Shown here one piece after another: positions 1 to 55,890 of a stretch of DNA of 55,890 bases. The position numbers were made by a program, and so were the translations under genes. How positions within the stretch are numbered: the stretch's first letter is position 1; each line of letters starts with the position of its first letter. Origin of the DNA: Roseomonas sp. E05 (GTDB taxonomy: Bacteria > Pseudomonadota > Alphaproteobacteria > Acetobacterales > Acetobacteraceae); contig NZ_JASIRT010000031.1 in NCBI RefSeq assembly GCF_030063475.1, forward strand, positions 1-55,890, given 5' to 3'. The notes beneath the pieces were generated by a model. It saw only the letters and a list, made by a program, of their open reading frames with translations, did no database searches and was not told the DNA's origin.

Positions 1-10
1 TCACCACCGC

Positions 11-118
11 CTAGAGCATTTTCCGTGCGCCCTGGCTCACGGAAAATGCTCCAGCCGTTTGTTTTGACGAGCATCTTCACCCGTTCCGATGATGCCATCG
101 GAACGGGATCTGCTCTAG
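11..118. repeat. Composite palindromic intergenic repeat (two tandem hairpins)
   Basis: Two perfect hairpins stand side by side. The first pairs GAGCATTTTCCGTG (14-27) with its complement at 38-51 around a 10-nt loop. The second pairs CCCGTTCCGATG (80-91) with 96-107 around a 4-nt loop. Each hairpin opens with GAGCA and closes with TGCTC, and the whole element is bounded by CTAGAGCA (11-18) and TGCTCTAG (111-118). This architecture resembles REP/BIME-type intergenic elements of alphaproteobacteria; that assignment is by resemblance, and only this one copy was noticed in the window. Confidence 0.75.
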
Positions 119-240
119 CTGCCTTGTGGCTGCCGGTAACTTCGCCCTCGCGTCACAGCACGGGCGGAACCCACGGGCAGGGGGGCGGTTTGGTTTCTGT
201 CCCCGCGGGCTGCCACCCGCCACCAGCCAGGGAGCCGGAA

Positions 241-759
241 ATGAGCGAGACGACACGACAGGCGCAGGAAGTCTATGTCAGCGGCCTGCGCAACCAGCAC
301 GCCGTCGAGAAACAGGCCATCCAGCTGCTGGAGCGGCAGGTCGGCCGGCTGGAGAACTACCCCGAGATGGAAGCGCGGATGCGCGAGCACATCGCGGAAT
401 CCGAGCAGCAGGCGAAGCGCATCGAGACATTGCTTGAGGCCTTCGGCTCCAGCCACTCCACCCTGAAGGACATGGGGCTGGAGTTCATGGGCAACATGGC
501 CGCGCTGGCCCATGCGCCGGCGCCGGACGAGGTGGTGAAGAACACCTTCGCCAACTTCGCCTTCGAGCACTACGAGATCGCCTCCTACAAGAGCCTGCTG
601 GTGCTCGCCGAAACGGTGAACCACCAGGACGGGCTCGGCCTGCTCAAGCAGTCGTTGCAGGAGGAGGAGGCGATGGCGCGCTGGATCGACGAGCATATCC
701 GCCCGACCACGCTGACCTATCTGGAGCGTTCCGTCAGCGGCCAGACGGCCGGGCGCTGA
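241..759 (+). CDS. Ferritin-like DUF892 (YciF/YciE-type) protein
   Basis: The 172-residue product looks like the DUF892/YciF ferritin-like family: all helical, with an opening YVSGLRNQHAVEKQAIQ segment near residue 12 and Glu/His-rich helices (EARMREHIAESEQQA near 40-54, FAFEHYEIASYKSLL near 108-122, LQEEEAMARWIDEH near 140-153). Family members form four-helix bundles linked to stress responses; their chemistry is poorly known. No signal peptide is seen, so it is probably cytoplasmic. The ATG at 241 is preferred because it follows a GGGAG ribosome site, whereas the longer upstream reading runs into the palindromic repeat. It is a single-gene unit ending at a strong hairpin 22 nt downstream. 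The family call is by remembered motif similarity. Confidence 0.85.
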   Translation: MSETTRQAQEVYVSGLRNQHAVEKQAIQLLERQVGRLENYPEMEARMREHIAESEQQAKRIETLLEAFGSSHSTLKDMGLEFMGNMAALAHAPAPDEVVKNTFANFAFEHYEIASYKSLLVLAETVNHQDGLGLLKQSLQEEEAMARWIDEHIRPTTLTYLERSVSGQTAGR

Positions 760-780
760 GAAGCGGCCCCCGGACATGAA

Positions 781-810
781 GAAGGCCCCGGGGTTTCCCC
801 TGGGGCCTTC
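781..810. terminator. Bidirectional terminator hairpin
   Basis: GAAGGCCCC pairs with GGGGCCTTC and the stem continues through GGGG/CCCC with one bulged T and a TTT loop, giving about 13 base pairs. It lies between the converging DUF892 gene and the tiny gene on the other strand, so it can serve both. Neither flank has a long T run, so strength is uncertain. Confidence 0.7.
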
Positions 811-852
811 GGCATTGTCTGCGGGCGTTGCCGCCGCCAGACTCGGTCTGTG

Positions 853-927
853 TCAGGCCTCGGTGACCGTGCTCACCGTGGAGATCCAGGCCGTGGCGAC
901 GGGCGCCTTCGCGAAACAATGAGACAC
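853..927 (-). CDS. Possible 24-residue small protein with optimal ribosome site
   Basis: A GTG-started reading frame of 24 codons begins M-S-H-C-F-A-K-A and ends STVSTVTEA before TGA. It has one Cys, one Trp and a Thr/Val/Ser-rich second half; no known family is recognised. What makes it credible is the context. GTG sits 7 nt after AGGAGG inside a 14-nt stretch complementary to the 16S rRNA 3' end, and the stop is followed after about 43 nt by a strong hairpin at 781-810. Ribosome site, short ORF and terminator together look like a compact small-protein mRNA, or a leader-peptide unit. There is no downstream gene on this strand for it to attenuate. Function unknown. Confidence 0.5.
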   Translation of the reverse strand: MSHCFAKAPVATAWISTVSTVTEA

Positions 928-928
928 T

Positions 929-942
929 GGATCACCTCCTTT
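929..942 (-). promoter_or_regulatory. Ribosome-binding site fully complementary to the 16S 3' end
   Basis: Read on the minus strand this is AAAGGAGGTGATCC, a continuous match to the anti-Shine-Dalgarno tail of 16S rRNA. It decides the GTG start at 927. On the plus strand the same bases mimic the 16S rRNA 3' terminus, but the preceding bases do not match rRNA, so it is not an rRNA fragment. Confidence 0.7.
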
Positions 943-1129
943 CAGTTGTTGCGGACTGAGATGCCAGATGGCGTCCGGCCCGGGCGATTGCAAGACCGGT
1001 GACGCATGGCTGCGTTGCGGCCCGTCTCAGGCCGGAATTGAGCCGCCGAGCTCCAGCCGGCGGCATGGCGGCCTGCCTGCCGGGATGGCAGTCTCCCCCT
1101 GCGGCGAAAGGCAGGGGGCAGGAGACGCC

Positions 1130-1993
1130 ATGCGCATGGGAGCGAAGCTGAGGAACCTTCTGGAGGGCGGGGAGATCGTCGTGGTGCCGGGCGCGCCCGA
1201 CGCGCTGACGGCGCGGATGGTGGAGCGGGCGGGCTTCCCCGCCGTCTACATGACCGGCTTCGGCGCCACCGCCAGCCGGCTCGGGATGCCCGATATCGGG
1301 CTCCTCTCGCAGACCGAGATGACCGAGCATGCCCGCAACATGACGCGCGCCGTCGCAATCCCGGTGATCGCCGATGCCGATACCGGCTATGGCGGCCCCT
1401 CGAACATTCAGCGCACCGTGCGCGAATACGTCCAGGCCGGGGTGGCGGCGATCCATCTGGAAGACCAGGTGGCGCCGAAGCGCTGCGGCCAGCTTGCCGG
1501 TATCCGGCTGATGGGCGCCGAGGAGAGCATATTGCGGCTGCGCTGCGCCCTGGCGGCGCGCGGGGAGGACGACCTGCTCGTCATCGGCCGCACCGACGCC
1601 TTGCCGGCGGCCGGCATCGAGGAGGCGGTGCGCCGCGCCCGGCTTTACCGGGAGGCCGGGGTGGACCTGGTCTTCGTGGACGGCATCAAGGCCGTTGCCG
1701 AGGTCAAGGCGGTGGCGCGGGCGGTGCCCGGCCCCAAGGTGGTCTCGATCGTCGATGGCACCGAGGCGGCCGCGCTGAGGGTAGCTGACCTGCAAGAGCT
1801 TGGCTTCAGCGTGGTGCTCTACGCGGTGAGCACCTTGTTCTCCGCCGTGCAGGCGATCGCCGGCACGCTGGAGGCGCTGCGGCGGGACGGCACCACGCAG
1901 GGCCGCCAGGGTGCGATGGCCAGCTACGCGGAGTTCTCCGAGATCGTCGGCCTGCCGGTGCACAAGGCCTGGGCCGACCGCTTCGAGGCGTGA
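1130..1993 (+). CDS. Isocitrate lyase/PEP mutase superfamily enzyme
   Basis: The 287-residue product is a TIM-barrel enzyme of the ICL/PEP mutase group, which makes or breaks C-C or P-C bonds next to a carboxylate (oxaloacetate decarboxylase, methylisocitrate lyase, carboxyphosphonoenolpyruvate mutase). Visible landmarks are the acidic Mg2+ region DADTGYGG (Asp82, Asp84), HLEDQ (109-113) and a KRCGQ loop (117-121) holding the putative catalytic Cys119. Lyases of the family usually read K-[KR]-C-G-H; here His is Gln, so the reaction cannot be assumed. ATG at 1130 follows GGAG at 5 nt; a second in-frame ATG lies two codons later. It stands alone between unrelated units. Confidence 0.85.
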   Translation: MRMGAKLRNLLEGGEIVVVPGAPDALTARMVERAGFPAVYMTGFGATASRLGMPDIGLLSQTEMTEHARNMTRAVAIPVIADADTGYGGPSNIQRTVREYVQAGVAAIHLEDQVAPKRCGQLAGIRLMGAEESILRLRCALAARGEDDLLVIGRTDALPAAGIEEAVRRARLYREAGVDLVFVDGIKAVAEVKAVARAVPGPKVVSIVDGTEAAALRVADLQELGFSVVLYAVSTLFSAVQAIAGTLEALRRDGTTQGRQGAMASYAEFSEIVGLPVHKAWADRFEA

Positions 1994-2041
1994 ACGGCGC
2001 CCGGCCCGGGGAAGCGGCCCCGGGCCGGGCGCCGCGCTGCC

Positions 2042-3589
2042 TCAGCCCATCTTCGCGCCGTAGAGCCGGAACACCGCGTCCGGGTACTGCGTCCAGGCCA
2101 GCTTCGCGGAGGAGGCCTGGATGATGGCGTCGAAGTGCAGGAACAGCATCGGCGCGTCCTCCGCCAACTGGCGCTGCGCCTGCCGGTAGAGCTTCGCCCG
2201 CTCTCCCTGGTCGGCGATCGTGCGCGCCTGCTGCAGCAGGCCCGTCACCGCCTCGCTGTCATAGCCGGCGAAGTTGTTCGGGCCGCCCTTGGTGAAGTAG
2301 TTGAACATGTTGCCGTCCGGGTCGTAGCGGCCGGACCAGGGCGCCATGCAGAGGTCGAAGTCGCGCTGGCGCAGCACGGTGATCAGGCTGGTCGCGTCGA
2401 TCTGCCGCACCTCGACCTTGAAGCCGGCGGCCCCGGCCTGCGCCTGCAGGATCTGCGCGATGCGCACCATGGCCGGGGAGTTGGTGACGGTGATGGCCAC
2501 CGGCACCGGCTCGCCGGCGCCCGCCTGCTTCAGCAGTGCGCGGGCCTCCTCCGGCTTGCCGCCGCGCAGCGGCAGGTCGGCGTCGAAGGCCCAGGGCACC
2601 GCCGGGGAGAGCGGGCCGGCGGCCGGGCGGCCGGTGCCGAAATAGACCACGCGCTGGATCACCGCCGGGTCCACCGCCGCCGTGAAGGCCTGCCGGACGC
2701 GCGCGTCGCTGAAAGGAGCGCGGGTGCAATTGAAGGCGAAGGCGTTGAAGCCGAGGCTCGGCGTCTGCGCGACGCGCAGCGCCGCCTCGCGCCCCAGGGC
2801 GGAGACCGCCTGCGGCGGCACGCTGTCGATCAGCTGTAGCGTGTTGCTGCGCAGGTTGGCGAGCCGCACCGTCTCGTCCGGCAGCGGGCGGTAGAGCAGG
2901 CGGTCGAAGCCATGCTCCTGACCGCGCCAGTAGCCGTCGAACTTCTCCAGCACCAGCTCCGCGTTCTTCGTCCAGCTCGCCAGCTTCCAGGGCCCGCAGC
3001 CCACCGCCCTGGCGGCAAAGTCGGCGCCCAGCGCCTTCACCGCACTGGGCGAGACCATCATGCCGGCGCGGTTGGTCAGCACCAGCGGCAGCGGCGCATA
3101 GGGCGCCGAGAGGCGAATCTCGAAGGTCAGCGGGCCGGTGACGGCGACCTCGCGCACCGGGCCGAAATCGGCACGCCGGATCGAGCCCACGGCAGGGTCG
3201 AGGTAGCGGTCGATATTGGCCTTGGCGGCGGCGGCGTCGAGCCTGGTGCCGTCATGGAAGGTCAGGCCCTCGCGCAGGGTGAAGGCGTAGGTCTGCGGGT
3301 CCGGCTGGGTGAAGCTGGCGAGGCCGGGCGAGACGCTGCCATCCGGCGCCGCCACCAGCAGCGTCTCGTGCAGGTTGTAGAGCACCTGGTTCTCGAAGAA
3401 GGAGCCGGAGAAGGCCGGGTCCAGCGTCACCGGGTCGGAGACGACGCCGATGGCGAGGGTGCGCGGCCCCTCCTGGGCGCGCGCGGCGGGCAGCACCAGC
3501 GCGGCGGGCAGGGCGGCGGCGCCGGCCAGCAGGGCGCGGCGGCCGAGGCCAGGGTGGCCGAAAGCAGGACGATCAGTCAGGACGTTCAT
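2042..3589 (-). CDS. Peptide-type ABC transporter substrate-binding protein (SBP family 5)
   Basis: The 515-residue protein is a periplasmic receptor of the DppA/OppA family. Its N-terminus carries a twin-arginine-like signal (GRRALLAGAAA followed by a hydrophobic run and ARAQ cleavage region near residue 39). The mature part shows the usual blocks: LDPAFSGSFFENQVLYNLHETL, FTLREGLTFHDGTRLDAAAAKANIDR, and VGCGPWKL. It is the last gene of the nine-gene operon, 39 nt after the permease, and should feed ligand to the two permeases and two ATPases upstream. Despite the family name, members bind peptides, glycosides, opines and other solutes; the kinase and BtpA genes in the operon suggest a sugar- or nucleoside-containing ligand. 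Confidence 0.93.
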   Translation of the reverse strand: MNVLTDRPAFGHPGLGRRALLAGAAALPAALVLPAARAQEGPRTLAIGVVSDPVTLDPAFSGSFFENQVLYNLHETLLVAAPDGSVSPGLASFTQPDPQTYAFTLREGLTFHDGTRLDAAAAKANIDRYLDPAVGSIRRADFGPVREVAVTGPLTFEIRLSAPYAPLPLVLTNRAGMMVSPSAVKALGADFAARAVGCGPWKLASWTKNAELVLEKFDGYWRGQEHGFDRLLYRPLPDETVRLANLRSNTLQLIDSVPPQAVSALGREAALRVAQTPSLGFNAFAFNCTRAPFSDARVRQAFTAAVDPAVIQRVVYFGTGRPAAGPLSPAVPWAFDADLPLRGGKPEEARALLKQAGAGEPVPVAITVTNSPAMVRIAQILQAQAGAAGFKVEVRQIDATSLITVLRQRDFDLCMAPWSGRYDPDGNMFNYFTKGGPNNFAGYDSEAVTGLLQQARTIADQGERAKLYRQAQRQLAEDAPMLFLHFDAIIQASSAKLAWTQYPDAVFRLYGAKMG

Positions 3590-3628
3590 GCGGAGCCTCC
3601 GTCGGGTTCTTGGATGGCGGGCAGTCGG

Positions 3629-4471
3629 TCAGTCACGCGGGTCCAGCCGGTCGCGCACCCCGTCGCCGAGCAGGTTGAAGCCCAGCACGGTGAGGAAGAT
3701 GGCGAGGCCGGGAAACCAGGCGAGCCAGGGCGCCTGGTCGAGGAAGCCGATGGCGTCGCGCAGCATGTTGCCCCAGCTCGGGGTGGGCGGCTGCACGCCG
3801 AGGCCAAGGAAGGAGAGGTAGGATTCCGTGATGATCGAGGAGGCCAGCAGCACCGAGGCCTGCACCAGGATCGGCGAGAGCGCGTTGGGCAGCACGGCGC
3901 GCCAGAGGATGGTCAGCGGCCCGAAGCCCAGCGCCTGCTGCGCCCGCACGTAGTCCAGCCCGCGCAGGGCGAGCGCCTGCCCGCGCGCGACGCGCGCCAG
4001 CACCGGCAGGTTGACCACCGCGATGGCGATGACGGTGTTGGTCAGCGAGGCGCCGAGCGCGGCGGTGATGCCGAGCGCCAGCAGAATGCCGGGGAAGGCC
4101 AGCAGCACGTCCATCAGGCGCATCAGCACCACGTCCACCCAGCCGCCGAGGAAGCCGGCGAGCAGCCCGATGGCGCCCCCCAGCAGCAGCGCCGCGCCGA
4201 CGCTGGCCACCCCCACCAGCAGCGAGACGCGGGCGCCGGCCAGGATGCGGGAGAGCGTATCCCGCCCCAGGTCGTCGGTACCGAGCGGGTAGGCGCCGCC
4301 GGGCGGGGCGAGGGTGGCGAGGAAGTCCGGCGTCTCCGGCCCCGGCAGCGGCAGCAGCGGCGCCAGCACCGCGCCCAGCACCGCGAGGCCGACCAGCAGC
4401 AGGCCGAGCGCCGCGCGCGGGTCGCGCAGCAGGCGGCGCCAGAGCGGCGCGCGGGTCATCACGGCGCTCAT
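3629..4471 (-). CDS. ABC transporter permease, DppC type
   Basis: A 280-residue inner-membrane permease with about six membrane segments. It has the OppC-type opening (short cytoplasmic tail, first hydrophobic segment near 18-42, then GTDDLGRDTLSRIL), and the ATPase-contacting loop QQALGFGPLTILWRAVLPNA. The C-terminal GFNLLGDGVRDRLDPRD is typical. The start at 4471 gives an ATGA overlap with the stop of the partner permease, implying translational coupling. Partner of the DppB-type protein in one heterodimeric channel. Confidence 0.94.
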   Translation of the reverse strand: MSAVMTRAPLWRRLLRDPRAALGLLLVGLAVLGAVLAPLLPLPGPETPDFLATLAPPGGAYPLGTDDLGRDTLSRILAGARVSLLVGVASVGAALLLGGAIGLLAGFLGGWVDVVLMRLMDVLLAFPGILLALGITAALGASLTNTVIAIAVVNLPVLARVARGQALALRGLDYVRAQQALGFGPLTILWRAVLPNALSPILVQASVLLASSIITESYLSFLGLGVQPPTPSWGNMLRDAIGFLDQAPWLAWFPGLAIFLTVLGFNLLGDGVRDRLDPRD

Positions 4472-5412
4472 GCGCGTTTCCTCAGCCGGGGGTCGAGCAC
4501 GGCGTAGAGCAGGTCGGTGACGAGGTTGATCAGCACGAACAGCGTCGCCGTCACCAGGATGGCGCCCTGCACCACCGGGAAGTCGCGCGCGAAGATGGCG
4601 TCCACCGTCAGCTTGCCGATGCCGGGCCAGGAGAAGACGCTCTCCGTCACCACCACGCCGCCCATGAGCTGGCCGAGCTGCAGGCCGACCAGCGTCACGA
4701 CGGGCATCAGCGCGTTGCGCAGCGCGTGGCGCCAGACCACGCCGCGCGCCGGCACGCCCTTGGCGCGGGCGGTGCGGATGAAGTCGGCGGAGAGAATCTC
4801 GATCATCGCCGCGCGCGTCATGCGCATGGTGGCGGCGGCCATGGCGGCGCCCAGCGTCAGCGCCGGCAAAGCGAGGTGGCGCAGCGCCTCCCAGGGATCG
4901 GCCAGGAAGGCCACATGGCCGGAGGAGGGCAGCACCGGCAGGGCGATGGAGAAGCCCATGATCAGCAGGATGCCCAGCCAGAAGCTCGGCAGCGAGAGGC
5001 CGCAGAGCGCCACCAGCGTGGCGGCGAAGTCGGCCGGGCCGTTGCGCCGCGTCGCCGCCACCACGCCCGCCGGGATGGCGATGACCAGCGAGACCAGCAG
5101 CGCCGCCAGGGCGAGCTGCAGGGTCGGCACCAGCGCCGCGCCGATCATCTCCAGCACCGGCCGCCCGGTCTGGATGGAGCGGCCGAGGTCGCCGTGCAGC
5201 ACCTGCCAGAACCAGGCAAGAAAGCGCAGCGGCAGCGGCTCGTCCAGCGCGTACTTCGCGCGCAGCGTGGCGATGGCGGCGGGGTCGGCCTCCAGGCCCA
5301 GCATGGCCGTCACCGGGTCGCCCGGCACGCTGGCGAGCAGCGCGAAGGAGAGCACGCAGAGCCCGAACAGCACGGGCACGAGGGCGAGCAGCCGTCCGGC
5401 GATCATGCGCAT
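4468..5412 (-). CDS. ABC transporter permease, DppB type
   Basis: A 314-residue permease with an N-terminal membrane anchor, the family block LLASVPGDPVTAMLG near residue 32, and the coupling loop RAKGVPARGVVWRHALRNALMP. The end LLYAVLDPRLRKRA is typical of DppB proteins. Two starts are possible: ATG at 5412 with AAAGG 8 nt before it, or ATG at 5406, which would give a 4-nt overlap with the upstream ATPase gene. The first is preferred for its ribosome site. It sits between the ATPase genes and DppC-type gene in a fully coupled stretch. Confidence 0.93.
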   Translation of the reverse strand: MRMIAGRLLALVPVLFGLCVLSFALLASVPGDPVTAMLGLEADPAAIATLRAKYALDEPLPLRFLAWFWQVLHGDLGRSIQTGRPVLEMIGAALVPTLQLALAALLVSLVIAIPAGVVAATRRNGPADFAATLVALCGLSLPSFWLGILLIMGFSIALPVLPSSGHVAFLADPWEALRHLALPALTLGAAMAAATMRMTRAAMIEILSADFIRTARAKGVPARGVVWRHALRNALMPVVTLVGLQLGQLMGGVVVTESVFSWPGIGKLTVDAIFARDFPVVQGAILVTATLFVLINLVTDLLYAVLDPRLRKRA

Positions 5413-6488
5413 GGGGCGGGCCTTTCGGTGGCGGCGGCGGCGCTCTCGCGGTCGCGCGCGGCGCGATAGGCGGCGATCCGCGCGGCCAGCGCCGGCGGGG
5501 CGGCCGCGCCGGCGGCGAGCGCGGTGAAGGGCGGCAGCGCCTCGGCGAAGTGGCAGGCGGCGCGGTGCCCGGGGCCGATCTCGCGCAGGGCGGGCTGCGG
5601 GTCCTGCCGGCAGAGGTCGCGCGCGGCTGGGCAGCGGGGCGCGAAGCGGCAGCCGGGCGGCGGCGCGGCGGGGTTCGGCGGCTCGCCGGCCAGCGCCGTG
5701 TGGCCGCGCGGCCCGGTGTCGGTGCGCGGCGCGGCTTCCAGCAAGGCGCGGGTATAGGGGTGGCGCGGATCGGCGAAGAGCGTCGCCGCCGGCCCGGCCT
5801 CGACCACCCGGCCGGCATACATCACCGCCACCTGGTGGGCGAGGTGCCGCACCACCGCGAGGTCGTGCGAGATGAACAGCAGCGCCACGCCGCGCTCGCG
5901 CTGCAGGTCCTGCAGCAGGTTCACCACCTGCGCCTGCACGGAGACGTCGAGCGCCGAGACCGGCTCGTCGCAGACGATCAGGTCCGGCCCGACGGCGAGC
6001 GCGCGGGCGATGGCGATACGCTGGCGCTGCCCGCCGCTGAACTGGTGCGGCAGCCGGTCGAGCTGCGCCGGCGAGAGGCCGACGCGTTCCATCAGCGCGG
6101 CGGCGCGGCGCTCCGCCTCGGCGCGGGTGCAGAGGCGGTGCAGCAGCATCGGCCGCACCAGCACGTCGCGGATGCGCTCGCGCGGATTGAGCGAGCCATA
6201 GGGGTCCTGGAACACCACCTGCACCCGCCGCCGCATGGCGCGCAGCGCGGCGCCACGCAGGCCGCGCATGTCGGTGCCGTCGAGCAGGATGCGCCCCTGC
6301 TGCGCCTCCTCCAGCCGCAGCAGCAGGCGGCCCAGCGTGCTCTTGCCGCAGCCGCTCTCGCCGACCACGGCCAGCGTCTCGCCGCGCGCCAGCGTCAGGT
6401 CGATCCCGTCCACCGCGCGCAGCATCCGGCCGCCGGGCAGCGGATAGGCGCAGTGCAGCCCTTCGGCGCGGAGCAGCGGCACGTTCAT
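5403..6488 (-). CDS. Peptide-type ABC transporter ATPase, DppF type
   Basis: A 361-residue ATPase with Walker A GESGCGKST, signature FSGGQRQRIAIARAL, Walker B LIVCDEPVSALD and switch His in FISHDL. After the ATPase domain comes the oligopeptide-type C-terminal region with Cys-rich motif [14 protein letters not shown], followed by an Ala-rich tail. Family knowledge: it pairs with the DppD-type ATPase to power import. Overlaps the preceding ATPase gene by 4 nt. Confidence 0.94.
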   Translation of the reverse strand: MNVPLLRAEGLHCAYPLPGGRMLRAVDGIDLTLARGETLAVVGESGCGKSTLGRLLLRLEEAQQGRILLDGTDMRGLRGAALRAMRRRVQVVFQDPYGSLNPRERIRDVLVRPMLLHRLCTRAEAERRAAALMERVGLSPAQLDRLPHQFSGGQRQRIAIARALAVGPDLIVCDEPVSALDVSVQAQVVNLLQDLQRERGVALLFISHDLAVVRHLAHQVAVMYAGRVVEAGPAATLFADPRHPYTRALLEAAPRTDTGPRGHTALAGEPPNPAAPPPGCRFAPRCPAARDLCRQDPQPALREIGPGHRAACHFAEALPPFTALAAGAAAPPALAARIAAYRAARDRESAAAATERPAPCA

Positions 6489-7477
6489 GCCAGCGCCTCC
6501 GGGATCGTTTCCACGGGGGCGCGCCAGCAGGCCACGTCATGCCCCGGCGCGAGGCTGCGCAGCGGCGGCGTCTCGGCGCATTCAGTGGCGGCGAAGGGGC
6601 AGCGCGGCGCGAAGCGGCAGCCGGGCGGCGCCTCGCCGGCCGGCGGCATGCGGCCGGGGATCGGCTCCAGCCTGTCCTGCGTGCCGGTGAGCGAGGGCAT
6701 GGCCGCCAGCAGTGCCAGCGTGTAGGGGTGCTGCGCCCCGGCGAAGAGCGCGGCGGCCGGCGCGCGCTCGACGATGCGGCCGGCATACATCACCGCCACC
6801 TCGTCGGCGATTTCCGCGACCACGCCGAGATTGTGCGTGATGAACAGGATGCCGGTGCCGTGCCGCGCGCGCAGCTCGGCCAGCAGCGCCAGGATCTGCG
6901 CCTGGATGGTGACGTCGAGCGCCGTGGTCGGTTCGTCGGCGATCAGCAAAGCAGGCTCGCAGGCCAGCGCCATGGCGATCATCACACGCTGCCGCATGCC
7001 ACCCGAAAGCTCGTGCGGATAGGCGTCCAGCCGCCGCTCTGGTGCCGGGATCTGCACCTGCCGCAGGGCACTGAGCGCCCGCCCGCGCGCCTCGGCGGCG
7101 GAGAGGCCGCGATGCACGCGCAGTGCCTCGCCCACCTGGTCGCCGACGGTGAAGACCGGGTTCAGGCTGGTCATCGGCTCCTGGAAGATCATCGCCATGC
7201 GGTTGCCACGCAGCCGCGCCATGCCGCGCTCGTCGAGCCCGGCGATGTCCTCGCCCTCGAAGCGCAGCCGATCGGCGCGGATGGCGTATTGCCCCTTGGC
7301 GAGAAGCCGCATCAGCGCCATGGCGGTGACGCTCTTGCCTGAGCCGCTCTCGCCGACGAGGCAGGTGATGCGGCCGCGATGCAGGGTGAGGGAGAGATCC
7401 TCCACCACCCGCACGCGCCGCCCGGCCGGGCCGAGATCGACGCTGAAGCCTTCCATCTCCAGCACGGGCGCGCTCAT
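6485..7477 (-). CDS. Peptide-type ABC transporter ATPase, DppD type
   Basis: A 330-residue ATPase with Walker [11 protein letters not shown]-loop [12 protein letters not shown], signature [15 protein letters not shown], Walker [13 protein letters not shown] and switch region FITHNL. The C-terminal peptide-transporter domain with [14 protein letters not shown] is present. DppD-type proteins carry the GSGKSV and GGMRQR variants seen here, while the neighbour carries GCGKST and GGQRQR, so the two form the expected non-identical pair. It overlaps both neighbours by 4 nt. Confidence 0.94.
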
Positions 7478-8376
7478 GCGGCGGCCTCCGCCAGCAGCGC
7501 GCGCAGCTCCTCGCAGGAGGGCAGGGCGGCGAAGGCGCCGGGGCGCGTGACGGTGAGCGCCGCCGCCCGCTGCGCCGCCGCGATGGCCGGTGCCAGGGCC
7601 TCGCCGGCCAGCAGGCGGGCGGCGAGGACGCCGCAGAAGGTGTCGCCGGCGCCGGTGGTGTCCACCGCGCGGGCCGGTGTGGCGGGATGGTGCCGGATGC
7701 CCTCCGCCCCGGCGGCGACGCAGCCTTCGGCGCCCAGCGTCACCAGGGCCAGGGCGGCACCGGCGCGGTGCAGCGCCTCGGCGGCGGCGGCGCCGGTCTG
7801 GCCGGTCAGCGCCTCGGCCTCGCCGGCATTGGCGAGGACCAGGGTGCAGAGCGGCAGCAGCGGCGCCATGTCCCAGCGCAGCGGCGCCGTGTTCAGCAGC
7901 ACGCGCGCGCCGTGTCCTGCCGCCCTGCGCATGGCGGCGACGGTCGCCTCCAGCGACAGGTTGCCCTGCACCAGCAGCATGTCGTCGGGGCGGAGCGCCG
8001 CCGCCTCGGCCTCGGCTTCCTGCGGGGCAAGCGCGTCGGCGGCGGCGCCGAGGCTGAGGATGCAGTTCTCCGCATCCTCGGCCACCATCAGCAGCGAAAG
8101 GTCGGTGGGCGCGTCCTGCGGCAGCAGGGCGAGCCCATCGAGCGGCTCGGCGCCCAGGGCAGCGGCGAGCTCGGCCGCCGCGCCGTCCCGGCCGACCGGC
8201 GCCACGAAGCGCACGGCGGCGCCGGCACGGGCCGCCACCACCGCCTGGTTCAGCCCCTTGCCGCCGGGCGCGCGGGACTGCCCCGCCGCGACCAGCGTTT
8301 CCCCCGGCCGCGGCAGGTGCGGCACCGGACAGAGCAGGTCGATGCCGGCATTGCCGAGGACGAGGAGACGGCTCAT
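7474..8376 (-). CDS. PfkB/ribokinase-family sugar or nucleoside kinase
   Basis: A 300-residue kinase of the ribokinase superfamily. The N-terminus LGNAGIDLLCPVPHLPRPGET matches the substrate-lid region, GGKGLNQA (38-45) the first sugar-contact loop, and DTTGAGDTFCGVLAARL the anion hole, with Asp245 as catalytic base. The enzyme phosphorylates a hydroxymethyl group of a sugar, sugar acid or nucleoside using ATP; the exact substrate is not readable. The gene is 4-nt overlapped with the BtpA-family gene before it and the ATPase gene after it, so phosphorylation of the imported compound and BtpA action on the product is a reasonable inference. Confidence 0.92.
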   Translation of the reverse strand: MSRLLVLGNAGIDLLCPVPHLPRPGETLVAAGQSRAPGGKGLNQAVVAARAGAAVRFVAPVGRDGAAAELAAALGAEPLDGLALLPQDAPTDLSLLMVAEDAENCILSLGAAADALAPQEAEAEAAALRPDDMLLVQGNLSLEATVAAMRRAAGHGARVLLNTAPLRWDMAPLLPLCTLVLANAGEAEALTGQTGAAAAEALHRAGAALALVTLGAEGCVAAGAEGIRHHPATPARAVDTTGAGDTFCGVLAARLLAGEALAPAIAAAQRAAALTVTRPGAFAALPSCEELRALLAEAAA

Positions 8377-9218
8377 GCCCGCGCGCGCTCCACCGCGGCC
8401 ATGAAGGTGCGGAGCCGGTCGGGATCGACCGGGTTCCACCAGACGCCGTCCTGCTTCAGATAGCTGGCGACGATGACGGCATCGGCGACGGTGAGGATGC
8501 CGCCCACATTCTCCGGCGTCACGCCCGAGCCGACCGCGACCGGCAGCGCCGTGCCGCCCGCGATGGTGGAAAGCTCCTCCATGGTGGCGGAATCGCCGGT
8601 GCGCTGGCCGGTGGCGATGGCCACGTCGGCGTCGAAGAACTCGACGTCGCGCGCCAGTTCGGGGATCGAGCGGTCGCCGGTGATGGCATGCGCGCCGTGC
8701 TTGACGTGCACGTCGGCGAAGATCTTCACCTCGCGCGCCTGCAGCCAGGCGCGGTAGCGCGTGGCGGCGGCGGCGGGGCCTTCGACGAAGCCCTCGTTGG
8801 CTACATAGGCATTGGCCCACTGGTTGACGCGGATGAAGGCCGCGCCGGCGGCTTTCGCCACGGCCAGCGCCTGGATGGCGCCATTGGCCAGCACGTTGAC
8901 GCCGACGGTGAGGCCGCTGGCGCGGCGCACCGCGTCGGTCATCACCGCCATGCCGGCGGCGGTCTCGGGGCCGAGATGCTCGGGCTTGCTGAAGGGGATG
9001 TCGCCATGGTTCTCGACGATCAGCCCGTCCACGCCGCCGGCGCGGTAGCGCCCGGCCTCGGCGACGGCGAAATCGACGATCTCCGCCATTGGCCGCCCGT
9101 CATAGCCCGGCGAGCCGGGCAGGGCGAGCGAGTGGATGACGCCGATGACGGCCTTGCGGCGGCCGAACAGCGCCTCGATGGCGTTGGGGCGCGGGCGGAA
9201 GACGGGCCTGGCGGGCAT
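8373..9218 (-). CDS. BtpA/SgcQ-family TIM-barrel protein
   Basis: The 281-residue product belongs to the BtpA/SgcQ family: opening IGVIHSLALPGSPGYDG, VDGLIVENHGDIPFSKP near 65-80, and the closing phosphate-site-like block PVAVGSGVTPENVGGILTVADAVIVASYLKQDG. Cyanobacterial BtpA is tied to photosystem I assembly, while enterobacterial SgcQ lies in a sugar operon; the enzymatic reaction of the family is not established. Placement next to a PfkB kinase favours a role on a phosphorylated sugar-like compound. ATG at 9218 shares one base with the upstream stop (TGATG); an upstream in-frame ATG would extend into that gene and is rejected. Confidence 0.88.
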   Translation of the reverse strand: MPARPVFRPRPNAIEALFGRRKAVIGVIHSLALPGSPGYDGRPMAEIVDFAVAEAGRYRAGGVDGLIVENHGDIPFSKPEHLGPETAAGMAVMTDAVRRASGLTVGVNVLANGAIQALAVAKAAGAAFIRVNQWANAYVANEGFVEGPAAAATRYRAWLQAREVKIFADVHVKHGAHAITGDRSIPELARDVEFFDADVAIATGQRTGDSATMEELSTIAGGTALPVAVGSGVTPENVGGILTVADAVIVASYLKQDGVWWNPVDPDRLRTFMAAVERARA

Positions 9219-9994
9219 CAGGCGTCGCGCCCCGCCAGCCAGCCCAGCACGTTGCGCCACAGCGTGGCATAGCCGTCCCAGTCCACGAAGGGCTGCGGCA
9301 GCCAGTGCGGGCCGATATCGGAGGTCCAGGCCAGGGTGCGGCCCTTGCCATGCGTGCCGGTGACCAGCAGCGGGTGGCCGCCCTCGCTGGCGGGCAGGCG
9401 GGCCAGCACCTCGGCGCCCGGCTTCGCCACCACCTCGTTGGCGCCGAGCAGCATCGGCATCGGCTGCGGCAGGCCCTGGAAGATCGGGTGCGCGGCGGCC
9501 TCCGGCGCCAGCTCGGCGACGAAGCCCTCCGGCACCTCGATGCGGTCGTCATAGGGCAGGCATTCGACCGGCAGCGCCTCCTCCACCGGCGTGCGGCGCC
9601 AGCGGGCGCGGCCGTCGATGCCCTGGAAGCTGAAATAGCCGCCGATCATGGCGAGGCCGCCGCCCTGCGCCGTCCAGTCGCGGATCAGCTTCAGCCGGTT
9701 GGGCACCGGGCGGCCGTGCAGCCAGACCTCGGGCGGCAGCAGCAGCGTGTTGGCGCCGAGGTCGGAGAGCAGGATGACGTCATACTGCGCCAGGCCCTCG
9801 GCGGCGAAGGGGAAGCCCTGCGCCGCCTCGTGCGCGGGCATGTAGGTCAGCGCGAAGGGGCTGTCGCGCAGCGCGGCCACCAGCGGCTCGGCGCCCAGGT
9901 GGAAGGTGACGCTGCCGAACTGGTCGAAGCCCTTGTAGTGGGTGGCGGAGGTCGCCCAGCTTTCGCCGACGAGCAGAACCTTCGTCTTGGTCAT
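9218..9994 (-). CDS. Glutamine amidotransferase-like (DUF1355/GATase1-like) protein
   Basis: A 258-residue protein with a flavodoxin-like class I GATase fold suggested by VLLVGESWATSATHYKGFD at the start, AQYDVILLSDLGANTLL, and AMIGGYFSFQG where a nucleophile elbow would be. The elbow has no Cys, and the only Cys in the protein is in VECLPYDD, so glutamine hydrolysis is unlikely; the fold may serve another purpose such as sugar or peptide handling. It is coupled by ATGA to the LacI gene before it and by TGATG to the BtpA gene after it. The family name is confident, the function is not known. Confidence 0.8.
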   Translation of the reverse strand: MTKTKVLLVGESWATSATHYKGFDQFGSVTFHLGAEPLVAALRDSPFALTYMPAHEAAQGFPFAAEGLAQYDVILLSDLGANTLLLPPEVWLHGRPVPNRLKLIRDWTAQGGGLAMIGGYFSFQGIDGRARWRRTPVEEALPVECLPYDDRIEVPEGFVAELAPEAAAHPIFQGLPQPMPMLLGANEVVAKPGAEVLARLPASEGGHPLLVTGTHGKGRTLAWTSDIGPHWLPQPFVDWDGYATLWRNVLGWLAGRDA

Positions 9995-11043
9995 GGGTGA
10001 GTGGCTTTCCGTGTTGGGCGGGCGGGCGGGGAGGCGACGGAGTGCCGCTCCACCAGCTCCACCGGGAGGCGAAGGGGCGGGCCCGCCGGCTCGCCGCGCA
10101 GCCGGCCGCGCAGCAGCGCGACGCCCCGCCGGCCGATCTCCGCGACCGGCTGGCGGATGGCGGTGACGGGCGGGTTGAACAGATGCAGCGGCCCGACATC
10201 GTCGAAGGCCACCAGCGAGAGGTCGTCGGGCACGGCGATCCCGGCTTCCCGCACGGCTTCCAGGAAGCCGTCCAGCAGAACGCCGCTGCCGAGCAGCAGG
10301 CCGGTCGGGCGGTCGTCGGGCAGGGCGAGCCAGGCGGCGGCGGCGGCGCGGCCCTGTTCCGGCGTGTGCGGTCCGGCGCTGGTCCAGGCGATCTCCGCTC
10401 CGGGCACGCCATGGGCGGCGGCGCGCAGCCCCTCCAGCCGCTCATCGGTGCTCATCAGCCCCGGTGGGCCGCCGACGAAGCCGAGGCGGCGGTGCCCGGC
10501 GGCCAGCAGGCGCTCGCCGGCCAGCCGGCCGCCCTGATGGTTGTCGCAGAACAGCTTCGGCACGCTGGTGCCCGCCACGTCCTCGTCGATCAGCACGAGG
10601 TTGCGCGAGGCGCTGATGCCCTGCGCCAGCCTTCCGTCGTCGTGGTGGTTGGTGAGGAAGATCAGCCCGTCCACCTGATGGCTGCGCAACCGCTCCAGAT
10701 AGTCCAGCTCGCGGTCCAGCCGGTTCAGCGTGGCGCAGAGCAGCAGGCCAAGCCCCTCCGCCTCGGCGGCTTCCTCCACCGCGGCGGCGAGATGGGCGAA
10801 GAAGGGGTTGGCGATCTCGGGCACCACCAGCCCGATGGTGTCGGAGCGGCCGAGGCTGAGGCTGCGGGCAAGGCGGTTCGGCTGATAGGCGAGCTGGCGC
10901 ACGGCCGCGTCGATCCGCGCCGCCGTCGCGGGCGGCAGGACCAGGCCCGCATTCAGGTAGCGCGAGACCGTGGTGACCGAGACCTCGGCCAGCGCGGCGA
11001 CGTCCTTGACCCTGGCGGGGCGAGTGGCGGGCTTGCGGAGCAT
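9991..11043 (-). CDS. LacI-family transcriptional regulator
   Basis: A 350-residue repressor: helix-turn-helix ARVKDVAALAEVSVTTVSRYL near residues 10-30, hinge ending LARSLSLGRSDTIG, then a periplasmic-binding-like sensor domain (LVVPEIANPFFAHL, VDGLIFLTNH, LRLPVELVERHSV at the end). It is the first gene of the operon, and two LacI-type half-palindromic sites lie 11-35 nt upstream of its start. Autoregulation together with all downstream catabolic and transport genes is therefore likely, with the imported compound or its phosphate as inducer. Confidence 0.93.
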   Translation of the reverse strand: MLRKPATRPARVKDVAALAEVSVTTVSRYLNAGLVLPPATAARIDAAVRQLAYQPNRLARSLSLGRSDTIGLVVPEIANPFFAHLAAAVEEAAEAEGLGLLLCATLNRLDRELDYLERLRSHQVDGLIFLTNHHDDGRLAQGISASRNLVLIDEDVAGTSVPKLFCDNHQGGRLAGERLLAAGHRRLGFVGGPPGLMSTDERLEGLRAAAHGVPGAEIAWTSAGPHTPEQGRAAAAAWLALPDDRPTGLLLGSGVLLDGFLEAVREAGIAVPDDLSLVAFDDVGPLHLFNPPVTAIRQPVAEIGRRGVALLRGRLRGEPAGPPLRLPVELVERHSVASPPARPTRKATHP

Positions 11044-11053
11044 CGGCCTCCGA

Positions 11054-11065
11054 TAAATCGGTTTA
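11054..11065. promoter_or_regulatory. Putative LacI operator, copy 1
   Basis: TAAATCGGTTTA matches its own complement at 10 of 12 positions and has the central CpG typical of LacI-family sites. It sits directly before the lacI-headed operon (start 11043), so bound repressor would block its transcription. Confidence 0.65.
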
Positions 11066-11066
11066 G

Positions 11067-11078
11067 TGAATCGCTTTA
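11067..11078. promoter_or_regulatory. Putative LacI operator, copy 2
   Basis: TGAATCGCTTTA is a weaker dyad (8 of 12 positions) sharing the ATCG core and TTTA arm with the site 13 bp away. The 13-bp centre spacing puts the two sites slightly more than one helical turn apart. Confidence 0.5.
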
Positions 11079-11122
11079 CAAAGCTTCCTGCTCTTCGCTC
11101 CGCTGTCAACCGGCAAGATGGC

Positions 11123-12865
11123 TCAGGTGGCTGCGGGCGCCGTCTTCGCCATGCGCAGCCCATCCGCGACCTTCTCGGCGGTCATGATGACGGGCAGGTT
11201 CAGGTTGGCGCAGGGGATGGTCGGCATGAGGGAGGCGTCGCATACCATCAGCCCTTCGACGCCGATCACCCGTCCGCTGGGGTCGCAGACCGCGCGCGGA
11301 TCGTCCTCCGCGCCGAGGCGGCAGGTGCCGCAGGGATGCCAGACGCCGCCGACATGCTCGCGCAGGTGCCGGTGCAGCGCGTCCTCGTCCCGGCAGAGCA
11401 GGTCGAGCGGCGCGACGCCGTCCTGCGCCAGGGCCAGCACGCGGTCGCGGATGGCGGCGCTGCGGTCCATCGCCGGCCCGACCAACGCGGTCAGCAGCCG
11501 GTTGCGCGTGGAGAGCTTCAGCAGCGACTTCACCCGCGCCGAATAGGTCGAGGGGAAGACCGCCTGCACCATGCCGGCGAGGGCCGGGGCCTGCAGCACC
11601 CCCGCCGCCAGGCGGAAGGCCTGCGCCAGCCGCTCCAGGTCGCGCGCGTCGGAGAGCATGCGGAAATCCACCAGCGGCGGCGTGCGCGGGTCCGGCGAGG
11701 CCAGCGTTACCTCACCGCGCGAATAGGACTTGTTGACCCAGGAGAACAGCGTGGCGATGCGGTGCCCGACGGCGTGCCAGCCGGAGCGGGTGTTGACCGC
11801 GGTGTGCATGTCGCCCGGCGGTGTGCCCTCCAGCACGGAGGACCAGCGCAGGATGGACTGGATGTGGTAGCGGTCGCCCGCCGCCAGCCGCGCATCGGCG
11901 CGGATGAAGGCGGAGACGCCGATCGAGGGATGCTCCAGCAGGTTGCGCCCCACCCCCTCGCGCGCCGCCACGACAGGAATGCCGAGCGCCGCCAGCGCAC
12001 GGCCCGGCCCGATGCCGCTGCGCATCAGCAGTGCCGGCGAGTGCAGCGCCCCCGCGCTGACGATGACCCGCGGCGCGGCAACCGTGACTGCCTCCTGCTC
12101 CCGGCGCAGCGCCGCGCCGGTCACGCGCCGCCCTTCAAAGAGCAGGCGCTCGGCCTGGGTTTCCGTCCAGAGCGTCAGGTTGGGGCGGGCGCGCACGGCC
12201 TCCGTCAGATAGACGGTGGCGGTGGAGGTGCGGGTGCCCGCGCGGTCCAGGTTGACGGTGATGGGGAAGACACCGTCCTCCCAGGCGCCGTTCTGGTCCT
12301 CCCGCGAGGCGTGGCCCTGCCGGTTCAACTCCGCCTCGACCTGGCGGGCGAAGGGCGTGTGCAGGCTGCGCGGCACGCGCTGGATCGGCAGCGGCCCGTC
12401 CTTCCCGTGCAGCGCGGCCTCGGCGCCGAGATCGAGGTCGCTTTCCAGCTTGCGGAAATAGGGCAGCACATCCCGCCAGCCCCAGCCCTCGGCGCCTTCG
12501 GCCACCCATTCCGCATAGTCATGCGGCGAGCCGCGATTGGCGCCGATGCCGTTGATGGAGGAGCCGCCGCCGAGGATGCGCGCCTGCTCGTAGGGCCGCA
12601 TGGTGGCGCCGCCCGTGTTGCCCGCCGCCCGGCCCATGCCGACGCTGAGCCCCGGCCAGACATTGGCCGGGTTGAAATAGGCCCGCCCGGGATAGGGCGA
12701 GGCGATGTCCTCCGGCATGGCGCCGGCGCGCAGGTCGCGGCCCGCCTCCACCAGCAGCACCCGCCGCGCGGGGTCCTCGCTGAGCCGCGCCGCCAGCACG
12801 CAGCCCGCCGAGCCGCCGCCGAGGATCACCACGTCGAAGGCCGCCACGGCGGCGGGGCCGCTCAT
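11123..12865 (-). CDS. GMC-family FAD oxidoreductase (choline dehydrogenase-like)
   Basis: A 580-residue flavoenzyme. The FAD Rossmann motif GGGSAG is near residue 16; the GMC signature runs through GNTGGATMRPYEQARILGG and SSINGIGANRG near 80-110; PRVIVSAGALHSPALLMRSGIGP is the second signature; and the C-terminal block WHPCGTCRLG with ANLNLPVIMTAEKVA contains the active-site His and Asn region. GMC enzymes oxidise alcohols (choline, polyols, aryl alcohols), passing electrons to a quinone or oxygen. No signal peptide is evident. The ATG at 12865 follows GGAGG by 7 nt, better than longer in-frame starts. Divergent from hyuAB, so a shared control region is possible. Confidence 0.92.
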   Translation of the reverse strand: MSGPAAVAAFDVVILGGGSAGCVLAARLSEDPARRVLLVEAGRDLRAGAMPEDIASPYPGRAYFNPANVWPGLSVGMGRAAGNTGGATMRPYEQARILGGGSSINGIGANRGSPHDYAEWVAEGAEGWGWRDVLPYFRKLESDLDLGAEAALHGKDGPLPIQRVPRSLHTPFARQVEAELNRQGHASREDQNGAWEDGVFPITVNLDRAGTRTSTATVYLTEAVRARPNLTLWTETQAERLLFEGRRVTGAALRREQEAVTVAAPRVIVSAGALHSPALLMRSGIGPGRALAALGIPVVAAREGVGRNLLEHPSIGVSAFIRADARLAAGDRYHIQSILRWSSVLEGTPPGDMHTAVNTRSGWHAVGHRIATLFSWVNKSYSRGEVTLASPDPRTPPLVDFRMLSDARDLERLAQAFRLAAGVLQAPALAGMVQAVFPSTYSARVKSLLKLSTRNRLLTALVGPAMDRSAAIRDRVLALAQDGVAPLDLLCRDEDALHRHLREHVGGVWHPCGTCRLGAEDDPRAVCDPSGRVIGVEGLMVCDASLMPTIPCANLNLPVIMTAEKVADGLRMAKTAPAAT

Positions 12866-13121
12866 GCGACGGCCTCCCGCTGCGGACCGCCCCGCGCCGG
12901 AAGATCTTCTGCGATGGGTCGCGTCACTGCCAGGGTCATCCGTGCCTTCCCGTGCTGTCATGGTCGCCGCCCCGCGGCCGGCGCATCGCAGCACGGTCTT
13001 CCCCGGGCGGCCACCCGCCTTCCGCCCGCCGCAGGGTATTCCCGCAGGTTATCGCCCACCGCCATGGAAGAACTCGCCCCGCCGGCCGGCCCGCGCGATG
13101 CTGCGGCGATGATCTCCACGG
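12866..13121. other. Divergent intergenic region between GMC oxidoreductase and hyuAB
   Basis: This 256-nt GC-rich stretch must hold the promoters for the two divergent units. Only the GGAGG ribosome site of the GMC gene stands out; no clear palindrome or A+T-rich promoter was seen. Confidence 0.4.
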
Positions 13122-15164
13122 ATGGATGCAGGCATGGCTTGGCGCATCGGCGTTGACATCGGCGGCACCTTCGCCGACCTCGTGGCCCTCGACACGGAAG
13201 CGGGCCGGATGACCACCCTCAAGGTGCTCACCACGCCACGGGAGCCGGGCCAGGACGTCGCCGCCGGGCTGCGGCGGCTGGTGGGCATGGGGCTGGTGCC
13301 GCAGGCGGTCGAGCGCTTCGTGCACGGCACCACGGTCGGCGTGAACACCATCATCCAGCGGCGCGGCGCGCGGCTGGCGCTGTTCACCACCGCCGGCTTC
13401 ACCGACATGCTGGAACTGGCGCGGCTGCGCATGCCCGACCCCTACAGCCTGTTCTGCGAGCGCCCCGAGCCGCTGGTGCCGCGCGAGCGCGTCTTCCCCG
13501 TCACCGAGCGGATGGACGCCGAGGGCACCACCCTGACCCCGCCCGAGCGCGCTTCCGTGGCCGCGGCGGTGGCGGCGGCGCGCGCCGCCGGCTGCGAGGG
13601 CGTGGTGGTCTCCTTCCTGCATGCCTGGCGCAACGCCGCGCATGAGGAGGCGGTGGCGGCGATGATCGCCGAGATGGCGCCCGAGCTGTTCGTCTTCCGC
13701 GGCAGCGAGGTCTGGCCGGCGATCCGCGAATACGAGCGCACCACCACCTCGGTGCTGAACGCCTATGTCCATCCGCGCATCGACGCCTACCTGGAGCGCG
13801 TCGAGGCACAACTCGCCGCCGCCGCCATCGCCGCGCCGCTGCTGCTGACCACCTCGGCCGGCGGCACCATGACGGCGCAACGCGGGCGGCGGGACTGCGT
13901 GGGCATGCTGCTCTCCGGCACCGCCTCGGGCGTGGTGGGCGCCGGCGTCGTCGCCAAGGCGGCGGGCATCCCGGCGGTGCTGACGCTCGACATCGGCGGC
14001 ACCAGCGCCGACGTGGCGCTGCTGACCGACGGCCAGCCCGCCTTCGGCAGCGGCCAGTCCATCGGCGAGTTCCCGCTGGCCATCCCGACCGTGGCGGTGA
14101 TCTCCAGCGGCCAGGGCGGCGGCTCGATCGCGCGGCTGGACGCGCAGGGCGTGCTGCAGGTCGGGCCGGAAAGCGCCGGCTCCACCCCCGGCCCCGCCTG
14201 CTTCGGGCGCGGCGGCACGCAATGCACGGTGACGGATGCGGCGCTGCTCTGCGGCATCCTCGGCCAGGGCGAGCTGGGCTTCGGCGCCATCGCGCCGGAC
14301 CGCAGCCGCGCCGAGGCCGCCATCGCGCCGATCGCCGAAGCCCTGGGGGTGGATGCGGCGAGCGCGGCGGAAGGCGTGCTGCGCGTGGCCATCAGCGGCA
14401 TGCTGATCGAGATCGACAAGCTGCTGGCGCGCGCCGGCATGCATGCCAGCGAGCTGACGCTGATGCCCTTCGGCGGCGCGGGCCCCATGCTGGGCGCGCT
14501 GCTGGCCGAGACGGCGGGCATCCGCCGCGTGCTGGTGCCGCCGGTGCCGGGCACGCTCTGCGCGCTCGGCGCGCTGGCCGCCGACCTGCGGCGCGACACC
14601 ATGCGCACCGTGCTGCAGCCGCTGGAGGCCGCAAGCTGGCCCGCCCTGCGCCAGGTCTTCGAGGAGCTGACGGCGGAGGCCAATGCCGCCCTCGCCGAGA
14701 TGAGCGGCACCGGCGAGACGGAAACCTCGCTGGGCGCCGACCTGCGCTATCGCGGCCAGTCCTACGAGCTGACCGTGCCGGTGCCCGCCGCAGTGCTGGA
14801 ACAGGGGGTGGAGGCGCTGCTGGCGCTGTTCCACGCCGCCCATGCCGAGAGCTTCGGCCATTCCGACCCCGCGGCGCCGGTGGAGGTGGTGAGCCTGCGC
14901 GCCGCCGCGCGCCGCCCGGCGCCGCCGCTGCCCATGCCGCGCCAGGCGGCGGTGCCGCACGAGGCCGCGCCGGAAACCCGCATCGAACTGCGCCTGGATG
15001 GCGCCTGGAAGCCTGCCGCGCTGCATCGCCGCGCCGCGCTGCGCCCGGGCGGGCGCTTCGCCGGGCCGGCCGTCGTCACCCAGGCCGACTGCACCGTGCT
15101 GGTCCCCGCCGGATGGACCGCTGTGACCGACGAACTCGGCAACCTCGTGATGGAGCACGCCTGA
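13122..15164 (+). CDS. hyuA: Hydantoinase/oxoprolinase family protein, HyuA subunit
   Basis: The 680-residue product has the ATP-binding fold of the HyuA/oxoprolinase-alpha family: GVDIGGTFADLVALDTE at residues 10-26, TTVGVNTIIQRRGARLALFTTAGFTD, a second actin-like motif LDIGGTSADVALL, and GGAGPMLGALLAE. These enzymes hydrolyse or carboxylate cyclic amides and ketones at ATP cost, working with HyuB. Starts at 13122 or at an ATG four codons later are both possible; the later one gives the more usual M-A-W-R-I-G-V-D beginning. The gene overlaps hyuB by one base (TGATG). Substrate (hydantoin, 5-oxoproline or related lactam) is not determined. Confidence 0.93.
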   Translation: MDAGMAWRIGVDIGGTFADLVALDTEAGRMTTLKVLTTPREPGQDVAAGLRRLVGMGLVPQAVERFVHGTTVGVNTIIQRRGARLALFTTAGFTDMLELARLRMPDPYSLFCERPEPLVPRERVFPVTERMDAEGTTLTPPERASVAAAVAAARAAGCEGVVVSFLHAWRNAAHEEAVAAMIAEMAPELFVFRGSEVWPAIREYERTTTSVLNAYVHPRIDAYLERVEAQLAAAAIAAPLLLTTSAGGTMTAQRGRRDCVGMLLSGTASGVVGAGVVAKAAGIPAVLTLDIGGTSADVALLTDGQPAFGSGQSIGEFPLAIPTVAVISSGQGGGSIARLDAQGVLQVGPESAGSTPGPACFGRGGTQCTVTDAALLCGILGQGELGFGAIAPDRSRAEAAIAPIAEALGVDAASAAEGVLRVAISGMLIEIDKLLARAGMHASELTLMPFGGAGPMLGALLAETAGIRRVLVPPVPGTLCALGALAADLRRDTMRTVLQPLEAASWPALRQVFEELTAEANAALAEMSGTGETETSLGADLRYRGQSYELTVPVPAAVLEQGVEALLALFHAAHAESFGHSDPAAPVEVVSLRAAARRPAPPLPMPRQAAVPHEAAPETRIELRLDGAWKPAALHRRAALRPGGRFAGPAVVTQADCTVLVPAGWTAVTDELGNLVMEHA

Positions 15165-17149
15165 TGCGCACCGATCCCGTCACCCTGCAGGTGCTCCGCA
15201 ATCACTGCCGCGCCGCCGCCGAGAGCATGGCCACCACGCTCTACCGCACGGCGCATTCCACCTTCGTCAAGGAGACGGAGGACTTCACCATCCAGCTCCT
15301 CGACGCGCGCGGCAAGACCTGCGCCGTGCCCCTCGACCTCGGCGCCACCTGGTATCCCGGCGTGGACTACGAGGCGGCGATCGGCCTCGTGCCGGGCGGC
15401 TACGCGCCCGGCGACATCGCCATGACCAGCGACCCCTATTCCGGCTATCTCTCCACCCACTCGCCGGACACCAACATGTGGAAGCCGGTCTTCCACGAGG
15501 GCGAGATCATCGCCTTCGCCGGCGGGCACATCCACAATGTCGATGTCGGCGGCGCGGTGCCGGCGAGCCTCTCGCGCACGCTGACGGAGGTGCACCAGGA
15601 AGGGCTGCGCATCCCGCCCAGCAAGCTCTACCGCGCCGGCGTGCTGGACGAGACGCTGGTGCGCACCATGCTGGCCAATGTGCGCGTGCCCGAGCAGAAC
15701 TGGGGCGACCTGAAGGCGCTGGTCGCCGCCGTGAACACCGGCGAGCGCCGCATCCTCGACCTGGTGCGCCGCTTCGGGGTGGCGACCCTGAAGGACGGCC
15801 TCGCCGACCTGCTGGACTATGGCGAGGCGCAGGCGCGCGCCGTGCTCTCCAGCCTGCCCGACGGCACCTACCACTTCGCCGACTATTGCGACGAGGACGG
15901 CGTCGGCGGTGATCCGCTGCGACTGAAGCTGGCGCTGCGCATCGCCGGTGATTCCGCCGAGCTGGACTTCACCGGTACCGATCCGCAGACCATCAGCTCG
16001 ATGAACGTGCCGACCGGCGGGCATCCCCGCCATTCGCTGATCCTGGTCGGCGTCTACTACGTGCTCTCGGCGCTCAGCCCGAAGATCCTGCTGAACTTCG
16101 GCACCACACGGCCCTTCACCTGCATCCTGCCCGAGGGCAGCGTGGTGAACCCGGCGCATCCGGCGGCGGTGGGCATGCGCAGCCTGACCTGCGCGCGGCT
16201 GCGCAGCCTGGTCTTCGGCGCCTTCGCGCAGGCGGCGCCGGAGCGGCTGCCGGCCGCGCCCGCCGGCTCCTCCTCCATCATCAACCTCGCCGCCGAGCAT
16301 CCGCGAACCGGCCGCCGCGTCATCGCCGCCGTCGCGCCGATCGTCGGTGGCGGCGGCGGCATGCCGCACCGCGACGGCACCGACGGCTCCGGCGCCGACG
16401 CCGCCTACCTGAAGAACAGCCCGGTGGAAATCACCGAATCCGAGGCGCCGGTGCGCATCCTGCGCTACGGGCTGATGCCGGATACCGGCGGCGCCGGCAC
16501 GCATCGCGGCGGCCTCGCCACCGTGCTGGAATTCACCACCGATGCGCCGGACGCCACCGTCACCGCCCGCAACCGCGACCGCACGCATTTCCGTCCCTGG
16601 GGCACGCTGGGCGGCAGGCCCGGCGCGCCGAGCAGCTTCGCGCTGAACCCGGGCACCGAGCGCGCGCAGGACCTGCGCAACACCGACCTGCTGCACCTCT
16701 CGCCCGGCGACGTGGTGCGGATCGTCTCGCCCGGCGGCGGTGGCCGCGGCGACCCGGCCGCGCGCAGCCCGGAGGCCGTGCTGCGCGACGTGCAGGCCGG
16801 CCGGCTGAGCGTGGCGGCGGCGGAGCGCGACTATGCCGTGGTCATCCGCGAGGGCGCGGTGGATGCCGAGGCGACGGCGGCACTGCGCGCCCGCGCCGCG
16901 CCGCGCCAGGGCTTCGACGGCGGCCCCGAGCGCGCCGCGCACGAGGCGCGCTGGGACACGGACGCCTATGCCGCGCTGATCGAGGCGCTGGCCCGCGTGC
17001 CGGCGAGCTGGCGCGGCCGGCTGAAGCGGCGGCTCTTTGCCGCGGTGCGCGCCGCGCCGGAGCAGGCGCCGCGCGACGCCATCGCCGCCGTGCTGCGGGA
17101 GGACCGCGCCTTCGCCCGCGCCCTGGCCGAGGGCGCCGGGCGCGGCTGA
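15164..17149 (+). CDS. hyuB: Hydantoinase/oxoprolinase family protein, HyuB subunit
   Basis: The 661-residue partner of HyuA. Typical blocks are DPVTLQVLRNHCRAAAESMA at the start, VKETEDFTIQLLDARG, the metal-binding region GHIHNVDVGGAVPASLS, and SPGGGGRGDP before the C-terminal tail. The last 120 residues are Ala/Arg-rich and more variable. Translation is coupled to hyuA. No third subunit gene like that of acetone carboxylase is present, which favours a two-subunit hydantoinase or oxoprolinase. Confidence 0.93.
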   Translation: MRTDPVTLQVLRNHCRAAAESMATTLYRTAHSTFVKETEDFTIQLLDARGKTCAVPLDLGATWYPGVDYEAAIGLVPGGYAPGDIAMTSDPYSGYLSTHSPDTNMWKPVFHEGEIIAFAGGHIHNVDVGGAVPASLSRTLTEVHQEGLRIPPSKLYRAGVLDETLVRTMLANVRVPEQNWGDLKALVAAVNTGERRILDLVRRFGVATLKDGLADLLDYGEAQARAVLSSLPDGTYHFADYCDEDGVGGDPLRLKLALRIAGDSAELDFTGTDPQTISSMNVPTGGHPRHSLILVGVYYVLSALSPKILLNFGTTRPFTCILPEGSVVNPAHPAAVGMRSLTCARLRSLVFGAFAQAAPERLPAAPAGSSSIINLAAEHPRTGRRVIAAVAPIVGGGGGMPHRDGTDGSGADAAYLKNSPVEITESEAPVRILRYGLMPDTGGAGTHRGGLATVLEFTTDAPDATVTARNRDRTHFRPWGTLGGRPGAPSSFALNPGTERAQDLRNTDLLHLSPGDVVRIVSPGGGGRGDPAARSPEAVLRDVQAGRLSVAAAERDYAVVIREGAVDAEATAALRARAAPRQGFDGGPERAAHEARWDTDAYAALIEALARVPASWRGRLKRRLFAAVRAAPEQAPRDAIAAVLREDRAFARALAEGAGRG

Positions 17150-17228
17150 CGGAGACCGGGGCGCGCCGGCAGCATCGCGCCCCGGCCCTTGGGCGGCGGG
17201 CAGGGGCGTGGCTATCCTGCGCGCCGTG

Positions 17229-18113
17229 ATGAACGCCCGCGACATCGAGATCTTCCGCGCCGTGATGCAGTACCGCACGCTGAGCGCGGCGGCGGAGGTG
17301 CTGCATGTCTCGCAGCCCGCCCTTTCCAAGGCGGTGCGGCACTGCGAGGACCGGCTGGGCTTCCGGCTCTTCCAGCGCCGGGCCGGTCGCCTCGTGCCGA
17401 CCGCCGAGGCGCAGACCCTGCTGCCCGAGGCGGAGCGGCTCTACCAGGAGCTCCAGGGCTTCAAGGGCTTCGCGCGGGATCTCGGCAGCCATCGCGGCGG
17501 GCTGCTGCGGCTGGGCACCAGCTCATCCCTGGCGGTCTCGCTGGTGCCGCCGGCCATCGCCGCCCTGCGGCGGGAGCGTGCCGCCGCGCGCCTGACCGTG
17601 CACCTGCTGCCGGTGCGGGAACTGGGCGAGGCGCTGCTGGCGCGGCGGCTGGATGTCGCGCTCTCCCTGACGCCGCTGCCCTTGCCCGGGCTGGAGAGCA
17701 CGGTGCTGGGCAGCATTCCCTGCGTGGTGCTGCTGCCGGAGGGGCATCGGCTGGCGTCCGAGCCGGTGCTGCGGCCCGCGCTGCTGGCCGGCGAGCCGGA
17801 GGTGGGCTTCGCCGGCTGGCAGGATTTCGGCCACAGCCTCGACCTCGCCTTCCGGCAGGAGGGTGTGGAGCGCGCGCTGGCGGTGGAGGTCGGCACCACG
17901 GTGAGCGCGGTGGCGATGGTGCGGGAGGGGATCGGCTACGCAATCGTGGACGGGCTGGCGCAGCGGCGCCTGCCGCCCGGCGTGGTGGCGCGCCCCTTCC
18001 TGCCCGAGGTGCGGCGGGACGTGGCGATGGCGCGCAGCCTGGCGCTCGGCGCCTCCGCCCTGCTGGACCGTCTGGGTGAGATCCTGACCGCCCTCTGTCG
18101 CTCGCCTGACTGA
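17229..18113 (+). CDS. LysR-family transcriptional regulator
   Basis: A 294-residue regulator with an N-terminal winged helix (IEIFRAVMQYRTLSAAAEVLHVSQPALSKAV, residues about 6-36) and a LysR substrate-binding domain (RLGTSSSLAVSLVPPAIAALR near 92-112, CVVLLPEGHRLA near 157-168). It lies 79 nt downstream of hyuB on the same strand and ends at a strong hairpin, so it is probably the last gene of the hyuAB unit or a separate gene controlling it. ATG at 17229 is directly preceded by an in-frame GTG. Confidence 0.92.
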   Translation: MNARDIEIFRAVMQYRTLSAAAEVLHVSQPALSKAVRHCEDRLGFRLFQRRAGRLVPTAEAQTLLPEAERLYQELQGFKGFARDLGSHRGGLLRLGTSSSLAVSLVPPAIAALRRERAAARLTVHLLPVRELGEALLARRLDVALSLTPLPLPGLESTVLGSIPCVVLLPEGHRLASEPVLRPALLAGEPEVGFAGWQDFGHSLDLAFRQEGVERALAVEVGTTVSAVAMVREGIGYAIVDGLAQRRLPPGVVARPFLPEVRRDVAMARSLALGASALLDRLGEILTALCRSPD

Positions 18114-18120
18114 TGTGGGG

Positions 18121-18147
18121 GGCCGGGGGCATTCAATGCCCCCGGCC
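18121..18147. terminator. Terminator hairpin between LysR and Bug receptor genes
   Basis: GGCCGGGGGCAT and ATGCCCCCGGCC form a 12-bp perfect stem with a TCA loop, 7 nt after the LysR stop. It is placed between convergent genes and can act on either strand; no T tract follows. Confidence 0.75.
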
Positions 18148-18158
18148 GGGAGGGTCCG

Positions 18159-18177
18159 GGAGGGGCGGCGCCCCTCC
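18159..18177. terminator. Second terminator-like hairpin
   Basis: GGAGGGGC and GCCCCTCC form an 8-bp stem around GGC, just beyond the end of the minus-strand receptor gene. Probably the terminator for that gene. Confidence 0.5.
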
Positions 18178-18186
18178 TGGCCGTTC

Positions 18187-19200
18187 TCAGTCCAGGCTGG
18201 CGCCGCTCGCCTTCACGATCGGCACCCAGTAATTGATCTCCTCCTGGAGGAAGCCGGCGAACTTGGCCGGGGTGTATCCGGTCATCGGCGGCAGGCCCAT
18301 TTCGTCGTTCAGCTTCTTCGCCACGGCGGGATCGGTCAGCGCCTTCTCCGTCGCCTGGGCCAGCCTGTCGATGATGGCCTGCGGCGTGCCGGCCGGCGCG
18401 AAGAGGCCGAACCAGGAATAGGCCTTGTAGCCGGGCAGGCCGGCCTCGGCGCTGGTCGGCACCTCCGGCAGCACGGAGGAGCGCTTGTCGGTGGCCATCA
18501 CCAGCGGCACCAGGGCGCCACTCTCGGCATGCGGCTTGATCAGGCCCGGCGCATCGGCGGTGAAGTCGATCACCCCGGCCAGCAGGTCGTTGAACACCGG
18601 CCCGCTGCCGCGATAGGGCACGTGCACCGCCTGGGTTCCGGTCTGCTGCAGCAGCGCGACGCAGGAGATATGACCGGAGGAGCCGTTGCCGGCGCTGCCG
18701 TAGGAGAGCTTGCCGGGCTTGGCCTTCAGCAGCGCGATGAACTCCTGCAGCGTGGAAACGCCGAGGCCCTTGCGCACGGCGATGCCGATCGGCACCAGCA
18801 CGGTGGGCGCGACGGGCACGATGTCCTTCACCGGGTCATAGGGCATGTGCTTGTACAGCCCCATGGCGAGCGCGGTGGTGGAGAGGCCGCTCATGGCGAA
18901 GCTGTAGCCGTCGGGCGCCGCCTTCGCGACGGCATCGACGCCGAGCGTGCCGCCGGCGCCGGGCCGGTTCTCGATGACGATGGGCTGCCCCAGCAGCTCC
19001 GAGAGCTTCTGCGCGACGATGCGGCTGCTGAGGTCGGTGGCGCCGCCGGCGGCGAAGGGCACCACCACCCGCACCGGGCGGTCCGGCCAGGCGGCCCCCT
19101 GCGCCGCGGCCGGCCGGATCAGCGCCGGGGCCGCCAGCAGGGCCGGCGCGGCGGCCAGCAGGCGGCGGCGCGGGAAGGCGGACTTGCGATCTTGCGTCAT
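18187..19200 (-). CDS. Tripartite tricarboxylate transporter receptor (Bug family)
   Basis: A 337-residue periplasmic receptor. The signal peptide holds a twin-arginine-like FPRRRLLAAAPAL run and ends at AAAQG near residue 35. The mature part starts with the Bug hallmark WPDRPVRVVVPFAAGGATDLSSRIVAQKL, followed by VIENRPGAGGTLGVDAVAKAAPDGY. Bug proteins bind carboxylates, amino acids or amides and deliver them to TctAB permeases; no tctA or tctB gene is nearby, so it is an orphan receptor. Its ATG follows the IclR stop with no spacer (TGAATG), so the two are cotranscribed. Confidence 0.94.
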   Translation of the reverse strand: MTQDRKSAFPRRRLLAAAPALLAAPALIRPAAAQGAAWPDRPVRVVVPFAAGGATDLSSRIVAQKLSELLGQPIVIENRPGAGGTLGVDAVAKAAPDGYSFAMSGLSTTALAMGLYKHMPYDPVKDIVPVAPTVLVPIGIAVRKGLGVSTLQEFIALLKAKPGKLSYGSAGNGSSGHISCVALLQQTGTQAVHVPYRGSGPVFNDLLAGVIDFTADAPGLIKPHAESGALVPLVMATDKRSSVLPEVPTSAEAGLPGYKAYSWFGLFAPAGTPQAIIDRLAQATEKALTDPAVAKKLNDEMGLPPMTGYTPAKFAGFLQEEINYWVPIVKASGASLD

Positions 19201-20034
19201 TCAGGACTCTCCGCTGCGGGTTGGTCGTTGCGTGGCGCCTGGCACGGCCATGGTCGCTTCGATCGCGGCGACTTCCTGGCGGATCCGGCGCAGGAAGGCG
19301 AGGCGGGCGGCGGTGTCGAGCCGGCTGGCGATGAAGTTGGTGGCGATGGCGGCGGTGACGGCGTGGCCCGGCGGGCGGATCGCCACGCTGAGCACGGCAA
19401 GCCCGGCGATGAGGGATTCGTCGCTCATCAGGTAGCCCTGCGCCTGCACCTGCCGGAGCCGCTGCCGCACCCGCTCGGCGGAACTGCCGAACTGCGGGTA
19501 GCGCGCGGCATTGGCGGCCAGCACGGCCTCGATCTCCGCCTCCGGCTGGCTGGCCAGGATGGCGGCGCTGCCGGCGCCGATGCCGAGCGGCATCAGCCCG
19601 CCCACGCCCTGGGTCAGGCTCTCGATGACATAGGCGCCCTCCTGCCGGTCCACCACCACGGCATTCAGCCCGCTGCGGACGATCAGGAAGGTGGTCTCGC
19701 CGCTCTCGCCGGAGAGCCGCGCCAGAGCGGGGCGGCAGAGGCGGCGCAGGCCGGTGCCGTCCGCCGCCTGGCCGGCCAGCGCCACCAGCGCGGCGCCCAG
19801 CCGGTGCAGCTTGCCGCCGTCCACGCGTTCCACCCAGCCATGGTGCTCCAGCGCTGCCAGCAGCCGATGGGTGGTGGAGGCGCTGAGCCCGAGGCCCGCG
19901 GCGAGGCGCGAGAGCTGCATGCCGCCATGGCCGGCCTCGCCCAGCAGGTTCAGCAGCCGCACGGAGCGGTCGAGCACCTGGATGCCCGATTCAGTGGACG
20001 CCTGCGGCTCGTCGGGGGAGCGGAAATTGGCCAT
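19201..20034 (-). CDS. IclR-family transcriptional regulator
   Basis: A 277-residue regulator: winged helix with VRLLNLLGEAGHGGMQLSRLAAGLGLSASTTHRLLAAL near residues 26-63 and an IclR effector domain (GETTFLIVRSGLNAVVVDRQEG, LPLGIGAGSAAIL-type segment reading LMPLGIGAGSAAILAS, GYLMSDESLIAGLAVLSVAIRPP). It heads a two-gene unit with the Bug receptor and is divergent from the dehydrogenase operon, the usual arrangement for a regulator and its target. No good ribosome site precedes the chosen ATG. Confidence 0.93.
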   Translation of the reverse strand: MANFRSPDEPQASTESGIQVLDRSVRLLNLLGEAGHGGMQLSRLAAGLGLSASTTHRLLAALEHHGWVERVDGGKLHRLGAALVALAGQAADGTGLRRLCRPALARLSGESGETTFLIVRSGLNAVVVDRQEGAYVIESLTQGVGGLMPLGIGAGSAAILASQPEAEIEAVLAANAARYPQFGSSAERVRQRLRQVQAQGYLMSDESLIAGLAVLSVAIRPPGHAVTAAIATNFIASRLDTAARLAFLRRIRQEVAAIEATMAVPGATQRPTRSGES

Positions 20035-20071
20035 CGCTCAGAGGATTGGCATGTCCCTCTCCGTGCTGCAA

Positions 20072-20086
20072 TTCCGTAATGTGGAA
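20072..20086. promoter_or_regulatory. Possible IclR-type operator
   Basis: TTCC and GGAA are separated by 7 nt (TTCCGTAATGTGGAA), within an A+T-rich tract that is the only promoter-like DNA between the divergent IclR and dehydrogenase genes. IclR proteins commonly bind such TTCC/GGAA dyads. The inner positions are poorly symmetric. Confidence 0.35.
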
Positions 20087-20177
20087 AGAAGTTATAAAAA
20101 ATTCTATCTGTTGGAAAATCGCGGCCGGCCGCTATGGTGCCGCCCGGCGTCCCGCAGGGAATAAGGGAGACCGTGCA

Positions 20178-20453
20178 GTGCGACTGGTGCGTTTGGTCGA
20201 TCAGGACCGGCCCGCAATCCGCTTCGTTCTTGAAGGGCAGGACTGCTCCGCCCGCGCGGGCGATACGCTGCTGACGGCCATCCTGGCGGGGGAGGGCAGT
20301 TTCCTCCGCTGCAGCGAGTTCGGCGACGGGCCGCGCGCCGGCTTCTGCCTGATGGGCGCCTGCCAGGACTGCCGCGTGGTGGTGGAGGGCCTCGGCCCGG
20401 TCCGCGCCTGCGCCACCGAATGCGCGCCCGGCATGGTGGTGCGGCGGGCATGA
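20178..20453 (+). CDS. 2Fe-2S ferredoxin-like subunit (HcnA/opine oxidase type)
   Basis: A 91-residue iron-sulfur subunit started by GTG, 7 nt after GGGAGA. The Cys pattern RCSEFGDGPRAGFCLMGACQDCRV followed by RACATEC is that of the small subunit of hydrogen cyanide synthase, opine oxidase and related D-amino acid or proline dehydrogenases. The 2Fe-2S cluster would relay electrons between the flavin subunits. ATGA overlap with the next gene. Confidence 0.88.
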   Translation: MRLVRLVDQDRPAIRFVLEGQDCSARAGDTLLTAILAGEGSFLRCSEFGDGPRAGFCLMGACQDCRVVVEGLGPVRACATECAPGMVVRRA

Positions 20454-21844
20454 GGGTCGCGGTGGTGGGCGCCGGCCCGGCCGGTGTACGCGCGGTGGAG
20501 CAACTGGTGCGCGCCGGCCTGCGCCCGCTTTGGCTGGACGAGGCGCCGGATGGCGGCGGCCGCATCTACCAGCGCCCGCCGGCGGGCTTCACCCGCGGCG
20601 CCCGTGCGCTCTACGGGCTGGAGGCGGCGAAGGCCACCGCCCTGCACGCCACGCTGGATGCGCTGAAGCCGGTCACGGACTGGCGGCCCGGCACGCTGGT
20701 CTGGGACATCGGCGCCGACCCCCGCCAGCTTCACACGCTGCGCGAGGGGCGGGCGGCGGCGCAGGACGTCGATGCCGCCATCCTCTGCACCGGGGCGATG
20801 GATCGCGTGGTGCCGCTGCCCGGCTGGACCCTGCCGGGCGTGACCACGCTGGGGGGCGCGCAGATCGCGCTGAAGGCGCAGGGCTGCGCCATCGGCCGCT
20901 GCGTGGCCTTCCTGGGCAGCGGGCCGCTGCTCTGGCTGGTCGCCTACCAGTACATGAAGGCGGGCGCGACCATCGCGGCGGTGCTGGATACCACGCCCTT
21001 CGCCACCAAGGCGCAGGCACTGGCCGGCCTGCCGCATGATCCCGCCACCCTGGCCAAGGGCCTCTACTACGTCGCGCGTCTGCGTGCCGCCGGCATCCTC
21101 GTCGCCGAGGGCGTCACGCCGCTGGCGATCGAAGGGGAGGGGGAGCGGGGCGTCACCGCGCTCCACTGGCGCGACGCGGCGGGCCGTGAGCGCTGGCTGG
21201 ATTGCGACGCCCTCGGCCTCGGCTGGGGCGTCCGGCCGGAGCTGCAACTCGCTGACCTCGCGGGCGTGCCGATCCGCTTCGACCCCGTGCAGCACAACTG
21301 GGTGCCGGAGCGGGACGCCATGGGCCGGACGTCCGTGCGCGGGATCTACCTGGCCGGTGATGGAGCGGGGATCGGCGGCGCCGACGTGGCGGAAATGGCC
21401 GGTGCCTGCGCGGCGCAGGCGCTGCTGGCCGATGCGGGGCTGCCGGCGGATGCGGCCCTGGTCCGGCGGCTGCAGGCACGGCTGCGCCGCCAGGCACGCT
21501 TCCGCGCGGCGCTGGAGCGCGCCTTTCCCTTCCCCGCGCAGCTCGCCGCCTCCATGCCGGACGAGACCATCCTCTGCCGCTGCGAGAGGGTGACGGCGGG
21601 CGAGCTGCGCGCCGCCGCCGAACCGGAGGGGCCGCAGGGCGCCGCGCCGGAGGTGAACCGCGCCAAGGCCTTCACCCGCATCGGCATGGGGCGCTGCCAG
21701 GGGCGGGTCTGCGGCATGGCCGCCGCCGAGGTGCTGGCGGCGCGGCTCGGCTGCGGCGTGGCGGAGATCGGCCGTCTGCGCGGCCAGGCCCCGGTGAAGC
21801 CGCTGCCGTTCATCGCTGCGCCCGAGGCGGAGGAAGCGGCATGA
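20450..21844 (+). CDS. FAD/2Fe-2S oxidoreductase subunit (HcnB/opine oxidase A type)
   Basis: The 464-residue subunit starts with a dinucleotide-binding fold (VAVVGAGPAGVRAVEQL, residues 3-19), has a second one at CVAFLGSGPLLWLVAYQY, an ATG-like motif LAGDGAGIGGADVAEMAGACAAQ, and ends with a BFD-like 2Fe-2S domain (LCRCERVTAGELRAA ... GMGRCQGRVCG). This domain order matches HcnB, OoxA and the large subunits of related dehydrogenases. Together with its neighbours it forms a membrane- or cytoplasm-associated complex oxidising an amino-compound. Coupled by 4-nt overlaps on both sides. Confidence 0.9.
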   Translation: MRVAVVGAGPAGVRAVEQLVRAGLRPLWLDEAPDGGGRIYQRPPAGFTRGARALYGLEAAKATALHATLDALKPVTDWRPGTLVWDIGADPRQLHTLREGRAAAQDVDAAILCTGAMDRVVPLPGWTLPGVTTLGGAQIALKAQGCAIGRCVAFLGSGPLLWLVAYQYMKAGATIAAVLDTTPFATKAQALAGLPHDPATLAKGLYYVARLRAAGILVAEGVTPLAIEGEGERGVTALHWRDAAGRERWLDCDALGLGWGVRPELQLADLAGVPIRFDPVQHNWVPERDAMGRTSVRGIYLAGDGAGIGGADVAEMAGACAAQALLADAGLPADAALVRRLQARLRRQARFRAALERAFPFPAQLAASMPDETILCRCERVTAGELRAAAEPEGPQGAAPEVNRAKAFTRIGMGRCQGRVCGMAAAEVLAARLGCGVAEIGRLRGQAPVKPLPFIAAPEAEEAA

Positions 21845-22986
21845 CGGCGCCGGTAGAGGCCGATGTCCTCATCATCGGCGGCGGCGGCGCGGGCTGCTCG
21901 GCGGCGCTGCACCTGGCCCGGCGGGGCGCCCGCGTTGTCCTGCTGGAGCGCGGTCTGGTCGGCTCGCAGGCCTCCGGCGCCAATTACGGCGGCGTGCGGC
22001 AGCAGGGGCGGCACCCGGCCGAGCTGCCCATCGCCCGGCGCTCGCACGAGATCTGGCGTCGCCTGCCGGAACTGCTCGGCACCGGCTGCGAGTTCGTGCA
22101 GACCGGCCATCTGAAGCTGGCGCGCAACGAGGCCGAGGCGGCCGAGCTGGTGGCCTATCTGGATGTCGCCGCCTCGCATGACCTCAGGCTCGAATTCCTC
22201 GATGGCGCGGCCCTGCGGCGGCGCTTTCCCTGGCTGGGACCGGCCGCCATCGCCGGCTCCTTCGCCCCCGAGGACGGCTCGGCCAACCCGCGCCTGCTCT
22301 CGCCCGCCCTCGCCCGGGCCGCGCGGCAGGCCGGCGCCACGCTGCTGGAGCAGGCGGCGGTGACCGCCTGCCAGCACGAAGGCGGCCGCTTCGTGGTGGA
22401 GGCGGGCGGGCGCCGCTTCCGCGCGGAGCGGCTGCTCAACACCGCCGGCTTCTGGGGCGGGCAGGTCGCGGCCTGGTTCGGCGAGGCGGTGCCGGTCCGG
22501 CCGCATACCCCGAACATGATGGTCACCGAGCCCATCCCCTACGTCATCGAGCCGAATGTGGGCGTGGCCGGCGGCAATGTGTACCTGCGGCAGATCCCGC
22601 GCGGCAACGTCATCATCGGCGGCGGCCACGGGATGGGCGATCCGGCGGTGCCGATGTCGCGCCCGCTGGCGCAGGTCACGCTGCAGGCGATGCGGCGGGC
22701 GGCGGCGCTGGTACCGGCACTGGAAGGGGTCTCCGTCATCCGCAGCTGGAGCGGGATCGACGGCATGATGCCGGACAAGATCCCCGTGGTCGGGCCGAGC
22801 GGCACCACGCCGGGCCTGTTCCACGCCTTCGGCTTTTCCGGCCATGGCTTTCAGCTCGGCCCGGCGATCGGCGCGATCCTCTGCGAGCTCGCGCTCGACG
22901 GCCGGACCGAGACACCGCTGGAGGGGCTTTCGATCCGGCGCTTCCTGGCGCCGCGGCCGATGCCTGCCGGGGCGGCCATGACCTGA
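21841..22986 (+). CDS. FAD-dependent amine/amino acid dehydrogenase subunit (HcnC/DadA-like)
   Basis: The 381-residue subunit belongs to the DAO family: DVLIIGGGGAGCSAALHLARRGARVVLLERG near residues 8-38, a central substrate domain, and the closing flavin contact block GIDGMMPDKIPVVGPSGTTPG with FGFSGHGFQLGPAIG. Family members oxidise glycine, sarcosine, D-amino acids, proline or opines. The subunit combination argues against a simple oxidase; the substrate could be the ligand of the divergent Bug receptor. Confidence 0.91.
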   Translation: MTAPVEADVLIIGGGGAGCSAALHLARRGARVVLLERGLVGSQASGANYGGVRQQGRHPAELPIARRSHEIWRRLPELLGTGCEFVQTGHLKLARNEAEAAELVAYLDVAASHDLRLEFLDGAALRRRFPWLGPAAIAGSFAPEDGSANPRLLSPALARAARQAGATLLEQAAVTACQHEGGRFVVEAGGRRFRAERLLNTAGFWGGQVAAWFGEAVPVRPHTPNMMVTEPIPYVIEPNVGVAGGNVYLRQIPRGNVIIGGGHGMGDPAVPMSRPLAQVTLQAMRRAAALVPALEGVSVIRSWSGIDGMMPDKIPVVGPSGTTPGLFHAFGFSGHGFQLGPAIGAILCELALDGRTETPLEGLSIRRFLAPRPMPAGAAMT

Positions 22987-23011
22987 GATGCCGCCGCATT
23001 GACGCGGCGAG

Positions 23012-23023
23012 TGGAACGTTCCA
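23012..23023. promoter_or_regulatory. LacI operator TGGAACGTTCCA, copy 1
   Basis: A perfect 12-bp palindrome with central CpG, 28 nt before the start of the LacI gene at 23052. Three near copies lie at 28413, 30933 and 30979, all in promoter regions. Its position fits autoregulation of the regulator and the acyl-CoA genes behind it. Confidence 0.85.
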
Positions 23024-23051
23024 TTGTGGAGGCCGGGATCAGAAGCCTTCC

Positions 23052-24053
23052 ATGCAGCGCGTTCGAATCAAGGATGTGGCCCGGGAAGCCGGCGTGGCGC
23101 TCTCCACCGCCGCGCTGGCCCTGCGGGACGACACCAAACTCCGCCCGGAGACGCGCCGCCTGGTGCGCGACGCCGCGGCGCGGCTCGGCTATGTCTATGA
23201 CCGCTCGGCCGCCCTCATGCGGTCCGGCAAGTCGCACACCATCGGCCTGCTGGTCTGCGAGATCACCAATCCCTTCTACGCCGAGCTGACGGCGGGCGTG
23301 GAGGAGGCGCTCGACGAGGCCGGCTTCGTCGTGATGCTGGCGAACACCTCGGAATCCGTCGCCCGGCAGCGGCGCATGCTTGAACGCTTCCGCGAGCAGC
23401 CGGTGGATGGCGTGCTGATCATGCCGGCCACCGGAACGCCGCCGGGCCTGCTGGAGGACCTCGAACGCTGGCGCCTGCCGCATGCGACGGTGGTCCGCAG
23501 CTTCCGGCGCGGCGCGCATGCCGGGCCGGACAACCGCGCCGGAACCCGGCTGGCCACCGAGCACCTCCTCGCGCTCGGGCACCGGCGGATCGCCTTCCTC
23601 GGCGGCGGCGCCCGGAATTCCGTCAGCCGCGAGCGGTGGGACGGCTATGCCCGCGCCATGGCGAAGGCCGGGCTGGCGTCCGAGCATCTGCCCTGCCGCA
23701 CCGATATCGGCGAAGCGGCCGCGCTGGTGCAGGCGCTGCCCGCCGACGGCCCCACCGCGCTCGTCTGCTTCAATGATTCCGTGGCCTTCGGCGCCACTTT
23801 GGGCCTGTTGCGCAGCGGCCGGCTGCCGGGGCGCGACGTCGCCGTCATCGGCTTCGACGACATCCGGGAGGCCGCCGCATGGTTCCCGCCGCTGACCACC
23901 ATCCGCGTTTCCCCGCGCGGCATGGGGCAGGCGGCGGCGCGGGTCCTGCTGGAGCGGATCACGCAGCCCGAGGGGCCGCCCCGCCGCGAGATCCTCGCGC
24001 CGCGCCTGATCGTGCGCGAGTCCTGCGGCGCCCCTCTCCGGCCGAAGGGATGA
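23052..24053 (+). CDS. LacI-family regulator of the acyl-CoA/sugar catabolic region
   Basis: A 333-residue repressor with helix-turn-helix VRIKDVAREAGVALSTAALAL at the start, hinge SAALMRSGKSHTIG near 54-67, and a ribose-binding-type sensor domain (LVCEITNPFYAELTAGV, VDGVLIMPATG, FLGGGARNSVSRERWDGY, ALVCFNDSVAFGA). The recognition helix ends STAALALR where many relatives read STVSRAL, so its operator should differ from the consensus, matching the distinctive palindrome upstream. It probably responds to the imported substrate or an intermediate of the pathway. Confidence 0.94.
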   Translation: MQRVRIKDVAREAGVALSTAALALRDDTKLRPETRRLVRDAAARLGYVYDRSAALMRSGKSHTIGLLVCEITNPFYAELTAGVEEALDEAGFVVMLANTSESVARQRRMLERFREQPVDGVLIMPATGTPPGLLEDLERWRLPHATVVRSFRRGAHAGPDNRAGTRLATEHLLALGHRRIAFLGGGARNSVSRERWDGYARAMAKAGLASEHLPCRTDIGEAAALVQALPADGPTALVCFNDSVAFGATLGLLRSGRLPGRDVAVIGFDDIREAAAWFPPLTTIRVSPRGMGQAAARVLLERITQPEGPPRREILAPRLIVRESCGAPLRPKG

Positions 24054-24079
24054 TGCCCGCCCGCCCTGCCTGCCCCTGA

Positions 24080-24115
24080 CGGGGAGAAGCGTCGGGGAGA
24101 AGCGGCGGGGAGAAG
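24080..24115 (+). repeat. Purine-rich 13-bp tandem repeat before the acyl-CoA dehydrogenase gene
   Basis: CGGGGAGAAGCG begins at 24080 and 24093 and is repeated in shortened form (CGGGGAGAAG) at 24106, an exact 13-bp period; a degenerate fourth copy CGGGAGAA at 24126 is the ribosome site of the next gene. It may be duplicated ribosome-site DNA. Confidence 0.75.
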
Positions 24116-24140
24116 AACGAAGCACCGGGAGAAAACGCCG

Positions 24141-25292
24141 TTGTCCGAGACAAGCCTGCCCCCAGGCGCCGCCGACTGGCACGCCGCCCTGCGCGAGGCG
24201 GCCCGCCGCTTCGCGGACCAGGAGATCGCGCCCCTCGCCGCCGAGCTGGACGAGACCGAGGCCTATCCGGCGGAACTCTACCGCCGCCTCGCCGGCGCCG
24301 GCCTGTTCGGCATCAGCGTGCCGGAGGCGATGGGCGGCGCCGGCGCCGACGTGCTGGCCTATGCGCTGGTGATGGAGGAGCTGTCGCGCGGCTATGCCTC
24401 CGTCGCCGACCAGGTCGGGCTGGTCGAGCTGCTCGGCACGCTGCTGACGCAGCACGGCACCCCGGCGCAGCAGGACCGCTATCTGCGCCCGCTGCTGAAG
24501 GCCGAGCGGCGCTGCGCCTATGCGCTGACCGAGGCCGAGGCCGGCTCCGACCTCGCCGGCCTGCGCAGCCGCGCGCGCCGCACCGGGGAGGGCTGGGTGC
24601 TGGATGGCGCCAAGCTCTGGATCCACAACGCGCCCGTCGCCGACTTCGCCGCCGTGCTGGCGCGCACCGACCCCGAGGCCGGGCATCGCGGCATGTCCAT
24701 CTTCCTGGTCGATCTCGACCGGCCCGGCGTCACGCGCGACCGCAAGGAGCACAAGATGGGCCAGCGCGCCTCGCAGGTGGGCGGGCTGCGCTTCGAGAAT
24801 GTCGCGCTCCCCGCCGAGGCGCTGCTCGGCCAGGAGGGGCGCGGCTTCCACATGATGATGTCGGTGCTGGACAAGGGCCGCGTCGGCATCGCCGCGCTGG
24901 CCGTCGGCATCCTGCAATCCGCGCTGGAGGACAGCATCGACTACGCCAGGCAGCGCCGCCAGTTCGGCCAGGCGATCGGCGAGTTCCAGGCGGTGCAATG
25001 GATGCTCGCCGACATGGCCAAGGACGCGCATGCGGCACGGCTGATGGTGCATCACGCGGCACAGCGGCTCGACCGCGGCGAGCGTGCCACGATGGAGGCC
25101 AGCATGGCCAAGTGCTTCGCCTCGGACGCAGCGGTGGCGCGTACCGCCGACGCCGTGCAGATCCATGGCGGCTCCGGCTACATCCGCGGCGTCCGCGTCG
25201 AGCGGCTCTACCGCGACGCGAAGATCACGCAGATCTATGAGGGGACGAACCAGATCCAACGCATGATCATGGCGCGGAGCCTGCTGGCATGA
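24141..25292 (+). CDS. Acyl-CoA dehydrogenase
   Basis: A 383-residue flavoprotein that introduces a double bond into an acyl-CoA. Visible are the FAD/acyl-CoA signature CAYALTEAEAGSDLAG near residues 131-146, KLWIHNAPVADFAAVLARTD, RRQFGQAIGEFQAVQWMLADM, and QIYEGTNQIQRMIMAR, where Glu367 occupies the catalytic-base position of short- and medium-chain enzymes. It starts with TTG at 24141, preceded by GGGAGA, and no ATG or GTG gives a complete family N-terminus. Follows the LacI gene by 87 nt and overlaps the SDR gene by 4 nt. Likely first oxidative step on the CoA thioester. Confidence 0.93.
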   Translation: MSETSLPPGAADWHAALREAARRFADQEIAPLAAELDETEAYPAELYRRLAGAGLFGISVPEAMGGAGADVLAYALVMEELSRGYASVADQVGLVELLGTLLTQHGTPAQQDRYLRPLLKAERRCAYALTEAEAGSDLAGLRSRARRTGEGWVLDGAKLWIHNAPVADFAAVLARTDPEAGHRGMSIFLVDLDRPGVTRDRKEHKMGQRASQVGGLRFENVALPAEALLGQEGRGFHMMMSVLDKGRVGIAALAVGILQSALEDSIDYARQRRQFGQAIGEFQAVQWMLADMAKDAHAARLMVHHAAQRLDRGERATMEASMAKCFASDAAVARTADAVQIHGGSGYIRGVRVERLYRDAKITQIYEGTNQIQRMIMARSLLA

Positions 25293-26059
25293 GCGCGGCG
25301 CGCAGGCCGGTGGCGCTGGTGACGGGAGGGCGCCGCGGCATCGGCCGCGCCGCCTGCGTCGCCCTGGCGCGCAAGGGCTTCGACATCCTCGCCGCCGACA
25401 TCGCGGAGGAGGGCGTGGCGGAGACCGGCGCCGAGGTGCGGATGGCCGGTGGCGGCTTCCGCTTCCGCCCGCTCGACGTCTCGCGGCTGGAGGATCACGC
25501 CGCCTTCCTCGACGCGGCCTGGGAGGACGGCGGCATCGATTGCCTGGTGAACAATGCCGGTGTCGGCGCGCTGCGGCGTGGTGACCTGCTCGACGTCTCG
25601 CCGGACTCCTGGGACCGCGCCTTCGGCATCAACGCGCGCGGCAGCTTCTTCCTGACCCAGGCCGTGGCGCGGCGCATGATCGAGGCGGGCGATCCGGCGG
25701 CGCCCCGCAGCATCGTCTTCGTCTCCTCCGCCAACGCCACGCTCGCCTCGCCCGACCGCGGCGAGTACTGCGCCTCCAAGGCGGCAGTCTCGATGCTGGC
25801 GCGCGTCTTCGCACTGCGCCTGGCGGAGCATGGCATCGCCGTGCACGAGGTGCGGCCCGGCGTCATCCGCACCGACCTCACCGCACCGGTGGCCGAGGCC
25901 TATACGCGGCGCATCGCCGAGGGCCTGTCGCCGATCCGCCGCTGGGGCGAGGCGGAGGATGTCGGCCGCGCCATCGCGCTGCTGGCCTCGGGCGAGCTGA
26001 CCTTCACCACCGGCGACGCGCTGCACATCGACGGCGGCCTGCATGTCGGCCGGCTCTGA
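25289..26059 (+). CDS. Short-chain dehydrogenase/reductase (3-ketoacyl reductase-like)
   Basis: A 256-residue Rossmann enzyme with TGGRRGIG nucleotide loop (12-19), NNAG (88-91), and catalytic Ser147, Tyr160 and Lys164 (SSANA, YCASK). It ends with the standard GDALHIDGGLHVGRL. By context it would oxidise the hydroxyacyl-CoA formed by the hydratase, or a ring hydroxyl. Overlaps the acyl-CoA dehydrogenase gene by 4 nt. Confidence 0.93.
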   Translation: MSAARRPVALVTGGRRGIGRAACVALARKGFDILAADIAEEGVAETGAEVRMAGGGFRFRPLDVSRLEDHAAFLDAAWEDGGIDCLVNNAGVGALRRGDLLDVSPDSWDRAFGINARGSFFLTQAVARRMIEAGDPAAPRSIVFVSSANATLASPDRGEYCASKAAVSMLARVFALRLAEHGIAVHEVRPGVIRTDLTAPVAEAYTRRIAEGLSPIRRWGEAEDVGRAIALLASGELTFTTGDALHIDGGLHVGRL

Positions 26060-26088
26060 ACTTTCCTCCCTGGGGACGGAGACGCACG

Positions 26089-26580
26089 ATGGCCGATCAG
26101 CGGCTGCACTTCGAGGAGATTTCCGTCGGGATGGCGTGGGAGACCGGCGGCATCCAGGTGACGGAGGCGCATCTTCTGGCCTTCGCCGGCCTGTCGGGTG
26201 ATTTCTACGACATCCATATGGACGATGAATACGCCCGGCGCCTTGGCTATCCCGGCCGTGTGGCGCATGGAATCCTCGGCCTTGCCATGGCCGACGGGCT
26301 GAAGAACCGCGCGCAGACGCAACTCGCGGCGATCGTCTCGCTGGGCTGGCGCTGGCGCTTCACCGGGCCGATCTTCATCGGCGACCGGTTGCAGGCCAGC
26401 ATCCGCGTCACCGCTTTGCGCCCGACGCGGCACGCCGACCGCGGCATCGTCACGCTGGGCTTCGAGTTGCGCACGCAGCGCGGCGAGACGGTGCAGGAGG
26501 GCGAGAACGACATGATGGTCCATCGCCGCCCCGCGCCCGAGGGTGCGGATCAGCCCTCCCAGCCCTCGATGCCGAGATAG
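26089..26580 (+). CDS. MaoC-type (R)-enoyl-CoA hydratase
   Basis: A 163-residue single hot-dog protein. The hydratase motif is SGDFYDIHMDDEYARR with Asp38 and His43 in the D-x4-H catalytic pattern, followed by YPGRVAHGILGLAMADGL. Such enzymes add water to trans-2-enoyl-CoA. It is the last gene of the lacI-headed unit, 29 nt after the SDR, and its 3' end runs 31 nt into the end of the opposing dehydrogenase gene. Confidence 0.9.
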   Translation: MADQRLHFEEISVGMAWETGGIQVTEAHLLAFAGLSGDFYDIHMDDEYARRLGYPGRVAHGILGLAMADGLKNRAQTQLAAIVSLGWRWRFTGPIFIGDRLQASIRVTALRPTRHADRGIVTLGFELRTQRGETVQEGENDMMVHRRPAPEGADQPSQPSMPR

Positions 26581-27353
26581 GCCGCCGCCAGCCGCGCCTG
26601 CCCCTCATGCATGGCGCGGCCGGTCACCGTGGCGCAGCCGATCTCCCGTGCGGCGGCGATCAGTGGCGTCACCTCGGGATTCGGGATCACGTCGGCCACC
26701 ACCTGGCCGGCAGAGAGCAGCGCGGGGTCGAGCGGCAGCGGGTCCCCCGGCCGCAACCCGAGCGGCGTGGCGTTGACCACGATGTCATGCCCGGCAGGGC
26801 CCTGCGCCTCGGCGGAGACGGCGAGCGCCGGCCAGCCGGCGGCGAGGCGTTCGGCCAACTGCCGCGCGCGCGCCGGCTCAGCATCGTGCAGCACCAGCCG
26901 TGCGGCGCCTGCCCGCGCCAGGGCGAAGGCGATGGCCCGCCCGGCCGCGCCGCAGCCCACCTGCAGGACGCTGGCGCCCCGCGGCGCATGGCCGCTGCGT
27001 TCCAGCCCGTCGCGGAAGCCTTCGCCGTCGAACATCTCGCCCTCCCAGCCGCCTTCGGCGCGGCGGCGGACGGTATTGACCGTGCGGGTCAGCGCCGCCG
27101 TAGGGCCGAGCGCCTGCAGCAGCGGCAGCACCGCCTCCTTGTGCGGCATGGTGATGACCAGCCCATCCAGGTTGCGCAGCCGCGTCAGCCCGTCCCAGAC
27201 CGCCGGCAATTCGCCTGCGGGCACGTGCAGCGGCACGAGGGCGGCATCGCGCCCGAGCCGAGCGAAGGCGGCATTGAACAGCGCCGGCGAGCGCAGCGGC
27301 GCGACCGGGTCGCCCAGGATGCCGAAGAGGCGGGTGGTGCCGGCAATGGTCAT
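26550..27353 (-). CDS. Shikimate/quinate dehydrogenase-like protein (AroE family)
   Basis: A 267-residue AroE-fold protein. Conserved features are LRSPALFNAAFARLG in the substrate pocket, MPHKEA with catalytic Lys72, VNTV with Asn93, FDGEGF with catalytic Asp109, nucleotide-binding VGCGAAGRAIAFALARAGA, and NATPLGL. The usual S-x-S carboxylate clamp is reduced to one Ser (PLRSP) and the N-T-D triplet reads M-F-D, so it is probably a paralogue acting on a different polyol acid rather than the biosynthetic enzyme. ATGA overlap with the Gfo/Idh gene; its tail overlaps the convergent MaoC gene. Confidence 0.85.
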   Translation of the reverse strand: MTIAGTTRLFGILGDPVAPLRSPALFNAAFARLGRDAALVPLHVPAGELPAVWDGLTRLRNLDGLVITMPHKEAVLPLLQALGPTAALTRTVNTVRRRAEGGWEGEMFDGEGFRDGLERSGHAPRGASVLQVGCGAAGRAIAFALARAGAARLVLHDAEPARARQLAERLAAGWPALAVSAEAQGPAGHDIVVNATPLGLRPGDPLPLDPALLSAGQVVADVIPNPEVTPLIAAAREIGCATVTGRAMHEGQARLAAAYLGIEGWEG

Positions 27354-28357
27354 CTGCGCTGCTCCGCATCCCGCAGGAGATCCTCGATCAGCCGCTGCAC
27401 GGCGAGCGCCGAGCGCGCGTCGCAGGCGGGCTTCCGCCCCGTGGCCCTGGCCTCCAGCACGTCGGCGATCAGCGCGCGATGCGGACCATGGTCGAAGGCC
27501 ATGGGGTCGGCGCCGCCGCTCACCGCCGCGGCACCGAGCGTCTCGGCCGCGCCGCCGCGCCCGTGCAAGGTGAGGTGGCTGCCCTCCAGAACGGCCGAGC
27601 CCTCCGTGCCGGCGATCTCGATGCGTTCGGGATAGCCGGGCCGGGCGACGGTGGTGGCGTCCAGCACGCCGATGGCGCCGTTCTCGAATTGCAGCGCCGC
27701 GGCCACGATATCTTCGGTGTCGATGCGGCGCAGGGGCGAGGTGGTGGCGAAGCCCGCGACCGATCGGTGCGGTCCGGCGAGATGCAGCAGCAGGTCCAGC
27801 GTGTGGATCGCCTGGGTCAGCAGCACGCCGCCGCCGTCGCGCGCGCGGGTGCCGCGCCCGGGCTCGTTGAAATAGGCCGCGTCGCGCCACCAGCGGATCG
27901 AGGCGCTGGCGGAAAGCACATCGCCCAGCTCGCCCGCGCGCAGCGCCTGCCGCAAGCGCAGCGCGCCGGGGCGGAAGCGGTGTTGCAGGCAGATGCCGCA
28001 GGCGACGCCATGGTGCTCCGCCAGCGCGGCGAGGGCTTCGCCGCGCTGCACCGAGACCTCCACCGGCTTCTCGACGACCATTGCGCAGCCGACCTTCGCC
28101 ACGGCCTCCGCAACCGGCAGATGTGTGCCGGGTGGCGTCAGGATCAGCACCAGGCCGAGGCCGGGCTGCGCCAGAAGCGCCTCCTGCGTGGTGAAGACCG
28201 GGACGCCCCATCGCTCGGCGAAGGCGGCGCGGCGCCCCTCCGAGGGCGAGAAGCCACCAATGATGGAAACCTCGCCCTGCGCGGCCAGGTCACGCAACGC
28301 CAGCATGTGCGGCGATGCGGCCATGCCGAGCCCGATCAGGCCGACGCCAACCGGCAT
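27350..28357 (-). CDS. Gfo/Idh/MocA-family NAD(P)-dependent oxidoreductase
   Basis: A 335-residue sugar/cyclitol dehydrogenase-type protein: GLIGLGMAASPHMLAL nucleotide fold, VVEKPVEVS with Lys97 in the EKP motif, and GGGVLLTQAIHTLDLLLHL with His185 and Asp188 at the catalytic site. Family members oxidise C3 or C1 hydroxyls of inositols, sugars and glycosides. Start at 28357 follows GGGAGGAAGC. It is divergent from the binding-protein gene across a LacI operator, and cotranscribed with the AroE-like gene. Confidence 0.92.
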   Translation of the reverse strand: MPVGVGLIGLGMAASPHMLALRDLAAQGEVSIIGGFSPSEGRRAAFAERWGVPVFTTQEALLAQPGLGLVLILTPPGTHLPVAEAVAKVGCAMVVEKPVEVSVQRGEALAALAEHHGVACGICLQHRFRPGALRLRQALRAGELGDVLSASASIRWWRDAAYFNEPGRGTRARDGGGVLLTQAIHTLDLLLHLAGPHRSVAGFATTSPLRRIDTEDIVAAALQFENGAIGVLDATTVARPGYPERIEIAGTEGSAVLEGSHLTLHGRGGAAETLGAAAVSGGADPMAFDHGPHRALIADVLEARATGRKPACDARSALAVQRLIEDLLRDAEQRR

Positions 28358-28412
28358 GCTTCCTCCCTTCCTGCCTCCAGCCTTCTTCCGAAGCTTGCGC
28401 GAAACGAACAAT

Positions 28413-28424
28413 TGGAACGTTCCG
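28413..28424. promoter_or_regulatory. LacI operator, copy 2
   Basis: TGGAACGTTCCG, one end base away from the perfect palindrome at 23012. It is centred in the 106-nt gap between the divergent Gfo/Idh and binding-protein genes, so one site can control both. Confidence 0.8.
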
Positions 28425-28463
28425 ATCTTGCTGGTAGCTTCATCCGCCTGGGAGGAAAAGTCC

Positions 28464-30074
28464 ATGGCAATAATCAACATGACCCGGCGCGATCTCGCGC
28501 GGCTGCTGGCGGGCGGGGCGGCAACCCTGCCGTTCCTGCCGAGCGTTGCACGGGCGCAGGGACGGCGCGAGACGCTGGTGATCGGCCTCGACACCAGCGA
28601 CACCGTCACCTTCGATCCCGTCCGCCAGGCGCAGTACACGCCGCCGCTGACGCTGGCCGCCTGCTACGACACGCTGCTCACTTTCGAGCCTGGCGACTAC
28701 GTGAATCCAAAGCCTTGCCTGGCGACGAGGTGGGAGCGGCGCCCGGGCGGCGACGGCTGGCGCTTCACCCTGCGCGAAGGCGTGAAGTTTGCCAGTGGCG
28801 CCCCGCTCACCGCCGAGGACGTCAAGTTCAGCTTCGACCGCCTGATCAACCTGCGCGAGCAGACGCAGGTCTACATCAAGTCGGTGGATCGCGCGGAGGT
28901 GGTCGATGACCGGACCATCGACCTGATCATGAACGCGCCCAAGGCCCCGATCCTGCCGATCCTGTGCAATCCCGGTTGCGCCATCATGGAGCGCGCCGTG
29001 CTGCTGAAGAACGGTGCGGTCGCGACGGCGGAGGCGCGCGACCAGGACAAGGCGACCGAATGGCTCAACGGGCACAGCGCCGGCACCGGCCCTTACCGGC
29101 TCGTGCGCTGGGAGCGCAACGCGCAGATCGCGCTGCAGCGCAACCCGCATTCCTGGCGCGGACCGACCGACTTCGAGCGCGTGATCATCCGCCATCTCTC
29201 GGACAGCGCCGCCCAGCTCCTGGCGCTGCGCCGGGGCGACGTGCACGCTGCGTTCAACCTGATCCCCGAGCACATCAAGGGCCTGCAGGACGAGCCGAAT
29301 GTCCGCACCGAACAACTGCCGAGCCTGGACTTCGTCTACATGGCGGTGACGCAGAATCCGGAGGCGAATCCGGCTCTGGCGAAGAAGGAAGCCCGTCACG
29401 CCATCGGCTATGCCATCGACTACGACGGCATTCTCGGCAGCCTGCTCGGCGGCGCCGGAACCCGCCCGGCGCATTTCCTGCCCATCGGCGTCACCGGCAG
29501 CACGCCCGAGATCGCGCGCGAGATCGGCTTCCATCAGGATCTGGACAAGGCGCGCAGCCTGTTGAAGGCCGCCGGCCTGCCGGACGGGTTCGAGATGGAG
29601 CTGGCCTATGGCAATGCCGCCGTGGCCGGCGTGTCCTACCAGGTGCTGGCGCAGAAGGTTCAATCGGATCTGGGCCGCGTCGGAATCCGCGTCCGCCTCA
29701 ATCCGATGGATCAGGTGAACCTGCGGACGATCTACACCACCGGCAAGATGCAGGGCGCCGTCCTGACATTCTGGAACCCGCCCGCCGTCTCCAATGACCT
29801 TTGGGCCTCGGCGGTCGTGGAGCGGGTGGCCAGGCGCGTCAGCTGGGAGGTTCCGCCGGAGATGACGGCCCTGGTAAGGCAGGCCTCCGAAGCCGAGGAT
29901 GCCGGCGAGGCCGGGCGCCTGTGGGTCGAATGGCAGAAGAAGGTGGTCGATCAGGCCAACCACTTCATCCTGTTCCAGCCGACCTACCAGATCGGCGTCC
30001 GCAAGAGCATCAAGGACTTCCCGCTGACGGCCGCGGGCTGGCAGCTCGACATGGGCGGCGTCACCCTCGCCTGA
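28464..30074 (+). CDS. Peptide-type ABC transporter substrate-binding protein (SBP family 5)
   Basis: A 536-residue periplasmic receptor with a twin-arginine-like signal (MTRRDLARLLAGGAATLPFLP, cleavage near ARAQG). Blocks of the family: TVTFDPVRQAQYTPPLTLAACYDTLLTFEPG, RFTLREGVKFASGAPLTAEDVKFSFDRL, and SAGTGPYRLVRWERN. It has its own promoter region under the LacI operator, 12 nt after GGGAGGAAAAG. Its permeases and ATPase are encoded from 31042 after an inserted crotonase gene on the opposite strand. Confidence 0.94.
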   Translation: MAIINMTRRDLARLLAGGAATLPFLPSVARAQGRRETLVIGLDTSDTVTFDPVRQAQYTPPLTLAACYDTLLTFEPGDYVNPKPCLATRWERRPGGDGWRFTLREGVKFASGAPLTAEDVKFSFDRLINLREQTQVYIKSVDRAEVVDDRTIDLIMNAPKAPILPILCNPGCAIMERAVLLKNGAVATAEARDQDKATEWLNGHSAGTGPYRLVRWERNAQIALQRNPHSWRGPTDFERVIIRHLSDSAAQLLALRRGDVHAAFNLIPEHIKGLQDEPNVRTEQLPSLDFVYMAVTQNPEANPALAKKEARHAIGYAIDYDGILGSLLGGAGTRPAHFLPIGVTGSTPEIAREIGFHQDLDKARSLLKAAGLPDGFEMELAYGNAAVAGVSYQVLAQKVQSDLGRVGIRVRLNPMDQVNLRTIYTTGKMQGAVLTFWNPPAVSNDLWASAVVERVARRVSWEVPPEMTALVRQASEAEDAGEAGRLWVEWQKKVVDQANHFILFQPTYQIGVRKSIKDFPLTAAGWQLDMGGVTLA

Positions 30075-30079
30075 GGGAT

Positions 30080-30113
30080 GGGGAGGGCGGCCGGCGCTCC
30101 TGCCGCCCTCCCC
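30080..30113. terminator. Bidirectional terminator hairpin
   Basis: GGGGAGGGCGGC pairs with GCCGCCCTCCCC (12 bp) around a 10-nt loop, between the converging ends of the binding-protein and crotonase genes. Confidence 0.8.
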
Positions 30114-30130
30114 ACGGGAATGGTGCCGGC

Positions 30131-30898
30131 CTACCGGGCGAAGGTGGCCTGGCGCTTCTCGTTGAAGGCGCGGATGCCCTCCAGATGGTCGCCGGCGCTG
30201 AAGCAGAGCACGTTCATCTCGTTCTCGTAGCGCAGCCCGGCGCTGAGCGGTGCTTCCATCGCCGCCCGCAGCGCCGCCTTCACCGACTGCACGGCGACCG
30301 GGCTGAAGCCGGCGAGCTGCTGCGCCACCGCGCGGGCGCGCGGCAGCAGCTCTGCCGGCGCCACCACCATATGGACCATGCCGAGACGCAGCGCCTCCGC
30401 CGCATCCACCTGTTCGGCCAGCATCAGCAGGCGCGTCGCCGCCGCGTGGCCGATCAGCCGCGGCAGGATCTGCGAGGCGCCGCCGCCGCCGACCCAGCCG
30501 CGCTGCACCTCGGGAAAGCCGATGCGCGTCGTCTCGGCGGCGATGCGGATGTCGGCGCCGAGCGCCATCTCGGCGCCGCCGCCCAGCGTCCAGCCCTGCA
30601 GCGCAGCCACCACCGGCTTGCGGATCTCCCGGATCACCGTGGCGTATTCCAGGCGGTTGCGGAAGTGCCAGGCCGTGGGGTACTCGGCCAGCGCGTTCAG
30701 GTCGCTGCCCGAGCAGAAGGCGCGCTCGCCCTCGCCGCGCAGCAGCACGGCGCGCACGGCATCGTTCTCCTCCAGCGCCCGCGCATGGGCGGCCAGTTCC
30801 CGCGCCATCGCCGGCGTGACCGCATTGTGCTTCGCAGCACGATCGAGGACGAGCTCCGCCACGCCCTCCGCGATCGTCATCCGCACCCCGCCCTGCAT
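30131..30898 (-). CDS. Enoyl-CoA hydratase/crotonase-family enzyme
   Basis: A 255-residue crotonase-fold protein with oxyanion-hole segments AFCSGSDLNAL (59-69) and GWTLGGGAEMALGADIRIA (102-120). Both catalytic glutamates of true hydratases are present: Glu110 in GGGAE and Glu130 in FPEVQRGW. Hydration of an enoyl-CoA is therefore plausible; hydrolytic ring opening, known in this superfamily, is an alternative. Start at 30898 follows GGGAGGAAG. The gene is divergent from the transporter operon across two LacI operators. Confidence 0.92.
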   Translation of the reverse strand: MQGGVRMTIAEGVAELVLDRAAKHNAVTPAMARELAAHARALEENDAVRAVLLRGEGERAFCSGSDLNALAEYPTAWHFRNRLEYATVIREIRKPVVAALQGWTLGGGAEMALGADIRIAAETTRIGFPEVQRGWVGGGGASQILPRLIGHAAATRLLMLAEQVDAAEALRLGMVHMVVAPAELLPRARAVAQQLAGFSPVAVQSVKAALRAAMEAPLSAGLRYENEMNVLCFSAGDHLEGIRAFNEKRQATFAR

Positions 30899-30932
30899 GC
30901 GCTTCCTCCCGGCTTCCTGAAGCAAAGCGGAT

Positions 30933-30944
30933 TATAACGTTCCA
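30933..30944. promoter_or_regulatory. LacI operator, copy 3
   Basis: TATAACGTTCCA keeps the AACGTTCCA core of the perfect site. It lies 35 nt before the crotonase start, on that gene's side of the divergent region. Confidence 0.7.
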
Positions 30945-30978
30945 ACGAGCGGCGCGTGAAGCCCACAAAGGGCTTGAT

Positions 30979-30990
30979 GATAACGTTCCA
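30979..30990. promoter_or_regulatory. LacI operator, copy 4
   Basis: GATAACGTTCCA keeps the same AACGTTCCA core, 46 bp centre-to-centre from copy 3 and 52 nt before the permease start. The pair could allow looping or separate control of the divergent units. Confidence 0.7.
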
Positions 30991-31041
30991 ATGGGACATG
31001 AATTCCCGCAACCATAAGGCAGAGCAGGGAGGACCGGGCCG

Positions 31042-32052
31042 ATGCCGCGCTACATCGCCCAGCGGCTCGTCGCCGCCGCGGTCATGGCGATCCTGGCCAG
31101 CGCCGTCATCTTTCTGATCGCGAACCTGGTACCGGGCGACCCGGTGCTGGCGCAGCTTGGCGACATCGCCGCGAGCGATCCCGCGACGGTCTTGCGGTGG
31201 CGCGCCAAATGGGGCCTCGACCTGCCGCTGTGGGAGCGCTACGGCATTTTCCTGCAGGGGCTGGCGCATGGCGATCTCGGCATCTCCATCGCGACGCGCC
31301 GGCCGGTGCTGGACGACATCATCCAGTATGCGCCGGCCACCGTCGAACTGGCGACGGTGGCCTTCCTGCTCTCGCTGCTGGTCGGCATCCCGCTCGGCAT
31401 CGCCGCCGCCGTGTGGCGCGACGGCTGGACGGATTCCCTGGCGCGCGCCATCTCGCTGCTCGGGGTGTCGGCGCCGACCTTCTGGCTGGCCTTCATCATG
31501 CTGGCGGTCTTCTACGGCGGGTTGGAATGGGCGCCCGGCCCGGGGCGGCTCGACCCCATTGCCTTCCCGCCGGAGGGACCGACCGGCTTCTTCCTGATCG
31601 ACGCGCTCTGGCAGCAGGACTGGGAAACCTTCCGGGACGCGGCGGCGCATCTGGTGCTGCCCTCCATCGTCCTGGCCGCGGCGACGGTCGGGCTGATCAC
31701 CCGCACCACCCGCGCCGCCATGCTCGACAGCCTGCAGCAGGACTATGTCCGCGTCTCCCGCGCCAAGGGGATGCGGGAATGGAGCGTGGTGATGCGCCAC
31801 GCGCTGCCCAATGCCCTGGTGCCGGTGGTGACGCTGGGCGGCCTGGCCTATGCCAACCTGCTGGCCGGCGCGGTGATGACCGAGACGGTGTTCAGCTGGC
31901 CCGGCCTCGGCCGCTACACCTTCCGCTCGGCGGCGGCGCTCGACTTTCCGGCCATCGTCGGCATCACGCTGGTGGTCTCGGTGACCTATCTGCTCGTCAA
32001 CCTGATGGTCGATCTGTCCTATGCCGTGCTCGACCCGCGGGTGCGGCGATGA
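31042..32052 (+). CDS. ABC transporter permease, DppB type
   Basis: A 336-residue permease: N-terminal anchor with LIANLVPGDPVLAQLG near residue 32, the coupling loop RAKGMREWSVVMRHALPNALVP, and terminal SYAVLDPRVRR. First gene of an eight-cistron plus-strand run that continues through transporter and enzyme genes to 39037. ATG follows GGGAGGACCGG. ATGA overlap with the next permease. Confidence 0.94.
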   Translation: MPRYIAQRLVAAAVMAILASAVIFLIANLVPGDPVLAQLGDIAASDPATVLRWRAKWGLDLPLWERYGIFLQGLAHGDLGISIATRRPVLDDIIQYAPATVELATVAFLLSLLVGIPLGIAAAVWRDGWTDSLARAISLLGVSAPTFWLAFIMLAVFYGGLEWAPGPGRLDPIAFPPEGPTGFFLIDALWQQDWETFRDAAAHLVLPSIVLAAATVGLITRTTRAAMLDSLQQDYVRVSRAKGMREWSVVMRHALPNALVPVVTLGGLAYANLLAGAVMTETVFSWPGLGRYTFRSAAALDFPAIVGITLVVSVTYLLVNLMVDLSYAVLDPRVRR

Positions 32053-32918
32053 GCGCCTCCGCCGCCCCCCTCGCGCTGCCGCCCACCCGCTCGCACCTGC
32101 GGCGCCGGCTGCGTCGCTACGGGCCCGCCTGGCTCGGCGGCGGCATCGTGCTGGCCTGGGTGCTGATCGCGCTGCTGGCGCCCTGGATCGCCCCCTATCC
32201 GCCGGATGCGGTGGACGTCACCAGCCGCCTCCTGCCGCCCTCGGCGGCGCACTGGATGGGCACGGACACGCTGGGGCGCGACGTCTTCTCGCGCCTGCTC
32301 CACGGCGCACGGCTGTCGCTCTTCGCCGGCTTCTCCGTGGTTCTGCTGGGTGCGGCGCTCGGCACGCTGATCGGCATCGTCGCCGCCTGGGCGCGCGGCT
32401 GGTGGGACGAGGGGCTGATGCGCCTCACCGACCTCGTGCTGTGCTTTCCGCCGATCATCCTGGCGCTGGCCATCGCCGCCGCGCTGGGTATCGGTCCGGT
32501 CAACACCATCCTGGCGATGCTGGTGGTGTGGTGGCCGAAATTCGCCCGCCTCGCCCGCGCCCTGGCGCTGGTGCAGCGCAGCCAGGAATATGTCGAGGCG
32601 GCGACGGTGCTCGGCCTGAGGCCGCGCCGCATCCTGGCGCGCCACATCCTGCCCAACACGCTCGGCCCGCTCGCCGTGCTGGTCACGCTCGATCTCGGCA
32701 ACGCCATCCTGACATTCGCCGGCCTGTCCTTCCTCGGCCTCGGCGTCATCCCGCCGACGCCGGAATGGGGCTCGATGGTGGCCGAGGGGCGCGAGCTGGT
32801 GGAGCAGTGGTGGGTCGCGACCTTCCCCGGCCTCGCCATCCTCACCGTCGTGGTCGGCTTCAACTTCTGCGGCGACGGCCTGCGCGACTGGCTCGACCCC
32901 AAGGGCCGCAGCCGGTGA
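32049..32918 (+). CDS. ABC transporter permease, DppC type
   Basis: A 289-residue permease with GTDTLGRDVFSRLLHGARLSL after the first membrane segment, coupling loop TVLGLRPRRILARHILPNTLGP, and the end GFNFCGDGLRDWLDPKGRSR. It pairs with the overlapping DppB-type protein and the fused ATPase that follows 29 nt later. Confidence 0.94.
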   Translation: MSASAAPLALPPTRSHLRRRLRRYGPAWLGGGIVLAWVLIALLAPWIAPYPPDAVDVTSRLLPPSAAHWMGTDTLGRDVFSRLLHGARLSLFAGFSVVLLGAALGTLIGIVAAWARGWWDEGLMRLTDLVLCFPPIILALAIAAALGIGPVNTILAMLVVWWPKFARLARALALVQRSQEYVEAATVLGLRPRRILARHILPNTLGPLAVLVTLDLGNAILTFAGLSFLGLGVIPPTPEWGSMVAEGRELVEQWWVATFPGLAILTVVVGFNFCGDGLRDWLDPKGRSR

Positions 32919-32947
32919 GCCTGCCGCCGGACAGGAGATCCCCGCCC

Positions 32948-35005
32948 ATGGACGGATCCATCGCAGCCGCCCCGGGGCAGGCCGAGCAGCCCGTGCTGGA
33001 CGTGCAGGACCTGCACACCGTCTTCATGACCGATGACGGTCCGGTGCATGCGGTGGACGGCGTTTCCTTCCGCGTCGGGCCGGGCGAGACGCTCGGCATC
33101 GTCGGCGAGAGCGGCTCGGGCAAGAGCGTCACCGCGCTGTCGCTGATGCGGCTGCTGGAGGAGCCGGCGCGCATTGTCGGTGGCAGCATCCGGTTCCAGG
33201 GCCGCGACGTGCTGGCCATGTCCCGCACCGAGTTGTCCGACTGGCGCGGCGACCGCGCGGCGATGGTGTTCCAGGATCCGATGACCGGCCTGAACCCGGT
33301 GCTGCGCATCCTGCGCCAGGTGACGGAGCACATCGTCTCGCATGGCCGGATGAAGCCGGCGGCGGCGCGGCGGCGCGGCATCGAGCTGCTGCGCCGCATG
33401 GGCGTGGCCACCCCGGAGCGCGCCGCCGGCGCCTTTCCGCACGAATTCTCCGGCGGCATGCGGCAGCGGGTGATGATGGCGATCGGCGTCGCCAACGACC
33501 CTGTGCTGCTGATCGCCGACGAGCCGACCACCGCGCTCGACGTCACCATCCAGGCGCAGATCCTCGACCTGCTGCGCGGGCTGAACCAGGAGTTCGGCAC
33601 CGCCATCGTGCTGATCAGCCACGATCTCGGCGTGATCGGCACGGTCTGCCGCCGCGTCGCGGTGATGTATGCCGGCGAGGTGGTGGAGGAGGCGGCGACG
33701 GAAGCGGTGCTGGCCGATCCGCGCCATCCCTATTCCTGGGCGCTGGTCAATGCCGTGCCGCGCCTCGACGCGCCCGTCGGGGCGCGGCTGACCAGCATCG
33801 AGGGCACGCCGCCCGATGCGCTGAACCCGCCGCCGGGCTGCCGCTTCGAGCCGCGCTGCCCCTTCCGCATCAGCCGCTGCGCGCAGGAGCATCCCCCCCT
33901 GCTGGAGGTGGCGCCCGGCCGCCGCGCCCGCTGCTGGGTCACCGCCGATGGCCGCGCCCTGCCGCGCCCCACCGTGCCGGCGGCCGCCGCCGCCGAGCCG
34001 CCGCGCATGGCCGAGGCGCCGCTGCTGGAGGCGCATGGTGTGGAGAAGCACTTCCCCCTGCCGCGCCGCGCCTGGTTCGCGCCGCGCGGCGCGGTGCATG
34101 CGGTGAACGGCGTGGACATCGCGCTGCACCGGCGGGAGAGCCTCGGCGTCGTCGGTGAGAGCGGCTGCGGCAAGTCCACCCTGGCGCGGCTGCTGACGCG
34201 GCTGCACGAGCCCACCGGTGGCCGCGTCACCTTCGAGGGGCGCGACATCACCCGGGCCTCGGCGGCCGAGATGCGGCCGTTGCGGCCGCGGCTGCAAATG
34301 GTCTTCCAGGACCCCTATGCCTCGCTGAACCCGCGCATGACGGTGGGCGACGCCCTGGCTGAGCCGCTGCGGGCGCATGGCCGCGTGGCATCGCGCCGGG
34401 CGGCCGCGGAGCGGGTGGCGGAGCTGCTTGCCACCGTCGGGCTCAAGCCGGCCTTCGCCAGCCGCTTCCCGCACGAGTTCTCCGGCGGCCAGCGGCAGCG
34501 CATTTCCATCGCCCGCGCCCTGGCGCTCGATCCTGCCGTGGTGGTGGCGGACGAGCCCGTCTCGGCGCTCGACGTGAACGTCCAGGCGCAGGTGCTGAAC
34601 CTGATGCTGGACCTGCGCGAGCGGCTCGGTCTCTCTTACCTGTTCATCGCGCATGACCTGGCGGTCGTGCGCGCCTTCTGCGACCGCGTGGCGGTCATGT
34701 ATCTCGGCCGCATCGTCGAGGAAGGGCCGGCCGACGAGGTGCTGTCGCGGCCGCTGCACCCCTACACGGTGGCGCTGACCAGCGCGATCCCCGACCCCGG
34801 CCGGCAGCGCGTGGTGCTGGGTGGCGAGCCGCCCTCCACGCTGCGCCTGCCCACCGGCTGCGCCTTCCGTGCACGCTGCCCCGTGGCGCGCGCCGAATGC
34901 GAGGCGACGCCGCCGCTGGCCGATCTCGGCGCCGGCCGCCGCGTCGCCTGCCATTTCCCCGGGGCCTTCGCGCCCCGCACCACAGCGAGACTGGAGACCG
35001 TGTGA
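32948..35005 (+). CDS. Fused two-domain ABC ATPase (DppD-DppF in one polypeptide)
   Basis: One 685-residue chain carries both transporter ATPases. The first half has GESGSGKSV (53-61), signature [27 protein letters not shown] and Cys motif CRFEPRCPFRISRC. After a Pro/Ala-rich link (TVPAAAAAEPP) the second has GESGCGKST, FSGGQRQRISIARAL, VVVADEPVSALD and CAFRARCPVARAEC. In the operon at 2042-11043 these domains are separate genes. The fusion is intact with no frameshift. ATG follows AGGAGA; the stop shares a base with the CoA-transferase start. Confidence 0.95.
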   Translation: MDGSIAAAPGQAEQPVLDVQDLHTVFMTDDGPVHAVDGVSFRVGPGETLGIVGESGSGKSVTALSLMRLLEEPARIVGGSIRFQGRDVLAMSRTELSDWRGDRAAMVFQDPMTGLNPVLRILRQVTEHIVSHGRMKPAAARRRGIELLRRMGVATPERAAGAFPHEFSGGMRQRVMMAIGVANDPVLLIADEPTTALDVTIQAQILDLLRGLNQEFGTAIVLISHDLGVIGTVCRRVAVMYAGEVVEEAATEAVLADPRHPYSWALVNAVPRLDAPVGARLTSIEGTPPDALNPPPGCRFEPRCPFRISRCAQEHPPLLEVAPGRRARCWVTADGRALPRPTVPAAAAAEPPRMAEAPLLEAHGVEKHFPLPRRAWFAPRGAVHAVNGVDIALHRRESLGVVGESGCGKSTLARLLTRLHEPTGGRVTFEGRDITRASAAEMRPLRPRLQMVFQDPYASLNPRMTVGDALAEPLRAHGRVASRRAAAERVAELLATVGLKPAFASRFPHEFSGGQRQRISIARALALDPAVVVADEPVSALDVNVQAQVLNLMLDLRERLGLSYLFIAHDLAVVRAFCDRVAVMYLGRIVEEGPADEVLSRPLHPYTVALTSAIPDPGRQRVVLGGEPPSTLRLPTGCAFRARCPVARAECEATPPLADLGAGRRVACHFPGAFAPRTTARLETV

Positions 35006-36558
35006 TGAGGCGCATGCGCGCAGCGGAAGCCGCCCGGCTGGTTCAGGACGGCGACACGCTGCTGATCGGCGGGTCCGGCGGCGGCCATGCGGTGCCCGAC
35101 GCGCTGCTGGCCGCGATCGGCGAGCGGTTCCGCGCGAGCGGCGCGCCGCGCGGCATCACCGCCCTGCATCCGGTCGGTCTCGGCGACGGCAAGACGCGCG
35201 GCGCCGGGCATCTGGCGCAGGACGGGCTGCTGAAGCGCGTCGTATCCGGCACCTTCGTCAACAGCCCCGGCATCGCGCGGCTGGCGCTGGACGAGAAGAT
35301 CGAGGCCTATACCCTGCCGCAGGGCTCGCTCTCCCAGCTCATGCGCGAAATGGCAGCGGGCCGCCCCGGGCTGCTCACCCGCATCGGTCTGCACAGCTTC
35401 GTCGATCCGCGCCTCGGCGGCGGCCGGCAGAGCCGCTGCGCGACGGAGGACCTGGTCGAGCTGGTTGAGTTCCGCGGCGAGGAATATCTGTTCTATCGTC
35501 CCTTCAAGGTCGATGTCGCGCTGGTGCGCGGCTCGGCCGCCGACGAGGACGGCAACATCTCCATGGAGCATGAGGCCGTCACGCTGGAGATGCTGAGCAT
35601 CGCCCAGGCGGCGCGGCGCTCCGGCGGGCTGGTGATCGCGCAGGTCAAGACCATCGTGCCGCGCGGCGCGCTGCACCCGAAGATGGTCAAGGTGCCCGGC
35701 ATCCTGGTGGACGCGCTGGTGCATGTGCCGGACCAGTGGCAGACCTACGAGACGCAGGACAGCCCGGCCTATTCCGGCCACCTGCGTGTGCCGTTGGAGG
35801 AGATCCCGCGCCTGCCAGCCGGCCCGCGCCGTGTGGTCGCCCGCCGCGGCGCGATGGAATTGTTCGAAGGCGCCATCTGCAACCTGGGTTCCGGCATTTC
35901 CACCGGCATCGCCAACGTGGCGGCGGAGGAGGGGGTGCTGCGCCGCGTCTGCCTGACCAACGAGCAGGGCAATATCGGCGGCGCCCCGGCCAGCGGCGGC
36001 GATGCCGGCGCCGCCCGCTCGCCCGACGCGCAGGTGGACCAGCCCTACCAGTTCGACTTCTACGATGGCGGCGGGCTCGATCTCGCCTTCCTCTCCTTCG
36101 CCGAGTTCGACGCCGAGGGCAATGTCAACGTCTCGCGCTTCGGCGGCCGCATCGTCGGGCCGGGCGGCTTCGTCAACATCAGCCAGGGCGCCCAGGCGGT
36201 GATCTTCGGCGGCACGCTGACCGCCAGTGGCGCGCCCAAGGCGGTGCGTCAGGTGGAGCAGGTCACCTTCTCCGGCCGCTTCGCCCGCGAGCGCGGCCAG
36301 CCCGTGCTCTACGTCACCGAGCGCGCCGTCTTCCGCCTCGGCGATGCGGGGCCGGAGCTGATCGAGATCGCGCCGGGGCTGGACCTGGAGCGCGACGTGC
36401 TCGGCGTCATGGGCTTCCGCCCGCGCGTCTCGCCTGAGCTGCGGGAGATGGAGGCCGCACTCTTCGAGGATGGCCCGATGGGACTGGCCGGCCGCCTGCC
36501 GGGCCGGCGGCAGCGTCCGGCGCTGACCCGTCTCGTCGAACTGCAGGCGGCGGAGTAG
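35005..36558 (+). CDS. Class I CoA-transferase (fused alpha-beta, YdiF/propionate CoA-transferase type)
   Basis: A 517-residue enzyme moving CoA between carboxylic acids. The N-terminal half holds TLLIGGSGGGHAVPDALLAAIG; the C-terminal half holds CNLGSGISTGIANVAAEEG and the active-site loop TNEQGNIGGAPASGG, where Glu320 would carry the CoA thioester. Acyl acceptor specificity is unknown. The gene is coupled by TGATG to the importer ATPase, arguing that the imported compound, or an acid made from it, is activated with CoA on entry. Confidence 0.92.
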   Translation: MRRMRAAEAARLVQDGDTLLIGGSGGGHAVPDALLAAIGERFRASGAPRGITALHPVGLGDGKTRGAGHLAQDGLLKRVVSGTFVNSPGIARLALDEKIEAYTLPQGSLSQLMREMAAGRPGLLTRIGLHSFVDPRLGGGRQSRCATEDLVELVEFRGEEYLFYRPFKVDVALVRGSAADEDGNISMEHEAVTLEMLSIAQAARRSGGLVIAQVKTIVPRGALHPKMVKVPGILVDALVHVPDQWQTYETQDSPAYSGHLRVPLEEIPRLPAGPRRVVARRGAMELFEGAICNLGSGISTGIANVAAEEGVLRRVCLTNEQGNIGGAPASGGDAGAARSPDAQVDQPYQFDFYDGGGLDLAFLSFAEFDAEGNVNVSRFGGRIVGPGGFVNISQGAQAVIFGGTLTASGAPKAVRQVEQVTFSGRFARERGQPVLYVTERAVFRLGDAGPELIEIAPGLDLERDVLGVMGFRPRVSPELREMEAALFEDGPMGLAGRLPGRRQRPALTRLVELQAAE

Positions 36559-36562
36559 GGCG

Positions 36563-37000
36563 ATGGACAGCGTCACCCGCCTCGCCGCCGGCGACCAGGT
36601 GGAGTTCCACCGCGCCATTTCCGCTGAGGACATCCGCGCCTTCGCCGAACTCAGTGGCGACCACGACCCCGTGCATGTGGACGAGGATTTCGCCCGCACC
36701 ACGGCTTTCGGCCGTTGCATCGCGCATGGCGCGCATGTCATGGCGCTGGTTTCCGCCGCTTCCTCGCTGATGTCACGCCGCGCGGTGGAGCGTGGCTGCG
36801 CCGGCACGCCGGTCTCGGCCGGCTATGACCGCATCCGCTTCACCCACCCGGTCTTCGCGGGCGATGCGCTGACCGCGCGCTACACTGTTGAGGCGCTGGA
36901 GGAAGTCCCCGGCCGCACCCGCTCCCGCTTCGAGGTGGTGAACCAGGAGGGCCGGCTCTGCGTCACCGGCACGCATATCCTGCGCTGGGTCGAGGGCTGA
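36563..37000 (+). CDS. MaoC-type (R)-enoyl-CoA hydratase, second copy
   Basis: A 145-residue hot-dog protein with the classic SGDHDPVHVDEDFARTT motif (Asp33, His38) and CIAHGAHVMALVSA. It is only distantly similar to the MaoC protein at 26089, so the pathway seems to use two hydrations. Starts 4 nt after the CoA-transferase stop. Confidence 0.91.
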   Translation: MDSVTRLAAGDQVEFHRAISAEDIRAFAELSGDHDPVHVDEDFARTTAFGRCIAHGAHVMALVSAASSLMSRRAVERGCAGTPVSAGYDRIRFTHPVFAGDALTARYTVEALEEVPGRTRSRFEVVNQEGRLCVTGTHILRWVEG

Positions 37001-37014
37001 GGGAGAGCACGACG

Positions 37015-38181
37015 ATGGCCGAGATTCGTTTGCCAGTTGCCGGCGGCCGCCTGCAGCCCTACCGCCTGCAGGGCCGCGCCCTTCCGGCGCCCGTGCCCGG
37101 CGCACGCTTCAACCGCATCGCCTATTCGGCGGCGCATGTGGTGGCCGACCCCTTCGCGGAGACCTCGCCGCATGCCGGCGCGGTCATCGACTGGGACCGC
37201 ACCATCGCCTACCGCCGCCATCTCGCCGGCCTCGGGCTCGGCATCGCCGAGGCGATGGACACGGCGCAGCGCGGCATGGGGCTGGACTGGCCCGCCGCGC
37301 GCGCGCTGATCACCCGCAGCCTGCGCGAGACACGCGACATTCCCGGCATCCGCATCGCCTCCGGCTGCGGCACCGACCAGCTCGACCCGCGCGACGCGCG
37401 CGGCACCGACGACGTCTTGCGCGCCTATATGGAGCAGCTGGAGGCCATCCAGGCGCAGGGCGGCCGGCTCATCATGATGGCCAGCCGCGCCCTGGCGCGT
37501 GTCGCCCGCTCGCCGGAGGACTACCGCGCGGTCTATCGCCGCGTGCTGGGTGCGGCGGAGGCGCCGGTCATCCTGCACTGGCTCGGCGACATGTTCGACC
37601 CCGCCCTGTCGGGCTACTGGGGCTATGAGGATTTCGACGGCGCGCTGCGCACCTGCCTGGAGATCATCGAGGAGAACCGCGGCCGCATCGACGGCATCAA
37701 GATCTCGCTGCTGGACGACGAGAAGGAGGTGCGGATGCGCCGTCTGCTGCCGGCCGGCGTGCGGATGTACACCGGCGATGACTTCAACTACCCCGCGCTG
37801 ATCGCCGGCGACGCGGAGGGCCATTCCGACGCGCTGCTCGGCATTTTCGACGCCATCGCGCCTGCCGCCTCCCTGGCGCTCGCGGCGCTGGCGGAGGGCG
37901 ACACCGCGCGCTTCCACGCCGTCCTGGAGCCGACCGTGCCGCTCTCGCGCCGGATCTTCGGCGCACCCACGCAGTTCTACAAGACGGGCGTGGTCTTCCT
38001 CGCTTACCTGAACGGCCACCAGGACCATTTCATCATGGTCGGCGGCCAGCAATCCATGCGCCCGCTGGCCTATTTCGCCGACATCTTCCGCATGGCCGAT
38101 GCCGCCGGCCTGCTGCGCGACCCGGAGATGGCGGCGGCACGGATGCGGCGCCTGCTGGCGCTCTACGGCATCGAGGGCTGA
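37015..38181 (+). CDS. DUF993 family, dihydrodipicolinate synthase-like protein
   Basis: A 388-residue protein of the DUF993 group, distantly related to class I (Schiff-base) aldolases. Its IDGIKISLLDDEKE segment (near residue 226) offers a Lys at the position expected for imine formation. Other conserved-looking parts are ASGCGTDQLDP, EAPVILHWLGDMFDPAL and QFYKTGVVFLAYLNGHQDHFIMVGG. No reaction is established for the family; retro-aldol or hydro-lyase action on a keto sugar or keto acid is inferred from fold and neighbours. Confidence 0.82.
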   Translation: MAEIRLPVAGGRLQPYRLQGRALPAPVPGARFNRIAYSAAHVVADPFAETSPHAGAVIDWDRTIAYRRHLAGLGLGIAEAMDTAQRGMGLDWPAARALITRSLRETRDIPGIRIASGCGTDQLDPRDARGTDDVLRAYMEQLEAIQAQGGRLIMMASRALARVARSPEDYRAVYRRVLGAAEAPVILHWLGDMFDPALSGYWGYEDFDGALRTCLEIIEENRGRIDGIKISLLDDEKEVRMRRLLPAGVRMYTGDDFNYPALIAGDAEGHSDALLGIFDAIAPAASLALAALAEGDTARFHAVLEPTVPLSRRIFGAPTQFYKTGVVFLAYLNGHQDHFIMVGGQQSMRPLAYFADIFRMADAAGLLRDPEMAAARMRRLLALYGIEG

Positions 38182-38185
38182 ACCC

Positions 38186-39037
38186 GTGCGGGACCTCGCG
38201 GGCCGGCCGGATCTCTGCGCCATCAACACCGCCACCCTCGGCCACTCGGCGCCGATCGGCGCGGTGATCGAGGCGGTGGCACGGCAGGGCTTCGGCGGCA
38301 TCGCCCCCTGGCGGCGCGACCTGGAGGGGCAGGACGTCGCCGCCGTGGCGCGGCAGATCCGCGACGCCGGCCTCGCCGTTACCGGCTATTGCCGCAGCAG
38401 CGCCTTTCCCGCCGCCACGCCGGAGGCCGCCCGCGCGGCCGTGGAGGAGAACTGCTGCGCCCTGCGCGACGCCGCCACCCTCGGTGCCCGCTGCTTCGTG
38501 CTGGTGGCCGGCGGCCTGCCGCCCGGCTCGCGCGACCTCGCGGCGGCTCGGCGGCAGTTGCGGGACGGCGTCGGCGCGCTGCTGGAGGAGGCGCGGCAAC
38601 TCGGCGTCACCCTGGCGCTGGAGCCGCTGCACCCCGTCTATGCCGCCGACCGCTCCTGCCTCTGCACGCTGGGCGAGGCGCTCGACCTCTGCGACGCGCT
38701 GGACCCGGAGGCGCGCGGCGGCCTCGGCGTCGCGGCCGACGTCTACCACCTCTGGTGGGACGCCGCCCTGCCGCGCGAGCTGCAACGCGCGGCGCAGCGC
38801 CGCCGCATCGCCGCCTTCCATGTCTGCGACTGGCTGGTGCCGACGCGCGACGTGCTGCTCGACCGCGGCATGATGGGCGACGGTGTCATCGACATCCCCG
38901 CCATCCGCGCCGCCGTCGAGGCGGCGGGCTATGGCGGGCTGGTGGAGGTCGAGATCTTCTCGGCGCAGGACTGGTGGCGGCGGCCGATGGAGGAAACCCT
39001 CGCGGTCTGCGCCGAGCGGCTGGGGAGCGTCTGCTGA
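38186..39037 (+). CDS. Sugar phosphate isomerase/epimerase-like TIM barrel
   Basis: A 283-residue xylose isomerase-like barrel. Putative metal ligands are Glu in LALEPLHPVY, Asp in VAADVYHLWWD, His in AFHVCDW and Glu in VEVEIFS. It starts at GTG, 9 nt after GAGGG, and lies 4 nt downstream of the DUF993 gene, so the two likely act in sequence. Proteins of this fold isomerise or epimerise keto sugars and, in some bacteria, cleave oxidised glycosides with Gfo/Idh partners. Confidence 0.87.
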   Translation: MRDLAGRPDLCAINTATLGHSAPIGAVIEAVARQGFGGIAPWRRDLEGQDVAAVARQIRDAGLAVTGYCRSSAFPAATPEAARAAVEENCCALRDAATLGARCFVLVAGGLPPGSRDLAAARRQLRDGVGALLEEARQLGVTLALEPLHPVYAADRSCLCTLGEALDLCDALDPEARGGLGVAADVYHLWWDAALPRELQRAAQRRRIAAFHVCDWLVPTRDVLLDRGMMGDGVIDIPAIRAAVEAAGYGGLVEVEIFSAQDWWRRPMEETLAVCAERLGSVC

Positions 39038-39056
39038 GGCGGGGAAGGGGGCGCGT

Positions 39057-39254
39057 TCAGCGCACCTTCCGTCGCCGCTTCTTCTTCGCGCCCGGCCCCG
39101 GCGGCGCCCAGAGTTCCATCATCTGGCGCGTCGCCGCGGCCTGCTGTCGCCCGGCCTCGGCGGTCCAGAAGCTCCGGGCGGTGCCCGCCCAGGCATTGGC
39201 CCCGCTCAGCCACAGGCTCATCAGCGGGTTCTTCCTCGCCCAGGGATTGCCCAT
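39057..39254 (-). CDS. Small basic-tailed protein of unknown function (65 residues)
   Basis: A 65-residue reading frame with the pattern N-P-L-M-S-L-W-L-S-G-A-N near residues 9-20, a Gln/Ala helix (AEAGRQQAAATRQMM) and a basic tail ending KKKRRRKVR. It is short, but GAGGG lies 4 nt before the ATG and its amphipathic helix plus basic tail does not look like a random shadow. Similar short proteins occur in other proteobacteria by recollection; function unknown. It follows the SDR gene by 122 nt on the same strand. Confidence 0.6.
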   Translation of the reverse strand: MGNPWARKNPLMSLWLSGANAWAGTARSFWTAEAGRQQAAATRQMMELWAPPGPGAKKKRRRKVR

Positions 39255-39376
39255 CGAACCCTCAACGGCTGCGCGGCGGCGGGATCGCCGCCGGCATGGC
39301 GAAAAAGGCTGCCGGAGAGGAATGGTTGCGGGCGGCGGCGGGGGATTGCGCGCCCGCCGCCCGGCCGGAGCGCGCC

Positions 39377-40123
39377 TCAGGTGCCGCCGGTGACGGCCAG
39401 CACCTGGCCGGTGATCCAGGAGGTCTCGTCCGAGGCCAGGAAGAGCACGGCATTGGCGATATCCGCCGGCTCGCCCAGCCGCCGCATCGGGATGCGGCCC
39501 AGCATGGCCTGCTGCCCCTCGGCGCCGTAGGAGGCCCATTGCCGCTCATAATCCGGGCTGGTGCGCAGGAAGCCCGGCGCCACGGCATTCACCGTGATGC
39601 CGTAGGGTCCCAGCTCGTCCGAAATCTGTCGGACGAAGCCGATCTGTGCCGTCTTGGCCGTGCCATAGGCATGGATGCCGGTCAGGCTGACCCCCAGCCC
39701 CGAGCGGCTGGAGATGATCACGATGCGCCCGGCGCGGCGCTGCTTCATCCCCGGCGCCACCGCGCGGCAGGCATGGAAGGCGCCGCGCAGGTTGACGTCC
39801 ATGATGGCGTCCCAGTCGGCGTCGGTGATCTCCTCCAGCGGCTTGCGTCCCTGGCCCATCACCCCGCCGGCGACATGCACCAGCACATCCACCGGCTCCA
39901 CCGCCTTCACCACCGCCTCGACCGCCGCGCCGTCGGTGACATCGAGCAGCTTCGCCTCGATGGTGCCGCCGACCTCGCGCGCCATCTGTTCCAGCGGCCC
40001 GGCCAGCACGTCGGTGGCCACCACCCGCGCGCCGCTGGCGGCGAAGCCCTCGACGATGCCCCGCCCGATGCCGCGCGCCGCGCCGGTGACGAGGACGGTC
40101 CGTCCCGCGAATTCGAACTTCAT
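39377..40123 (-). CDS. Short-chain dehydrogenase/reductase
   Basis: A 248-residue Rossmann enzyme: TGAARGIG (13-20), VAGG in place of NNAG (85-88), Ser139, Tyr153 and Lys157 as the catalytic set (SSRSG, YGTAK), and closing SWITGQVLAVTGGT. ATG at 40123 is 4 nt after the deacetylase stop; an upstream ATG inside that gene is less likely. Probably cotranscribed MHS transporter - deacetylase - SDR, forming a small uptake and oxidation unit. Confidence 0.92.
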   Translation of the reverse strand: MKFEFAGRTVLVTGAARGIGRGIVEGFAASGARVVATDVLAGPLEQMAREVGGTIEAKLLDVTDGAAVEAVVKAVEPVDVLVHVAGGVMGQGRKPLEEITDADWDAIMDVNLRGAFHACRAVAPGMKQRRAGRIVIISSRSGLGVSLTGIHAYGTAKTAQIGFVRQISDELGPYGITVNAVAPGFLRTSPDYERQWASYGAEGQQAMLGRIPMRRLGEPADIANAVLFLASDETSWITGQVLAVTGGT

Positions 40124-40127
40124 CGTC

Positions 40128-41042
40128 TCAGGCCGCATTGTCGCGCGCATAGGCGGCGACCTCGGCATGGGTGGCGAACCAGACGTCGCCCTTGGCCTTG
40201 GCGTGCGCGATCAGCTCCTCCAGGATCCAGATGCGCGAGCGGTAGCCGATGATGTGCGGATGGCAGGTGAGCTGGAAGATGCCGCCCTCCGCATGGGCCG
40301 CATCGAACTCGCGGCGGAAGATGTTCAGCACATCCTCCGGCGGCGTGTAGGGCCGCAGCGACTGGAAGCGGTGCATCATGAAGTACACCGCGTCGTCGCG
40401 CACCCATTCGACGGGCAGCTCGACGATGCCGGTCGGCTCGCCCTCCATCTCCAGCTCGTAGCAGTCCTCGTCGGCCATCAGCGAGGAGTCGTAGAGCAGG
40501 CCGAGTTCGCGCTCGATGCGCAGCGTGTTCGGGCTGAAGTCCCAGGAGGGCGTGCGCAGCCCGACCGGCCGCAGGCCGGTGATCTTCTCCAGCGCGTCGG
40601 TGGCGCGGAACATCAGGTCGCGCTCGGTCTCGTAGGGCAGCACCGAGTTCAGCTCATGGATCCAGCCATGGATGCCGATCTCATGCCCGGCGGCCACCAG
40701 CCCGCGCTGCTCGTCCGGATAGGTGAGGGCGGCGACGGCGGGGACGTAGAAGGTGGCGCGGATGCCGTGCCGGTCCAGCAGCTTCGCGATGCGCGGCACG
40801 CCGACGCGGTTGCCGTACTGCCCCCAGGCCATGCGGCCGATCGACTTGCCGCCCTCGCGCAGCTCGTTGGTCTCGTGGTCGCTGTCGAAGGAGAGGGCGA
40901 CGGCGCAGCGCGCGCCGCCCGGCCACTGGCGCGGCCGCAGCGGCCTTCCGGCGCGCACCTGCCGGATCAGCCCCTGCCAGTGCGGGTCCGGCCACTGCCA
41001 GGGTTCCATCCGGGAGAAGTCGCTGGGGTTGTCCTGGGTCAT
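40128..41042 (-). CDS. Polysaccharide deacetylase-like (CE4/PuuE-type) hydrolase
   Basis: A 304-residue NodB-homology protein. Metal and catalytic residues visible are Asp53 and Asp55 in SFDSDHE and His125 and His129 in HGWIH; LRTPSWDFSPNT and HPHIIGYRSR complete the barrel motifs. No signal peptide, and the length and FDSDHE opening resemble the cytoplasmic PuuE/allantoinase-like branch, which hydrolyses small cyclic or linear amides. Located between a transporter and an SDR gene, so a small imported amide is a likelier substrate than a polysaccharide. Confidence 0.88.
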   Translation of the reverse strand: MTQDNPSDFSRMEPWQWPDPHWQGLIRQVRAGRPLRPRQWPGGARCAVALSFDSDHETNELREGGKSIGRMAWGQYGNRVGVPRIAKLLDRHGIRATFYVPAVAALTYPDEQRGLVAAGHEIGIHGWIHELNSVLPYETERDLMFRATDALEKITGLRPVGLRTPSWDFSPNTLRIERELGLLYDSSLMADEDCYELEMEGEPTGIVELPVEWVRDDAVYFMMHRFQSLRPYTPPEDVLNIFRREFDAAHAEGGIFQLTCHPHIIGYRSRIWILEELIAHAKAKGDVWFATHAEVAAYARDNAA

Positions 41043-41060
41043 GGCCGGGGTCCTTTCAGG

Positions 41061-42350
41061 TCAGCGCAGGTCCGAATGCGCGGTCTCGCGCAGCCGGAGG
41101 ATGACCAGGGTGGAGAGGATCGCCGCGCCGATCAGGTAGTAGGTCGGCGAGAGCGGCGAGCCGGTGGTGGCGATCAGCCAGGTGGCGATGTAGGGCGCGA
41201 AGCCGCCGAAGACGGCCACCGCCAGGCTGTAGCCGGTGGACATGTAGGTGGAGCGCGACGCCGTCGGGAAGATCTCCGAGATGGCCGCCGGGCCGGGGCC
41301 GGAGAAGGCCGCGATCATCACCGCGAAGATGATCTGCACCAGGATGACGGTGCCGAGCCCGCCGCCCGAGAGCAGCAGCATGAACAGCGGGTAGGTCAGC
41401 AGGATGAAGGCGATGCAGCAGCCCAGCAGCAGCGGCTTGCGCCCGATGCGGTCGGAGAGCAGGCCCATCAGCGGCACGGCGACGACCAGCACCACCAGGC
41501 CGAGGGTGTTCGACCACAGCGCCGCCGTCCGGCTCAGCCCCGCGTGCTGCTGGGTGAAGGTCGGCATGTAGTTGAGCATGACGTAGTAGGAGACGGTCCA
41601 GAGGATGGTGAAGCCGAAGGCGCGGCCGGCCAGGGTCCAGTTGCCCTCCTGCTGCGCGGCGGGCGCCGTCTCGGCCTGGGCCTCGCGATAGGCCGGCGTC
41701 TCGTCGATGTTGCGGCGCATGTAGATGCCGAGCGGGATCAGCAGGCCGCCCAGCAGGAAGGGGATGCGCCAGCCCCAGGCCTCCATGGTCTCGGCGGAGA
41801 AGAGGGTGCTGCAGAGCGCGGCGATGGCGGAGCCGAGCAGCAGCCCGCCGGCGACGCTCGCCTGCTGGAAACTGCCGAAGAAGCCGCGCCGGTTCTTCGG
41901 CGCCCACTCGACGATGAAGGCGGTGGAGCCCCCCCACTCGCCGCCGGCGGCGAAGCCCTGCGCCAGCCGGCAGGCCACCAGCAGGATGGGGGAGAGGATG
42001 CCGATGGTCTCGTAGGTCGGCAGCAGGCCGATCGCGACGGTGCCGAAGGCCATCATGAAGATGGTCAGCAGCAGCGCGGCCTTGCGTCCATGCGTGTCGC
42101 CCATCCGGCCGATCACGATGCCACCCAGCGGCCGCACCACGAAGCCGATGCCGAAGGCGGCGAAGGTGGCGAGCAGCGCGGAGGTCGGGTTCTCGCTGTG
42201 GAAGAACTGCTGCGAGAGGATGGTCGCCAGATAGGCGTAGACCGAGAAGTCGTACCATTCCAGCACGTTGCCGACCACGGCGGCGCCGACGGCCTTGCCG
42301 GCAGTCAGGTTGTCGGCTGCCCCTGCGGCTGTGTTGCTGCGTCCTGACAT
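41061..42350 (-). CDS. MFS transporter, metabolite:H+ symporter (MHS) type
   Basis: A 429-residue membrane protein with about 12 hydrophobic segments. The MHS hallmarks are NVLEWYDFSVYAYLA near residue 28, GGIVIGRMGDTHGRKAALLLT in the first cytoplasmic loop, QGFAAGGEWGGSTAFIVEWAPKNRRGFFGS, and SDRIGRKPLLL in the second half. Relatives import organic acids, betaines or shikimate with protons. It is divergent from the IclR gene across two palindromes. Confidence 0.93.
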   Translation of the reverse strand: MSGRSNTAAGAADNLTAGKAVGAAVVGNVLEWYDFSVYAYLATILSQQFFHSENPTSALLATFAAFGIGFVVRPLGGIVIGRMGDTHGRKAALLLTIFMMAFGTVAIGLLPTYETIGILSPILLVACRLAQGFAAGGEWGGSTAFIVEWAPKNRRGFFGSFQQASVAGGLLLGSAIAALCSTLFSAETMEAWGWRIPFLLGGLLIPLGIYMRRNIDETPAYREAQAETAPAAQQEGNWTLAGRAFGFTILWTVSYYVMLNYMPTFTQQHAGLSRTAALWSNTLGLVVLVVAVPLMGLLSDRIGRKPLLLGCCIAFILLTYPLFMLLLSGGGLGTVILVQIIFAVMIAAFSGPGPAAISEIFPTASRSTYMSTGYSLAVAVFGGFAPYIATWLIATTGSPLSPTYYLIGAAILSTLVILRLRETAHSDLR

Positions 42351-42400
42351 GCGCAATCCCTGTCTGAGGGCGGAGAGGCCGTCCGGGCCCGGAGCCGCCG

Positions 42401-42415
42401 TATTACATTGTAATA
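42401..42415. promoter_or_regulatory. Inverted repeat, putative IclR operator A
   Basis: TATTAC and GTAATA flank ATT, a perfect dyad in the only A+T-rich segment of the MHS transporter/IclR divergent region, 50 nt before the transporter start. Confidence 0.6.
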
Positions 42416-42427
42416 TCAAAAATTATA

Positions 42428-42440
42428 CGGCAATATGCCG
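42428..42440. promoter_or_regulatory. Inverted repeat, putative IclR operator B
   Basis: CGGCA and TGCCG flank ATA (13 bp), 40 nt before the IclR start. Sequence differs from the neighbouring dyad, so they may serve different proteins. Confidence 0.5.
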
Positions 42441-42479
42441 GAAATCTGTCAAGCGCCCGCCGGGAGAGAATGGAACCGC

Positions 42480-43265
42480 ATGCGAGAGGATGCCCTGCTG
42501 GTCGGCTCGGTGGAGAAGGCGTTCCGCGTGCTGCATGCGGTGCGGGAGGGGCCGGGGGCGATGAGCCTCAGCGAGATCGCCGCCGCCTCCGGCCTCGACA
42601 AGAGCGCCGCGCAGCGCTTCAGCCACACCCTCTGGCGTCTCGGCTACCTGGAGAAGGATGAGCGCACCCGCCGCTTCAGCCTCGGCCGCCAGGCGCTGGA
42701 GACCGCCTTCCACTATCTTCGCACCACGCCGCTGGTGGAGGTGGCGATGCCCGTGGTGGCGGAGTTGCGGCGCTCCTGCGGCGAGCGGGTCAGCATGAGC
42801 CTCTGGGAGGACACCTCGCTGATCTACGTGATCCGGCAGCAGAGCAGGCGCGAGTACTTCTGGTCCTCGCTGGTCGGCCGACGCGTGCCGCTGGTCAGCA
42901 CCGCCGGCGGTCGCGCCATCCTGGCATCGCTGGCAGCCGAGGAGGCCGAGGCGCTGGTCCGCCGCGCCACCCCCGCCGCGCTGACCCCCCGCACCCTGAC
43001 CGACCCGGCGGCCATCCTGGAGCAGGTGCGGCAGGCGCGCGCGCAGGGCTATGCCATGGCAACCGAGGAGGTCTCGGCGGGCGAGGTGACGCTGGGCGCC
43101 GCCATCACCCGCGCCGATGGCCGGCCGGTGGCCGCCTTGCACATCGCCGGCTCGCTCAGCGAGTGGAAGCCGGAGGCCTTCGCGGCCAGCTTCGCGCCGC
43201 TGCTGCTGGAGGCGGCGCAGGGGCTCAGCCGTGCGGGAGGCTCCGCCGCGCGTGCCGGAAGGTGA
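42480..43265 (+). CDS. IclR-family transcriptional regulator
   Basis: A 261-residue regulator: winged helix SVEKAFRVLHAVREGPGAMSLSEIAAASGLDKSAAQRFSHTL near residues 9-51 and the effector domain (RVSMSLWEDTSLIYVIRQQS, VPLVSTAGGRAILASL, GYAMATEEVSAGEVTLGAAI). ATG at 42480 starts cleanly ahead of the helix-turn-helix; an earlier ATG at 42435 would overlap palindrome B. Ends at a strong terminator. Likely controls the divergent transporter-deacetylase-SDR unit. Confidence 0.92.
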   Translation: MREDALLVGSVEKAFRVLHAVREGPGAMSLSEIAAASGLDKSAAQRFSHTLWRLGYLEKDERTRRFSLGRQALETAFHYLRTTPLVEVAMPVVAELRRSCGERVSMSLWEDTSLIYVIRQQSRREYFWSSLVGRRVPLVSTAGGRAILASLAAEEAEALVRRATPAALTPRTLTDPAAILEQVRQARAQGYAMATEEVSAGEVTLGAAITRADGRPVAALHIAGSLSEWKPEAFAASFAPLLLEAAQGLSRAGGSAARAGR

Positions 43266-43293
43266 AGCCCGGATCGCGAGGCGAAGAAAAGCT

Positions 43294-43326
43294 CGGGGGG
43301 TCCGAGGCAGTGCCTCGGACCCCCCG
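43294..43326 (+). terminator. Strong rho-independent terminator after IclR
   Basis: A perfect stem, CGGGGGGTCCGAGGCA against its complement, with a 1-3 nt loop, followed by a pyrimidine/T-rich run (CTCCTTTTTCTTTC). The most obvious intrinsic terminator in the window. Confidence 0.88.
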
Positions 43327-43453
43327 AACCCCCTCCTTTTTCTTTCGGTTCTTCGGACCCGCCTGTGGCGAGGGTATCCCTGACAGGCCCCACCCCGGCG
43401 CGAGCGCCTGCACCGGGCGCGGCCAAACTGATAGAAAAAAGAAGAGGGGGCCT

Positions 43454-43475
43454 GGGGGAGAATTCATTCTCCCCC
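43454..43475. terminator. Hairpin upstream of the thioesterase gene
   Basis: GGGGGAGAAT and ATTCTCCCCC pair around TC. On the minus strand it is followed by a T-rich run (CTTCTTTTTTC), so it reads best as a terminator for leftward transcription crossing the thioesterase gene; it may also shape the 5' leader of that gene, 31 nt before the start. Confidence 0.6.
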
Positions 43476-43506
43476 GGCTCGCCCGGCCAGCGTAGAGGAC
43501 AGGCGC

Positions 43507-43953
43507 ATGTTCAGCTCAGCCGAAATCGGCCGCGTGAAGCCCGAATGGGTCGATCACTACGGCCATATGAACCTGGCCTACTATGTGGTGGCCTTCGACC
43601 TGCTCACCGACGCCGTCTGGCCGCAACTCCATCTCGGCCCCGCCTTCCGGGCGCGCGGCCTCGGCACCTTCGCGGCCGAGAACTGGGTGGCCTACAGGCG
43701 GGAGATGACCGAAGGCATGGCCTTCGGCGGCACCAGCGAGATCCTGGACTTCGACGCCAAGCGGCTGCTGCTGCGCCATCGCCTGCTGCATGCCGGGGAG
43801 GGATGGGAGAGCGCGGAGTGCGAGCTGCTCTTCCTCTGCGTGGATCTGGAGCGCCGCAAGGTCGGCGCCTGGCCGGAGGACGTGCTGGCGGCCTTCGCCG
43901 CCGCACCCCGGGGCGCCGCGCCGCGGCGCCTCCGGCTGAAGCGCGGCGGCTGA
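43507..43953 (+). CDS. Hot-dog acyl-CoA thioesterase (betainyl-CoA thioesterase-like)
   Basis: A 148-residue 4HBT-type hot-dog protein with VKPEWVDHYGHMNLAYYVVAFD, where Asp16 is the expected catalytic residue. This opening resembles thioesterases from carnitine/betaine pathways, but the characteristic carnitine dehydrogenase and cleavage enzyme are absent here. Single gene after a terminator, convergent with the DapA-family gene at a 4-nt gap. Confidence 0.82.
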   Translation: MFSSAEIGRVKPEWVDHYGHMNLAYYVVAFDLLTDAVWPQLHLGPAFRARGLGTFAAENWVAYRREMTEGMAFGGTSEILDFDAKRLLLRHRLLHAGEGWESAECELLFLCVDLERRKVGAWPEDVLAAFAAAPRGAAPRRLRLKRGG

Positions 43954-43957
43954 GCCG

Positions 43958-44881
43958 CTACTTCGCGGGCGCCGGCGCCTTCAGCAGCCCGACCTCCGCC
44001 AGGAAGCCGCGCAGCATCTCGGACTGCGCCGGGGTGAGCGGCCAGGCCGAGGGCGGGCGCGTCGCGCCGCAATCCTGCCCCATCATCGCCAGCGCCGCCT
44101 TCACGCCGGTGACGTTGGTGCCGTTCATCTCCTGCGCGCGCACCGTCTCGAACACCGCCATGCCGGCGATCAGGCGGCGTGCCTCGGCATAGTCGCCCGC
44201 CTCCAGCGCCGTGTGGATGGCCACCGAGCGCTCCGGCCAGACATTGATCAGCCCCGAGGTGAAGCCGCGCGCGCCCACCGCGTAGAAGGCCGGCGCCCAG
44301 ACCTCGGCCAGCCCGCCGACCCAGATGACATGCTCCGGGCTCGCCGCCATCGCCTCGGCCAGCTTCAGTGGATTGGGCGTCGCCCACTTCACGCCGACCA
44401 CGCCCTCCAGCGCGCAGATCGCGGCGATATTGGCGGTGCCGATGGCGTCGTTGCGGAGATAGAGCACGATCGGCAGCCCGCCGCCCGCGTCCTGCACCCG
44501 CTTCACATACTCGATGATGCCGCGCGGCGAGACGAAGGGGTCCGGCGGCTGGTGGATCATCAGCCCCGCCGCGCCCGCCTTGGCCGAGGCGCGCGCCAGC
44601 GCGCAGGCGTCGTGCACCGACTTGCCGATGCCCGCCAGCAGCGGCGCCCGCCCGGCGATGACCTGCGCGCAGTCGGCGACGAAGGCTTCGGCCTCGGCGG
44701 TGGTGAGCCCGTAGAACTCGCCCGTGTTGCCGTTCGCCACCAGGATATGCACGCCGGCATCCACGGCGCGGGTGACGATCGGGCCCAGGCGCCGCGTGTC
44801 GAGGCTGTCCTCGGCATCGAAGGGCGCCACCAGAATCCCGGAGATGCCGGTCAGGGACTGCGTCAGCCTGCTACTCGCCAT
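43958..44881 (-). CDS. Dihydrodipicolinate synthase/N-acetylneuraminate lyase-family aldolase
   Basis: A 307-residue class I aldolase barrel: NGNTGEFYGLTTAEAEAF near 50-67, catalytic Tyr141 in IVLYLRNDA and Schiff-base Lys165 in VVGVKWATPN. The pyruvate-carboxylate loop reads NGNTGE rather than the GTTGE of true DapA, so it is more likely a catabolic keto-acid or sugar-acid aldolase/dehydratase. ATG at 44881 follows AAGGAGAG. Divergent from the lipoprotein gene. Confidence 0.9.
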   Translation of the reverse strand: MASSRLTQSLTGISGILVAPFDAEDSLDTRRLGPIVTRAVDAGVHILVANGNTGEFYGLTTAEAEAFVADCAQVIAGRAPLLAGIGKSVHDACALARASAKAGAAGLMIHQPPDPFVSPRGIIEYVKRVQDAGGGLPIVLYLRNDAIGTANIAAICALEGVVGVKWATPNPLKLAEAMAASPEHVIWVGGLAEVWAPAFYAVGARGFTSGLINVWPERSVAIHTALEAGDYAEARRLIAGMAVFETVRAQEMNGTNVTGVKAALAMMGQDCGATRPPSAWPLTPAQSEMLRGFLAEVGLLKAPAPAK

Positions 44882-45104
44882 TGGTCTCTCCTTGTCGTGC
44901 CGTACCACCGCCAGGGGAGCGCCGCCCCATTCCTGGCAGGTGATCACGTCGTCAGACAACCCGGTCATACCGCCAAACCGGCGGTCCGCGAAGGGGAGGC
45001 CCGATTTGGGGCCGGGCAATCCCCGTCGGCCGCTTTCCGCGCGACCCGGCCGCTGCCGCGTGGCAGGATGCCTCCCCGTCGCTCCGAGTCCCCGTGAGGC
45101 GCCG

Positions 45105-45737
45105 ATGACACCGGCAACGGTTCCGCATCCCGACAGGCGAATGGCACGCGGCAAGGGCCGCCTCCCCTGGCTGCTGCTGGGCACGCTGCTCATGCTCGGC
45201 GGCTGCGCGGGCGGCTTGCCGCCGCCGCCCGCGGTCCGCCTGCCGCCGGATGCCGTCGAGGGCGCCGGCGACCCGACGCGCGGGGCCATCCTCAGCACCG
45301 CCTACGCCTTCGGAACGCCCTCGAGCCTGGCCGGGCGCCCGGCCGAGGCGGCGCGGGCCGTCGCCAACTACGAATATCTCACGGTCGAGATCCCCACCGG
45401 CCCGCGCTGGGTGGGCTTCTCGCCTCTGGTCGGGGTGGAGCTGCGCCGTGGCCTCGCGGAGATCCGGAACGTGGTCGGGATCGCGCCCGGGGCGCCGCCC
45501 CAGGCGGTGGTCGATGCGCTCTACGCCGCCGCCCGCGCCCTGCGCGCCGGCGATGCCGCGGCGGCGCGGCAGATCCTCGCGCCGCCCCTGTTTCCCGCCG
45601 GCGGCGAGGCGATGCTGGCGCGGCTGGCGAACCTGCCGCGGCTGCCGCAGGCCAGCTTCGCCGCCTCCCTTGCCGCCAACGAGCTGAACCGGCAGGACCA
45701 GCAGGGCGGACGCTCGGGCATCTGGCCGGGGTTCTGA
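45105..45737 (+). CDS. Small lipoprotein of unknown function
   Basis: A 210-residue protein with a lipoprotein signal: basic n-region, WLLLGTLLMLGGC with the lipidated Cys at residue 34, then a Pro-rich spacer GGLPPPPAVRLPPD. The mature domain has no recognised motif. ATG at 45105 is preceded by GAGG; a second ATG at 45141 would give a more compact signal with Cys at position 22. Attached to the inner or outer membrane facing the periplasm. Confidence 0.75.
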   Translation: MTPATVPHPDRRMARGKGRLPWLLLGTLLMLGGCAGGLPPPPAVRLPPDAVEGAGDPTRGAILSTAYAFGTPSSLAGRPAEAARAVANYEYLTVEIPTGPRWVGFSPLVGVELRRGLAEIRNVVGIAPGAPPQAVVDALYAAARALRAGDAAAARQILAPPLFPAGGEAMLARLANLPRLPQASFAASLAANELNRQDQQGGRSGIWPGF

Positions 45738-45768
45738 GGCCCGGCCGACGCCGCGAGGCGGGCAGCCC

Positions 45769-47364
45769 TCAGGCCGCCCGCCGCAGATTCCAGAAGATGG
45801 GAAAACCGGTGACGCGGCCCTGCAGGGTCTTTTTCAGCGCGGTCATCCGGTAGAGCGACCCCAGCGGGATGCAGGGCAGCTCGTCCATGCCGACAACCTG
45901 CATCTCGCGCGCGATGCGCTGCTGCGCGGCGAGGTCCGGCGCGTCCAGCCAGGCGTTGCGCAATGCCTCCAGCCTCGGCACGTCGGGCCAGCCGAACCAG
46001 GCGTCCCTGCCGTTGCCGCGCAGCAGGCTGTGGGTGCCTGGATTCTCGAACCAGAGCCCCGGGAAGGCCCAGCAGGTGACGGACCAGCCGCCGCGCTCCA
46101 CCGGCTCCATCGAGCGGCGGCGCTGCGTGACGGTGGCGGAATCCACCAGCGTCGCCTCGAAGTCGAAGCCGAGCCGGGGAAAGAGGTCGACCGTCACCTG
46201 GGCCATGGCGGCGGTCACGGTGCCCTCGGCCGGGCCGAGCAGGCGTACCTTCTCGCCGGCGTAACCGGCTTCCTTGATCAGCCGCCGCGCGAGGTCGGGG
46301 TCGCGCGGGCCGAGCAGGGGGGCGAGGCCGGCATCGCTCGCCATCGGCGAGCCGGGCGGGAAGAAGCCGGTGCCGATCGCGTATTGTGTCGGGTCGGTGC
46401 CGACGGCGGCCATGGCGAAGTCCGCCTGGTTCAGCGCCGGCAGCAGCGCCTGCCGCAGCTTCTTGTTGTCGAAAGGCGGTTGCAGGTGGTTGGGCCGCAT
46501 CACCATCACCGCGGGCAGCAGCTCCATCCGCCCGACCTCGACGTCGCGGAAGCTGCGCAGCAGGTCGATCAGCTCGGCCGGCGGGGCGGCGTACCAGTCC
46601 ACCTCGCCGGTCTGCAGCGCCGCGCCGGCGGTGGAGGCGTCCGGGATGTGGTGCCACTCCACGCGATCGAAATGGACCTGCTTCGGCCCGGCCGTCAGAC
46701 CGCTGCCGCCATCGGGGGTGGGCACATAGCCGCCGAAGCGCTCATAGACCGTCTGCACGCCGAGCTGGTACTCGTCACGCTTGAAGACGAAGGGGCCGGA
46801 GCCGACGGTCTCGGTGATCGGCTTGCTGCGGTCGGTGCGGGCCACGCGCTCGGGCATGATGAAGGGCACCGGCGCCGTCGCCTGCGCCAGCACCGCCGCC
46901 AGCAGCGGGAAGGGACGCTTCAGCCGGAACTGGATGCGCCGGTCGTCCACCGCGCGCAGCTCGTCGAGGCTCGCCAGCAGCGTCTGCCCCATCGGCGCTG
47001 CCGGCATCCAGCGCTCAAGGCTGGCGACGCAGTCCTGCGCGCGCACCGGCTCGCCATCGTGGAAGCGCGGGCCGCTGCGCAGCGTGATCGTCCAGAGCCG
47101 GCCGTCCTGCTCGACCCGGTGGCCCTCGGCGAGCTGCGGGCGGGGCTGAAAGTTGCCGTCCAGCCCGTAGAGCGTGTCATAGACCATGTAGCCATGGTCG
47201 CGGGTGATATCGACCGTGGTCCAGATCGGGTCCAGGATCGCCAGGTTGGTGTAGGGCACGAAGCGCAGCACGCGCTGCCGCGCAGGCTGGGCGAGGGCAG
47301 GGTGCCCCAGGCTGGCGAAACCGGCGGCACCGAGGCCGCCGGCGAGGAATGCGCGTCGTTGCAT
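45769..47364 (-). CDS. Peptide-type ABC transporter substrate-binding protein (SBP family 5)
   Basis: A 531-residue periplasmic receptor with a twin-arginine-like signal (MQRRAFLAGGLGAAGFASLG, cleavage near ALAQ). Family blocks: LAILDPIWTTVDITRDHGYMVYDTLYGLDGN, WTITLRSGPRFHDGEPVRAQDCVASLERWM, VGSGPFVFKRDEY. No permease or ATPase gene accompanies it. It follows the M28 peptidase gene by 63 nt and shares its GntR-controlled promoter region, suggesting that peptidase and receptor handle the same peptide-like compounds. Confidence 0.93.
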   Translation of the reverse strand: MQRRAFLAGGLGAAGFASLGHPALAQPARQRVLRFVPYTNLAILDPIWTTVDITRDHGYMVYDTLYGLDGNFQPRPQLAEGHRVEQDGRLWTITLRSGPRFHDGEPVRAQDCVASLERWMPAAPMGQTLLASLDELRAVDDRRIQFRLKRPFPLLAAVLAQATAPVPFIMPERVARTDRSKPITETVGSGPFVFKRDEYQLGVQTVYERFGGYVPTPDGGSGLTAGPKQVHFDRVEWHHIPDASTAGAALQTGEVDWYAAPPAELIDLLRSFRDVEVGRMELLPAVMVMRPNHLQPPFDNKKLRQALLPALNQADFAMAAVGTDPTQYAIGTGFFPPGSPMASDAGLAPLLGPRDPDLARRLIKEAGYAGEKVRLLGPAEGTVTAAMAQVTVDLFPRLGFDFEATLVDSATVTQRRRSMEPVERGGWSVTCWAFPGLWFENPGTHSLLRGNGRDAWFGWPDVPRLEALRNAWLDAPDLAAQQRIAREMQVVGMDELPCIPLGSLYRMTALKKTLQGRVTGFPIFWNLRRAA

Positions 47365-47427
47365 CGTCAGATTCCCTTGTTGGCCACGGCGAAGGGCGCC
47401 GCCTTCCCCGCGGCACCGTGTTCGTCG

Positions 47428-49161
47428 TCAGGCCAGGGCGGTGCCGATCGCCTCCTCGGCGCGCAGCAGCCCATGCGCGATGCGGTTGGCGCGGCGGCGC
47501 AGCAGCGTGCGCGCCATGCGCGCGGCATCGGGCGCCAGGTCCTTCAGCGTCAGCGCCGGCGCCAGCCCCGGCAGCAGCCGGCTGGCGCGCCCGAGGTCGA
47601 AGTCGAAGTCGCTGCGGGCGTGGTGCATCATCGGGTTGAGGTGCCGGCCGAGGCGCAGCAGCAGCGCGTTTTGCCGGGCCGTGTCCACCGCCGGGCTGGC
47701 CGCCAGTTGCGCGGCGGCTTCGCGGAAGCGCGTCGCCAGCTCCGCCAGCCAGCCGATCTCCGGCAGGTCGGGCGCGGCTTCGGCATATTCGCGCAGCGCG
47801 GCGAGGATGTCCTCCGCCGCGCCGGCATAGTCGAGTGGAAGCCGCTCCGGGTTCACCAGCCCCTCGACCAGGTTGCGGTAGATCAGCGTGTCCGCGGCCA
47901 GGATCGCCGGGTCGCAGCGGTCGGCGGTGTCCTGCTCGGTCTGCCACCACCAGGCGAGCCCGCTGCCCGGCATGTGCTCCGGGCTGGCCGCGGGCAGGAA
48001 GGCGCTGACCTGCGCGGTGGCGAGGCCGATGCCGGAGAAGCTCTGGTCCGAGTTGCGGGCGGAGCGGCGAGGATCGACATACTTGTCCTGCCGCTTCAGC
48101 GCGCGGCGGACGAAGGCCTCCTCCGCCTCGGGCAGCGGCCCGGCGGTGGCCTCCAGCACGGCGGCGGCATAGGCCGCCAGCTCGCCCGTGGTGTTGCGCA
48201 GCGCCTTGGTGGTGGCACCCTTCACGCCGACGATATCGACGTTCAGATAGGCGATGGCGTTGTCATGAAGTTCCGTGCGGAACTGGTCGGCATACCAGGA
48301 GGAGCCGGCATAGCCACCCTGTTCATGCCCGGTCCACCAGCCGAAGCGCAGGCCGTAGCGCGGCGTTTCGCCGGCGGCGTAGAGCCGCGCCAGCTCCAGC
48401 AGCAGCGCCACGCCGGCGAGGTTGTCGGTCGCGCCATCGGCCCAGGTGCAGTAATGCGCGCCGAGCAGCACGAAATGCGGCTCACGCCCCGGGATCTCGG
48501 CGCAGGGCATGCGCACGCGGCGCCATTCGCGGCGGGATTCCGCGAGCAGCCGCACCTCGGCGCCCGCGCCGGCCGCGCGCAGCGCCGCCCCGTCCTCGCG
48601 CGAGACCTGCACCACCGGGATGCGCGGCAGCAGGTCCACCTCGTCCTGCCCGGTGGGGGCGCCCCAGATCGGCGAGGTCTGCACGTAATGCCGCTCCGGC
48701 CCGTGCGAGACGGCGATGACGCCCACGGCCCCGCCGCGCTGCGCCGCCATCACCGCGTCATAGCGCGGCAGGCCGTCGACCAGGGCGATGCGCCCGGCGA
48801 GGTCCTGGCCCTCACCAAGGGGCGCGCGCAGGCCCTCTTCCGGGCTGGGCGCGGCGAAGCCGACGCCGCTGGCGGCGAAGTCACGCGGCGTCTCCCCGAG
48901 CAGCGTCACCGCGCTGCGCTCCGGCCAGGAGATGAAGGCGTCAAATTCATGCACGGCGTGGCGGATGCCGGCACGGGCCAGCAGGCCGGTGATGTAGTCG
49001 CAGGCCCGCGCCTCGGCCGGCGAGCCCGGCAGCTTGCGCCCCATGGCGGCGAGGTCGGCGACGATGCGGTGCATCGCCGCGCCGTCGATGCCGGCCGCTT
49101 CCGGCCTCGTGGGGAGCGCGTCGCCGCGCCGCGGCGTTCCGCCGGTCTCGCTCTGGGTCAT
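47428..49161 (-). CDS. M28-family metallopeptidase (aminopeptidase-like)
   Basis: A 577-residue zinc peptidase with a PA-like insertion (LAGRIALVDGLPRYDAVMAAQRGGAVGVIAV, 121-151). Metal and catalytic residues of M28 are recognisable: His236 in GAHYCTW, Asp246 in DGATDN, Glu280 in GHEQGG and Asp309 in LNVDIVG. The usual GAHYD reads GAHYC. No signal peptide is evident, so cytoplasmic trimming of imported peptides is likely. Divergent from gntR across a palindromic operator. Confidence 0.9.
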   Translation of the reverse strand: MTQSETGGTPRRGDALPTRPEAAGIDGAAMHRIVADLAAMGRKLPGSPAEARACDYITGLLARAGIRHAVHEFDAFISWPERSAVTLLGETPRDFAASGVGFAAPSPEEGLRAPLGEGQDLAGRIALVDGLPRYDAVMAAQRGGAVGVIAVSHGPERHYVQTSPIWGAPTGQDEVDLLPRIPVVQVSREDGAALRAAGAGAEVRLLAESRREWRRVRMPCAEIPGREPHFVLLGAHYCTWADGATDNLAGVALLLELARLYAAGETPRYGLRFGWWTGHEQGGYAGSSWYADQFRTELHDNAIAYLNVDIVGVKGATTKALRNTTGELAAYAAAVLEATAGPLPEAEEAFVRRALKRQDKYVDPRRSARNSDQSFSGIGLATAQVSAFLPAASPEHMPGSGLAWWWQTEQDTADRCDPAILAADTLIYRNLVEGLVNPERLPLDYAGAAEDILAALREYAEAAPDLPEIGWLAELATRFREAAAQLAASPAVDTARQNALLLRLGRHLNPMMHHARSDFDFDLGRASRLLPGLAPALTLKDLAPDAARMARTLLRRRANRIAHGLLRAEEAIGTALA

Positions 49162-49282
49162 GGCCTGGGTCCGGTCCTCGTCTCTGCGGGGCGCCGCCGC
49201 CGCGCCCGGCTGGAAGGTGGCGCCATCCGGCCGGCTGGAGAGGCGACGGAGAGGGCAGGCGGCTCGCGCATTCGTGGAGCCT

Positions 49283-49298
49283 AAATTGGTACCAATTT
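49283..49298. promoter_or_regulatory. GntR/FCD operator, copy 1
   Basis: AAATTGGTACCAATTT is a perfect 16-bp palindrome containing the TGGTACCA core typical of FadR/FCD-type regulators. It lies between the divergent M28 peptidase and GntR genes. Confidence 0.85.
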
Positions 49299-49397
49299 TG
49301 GAGTCAATACGACCTCTGCCCTGACGAAGTCATGGCGACCGCCCCGGCGCTCGCCCTATATCCCCGCCGACCAAACCGGAAAGGAGACCGCTCCCGC

Positions 49398-50084
49398 ATG
49401 GCCAAGAGCCCCATGGCCGACGCCGCGACGGAGAATGCCCTGCGTGCGCTGGAAACCGCCATCGCGCACGATATCCATGCCGGCCTGCTGCTCCCCGGCA
49501 CCTGGCTGAAGCAGATCGACCTGCAGGAGCGCTACGGCCGCAGCCGGGGCGACGTGCGTCGCGCGCTGGACAAGCTCGTGGCGCAGCGGCTGGTCCAGCA
49601 GGTCCACAATTCCGGCTACCGGGTGCGCCCGCTCGACCCGAAGCAACTGGATGAGCTGCGGCAGGTGCGCCTGATCCTGGAGGGCGCGGCGGCCGAGACC
49701 ATGCTGGGCCGCGCCGATGCCGCCACGCTCGCCCGGTTGCGGAACCTCGCCGAGGGCTTCAGCCTGGCGGTGGAGCACCGCTCCATCCTGGATCAGCACG
49801 AGGCCAACCAGGCCTTCCACGCCGCCCTGCTGGAGCTTTGCCCGAATGCCGAGCTGGTGCGGCTGGTCCGTGAGACGCGGCTGCGCCTGCCTTCCGCCCT
49901 GCTGACGCAGTGGCACGAGCGCGGCTGGGTGGAGGAATCCGCCCGCCACCACCACGCCATGGTGGATGCGCTGGAGGCGAATGACCGCGAGGCCTTCTGC
50001 GCCGTGGTGCGGGCGCATATCCGTCCCTCCTCGCGCGAGCTGGCCTTCAAGCTGAGCCGCGCCTGGGCGCCGATCGTCGATTGA
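49398..50084 (+). CDS. GntR-family regulator, FadR/FCD subfamily
   Basis: A 228-residue regulator: winged helix (LLPGTWLKQIDLQERYGRSRGDVRRALDKLVAQRLVQQV, residues about 33-71) and FCD sensor domain with candidate metal ligands in EANQAFHAALLELCPN and RHHHAMVDALEANDREAF. ATG at 49398 is 11 nt after AAGGAG. Copies of the same palindrome stand on each side of the gene, consistent with control of its own expression and of both flanking units, with a carboxylate or peptide-derived effector. Confidence 0.92.
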   Translation: MAKSPMADAATENALRALETAIAHDIHAGLLLPGTWLKQIDLQERYGRSRGDVRRALDKLVAQRLVQQVHNSGYRVRPLDPKQLDELRQVRLILEGAAAETMLGRADAATLARLRNLAEGFSLAVEHRSILDQHEANQAFHAALLELCPNAELVRLVRETRLRLPSALLTQWHERGWVEESARHHHAMVDALEANDREAFCAVVRAHIRPSSRELAFKLSRAWAPIVD

Positions 50085-50089
50085 CACCA

Positions 50090-50105
50090 AAATTGGTACC
50101 AGTTC
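50090..50105. promoter_or_regulatory. GntR/FCD operator, copy 2
   Basis: AAATTGGTACCAGTTC repeats the first 12 bases of the perfect site and differs at 2 of the last 4. It lies 73 nt before the next binding-protein gene and 6 nt after the gntR stop. Confidence 0.8.
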
Positions 50106-50177
50106 TGATGGGAGTCTGATGCGGCGGCATGGTCCGGTGTGCCGCCAAGCCCTCCCGACCAGCCAGGAACCACGTCC

Positions 50178-51785
50178 ATGCAGGAATTCCGCCCCACCCG
50201 CCGCTGGCTGACGCGCGCCATGCTCGGCGCCGCCGCCGCTTCCCAGCTTCCGGGCTGGCTGGGCACCGCCATGGCCCAGGGTGCCGGCAGTGCCGCGACG
50301 CTGCGCGTCGGCATGGCCGCGCCCAACACCACGCTCGACCCGCATTTCCAGAGCAACGCGCCGAACAACGCGGTCGCCAGCCACATCTTCGACGCGCTGG
50401 TCACCAACGACGCGCATTCGGAATCGAAGCCCGGCCTGGCGGAATCCTGGAAGGTGCTGGACGACACGCACTGGGAGTTCCGTCTGCGCCCGGTGAAGTT
50501 CAGCGACGGCCGCGACTTCACCGCCGAGGACGCCATCGTCTCGCTGCAGCGCGCCAACGACCTGCCGAGCACCGCCTCCTTCCGCACCTATACGCGCAGC
50601 ATCAAGGCGATGACGGCCAAGGACCCGCACACGCTGCTGATCGAGACCCACGGCCCCGATCCGCTGCTGCTGAACTCGCTCAGCCGCATCCGCATCATCA
50701 GCGCCGCCTACAAGGACGCGCCGACCGGCGACTTCAACAACGGCAAGGCGGCCATCGGCACCGGCGCGCTGGTGCTGAAGGAATACGTCCCCGGCAGCCA
50801 TCTGCGGCTCGTGCGCAACGATGCCTGGTGGGGCGGCAAGCTGCCCTGGCAGGAGGTGGTGCTGCGCCTCGTGACCGATGACGGTGCCCGCATGGCGGCG
50901 CTGCTGGCCGGTGACCTCGACATCATCGAGGCGGTGCCGCCGGAGAGCGTCTCGCGCGTCAAGGGGGCCAGCGGCTTCCACCTGATCCGCGGCATCTCCA
51001 GCCGCTTCGTCTATTTCGCGATGGACCAGCACCGCGACGTCACCCCCTTCATCACCGACAAGGACGGCAAGCCGCTGCCGAAGAACCCGCTGAAGGACAG
51101 GCGCGTGCGGCAGGCCCTCTCGATGGCGATCAGCCGCGAGGCACTGGCCGAGCGGGTGATGGAGGGCAATGCCGTCATCGCCAGCCAGTTCCTGCCCAAG
51201 GGCGGCGCCGGCACCTCGGACAAGGTGGACGTCGTGCCCTACGATGTCGCGAAGGCGAAGGCGCTGCTGGCCGAGGCCGGCTATCCCGACGGCTTCCGCC
51301 TGACCGTCCACGGGCCGAACGACCGCTACATCAACGACGCCAAGATCGTGCAGGCGGTGGCGCAGATGTTCACCCGCATCGGCCTGCAGACGCGCGCCGA
51401 GGTGATGCCCTGGACGGTCTATTCCAAGCAGAATTCCAGCGGCGATTTCAGCCTCTCGCTCTCCGCCTGGGGGGTGAACACCGGCGAGACCTCGAACCCG
51501 CTGAAGGCGCTGGTCGCCACCTATGACCGCGCCGCCGGCATGGGCGCCAGCAATGCCGGCCGCTACTCCAACCCCGAGCTGGACGGCCTGGTGAAGCAGG
51601 CGCTCGCCACCATGGACGACGCGAAGCGCAACGCGCTGCTCGCCCGCGCCAGCGAGATCACCTTCACCGACTACGCCCTGCTGCCGCTGCACCACGAGGT
51701 CTCCGTCTGGGCGGCGCGCGAGGGCATCACCTACGAGACGCGCGCCGACCAGTACACGCTCGCCATGGGCATCGGCCGGGCCTGA
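50178..51785 (+). CDS. Peptide-type ABC transporter substrate-binding protein (SBP family 5)
   Basis: A 535-residue periplasmic receptor with a twin-arginine-like N-terminus (PTRRWLTRAMLGAAAAS, cleavage near AMAQG). Family blocks: APNTTLDPHFQSNAPNNAVASHIFDALV, EFRLRPVKFSDGRDFTAEDAIVSLQRA, IGTGALVLKEYVPG. Again no permease or ATPase gene is adjacent. It is the first gene of a unit with an alpha/beta hydrolase and a gamma-glutamyltransferase under the GntR palindrome. Confidence 0.93.
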   Translation: MQEFRPTRRWLTRAMLGAAAASQLPGWLGTAMAQGAGSAATLRVGMAAPNTTLDPHFQSNAPNNAVASHIFDALVTNDAHSESKPGLAESWKVLDDTHWEFRLRPVKFSDGRDFTAEDAIVSLQRANDLPSTASFRTYTRSIKAMTAKDPHTLLIETHGPDPLLLNSLSRIRIISAAYKDAPTGDFNNGKAAIGTGALVLKEYVPGSHLRLVRNDAWWGGKLPWQEVVLRLVTDDGARMAALLAGDLDIIEAVPPESVSRVKGASGFHLIRGISSRFVYFAMDQHRDVTPFITDKDGKPLPKNPLKDRRVRQALSMAISREALAERVMEGNAVIASQFLPKGGAGTSDKVDVVPYDVAKAKALLAEAGYPDGFRLTVHGPNDRYINDAKIVQAVAQMFTRIGLQTRAEVMPWTVYSKQNSSGDFSLSLSAWGVNTGETSNPLKALVATYDRAAGMGASNAGRYSNPELDGLVKQALATMDDAKRNALLARASEITFTDYALLPLHHEVSVWAAREGITYETRADQYTLAMGIGRA

Positions 51786-51796
51786 GGAACATCGCC

Positions 51797-52666
51797 ATGA
51801 TCGACGCCAACACGACTCCCGAGGGGACCCCCGAGGCGACCGCGCGCGCCCGTGCCATCTACGATCTCGGCCCGACCGTGATCTTCGCCTGCAAGGCCGA
51901 TCCGCGCTTCCAGTACTGCCTCTACGTGCCGCCGCAGGTGGGGAAGGGGGCGAAGGTGGAGCTGCTGGTGGCCGTGCACGGCACCGGCCGCACCAGCTTC
52001 CTCGATTTCCGTGACGGCTTCGCCGAGTTCGGCAAGTGGAACGACGTTGCTGCCCTCTGTCCGATCTTCCCCGTCGGCGTGCTCGGCGACGGCGCGCGCA
52101 GCGGCTACAAGTACATGCAGGAGGGCGACATCCGCTACGACCTGCTGCTGCTGAAGATGGTCGAGGAAGTCGCGGAGAAATACGACCAGGACTGGTCGAA
52201 ATTCGCCATGTTCGGCTTCTCCGGCGGCGGGCATTTCACGCACCGCTTCGCCATCCTGCACCCGGAGAAGCTGTGGGCCGCCTCGATCGGCGCCTCCGGC
52301 TCCGTCACGCTGCTGAACCCGGACCGCGACTGGTGGGTGGGCATCCGCAACATCCGGGAGAAGTTCGGCATCAGCTTCGACGCCGCCGCCCTGGCGAAGG
52401 TGCCGGTGCAGATGGTGGTGGGCGATGCCGACCTGGAGACCTGGGAGATCACCCACAAGCCCGGCGGCACCTACTGGATGGAAGGCGCGAACGATGCCGG
52501 CCGCACCCGCCCCGAGCGCCTGCGCGCGCTGGCGGAGTCCTTCGGGAAGGCCGGCGTCAAGGTGCAGTTCGACCTGGTGCCCGGCGTCTCGCATGACCGG
52601 ATCAAGGTGCTCGACCGCGTGAAGGACTTCCTCGCCGGCGTGCTCAAGACGAAGCGGGGCGGCTGA
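51797..52666 (+). CDS. Alpha/beta hydrolase
   Basis: A 289-residue hydrolase of the alpha/beta fold: oxyanion HGTGR (61-65), nucleophile elbow GFSGGG with Ser142, acid Asp210 or Asp212 in GDAD, and His266 in GVSHD. No signal peptide. Substrate unknown; ester or amide release from a peptide conjugate fits the neighbours. Starts 11 nt after the binding-protein stop and ends 2 nt before the next gene. Confidence 0.87.
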   Translation: MIDANTTPEGTPEATARARAIYDLGPTVIFACKADPRFQYCLYVPPQVGKGAKVELLVAVHGTGRTSFLDFRDGFAEFGKWNDVAALCPIFPVGVLGDGARSGYKYMQEGDIRYDLLLLKMVEEVAEKYDQDWSKFAMFGFSGGGHFTHRFAILHPEKLWAASIGASGSVTLLNPDRDWWVGIRNIREKFGISFDAAALAKVPVQMVVGDADLETWEITHKPGGTYWMEGANDAGRTRPERLRALAESFGKAGVKVQFDLVPGVSHDRIKVLDRVKDFLAGVLKTKRGG

Positions 52667-52668
52667 CC

Positions 52669-54276
52669 ATGCCCGGCATGATCGTGGCGCCGCAGCCGGA
52701 GGCGGTGGAGGCCGGCGCGGCGGTGCTGGCGCGCGGCGGCAACGCGGTGGACGCCGCCATCGCCTGCGCCTTCGTGCAGGGCGTGGTGGACCCGCTGATG
52801 TGCGGCATCGGCGGCTTCGGCTCCATGCAGGTCTATATGCCGAAGCGCGGCCAGCACGAGGTGCTGGAGTTCTACGCCCGCGCGCCCCTGGCGGCGACGC
52901 CCGACATGTGGACGGACAAGCTGCGCGGGCAGTCGCGCGACGGCTTCGCCTTCCTGCTGGAGGGCGGCATCAGCGAGCAGGGACCGCTCGCCGTCTGCAC
53001 GCCCGGCAACGTCAAGGGCTATGCTGAGGCGCTCTCCCGCTACGGGACGCTGGACTGGGCCGATGTCATGGCGCCCGCCATCGCCCAGGCGAAGCGCGGC
53101 GTGATGGTGCGGCCGCACATGCACTGGTTCTGGACGCAGGACCAGTCCGGCAGCGGCCAGGTGAACACCGCCGACAAGCTGCGCCTGACCGAGACCGGCC
53201 GCCGCGTCTATTTCCGCCCCGATGGCAGCGCCAGGCGCCCCGGCGACATGCTGCGCAACCCGGACATGGCGCGCACGCTGGAGCGCCTGGCCCAGGGCGG
53301 GCCGGACCTCTTCTACCACGGCGAACTGGCGGAGGAGATGGCGGCCGACTTCGCCGCGCAGGGCGGCCTGCTCCGCAAGGAGGACTTTGCCGCCTACACG
53401 CTTTCCGTGGTGGAGCCGGTCTGGGGCTCCTATCGCGGTCACCGCGTCTCCACCAGCCCGCCGCCGGCCAGCGGCATGTCGATGCTGCAGATCCTGCACA
53501 TGCTGGAGCATTTCGACCTGCGCACCCTCGGCCACAACAGCGCCGAGCATGTCCGCCTGCTGGCCGAGGCGATGAAGCGCATGACCATCGACAAGGACAA
53601 TCACATGGGCGACCCCGCCTATGTGGACGTGCCGGTGGCACGCCTGATCTCGAAGGAGTACGCGGCGGAGCAGGCGGCGAGCATCCGCCGCGGCGAGCGC
53701 GCGCGAGTGAAGCGCCTCGACAGGTCCGAACGCGACACCACGCATATCTCCGTGGTGGACAAGGATGGCAACGCCGTGGCGTTGACCCACACGCTGGGCA
53801 GCCCTTCCGGCGCCATCACCGAGGGGCTGGGTTTCATCTACAACGGCACGATGAGCCGCTTCGACCCGCGCCCGGGCCGCGCCGCATCGATCGCGCCGGG
53901 CAAGCGCCGCGCCAGCTCCGCCGCGCCCACCATCGTCTTCAAGGACGATGCGCCGCACATCGTCATCGGCGCGCCGGGCGGCAGCTACATCGCGCCCGCT
54001 GTGGCGCAGGGCATCATGAACGTCATCGACTTCGGCATGTCCATGCTGGAGGCGGTGGCGGCGCCGCGCATCATGGCCGTCTCTGACAGCATCGATGTCG
54101 CCAACCGCGTGCCGCTGGCGGTGACGGACGCGCTGGAGGCCGATGGCTACACGGTCAAGCGCAGCCCGCAGAGTTACGCCTTCGCGGCGCTGCACGGCAT
54201 CCGTATCCAGGCTGGCCGGCTGGACGGCGGCGCCGACCCGCAGCGCGATGGCATGGCGATGCTGGTGGCCGGGTAA
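52669..54276 (+). CDS. ggt: Gamma-glutamyltransferase family (Ntn-hydrolase)
   Basis: A 535-residue gamma-glutamyltransferase-like proenzyme. AGAAVLARGGNAVDAAIACAFVQGVVDP begins the family, and DTTHISVVDKDGNAVALT supplies the autoprocessing Thr357 that becomes the N-terminal nucleophile of the small subunit. GAPGGSYIAPAVAQGIMNVIDFGMS is the later substrate block. Most relatives are exported; this one begins directly in the mature fold with no signal peptide, implying cytoplasmic action on imported gamma-glutamyl or similar amides. Ends in a 524-nt non-coding stretch. Confidence 0.9.
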   Translation: MPGMIVAPQPEAVEAGAAVLARGGNAVDAAIACAFVQGVVDPLMCGIGGFGSMQVYMPKRGQHEVLEFYARAPLAATPDMWTDKLRGQSRDGFAFLLEGGISEQGPLAVCTPGNVKGYAEALSRYGTLDWADVMAPAIAQAKRGVMVRPHMHWFWTQDQSGSGQVNTADKLRLTETGRRVYFRPDGSARRPGDMLRNPDMARTLERLAQGGPDLFYHGELAEEMAADFAAQGGLLRKEDFAAYTLSVVEPVWGSYRGHRVSTSPPPASGMSMLQILHMLEHFDLRTLGHNSAEHVRLLAEAMKRMTIDKDNHMGDPAYVDVPVARLISKEYAAEQAASIRRGERARVKRLDRSERDTTHISVVDKDGNAVALTHTLGSPSGAITEGLGFIYNGTMSRFDPRPGRAASIAPGKRRASSAAPTIVFKDDAPHIVIGAPGGSYIAPAVAQGIMNVIDFGMSMLEAVAAPRIMAVSDSIDVANRVPLAVTDALEADGYTVKRSPQSYAFAALHGIRIQAGRLDGGADPQRDGMAMLVAG

Positions 54277-54308
54277 CGCAACCCGCGACGCCCGGCCGGG
54301 AACAGGCT

Positions 54309-54350
54309 GGGGGCTGGGCGGCATCGGGAGATCTCCGGCCGTCTGCCCCC
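54309..54350 (+). terminator. Terminator-like nested inverted repeat after ggt
   Basis: GGGGGC at 54309-54314 pairs with GCCCCC at 54345-54350, and inside it lies the palindrome GGAGATCTCC (54327-54336). Located 33 nt after the ggt stop; no T tract follows. Confidence 0.4.
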
Positions 54351-54634
54351 CCCGCGGACCGGCCCTTCTCTCCCTGGCGCGGCTACCTCGGCGGGCACGA
54401 CCTGCTGGTCGTGCGCGCCGCCTCTCGCCGCCTGCCCAGGCACTCAGGGGTGACTGGTTCTCGCCTCAGCCTCGCTGGCGCCTGAGGGCCTGATCGGCTT
54501 CCAGCGCGAGAACGGGGCGTGCCCTGGGGCGGGCCAGCCGCCTCGGAGCTGGCAGAAGCCGACACTTTCCTGAAATACCTTATTTTTCAGCACCCTGATA
54601 CTGGGCGGAGGGGAGATTCCGCCTTCCCCACCAG

Positions 54635-54700
54635 TTCACGAAAGCGGTGTTCGGCGGCACGCCACCGGCTATCGGGAGGGTGTAATAAAATTTTCGTGAA
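54635..54700. repeat. Spaced inverted repeat TTCACGAAA/TTTCGTGAA
   Basis: Two perfect 9-bp arms separated by 48 nt in the A+T-rich stretch ahead of the GH26 gene. Spacing of the arm centres is 57 bp, so they could be two sites for one regulator in opposite orientation. Confidence 0.4.
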
Positions 54701-54800
54701 TCAACCTGGAGGCGAGTAACAAAGCCTTAATGATTTCTGCTCACATTTGCGTGAGCGGCCCAATGAGGGCGGCACCCCTTAGTCCCCTCGGAAGACCCCC

Positions 54801-55890
54801 ATGACCGCTCTTGGCGTCTATGTTGGCAACAGCACCGCTGATCTGACCAAGTTCTCCTCCTGGCTGGGCGACAAGCCGGACTATGTCCATGGCGTGGTCG
54901 GCTATTCCAACTGGACGGACTATGTCTCCTCGGCGAGCTGGCAGGCGGGGCTGTGGAAGTCGACCGGCATTGACGTGCAGTGGTCGGTGCCGATCATCAG
55001 CAAGGAAGGCAACCTCGGGACCGCCGCCAGCGGCGCCTACAACACCTATTACAAGCAGGTCGCCGAAGCGCTCCTGAAGAACACCCCCGGCGACGGCCCG
55101 ATCATGGTCCGCACCGGCTGGGAGGCCAACGGCGACTGGTTCTTCTGGAACGCCATCGGCAAGGAAGAGGCCTTCAAGGGCGCCTTCCAGCAGATGGCCA
55201 GCACCTTCAAGCAGGTCTCCGACCGCTTCCAGTTCGAGTGGAACATCAACCACGCCAACGGCGGCATCAATCCGGAGAGCATCTATCCCGGCGACGAGTA
55301 TGTCGACGTCATCGGCATGGACTTCTACTACAAGCCGGAATACCAGGGCAGCGACCCGGTCAAGGCCTTCAACCAGATCCGCGACGAGAAGTATGGCCTG
55401 ACCTGGCTGGAGAACTTCGCCGCCGCGCATGGCAAGCCCACCGCCTATTCCGAGTGGGGCGTCACCGGCAACAACGCGGCCCCCTTCGTGCAGCTCGCCA
55501 AGCAGTGGTTCGACAGCCACGACGTGGTTCTGCAGAGCTACTGGGACTCGGACTCCGCCTATCCCGGCAAGCTGTCCGACGGCACCGACGCGAACACCGG
55601 CGCCGCCTTCAAGACGGCGTTCAAGGACTGGGGCTCGGGCGACATGACCTGGGCGGATTTCGGGGGCGGGAGCAGCGCGCCGGTGCCGGTGCCGGAGGCC
55701 ATGCCGGACGTGCCGACGCAGAATGGCGGCGACGCCACGGCGGGCAAGCCTCCCGGCGCCGATGACCCGGTCACCCCGCCCGCCCCGGTGGTGACCACGC
55801 CCGCCCCGAGCACGCCCGCCGCCCCGAGCGGCACGCCGGCGGCGAGCGCGGCGCCGGCCAAGGAGTTCTGGGGCAGCAGCGCCAGGGAGA
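54801..55890 (+). CDS. GH26-like glycoside hydrolase, 3' end beyond window
   Basis: At least 363 residues are encoded before the window ends, with no stop. The catalytic module (about 1-285) looks like family GH26 beta-mannanases/glucanases: acid/base Glu108 in RTGWEANGDWFFW and nucleophile Glu218 in TAYSEWG. After it comes a Pro/Thr/Ala-rich linker (about 288-352) that must lead to another module. There is no N-terminal signal peptide, which with the linker suggests type I secretion through a C-terminal signal; this is inference. ATG at 54801 follows GGAAGA by 7 nt. Confidence 0.8.
   Translation, partial: MTALGVYVGNSTADLTKFSSWLGDKPDYVHGVVGYSNWTDYVSSASWQAGLWKSTGIDVQWSVPIISKEGNLGTAASGAYNTYYKQVAEALLKNTPGDGPIMVRTGWEANGDWFFWNAIGKEEAFKGAFQQMASTFKQVSDRFQFEWNINHANGGINPESIYPGDEYVDVIGMDFYYKPEYQGSDPVKAFNQIRDEKYGLTWLENFAAAHGKPTAYSEWGVTGNNAAPFVQLAKQWFDSHDVVLQSYWDSDSAYPGKLSDGTDANTGAAFKTAFKDWGSGDMTWADFGGGSSAPVPVPEAMPDVPTQNGGDATAGKPPGADDPVTPPAPVVTTPAPSTPAAPSGTPAASAAPAKEFWGSSARE

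Follow-up and report, generated by a model that had tools for sequence, protein, structure and literature searches.

Gene content and control of the block

The window, by which we mean the whole stretch of DNA analyzed here, is a contig of 55,890 bases from a high-G+C genome of 5.73 Mb; it carries a locally controlled set of about 15 genes in which fatty-acid-type CoA enzymes and sugar-type enzymes are arranged around an aldolase-like DUF993 protein. Judging from the neighbors its genes keep, the genome probably has its nearest relatives, among those compared, in Roseomonas- and Acetobacter-like bacteria. Family scans of the span from 23052 to 39037 revealed catabolic genes, a LacI-family regulator, and an Opp importer, and the mix of enzymes named in the first-pass annotation was present where it had been placed, with Pfam or NCBIfam matches. 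Genes were called from reading frames with strong third-position G+C together with Pfam/NCBIfam scans, and starts were refined afterwards, giving the following features.

23013–23024, unstranded: predicted LacI-type operator before lacI, palindrome GGAACGTTCC
23052–24053, +: LacI-family regulator, presumed repressor of the block (PF00356, PF13377)
24141–25292, +: acyl-CoA dehydrogenase (ACAD), TTG start (PF00441, PF02770, PF02771)
25289–26059, +: SDR dehydrogenase, PRK12745 group (NF009386, 345 bits, cut-off 250)
26089–26580, +: MaoC-type hydratase 1 (PF01575)
26550–27353, -: AroE-like dehydrogenase (under all NCBIfam shikimate dehydrogenase cut-offs; nearest solved chain 4k28)
27350–28357, -: Gfo/Idh/MocA oxidoreductase (PF01408, PF22725)
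28412–28425, unstranded: predicted operator in the gap between gfo and the SBP gene (pattern match)
28464–30074, +: family-5 solute-binding protein (SBP5), Opp type (PF00496)
30131–30898, -: crotonase-family enoyl-CoA hydratase (PF00378; GGGAE and FPE glutamates retained)
30934–30945, unstranded: predicted operator in the gap between the crotonase gene and oppB (pattern match)
30980–30991, unstranded: second predicted operator in the same gap (pattern match)
31042–32052, +: OppB permease (PF00528, PF19300)
32049–32918, +: OppC permease (PF12911 and PF00528 in one frame)
32948–35005, +: OppD-OppF fused ATPase (two PF00005 and two PF08352 stretches), with an alternative GTG start possible at 32915
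35005–36558, +: single-chain family I CoA-transferase, YdiF-like (PF01144; 2ahu YdiF, E 3.5e-121)
36563–37000, +: MaoC-type hydratase 2 (PF01575)
37015–38181, +: DUF993 protein, putative Schiff-base aldolase
38186–39037, +: xylose-isomerase-like TIM barrel (AP_endonuc_2), putative sugar isomerase/epimerase, GTG start

The operator pattern RKAACGTTCYRW, derived from the window sites and the sites of one relative, is found at four sites: before lacI, in the gap between gfo and the SBP gene, and twice in the gap between the crotonase gene and oppB. Counted on both strands, these give 5 matches in the window (one palindrome is counted twice), compared with 0.04 expected in shuffles, and 0 of 100 shuffles reached 5. 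The 5.73 Mb genome holds 1 more match outside the window, which adjoins an unrelated-looking reading frame; the pattern reversed, used as a control, matches 2 times in the whole genome. Four relatives (G107, G162, G168, and G239) have four operator sites each, in equivalent gaps. No operator sites were found in L208, L210, L211, L212, L213, or L166, whose fetched blocks lack lacI, nor in the 8.7 kb of L224, even though its lacI is 71% identical. Because LacI and the operators travel together in most relatives, we regard the block as one regulon, as had been proposed; it begins at lacI (23052), slightly upstream of the interval originally noted.

CoA-linked enzymes and the absence of a linked thiolase

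The block encodes three hydratases, two of the MaoC type and the crotonase. Reading of the sequences indicates that the following putative catalytic residues are retained: the glutamate of YEGT in the ACAD, the glutamate in NEQGNIGG in the CoA-transferase, and an Asp-His pair in both MaoC proteins, all of which we take to be catalytic, as well as both glutamates of the crotonase (GGGAE and FPE), presumably the hydratase pair. Since that pair is retained, the crotonase looks like a hydratase, which argues against the ring opening suggested for it in the first-pass annotation. The CoA-transferase is the only acid-activating enzyme recognized in the block, and no CoA-synthetase was recognized there. 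The SDR stays with the CoA genes even where DUF993 is remote; it may therefore be an ordinary 3-hydroxyacyl-CoA dehydrogenase.

A tblastn search of the whole window with one PcaF query gave no thiolase match at E 1e-3, in line with the earlier claim that the block has none; with this query, 1 of the 42 SDR-type loci (defined below) among the matches listed proved to hold a thiolase, inside a neighboring beta-ketoadipate-type cluster. Three full-length thiolases lie elsewhere in the window genome, so a cluster without a thiolase need not mean a pathway without one. No glycerate kinase was found in the block; a 51% relative of the Janthinobacterium glycerate kinase is encoded elsewhere in the genome.

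The DUF993 protein

By the fold criterion applied, the DUF993 protein is a DHDPS-type (beta/alpha)8 barrel, and solved DUF993 structures exist (4dnh, SMc04132). K229, on barrel strand 6 (225-231), is invariant in the aligned loci and pairs with the invariant DHDPS lysine in a profile alignment that is itself non-significant (hhalign probability 0.3%). At the place of the strand-5 catalytic tyrosine of DHDPS, DUF993 has H188-W189, and for this reason we did not file it as DHDPS or NAL. A GTTGE-type carboxylate motif marks strand 2 of DHDPS and NAL; the GTTGE string is absent from DUF993, as it is from some DHDPS relatives in the same genome, and DUF993 has its own invariant motif at strand 2, EAMDTAQRG. 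SMc04132 and SMc04133 both appear in the regulation table of one paper.

Conservation among DUF993 loci

We compared 91 loci, made up of the best 80 of 587 DUF993 relatives on genome contigs, 10 plasmid loci, and the window; as only the best 80 of 587 were taken, the sample is biased to near relatives. Loci were sorted by the dehydrogenase beside DUF993, so that the dehydrogenase count is by definition, and among the matches listed 42 were Gfo-type, 42 SDR-type, and 7 neither. Clusters of unassigned reading frames in this comparison were mostly antisense frames and were used just for a few transporters. Among the matches listed, the 42 SDR-type loci carry the isomerase in 37, CoA-transferase in 35, ACAD in 33, GMC in 29, aldehyde dehydrogenase in 24, crotonase in 23, two aldo-keto reductases in 18 and 16, ETF subunits in 13 and 12, and glycerate kinase in 11. 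The 42 Gfo-type loci, again among the matches listed, have the isomerase in 38 and an enolase-like gene in 25, with no CoA-transferase, no crotonase, and a single ACAD at 30% identity. Restricting the matches listed to loci of at least 19 kb leaves the division in place (CoA-transferase in 26/30 SDR-type versus 0/31 Gfo-type loci, ACAD in 24/30 versus 1/31).

CoA-transferase and ACAD occur together in 28 of the 42 SDR-type loci, and with crotonase in 17 (among the matches listed); the expectation that the genes would be conserved together in other genomes was thus borne out. The linked set spans alpha- and betaproteobacteria and Pseudomonas, with annotated plasmid examples in Janthinobacterium, Paracoccus, Sinorhizobium, and Roseateles. 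The ACAD is the best conserved member (median identity 67%, window versus SDR-type loci among the matches listed), and the Caballeronia locus L097 carries a second ACAD copy at 37% identity. CoA-transferase, ACAD, and crotonase are all missing from the short or truncated L086 and from L044, which has SDR, DUF993, and isomerase. A front end of GMC and aldehyde dehydrogenase is missing from the window and L097, as well as from seven other SDR-type loci among the matches listed, some of them short. L097 has TRAP and MHS transporters; together with the missing front end in both loci, this fits import of an acid. The best matches in the window genome to the Janthinobacterium aldo-keto reductase and GMC reach 48% and 43%; no close front-end copy was therefore found elsewhere in that genome.

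In a 90-row DUF993 tree, the two locus types require one change when 7 unsorted rows are left aside; the tree comes from a quick search with SH-aLRT support only. The window falls inside the SDR-type clade (97), and the SDR-type loci L037 and L039 sit on long branches at the base of the opposite side. Both types share 92 invariant DUF993 residues, and only five positions tell them apart at 85%. On plasmids, DUF993 relatives occur in 147 of 72,556 records, many from Sinorhizobium and Rhizobium.

The block in relatives of the same family

Searching 347 family genomes with the AroE-like protein yielded 21 genomes at 63% identity or more, our own included. Block genes accompany CoA enzymes in 11 of the 21: the window genome (G000), G162, G168, G005, G205, G330, G346, G266, G075, G104, and G113. 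The block of G205 consists of AroE, Gfo, crotonase, and CoA-transferase only, the G075 contig ends after OppC, and the G113 block is split across contigs. In the other 10, most of which belong to a single genus, AroE is accompanied either by SDR or by Gfo, isomerase, and an enolase-like gene, and there are no CoA genes; in two scanned loci among them, tripartite-tricarboxylate transport genes and amidohydrolases adjoin AroE. In two further genomes, G107 and G239, the AroE-like gene that comes with the block is more distant.

DUF993 lies inside the block in G000, G107, G162, G113, and G239, and on another contig in G168, G330, G346, G266, G205, G075, G005, and G104. In each of these eight genomes it sits between a pAO1-type Gfo and an isomerase, as a Gfo-DUF993-isomerase triad. 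For six of the eight, several kb beside the block could be read and DUF993 was absent from them; in G266 and G075 the contig stops soon after or inside the block. All 11 of the block genomes examined have one DUF993, so that each block genome tested carries it, linked or unlinked. This co-occurrence is weak once relatedness is considered, as block-less genomes of genera g4 (6/6) and g102 (4/4) have DUF993 too. Within genus g1, DUF993 is present in 5/5 block genomes (G000, G107, G162, G205, and G239) and in 1/5 genomes without an AroE ortholog, a comparison that is not unbiased because G107 and G239 were found through DUF993.

The AroE-like protein scores 172 bits against the 252 cut-off of the best quinate/shikimate dehydrogenase model and is below every NCBIfam cut-off; AroE relatives include 5-ketofructose reductase, which works on a sugar (PMC7954740). 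Given that relative, the AroE-like gene implies no carbocycle. The nearest solved chains to the Gfo/Idh protein are nucleotide-sugar, inositol, or glucuronide dehydrogenase types. Among the matches listed, an AroE-like gene occurs with a window-type Gfo in 2 of 42 SDR-type loci, the window and L097; the pair is the mark of a regional variant.

A proposed pathway with CoA as a temporary handle

Since comparable sets are found in many bacteria from soil and plants, a real catabolic route for a small sugar-like acid looks likely. Three findings constrain it: the CoA genes accompany one DUF993 lineage; the invariant DUF993 residues are common to a lineage without nearby CoA-transferase or crotonase; and genomes whose block lacks DUF993 carry a Gfo-type triad. 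Taken at their simplest, these constraints suggest that the CoA enzymes make a free acid ready for a dehydrogenase-DUF993-isomerase module that is shared. On the observed gene content, regulon, conservation, fold, and residues, we tentatively propose that this LacI-controlled regulon serves to catabolize a small polyhydroxylated acid, and that CoA quite possibly serves as a temporary handle that makes the imported acid a DUF993 substrate, so that no thiolase is needed.

In the window genome the acid would enter via Opp, and the family I CoA-transferase would load CoA onto it. The ACAD, the MaoC hydratases, and the crotonase could then make a double bond next to the thioester and hydrate it, after which the CoA-transferase would return CoA to an incoming substrate molecule, as happens in the carnitine metabolism of bacteria. 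The product would not be a saturated acid any more and could be converted to a ketone by the SDR, Gfo, or AroE-like dehydrogenase, and DUF993, as a lysine-dependent aldolase, would cleave the ketone; as DUF993 would do the carbon-carbon cleavage, a thiolase becomes needless. The TIM-barrel isomerase may act on a sugar-like intermediate or fragment. In SDR-type relatives, a front end of sugar ABC importer, GMC, aldehyde dehydrogenases, and aldo-keto reductases would convert a sugar or polyol to the acid, and glycerate kinase would send one product to glycolysis. The order of steps, the form (free acid or CoA ester) taken up at the DUF993 step, the DUF993 reaction, and the substrate are what we infer. 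Stated more broadly, it is possible, and we suggest with due reserve, that this is a widespread, previously undescribed pathway: a sugar-derived acid would undergo desaturation and hydration on CoA and then be cut by DUF993, of a new lysine-histidine aldolase family, so that an aldolase stands in for thiolase in a route resembling beta-oxidation.

Several observations sit poorly with the handle model: the non-significant match of DUF993 to the DHDPS profile, the histidine at the place of the catalytic tyrosine, the lack of CoA genes in L044 and L086, and the absence of ACAD from 9 of 42 SDR-type loci among the matches listed. A further point against the model is that the window transferase belongs to family I and CaiB does not. 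Among candidate substrates, 2-deoxysugar, inositol, quinate, methyl-tetrol, and glucosylglycerol were considered, and none of them accounts for ACAD, DUF993, and glycerate kinase at once.

Two alternatives keep the enzymes and change how they connect. The block may, with a rather low probability, hold two modules under one promoter, namely ordinary short-chain beta-oxidation, completed by a thiolase encoded elsewhere, and a sugar module of its own (Gfo, DUF993, and isomerase) that handles either the second half of the conjugate imported or a different nutrient. The three thiolases elsewhere in the genome, the six relatives with a CoA/AroE/Gfo block without adjoining DUF993, and L044 all agree with this, but the linkage is repeated in 28 of 42 SDR-type loci (among the matches listed) across the two proteobacterial classes and Pseudomonas, with the ACAD at its median of 67%, and 11/11 block genomes examined have one DUF993. 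It is also unlikely that DUF993 directly cuts the 3-ketoacyl-CoA that ACAD, hydratase, and SDR produce, standing in for thiolase in beta-oxidation; a Schiff base at the 3-keto group and retro-aldol cleavage of C4-C5 would yield an acetoacetyl-CoA-type product and an aldehyde leading to glycerate. All beta-oxidation steps bar thiolase are in the window, DUF993 adjoins ACAD and SDR in most SDR-type loci, and the aldehyde dehydrogenase (24/42) and glycerate kinase (11/42) counts fit such products (all among the matches listed). Against it, Gfo-type DUF993 keeps the same 92 invariant residues where no CoA-transferase or crotonase is nearby, and one would expect a CoA ester as substrate to have left a stronger mark than five positions dividing the types at 85%.

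The two substrate models of the first-pass annotation fare less well. That a quinate-like hydroxylated carbocyclic acid is oxidized at its ring hydroxyls by AroE-like and Gfo enzymes and opened by the crotonase is improbable: AroE-like and Gfo are orthologous block parts in relatives, the L097 MHS transporter has a sub-threshold shikimate transporter match, and a second crotonase lies beyond the block in G104 and G005, but the AroE-Gfo pair is found in just 2 of 42 SDR-type loci (among the matches listed) and in relatives from the window's own family, and both the AroE scores with their 5-ketofructose reductase relative and the retained crotonase glutamates point elsewhere. Gfo and isomerase-type barrels co-occur in known 3-keto-glycoside routes and Opp importers can carry conjugates, as an acyl or phenylpropanoid glycoside would call for, its sugar being taken off by Gfo and TIM barrel and its acid beta-oxidized. 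This is highly improbable, since the block showed no gene for the degradation of aromatics, no aromatic or glycosidic family recurs among the counted families, SDR-type loci bring GMC, aldehyde dehydrogenases, sugar importers, and glycerate kinase instead, and the DUF993 aldolase is left with no role. The combination of enzymes thus exists, is conserved, and is under common regulation; neither substrate model is specifically supported.

Comparison with known systems

With a function for DUF993, a locus common in soil- and plant-associated bacteria could be annotated; that function would also show how sugar-acid and acyl-CoA chemistry can be spliced without thiolase, and would point to a nutrient for which many plant-associated bacteria seem equipped. 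In the literature searched, a coverage that leaves out most subscription journals, "DUF993" gave no paper, and papers sought on pAO1 ORF39 and on the gene set held no description of the set, consistent with the earlier statement that no standard pathway was known to have it.

A canonical beta-oxidation operon has a thiolase closing the cycle, whereas the thiolase query found none in the block. DUF993 resembles the class I aldolases DHDPS and N-acetylneuraminate lyase in fold and in the position of the strand-6 lysine, and differs from them in lacking a significant sequence match, in having histidine for tyrosine, and in its own motif, EAMDTAQRG. Like SDR-type loci, the Gfo-type cluster of Paenarthrobacter pAO1 combines DUF993 and a dehydrogenase with GMC, aldehyde dehydrogenase, glycerate kinase, and a sugar ABC importer, but it has no CoA-transferase, ACAD, or crotonase, and where those loci have the SDR it has a different Gfo subfamily.

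In the passages describing carnitine metabolism by CaiA, CaiB, and CaiD, CoA cycles from product to substrate without a thiolase, and an ACAD-type enzyme, a crotonase, and a CoA-transferase act together, as we propose here; those passages concern a quaternary amine substrate, with no dehydrogenase, aldolase, or isomerase afterwards (PMC2131755). The nearest described case found is deoxyribonate oxidation in Klebsiella michiganensis, which proceeds through acyl-CoA intermediates (PMC6365646). Its described passages include a CoA-synthetase and a thiolase, neither of which was recognized in the window block, and include no acyl-CoA dehydrogenase, DUF993, or isomerase barrel. Like the pathway proposed here, as far as those passages go, the deoxyribonate route handles a sugar acid as a CoA ester oxidized at C3, and has a CoA-transferase in its cluster; its glycerate kinase sends the product to glycolysis (PMC6365646), a role proposed here for the glycerate kinase encoded in 11 of 42 SDR-type loci among the matches listed and not in the block.

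Genes flanking the block and loci of relatives

In the LacI-controlled block, the ATPase of the Opp importer is a single 685-residue protein (32948-35005) in which OppD and OppF are fused. An SDR, an allantoinase/polysaccharide-deacetylase-like protein, an MHS-type transporter, and an IclR regulator (39377-43265) adjoin the block, beyond the part that bears the four LacI-type operators, and the window also holds a DHDPS-family protein (44045-44854, minus strand; PF00701, 128 bits), around which the frame is longer (43958-45298). The left part of the window contains the following:

11123-12994, minus strand, GMC oxidoreductase frame, 42% identical over partial length to the GMC protein of the Janthinobacterium cluster with DUF993 (a putative Schiff-base aldolase)
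13122-15164, Hydantoinase A-type protein
18187-19200, tripartite tricarboxylate transport receptor

Among relatives, luciferase-like monooxygenases and more Opp-type transport genes (L166, 7461-10810; L167, 4720-5769) adjoin the CoA genes of two loci. Two loci carry AroE-like genes without CoA genes, L219 with two amidohydrolases and an SDR (5579-12807) and L222 with Gfo, isomerase, and enolase-like genes (6242-17932); tripartite tricarboxylate transport genes adjoin each, and these gene sets possibly represent related acid pathways without CoA. The Paenarthrobacter pAO1 plasmid cluster (L035, 9762-16379) combines a Gfo-type DUF993 set with a glycerate kinase, and its aldehyde dehydrogenase is annotated with D-xylose catabolism.
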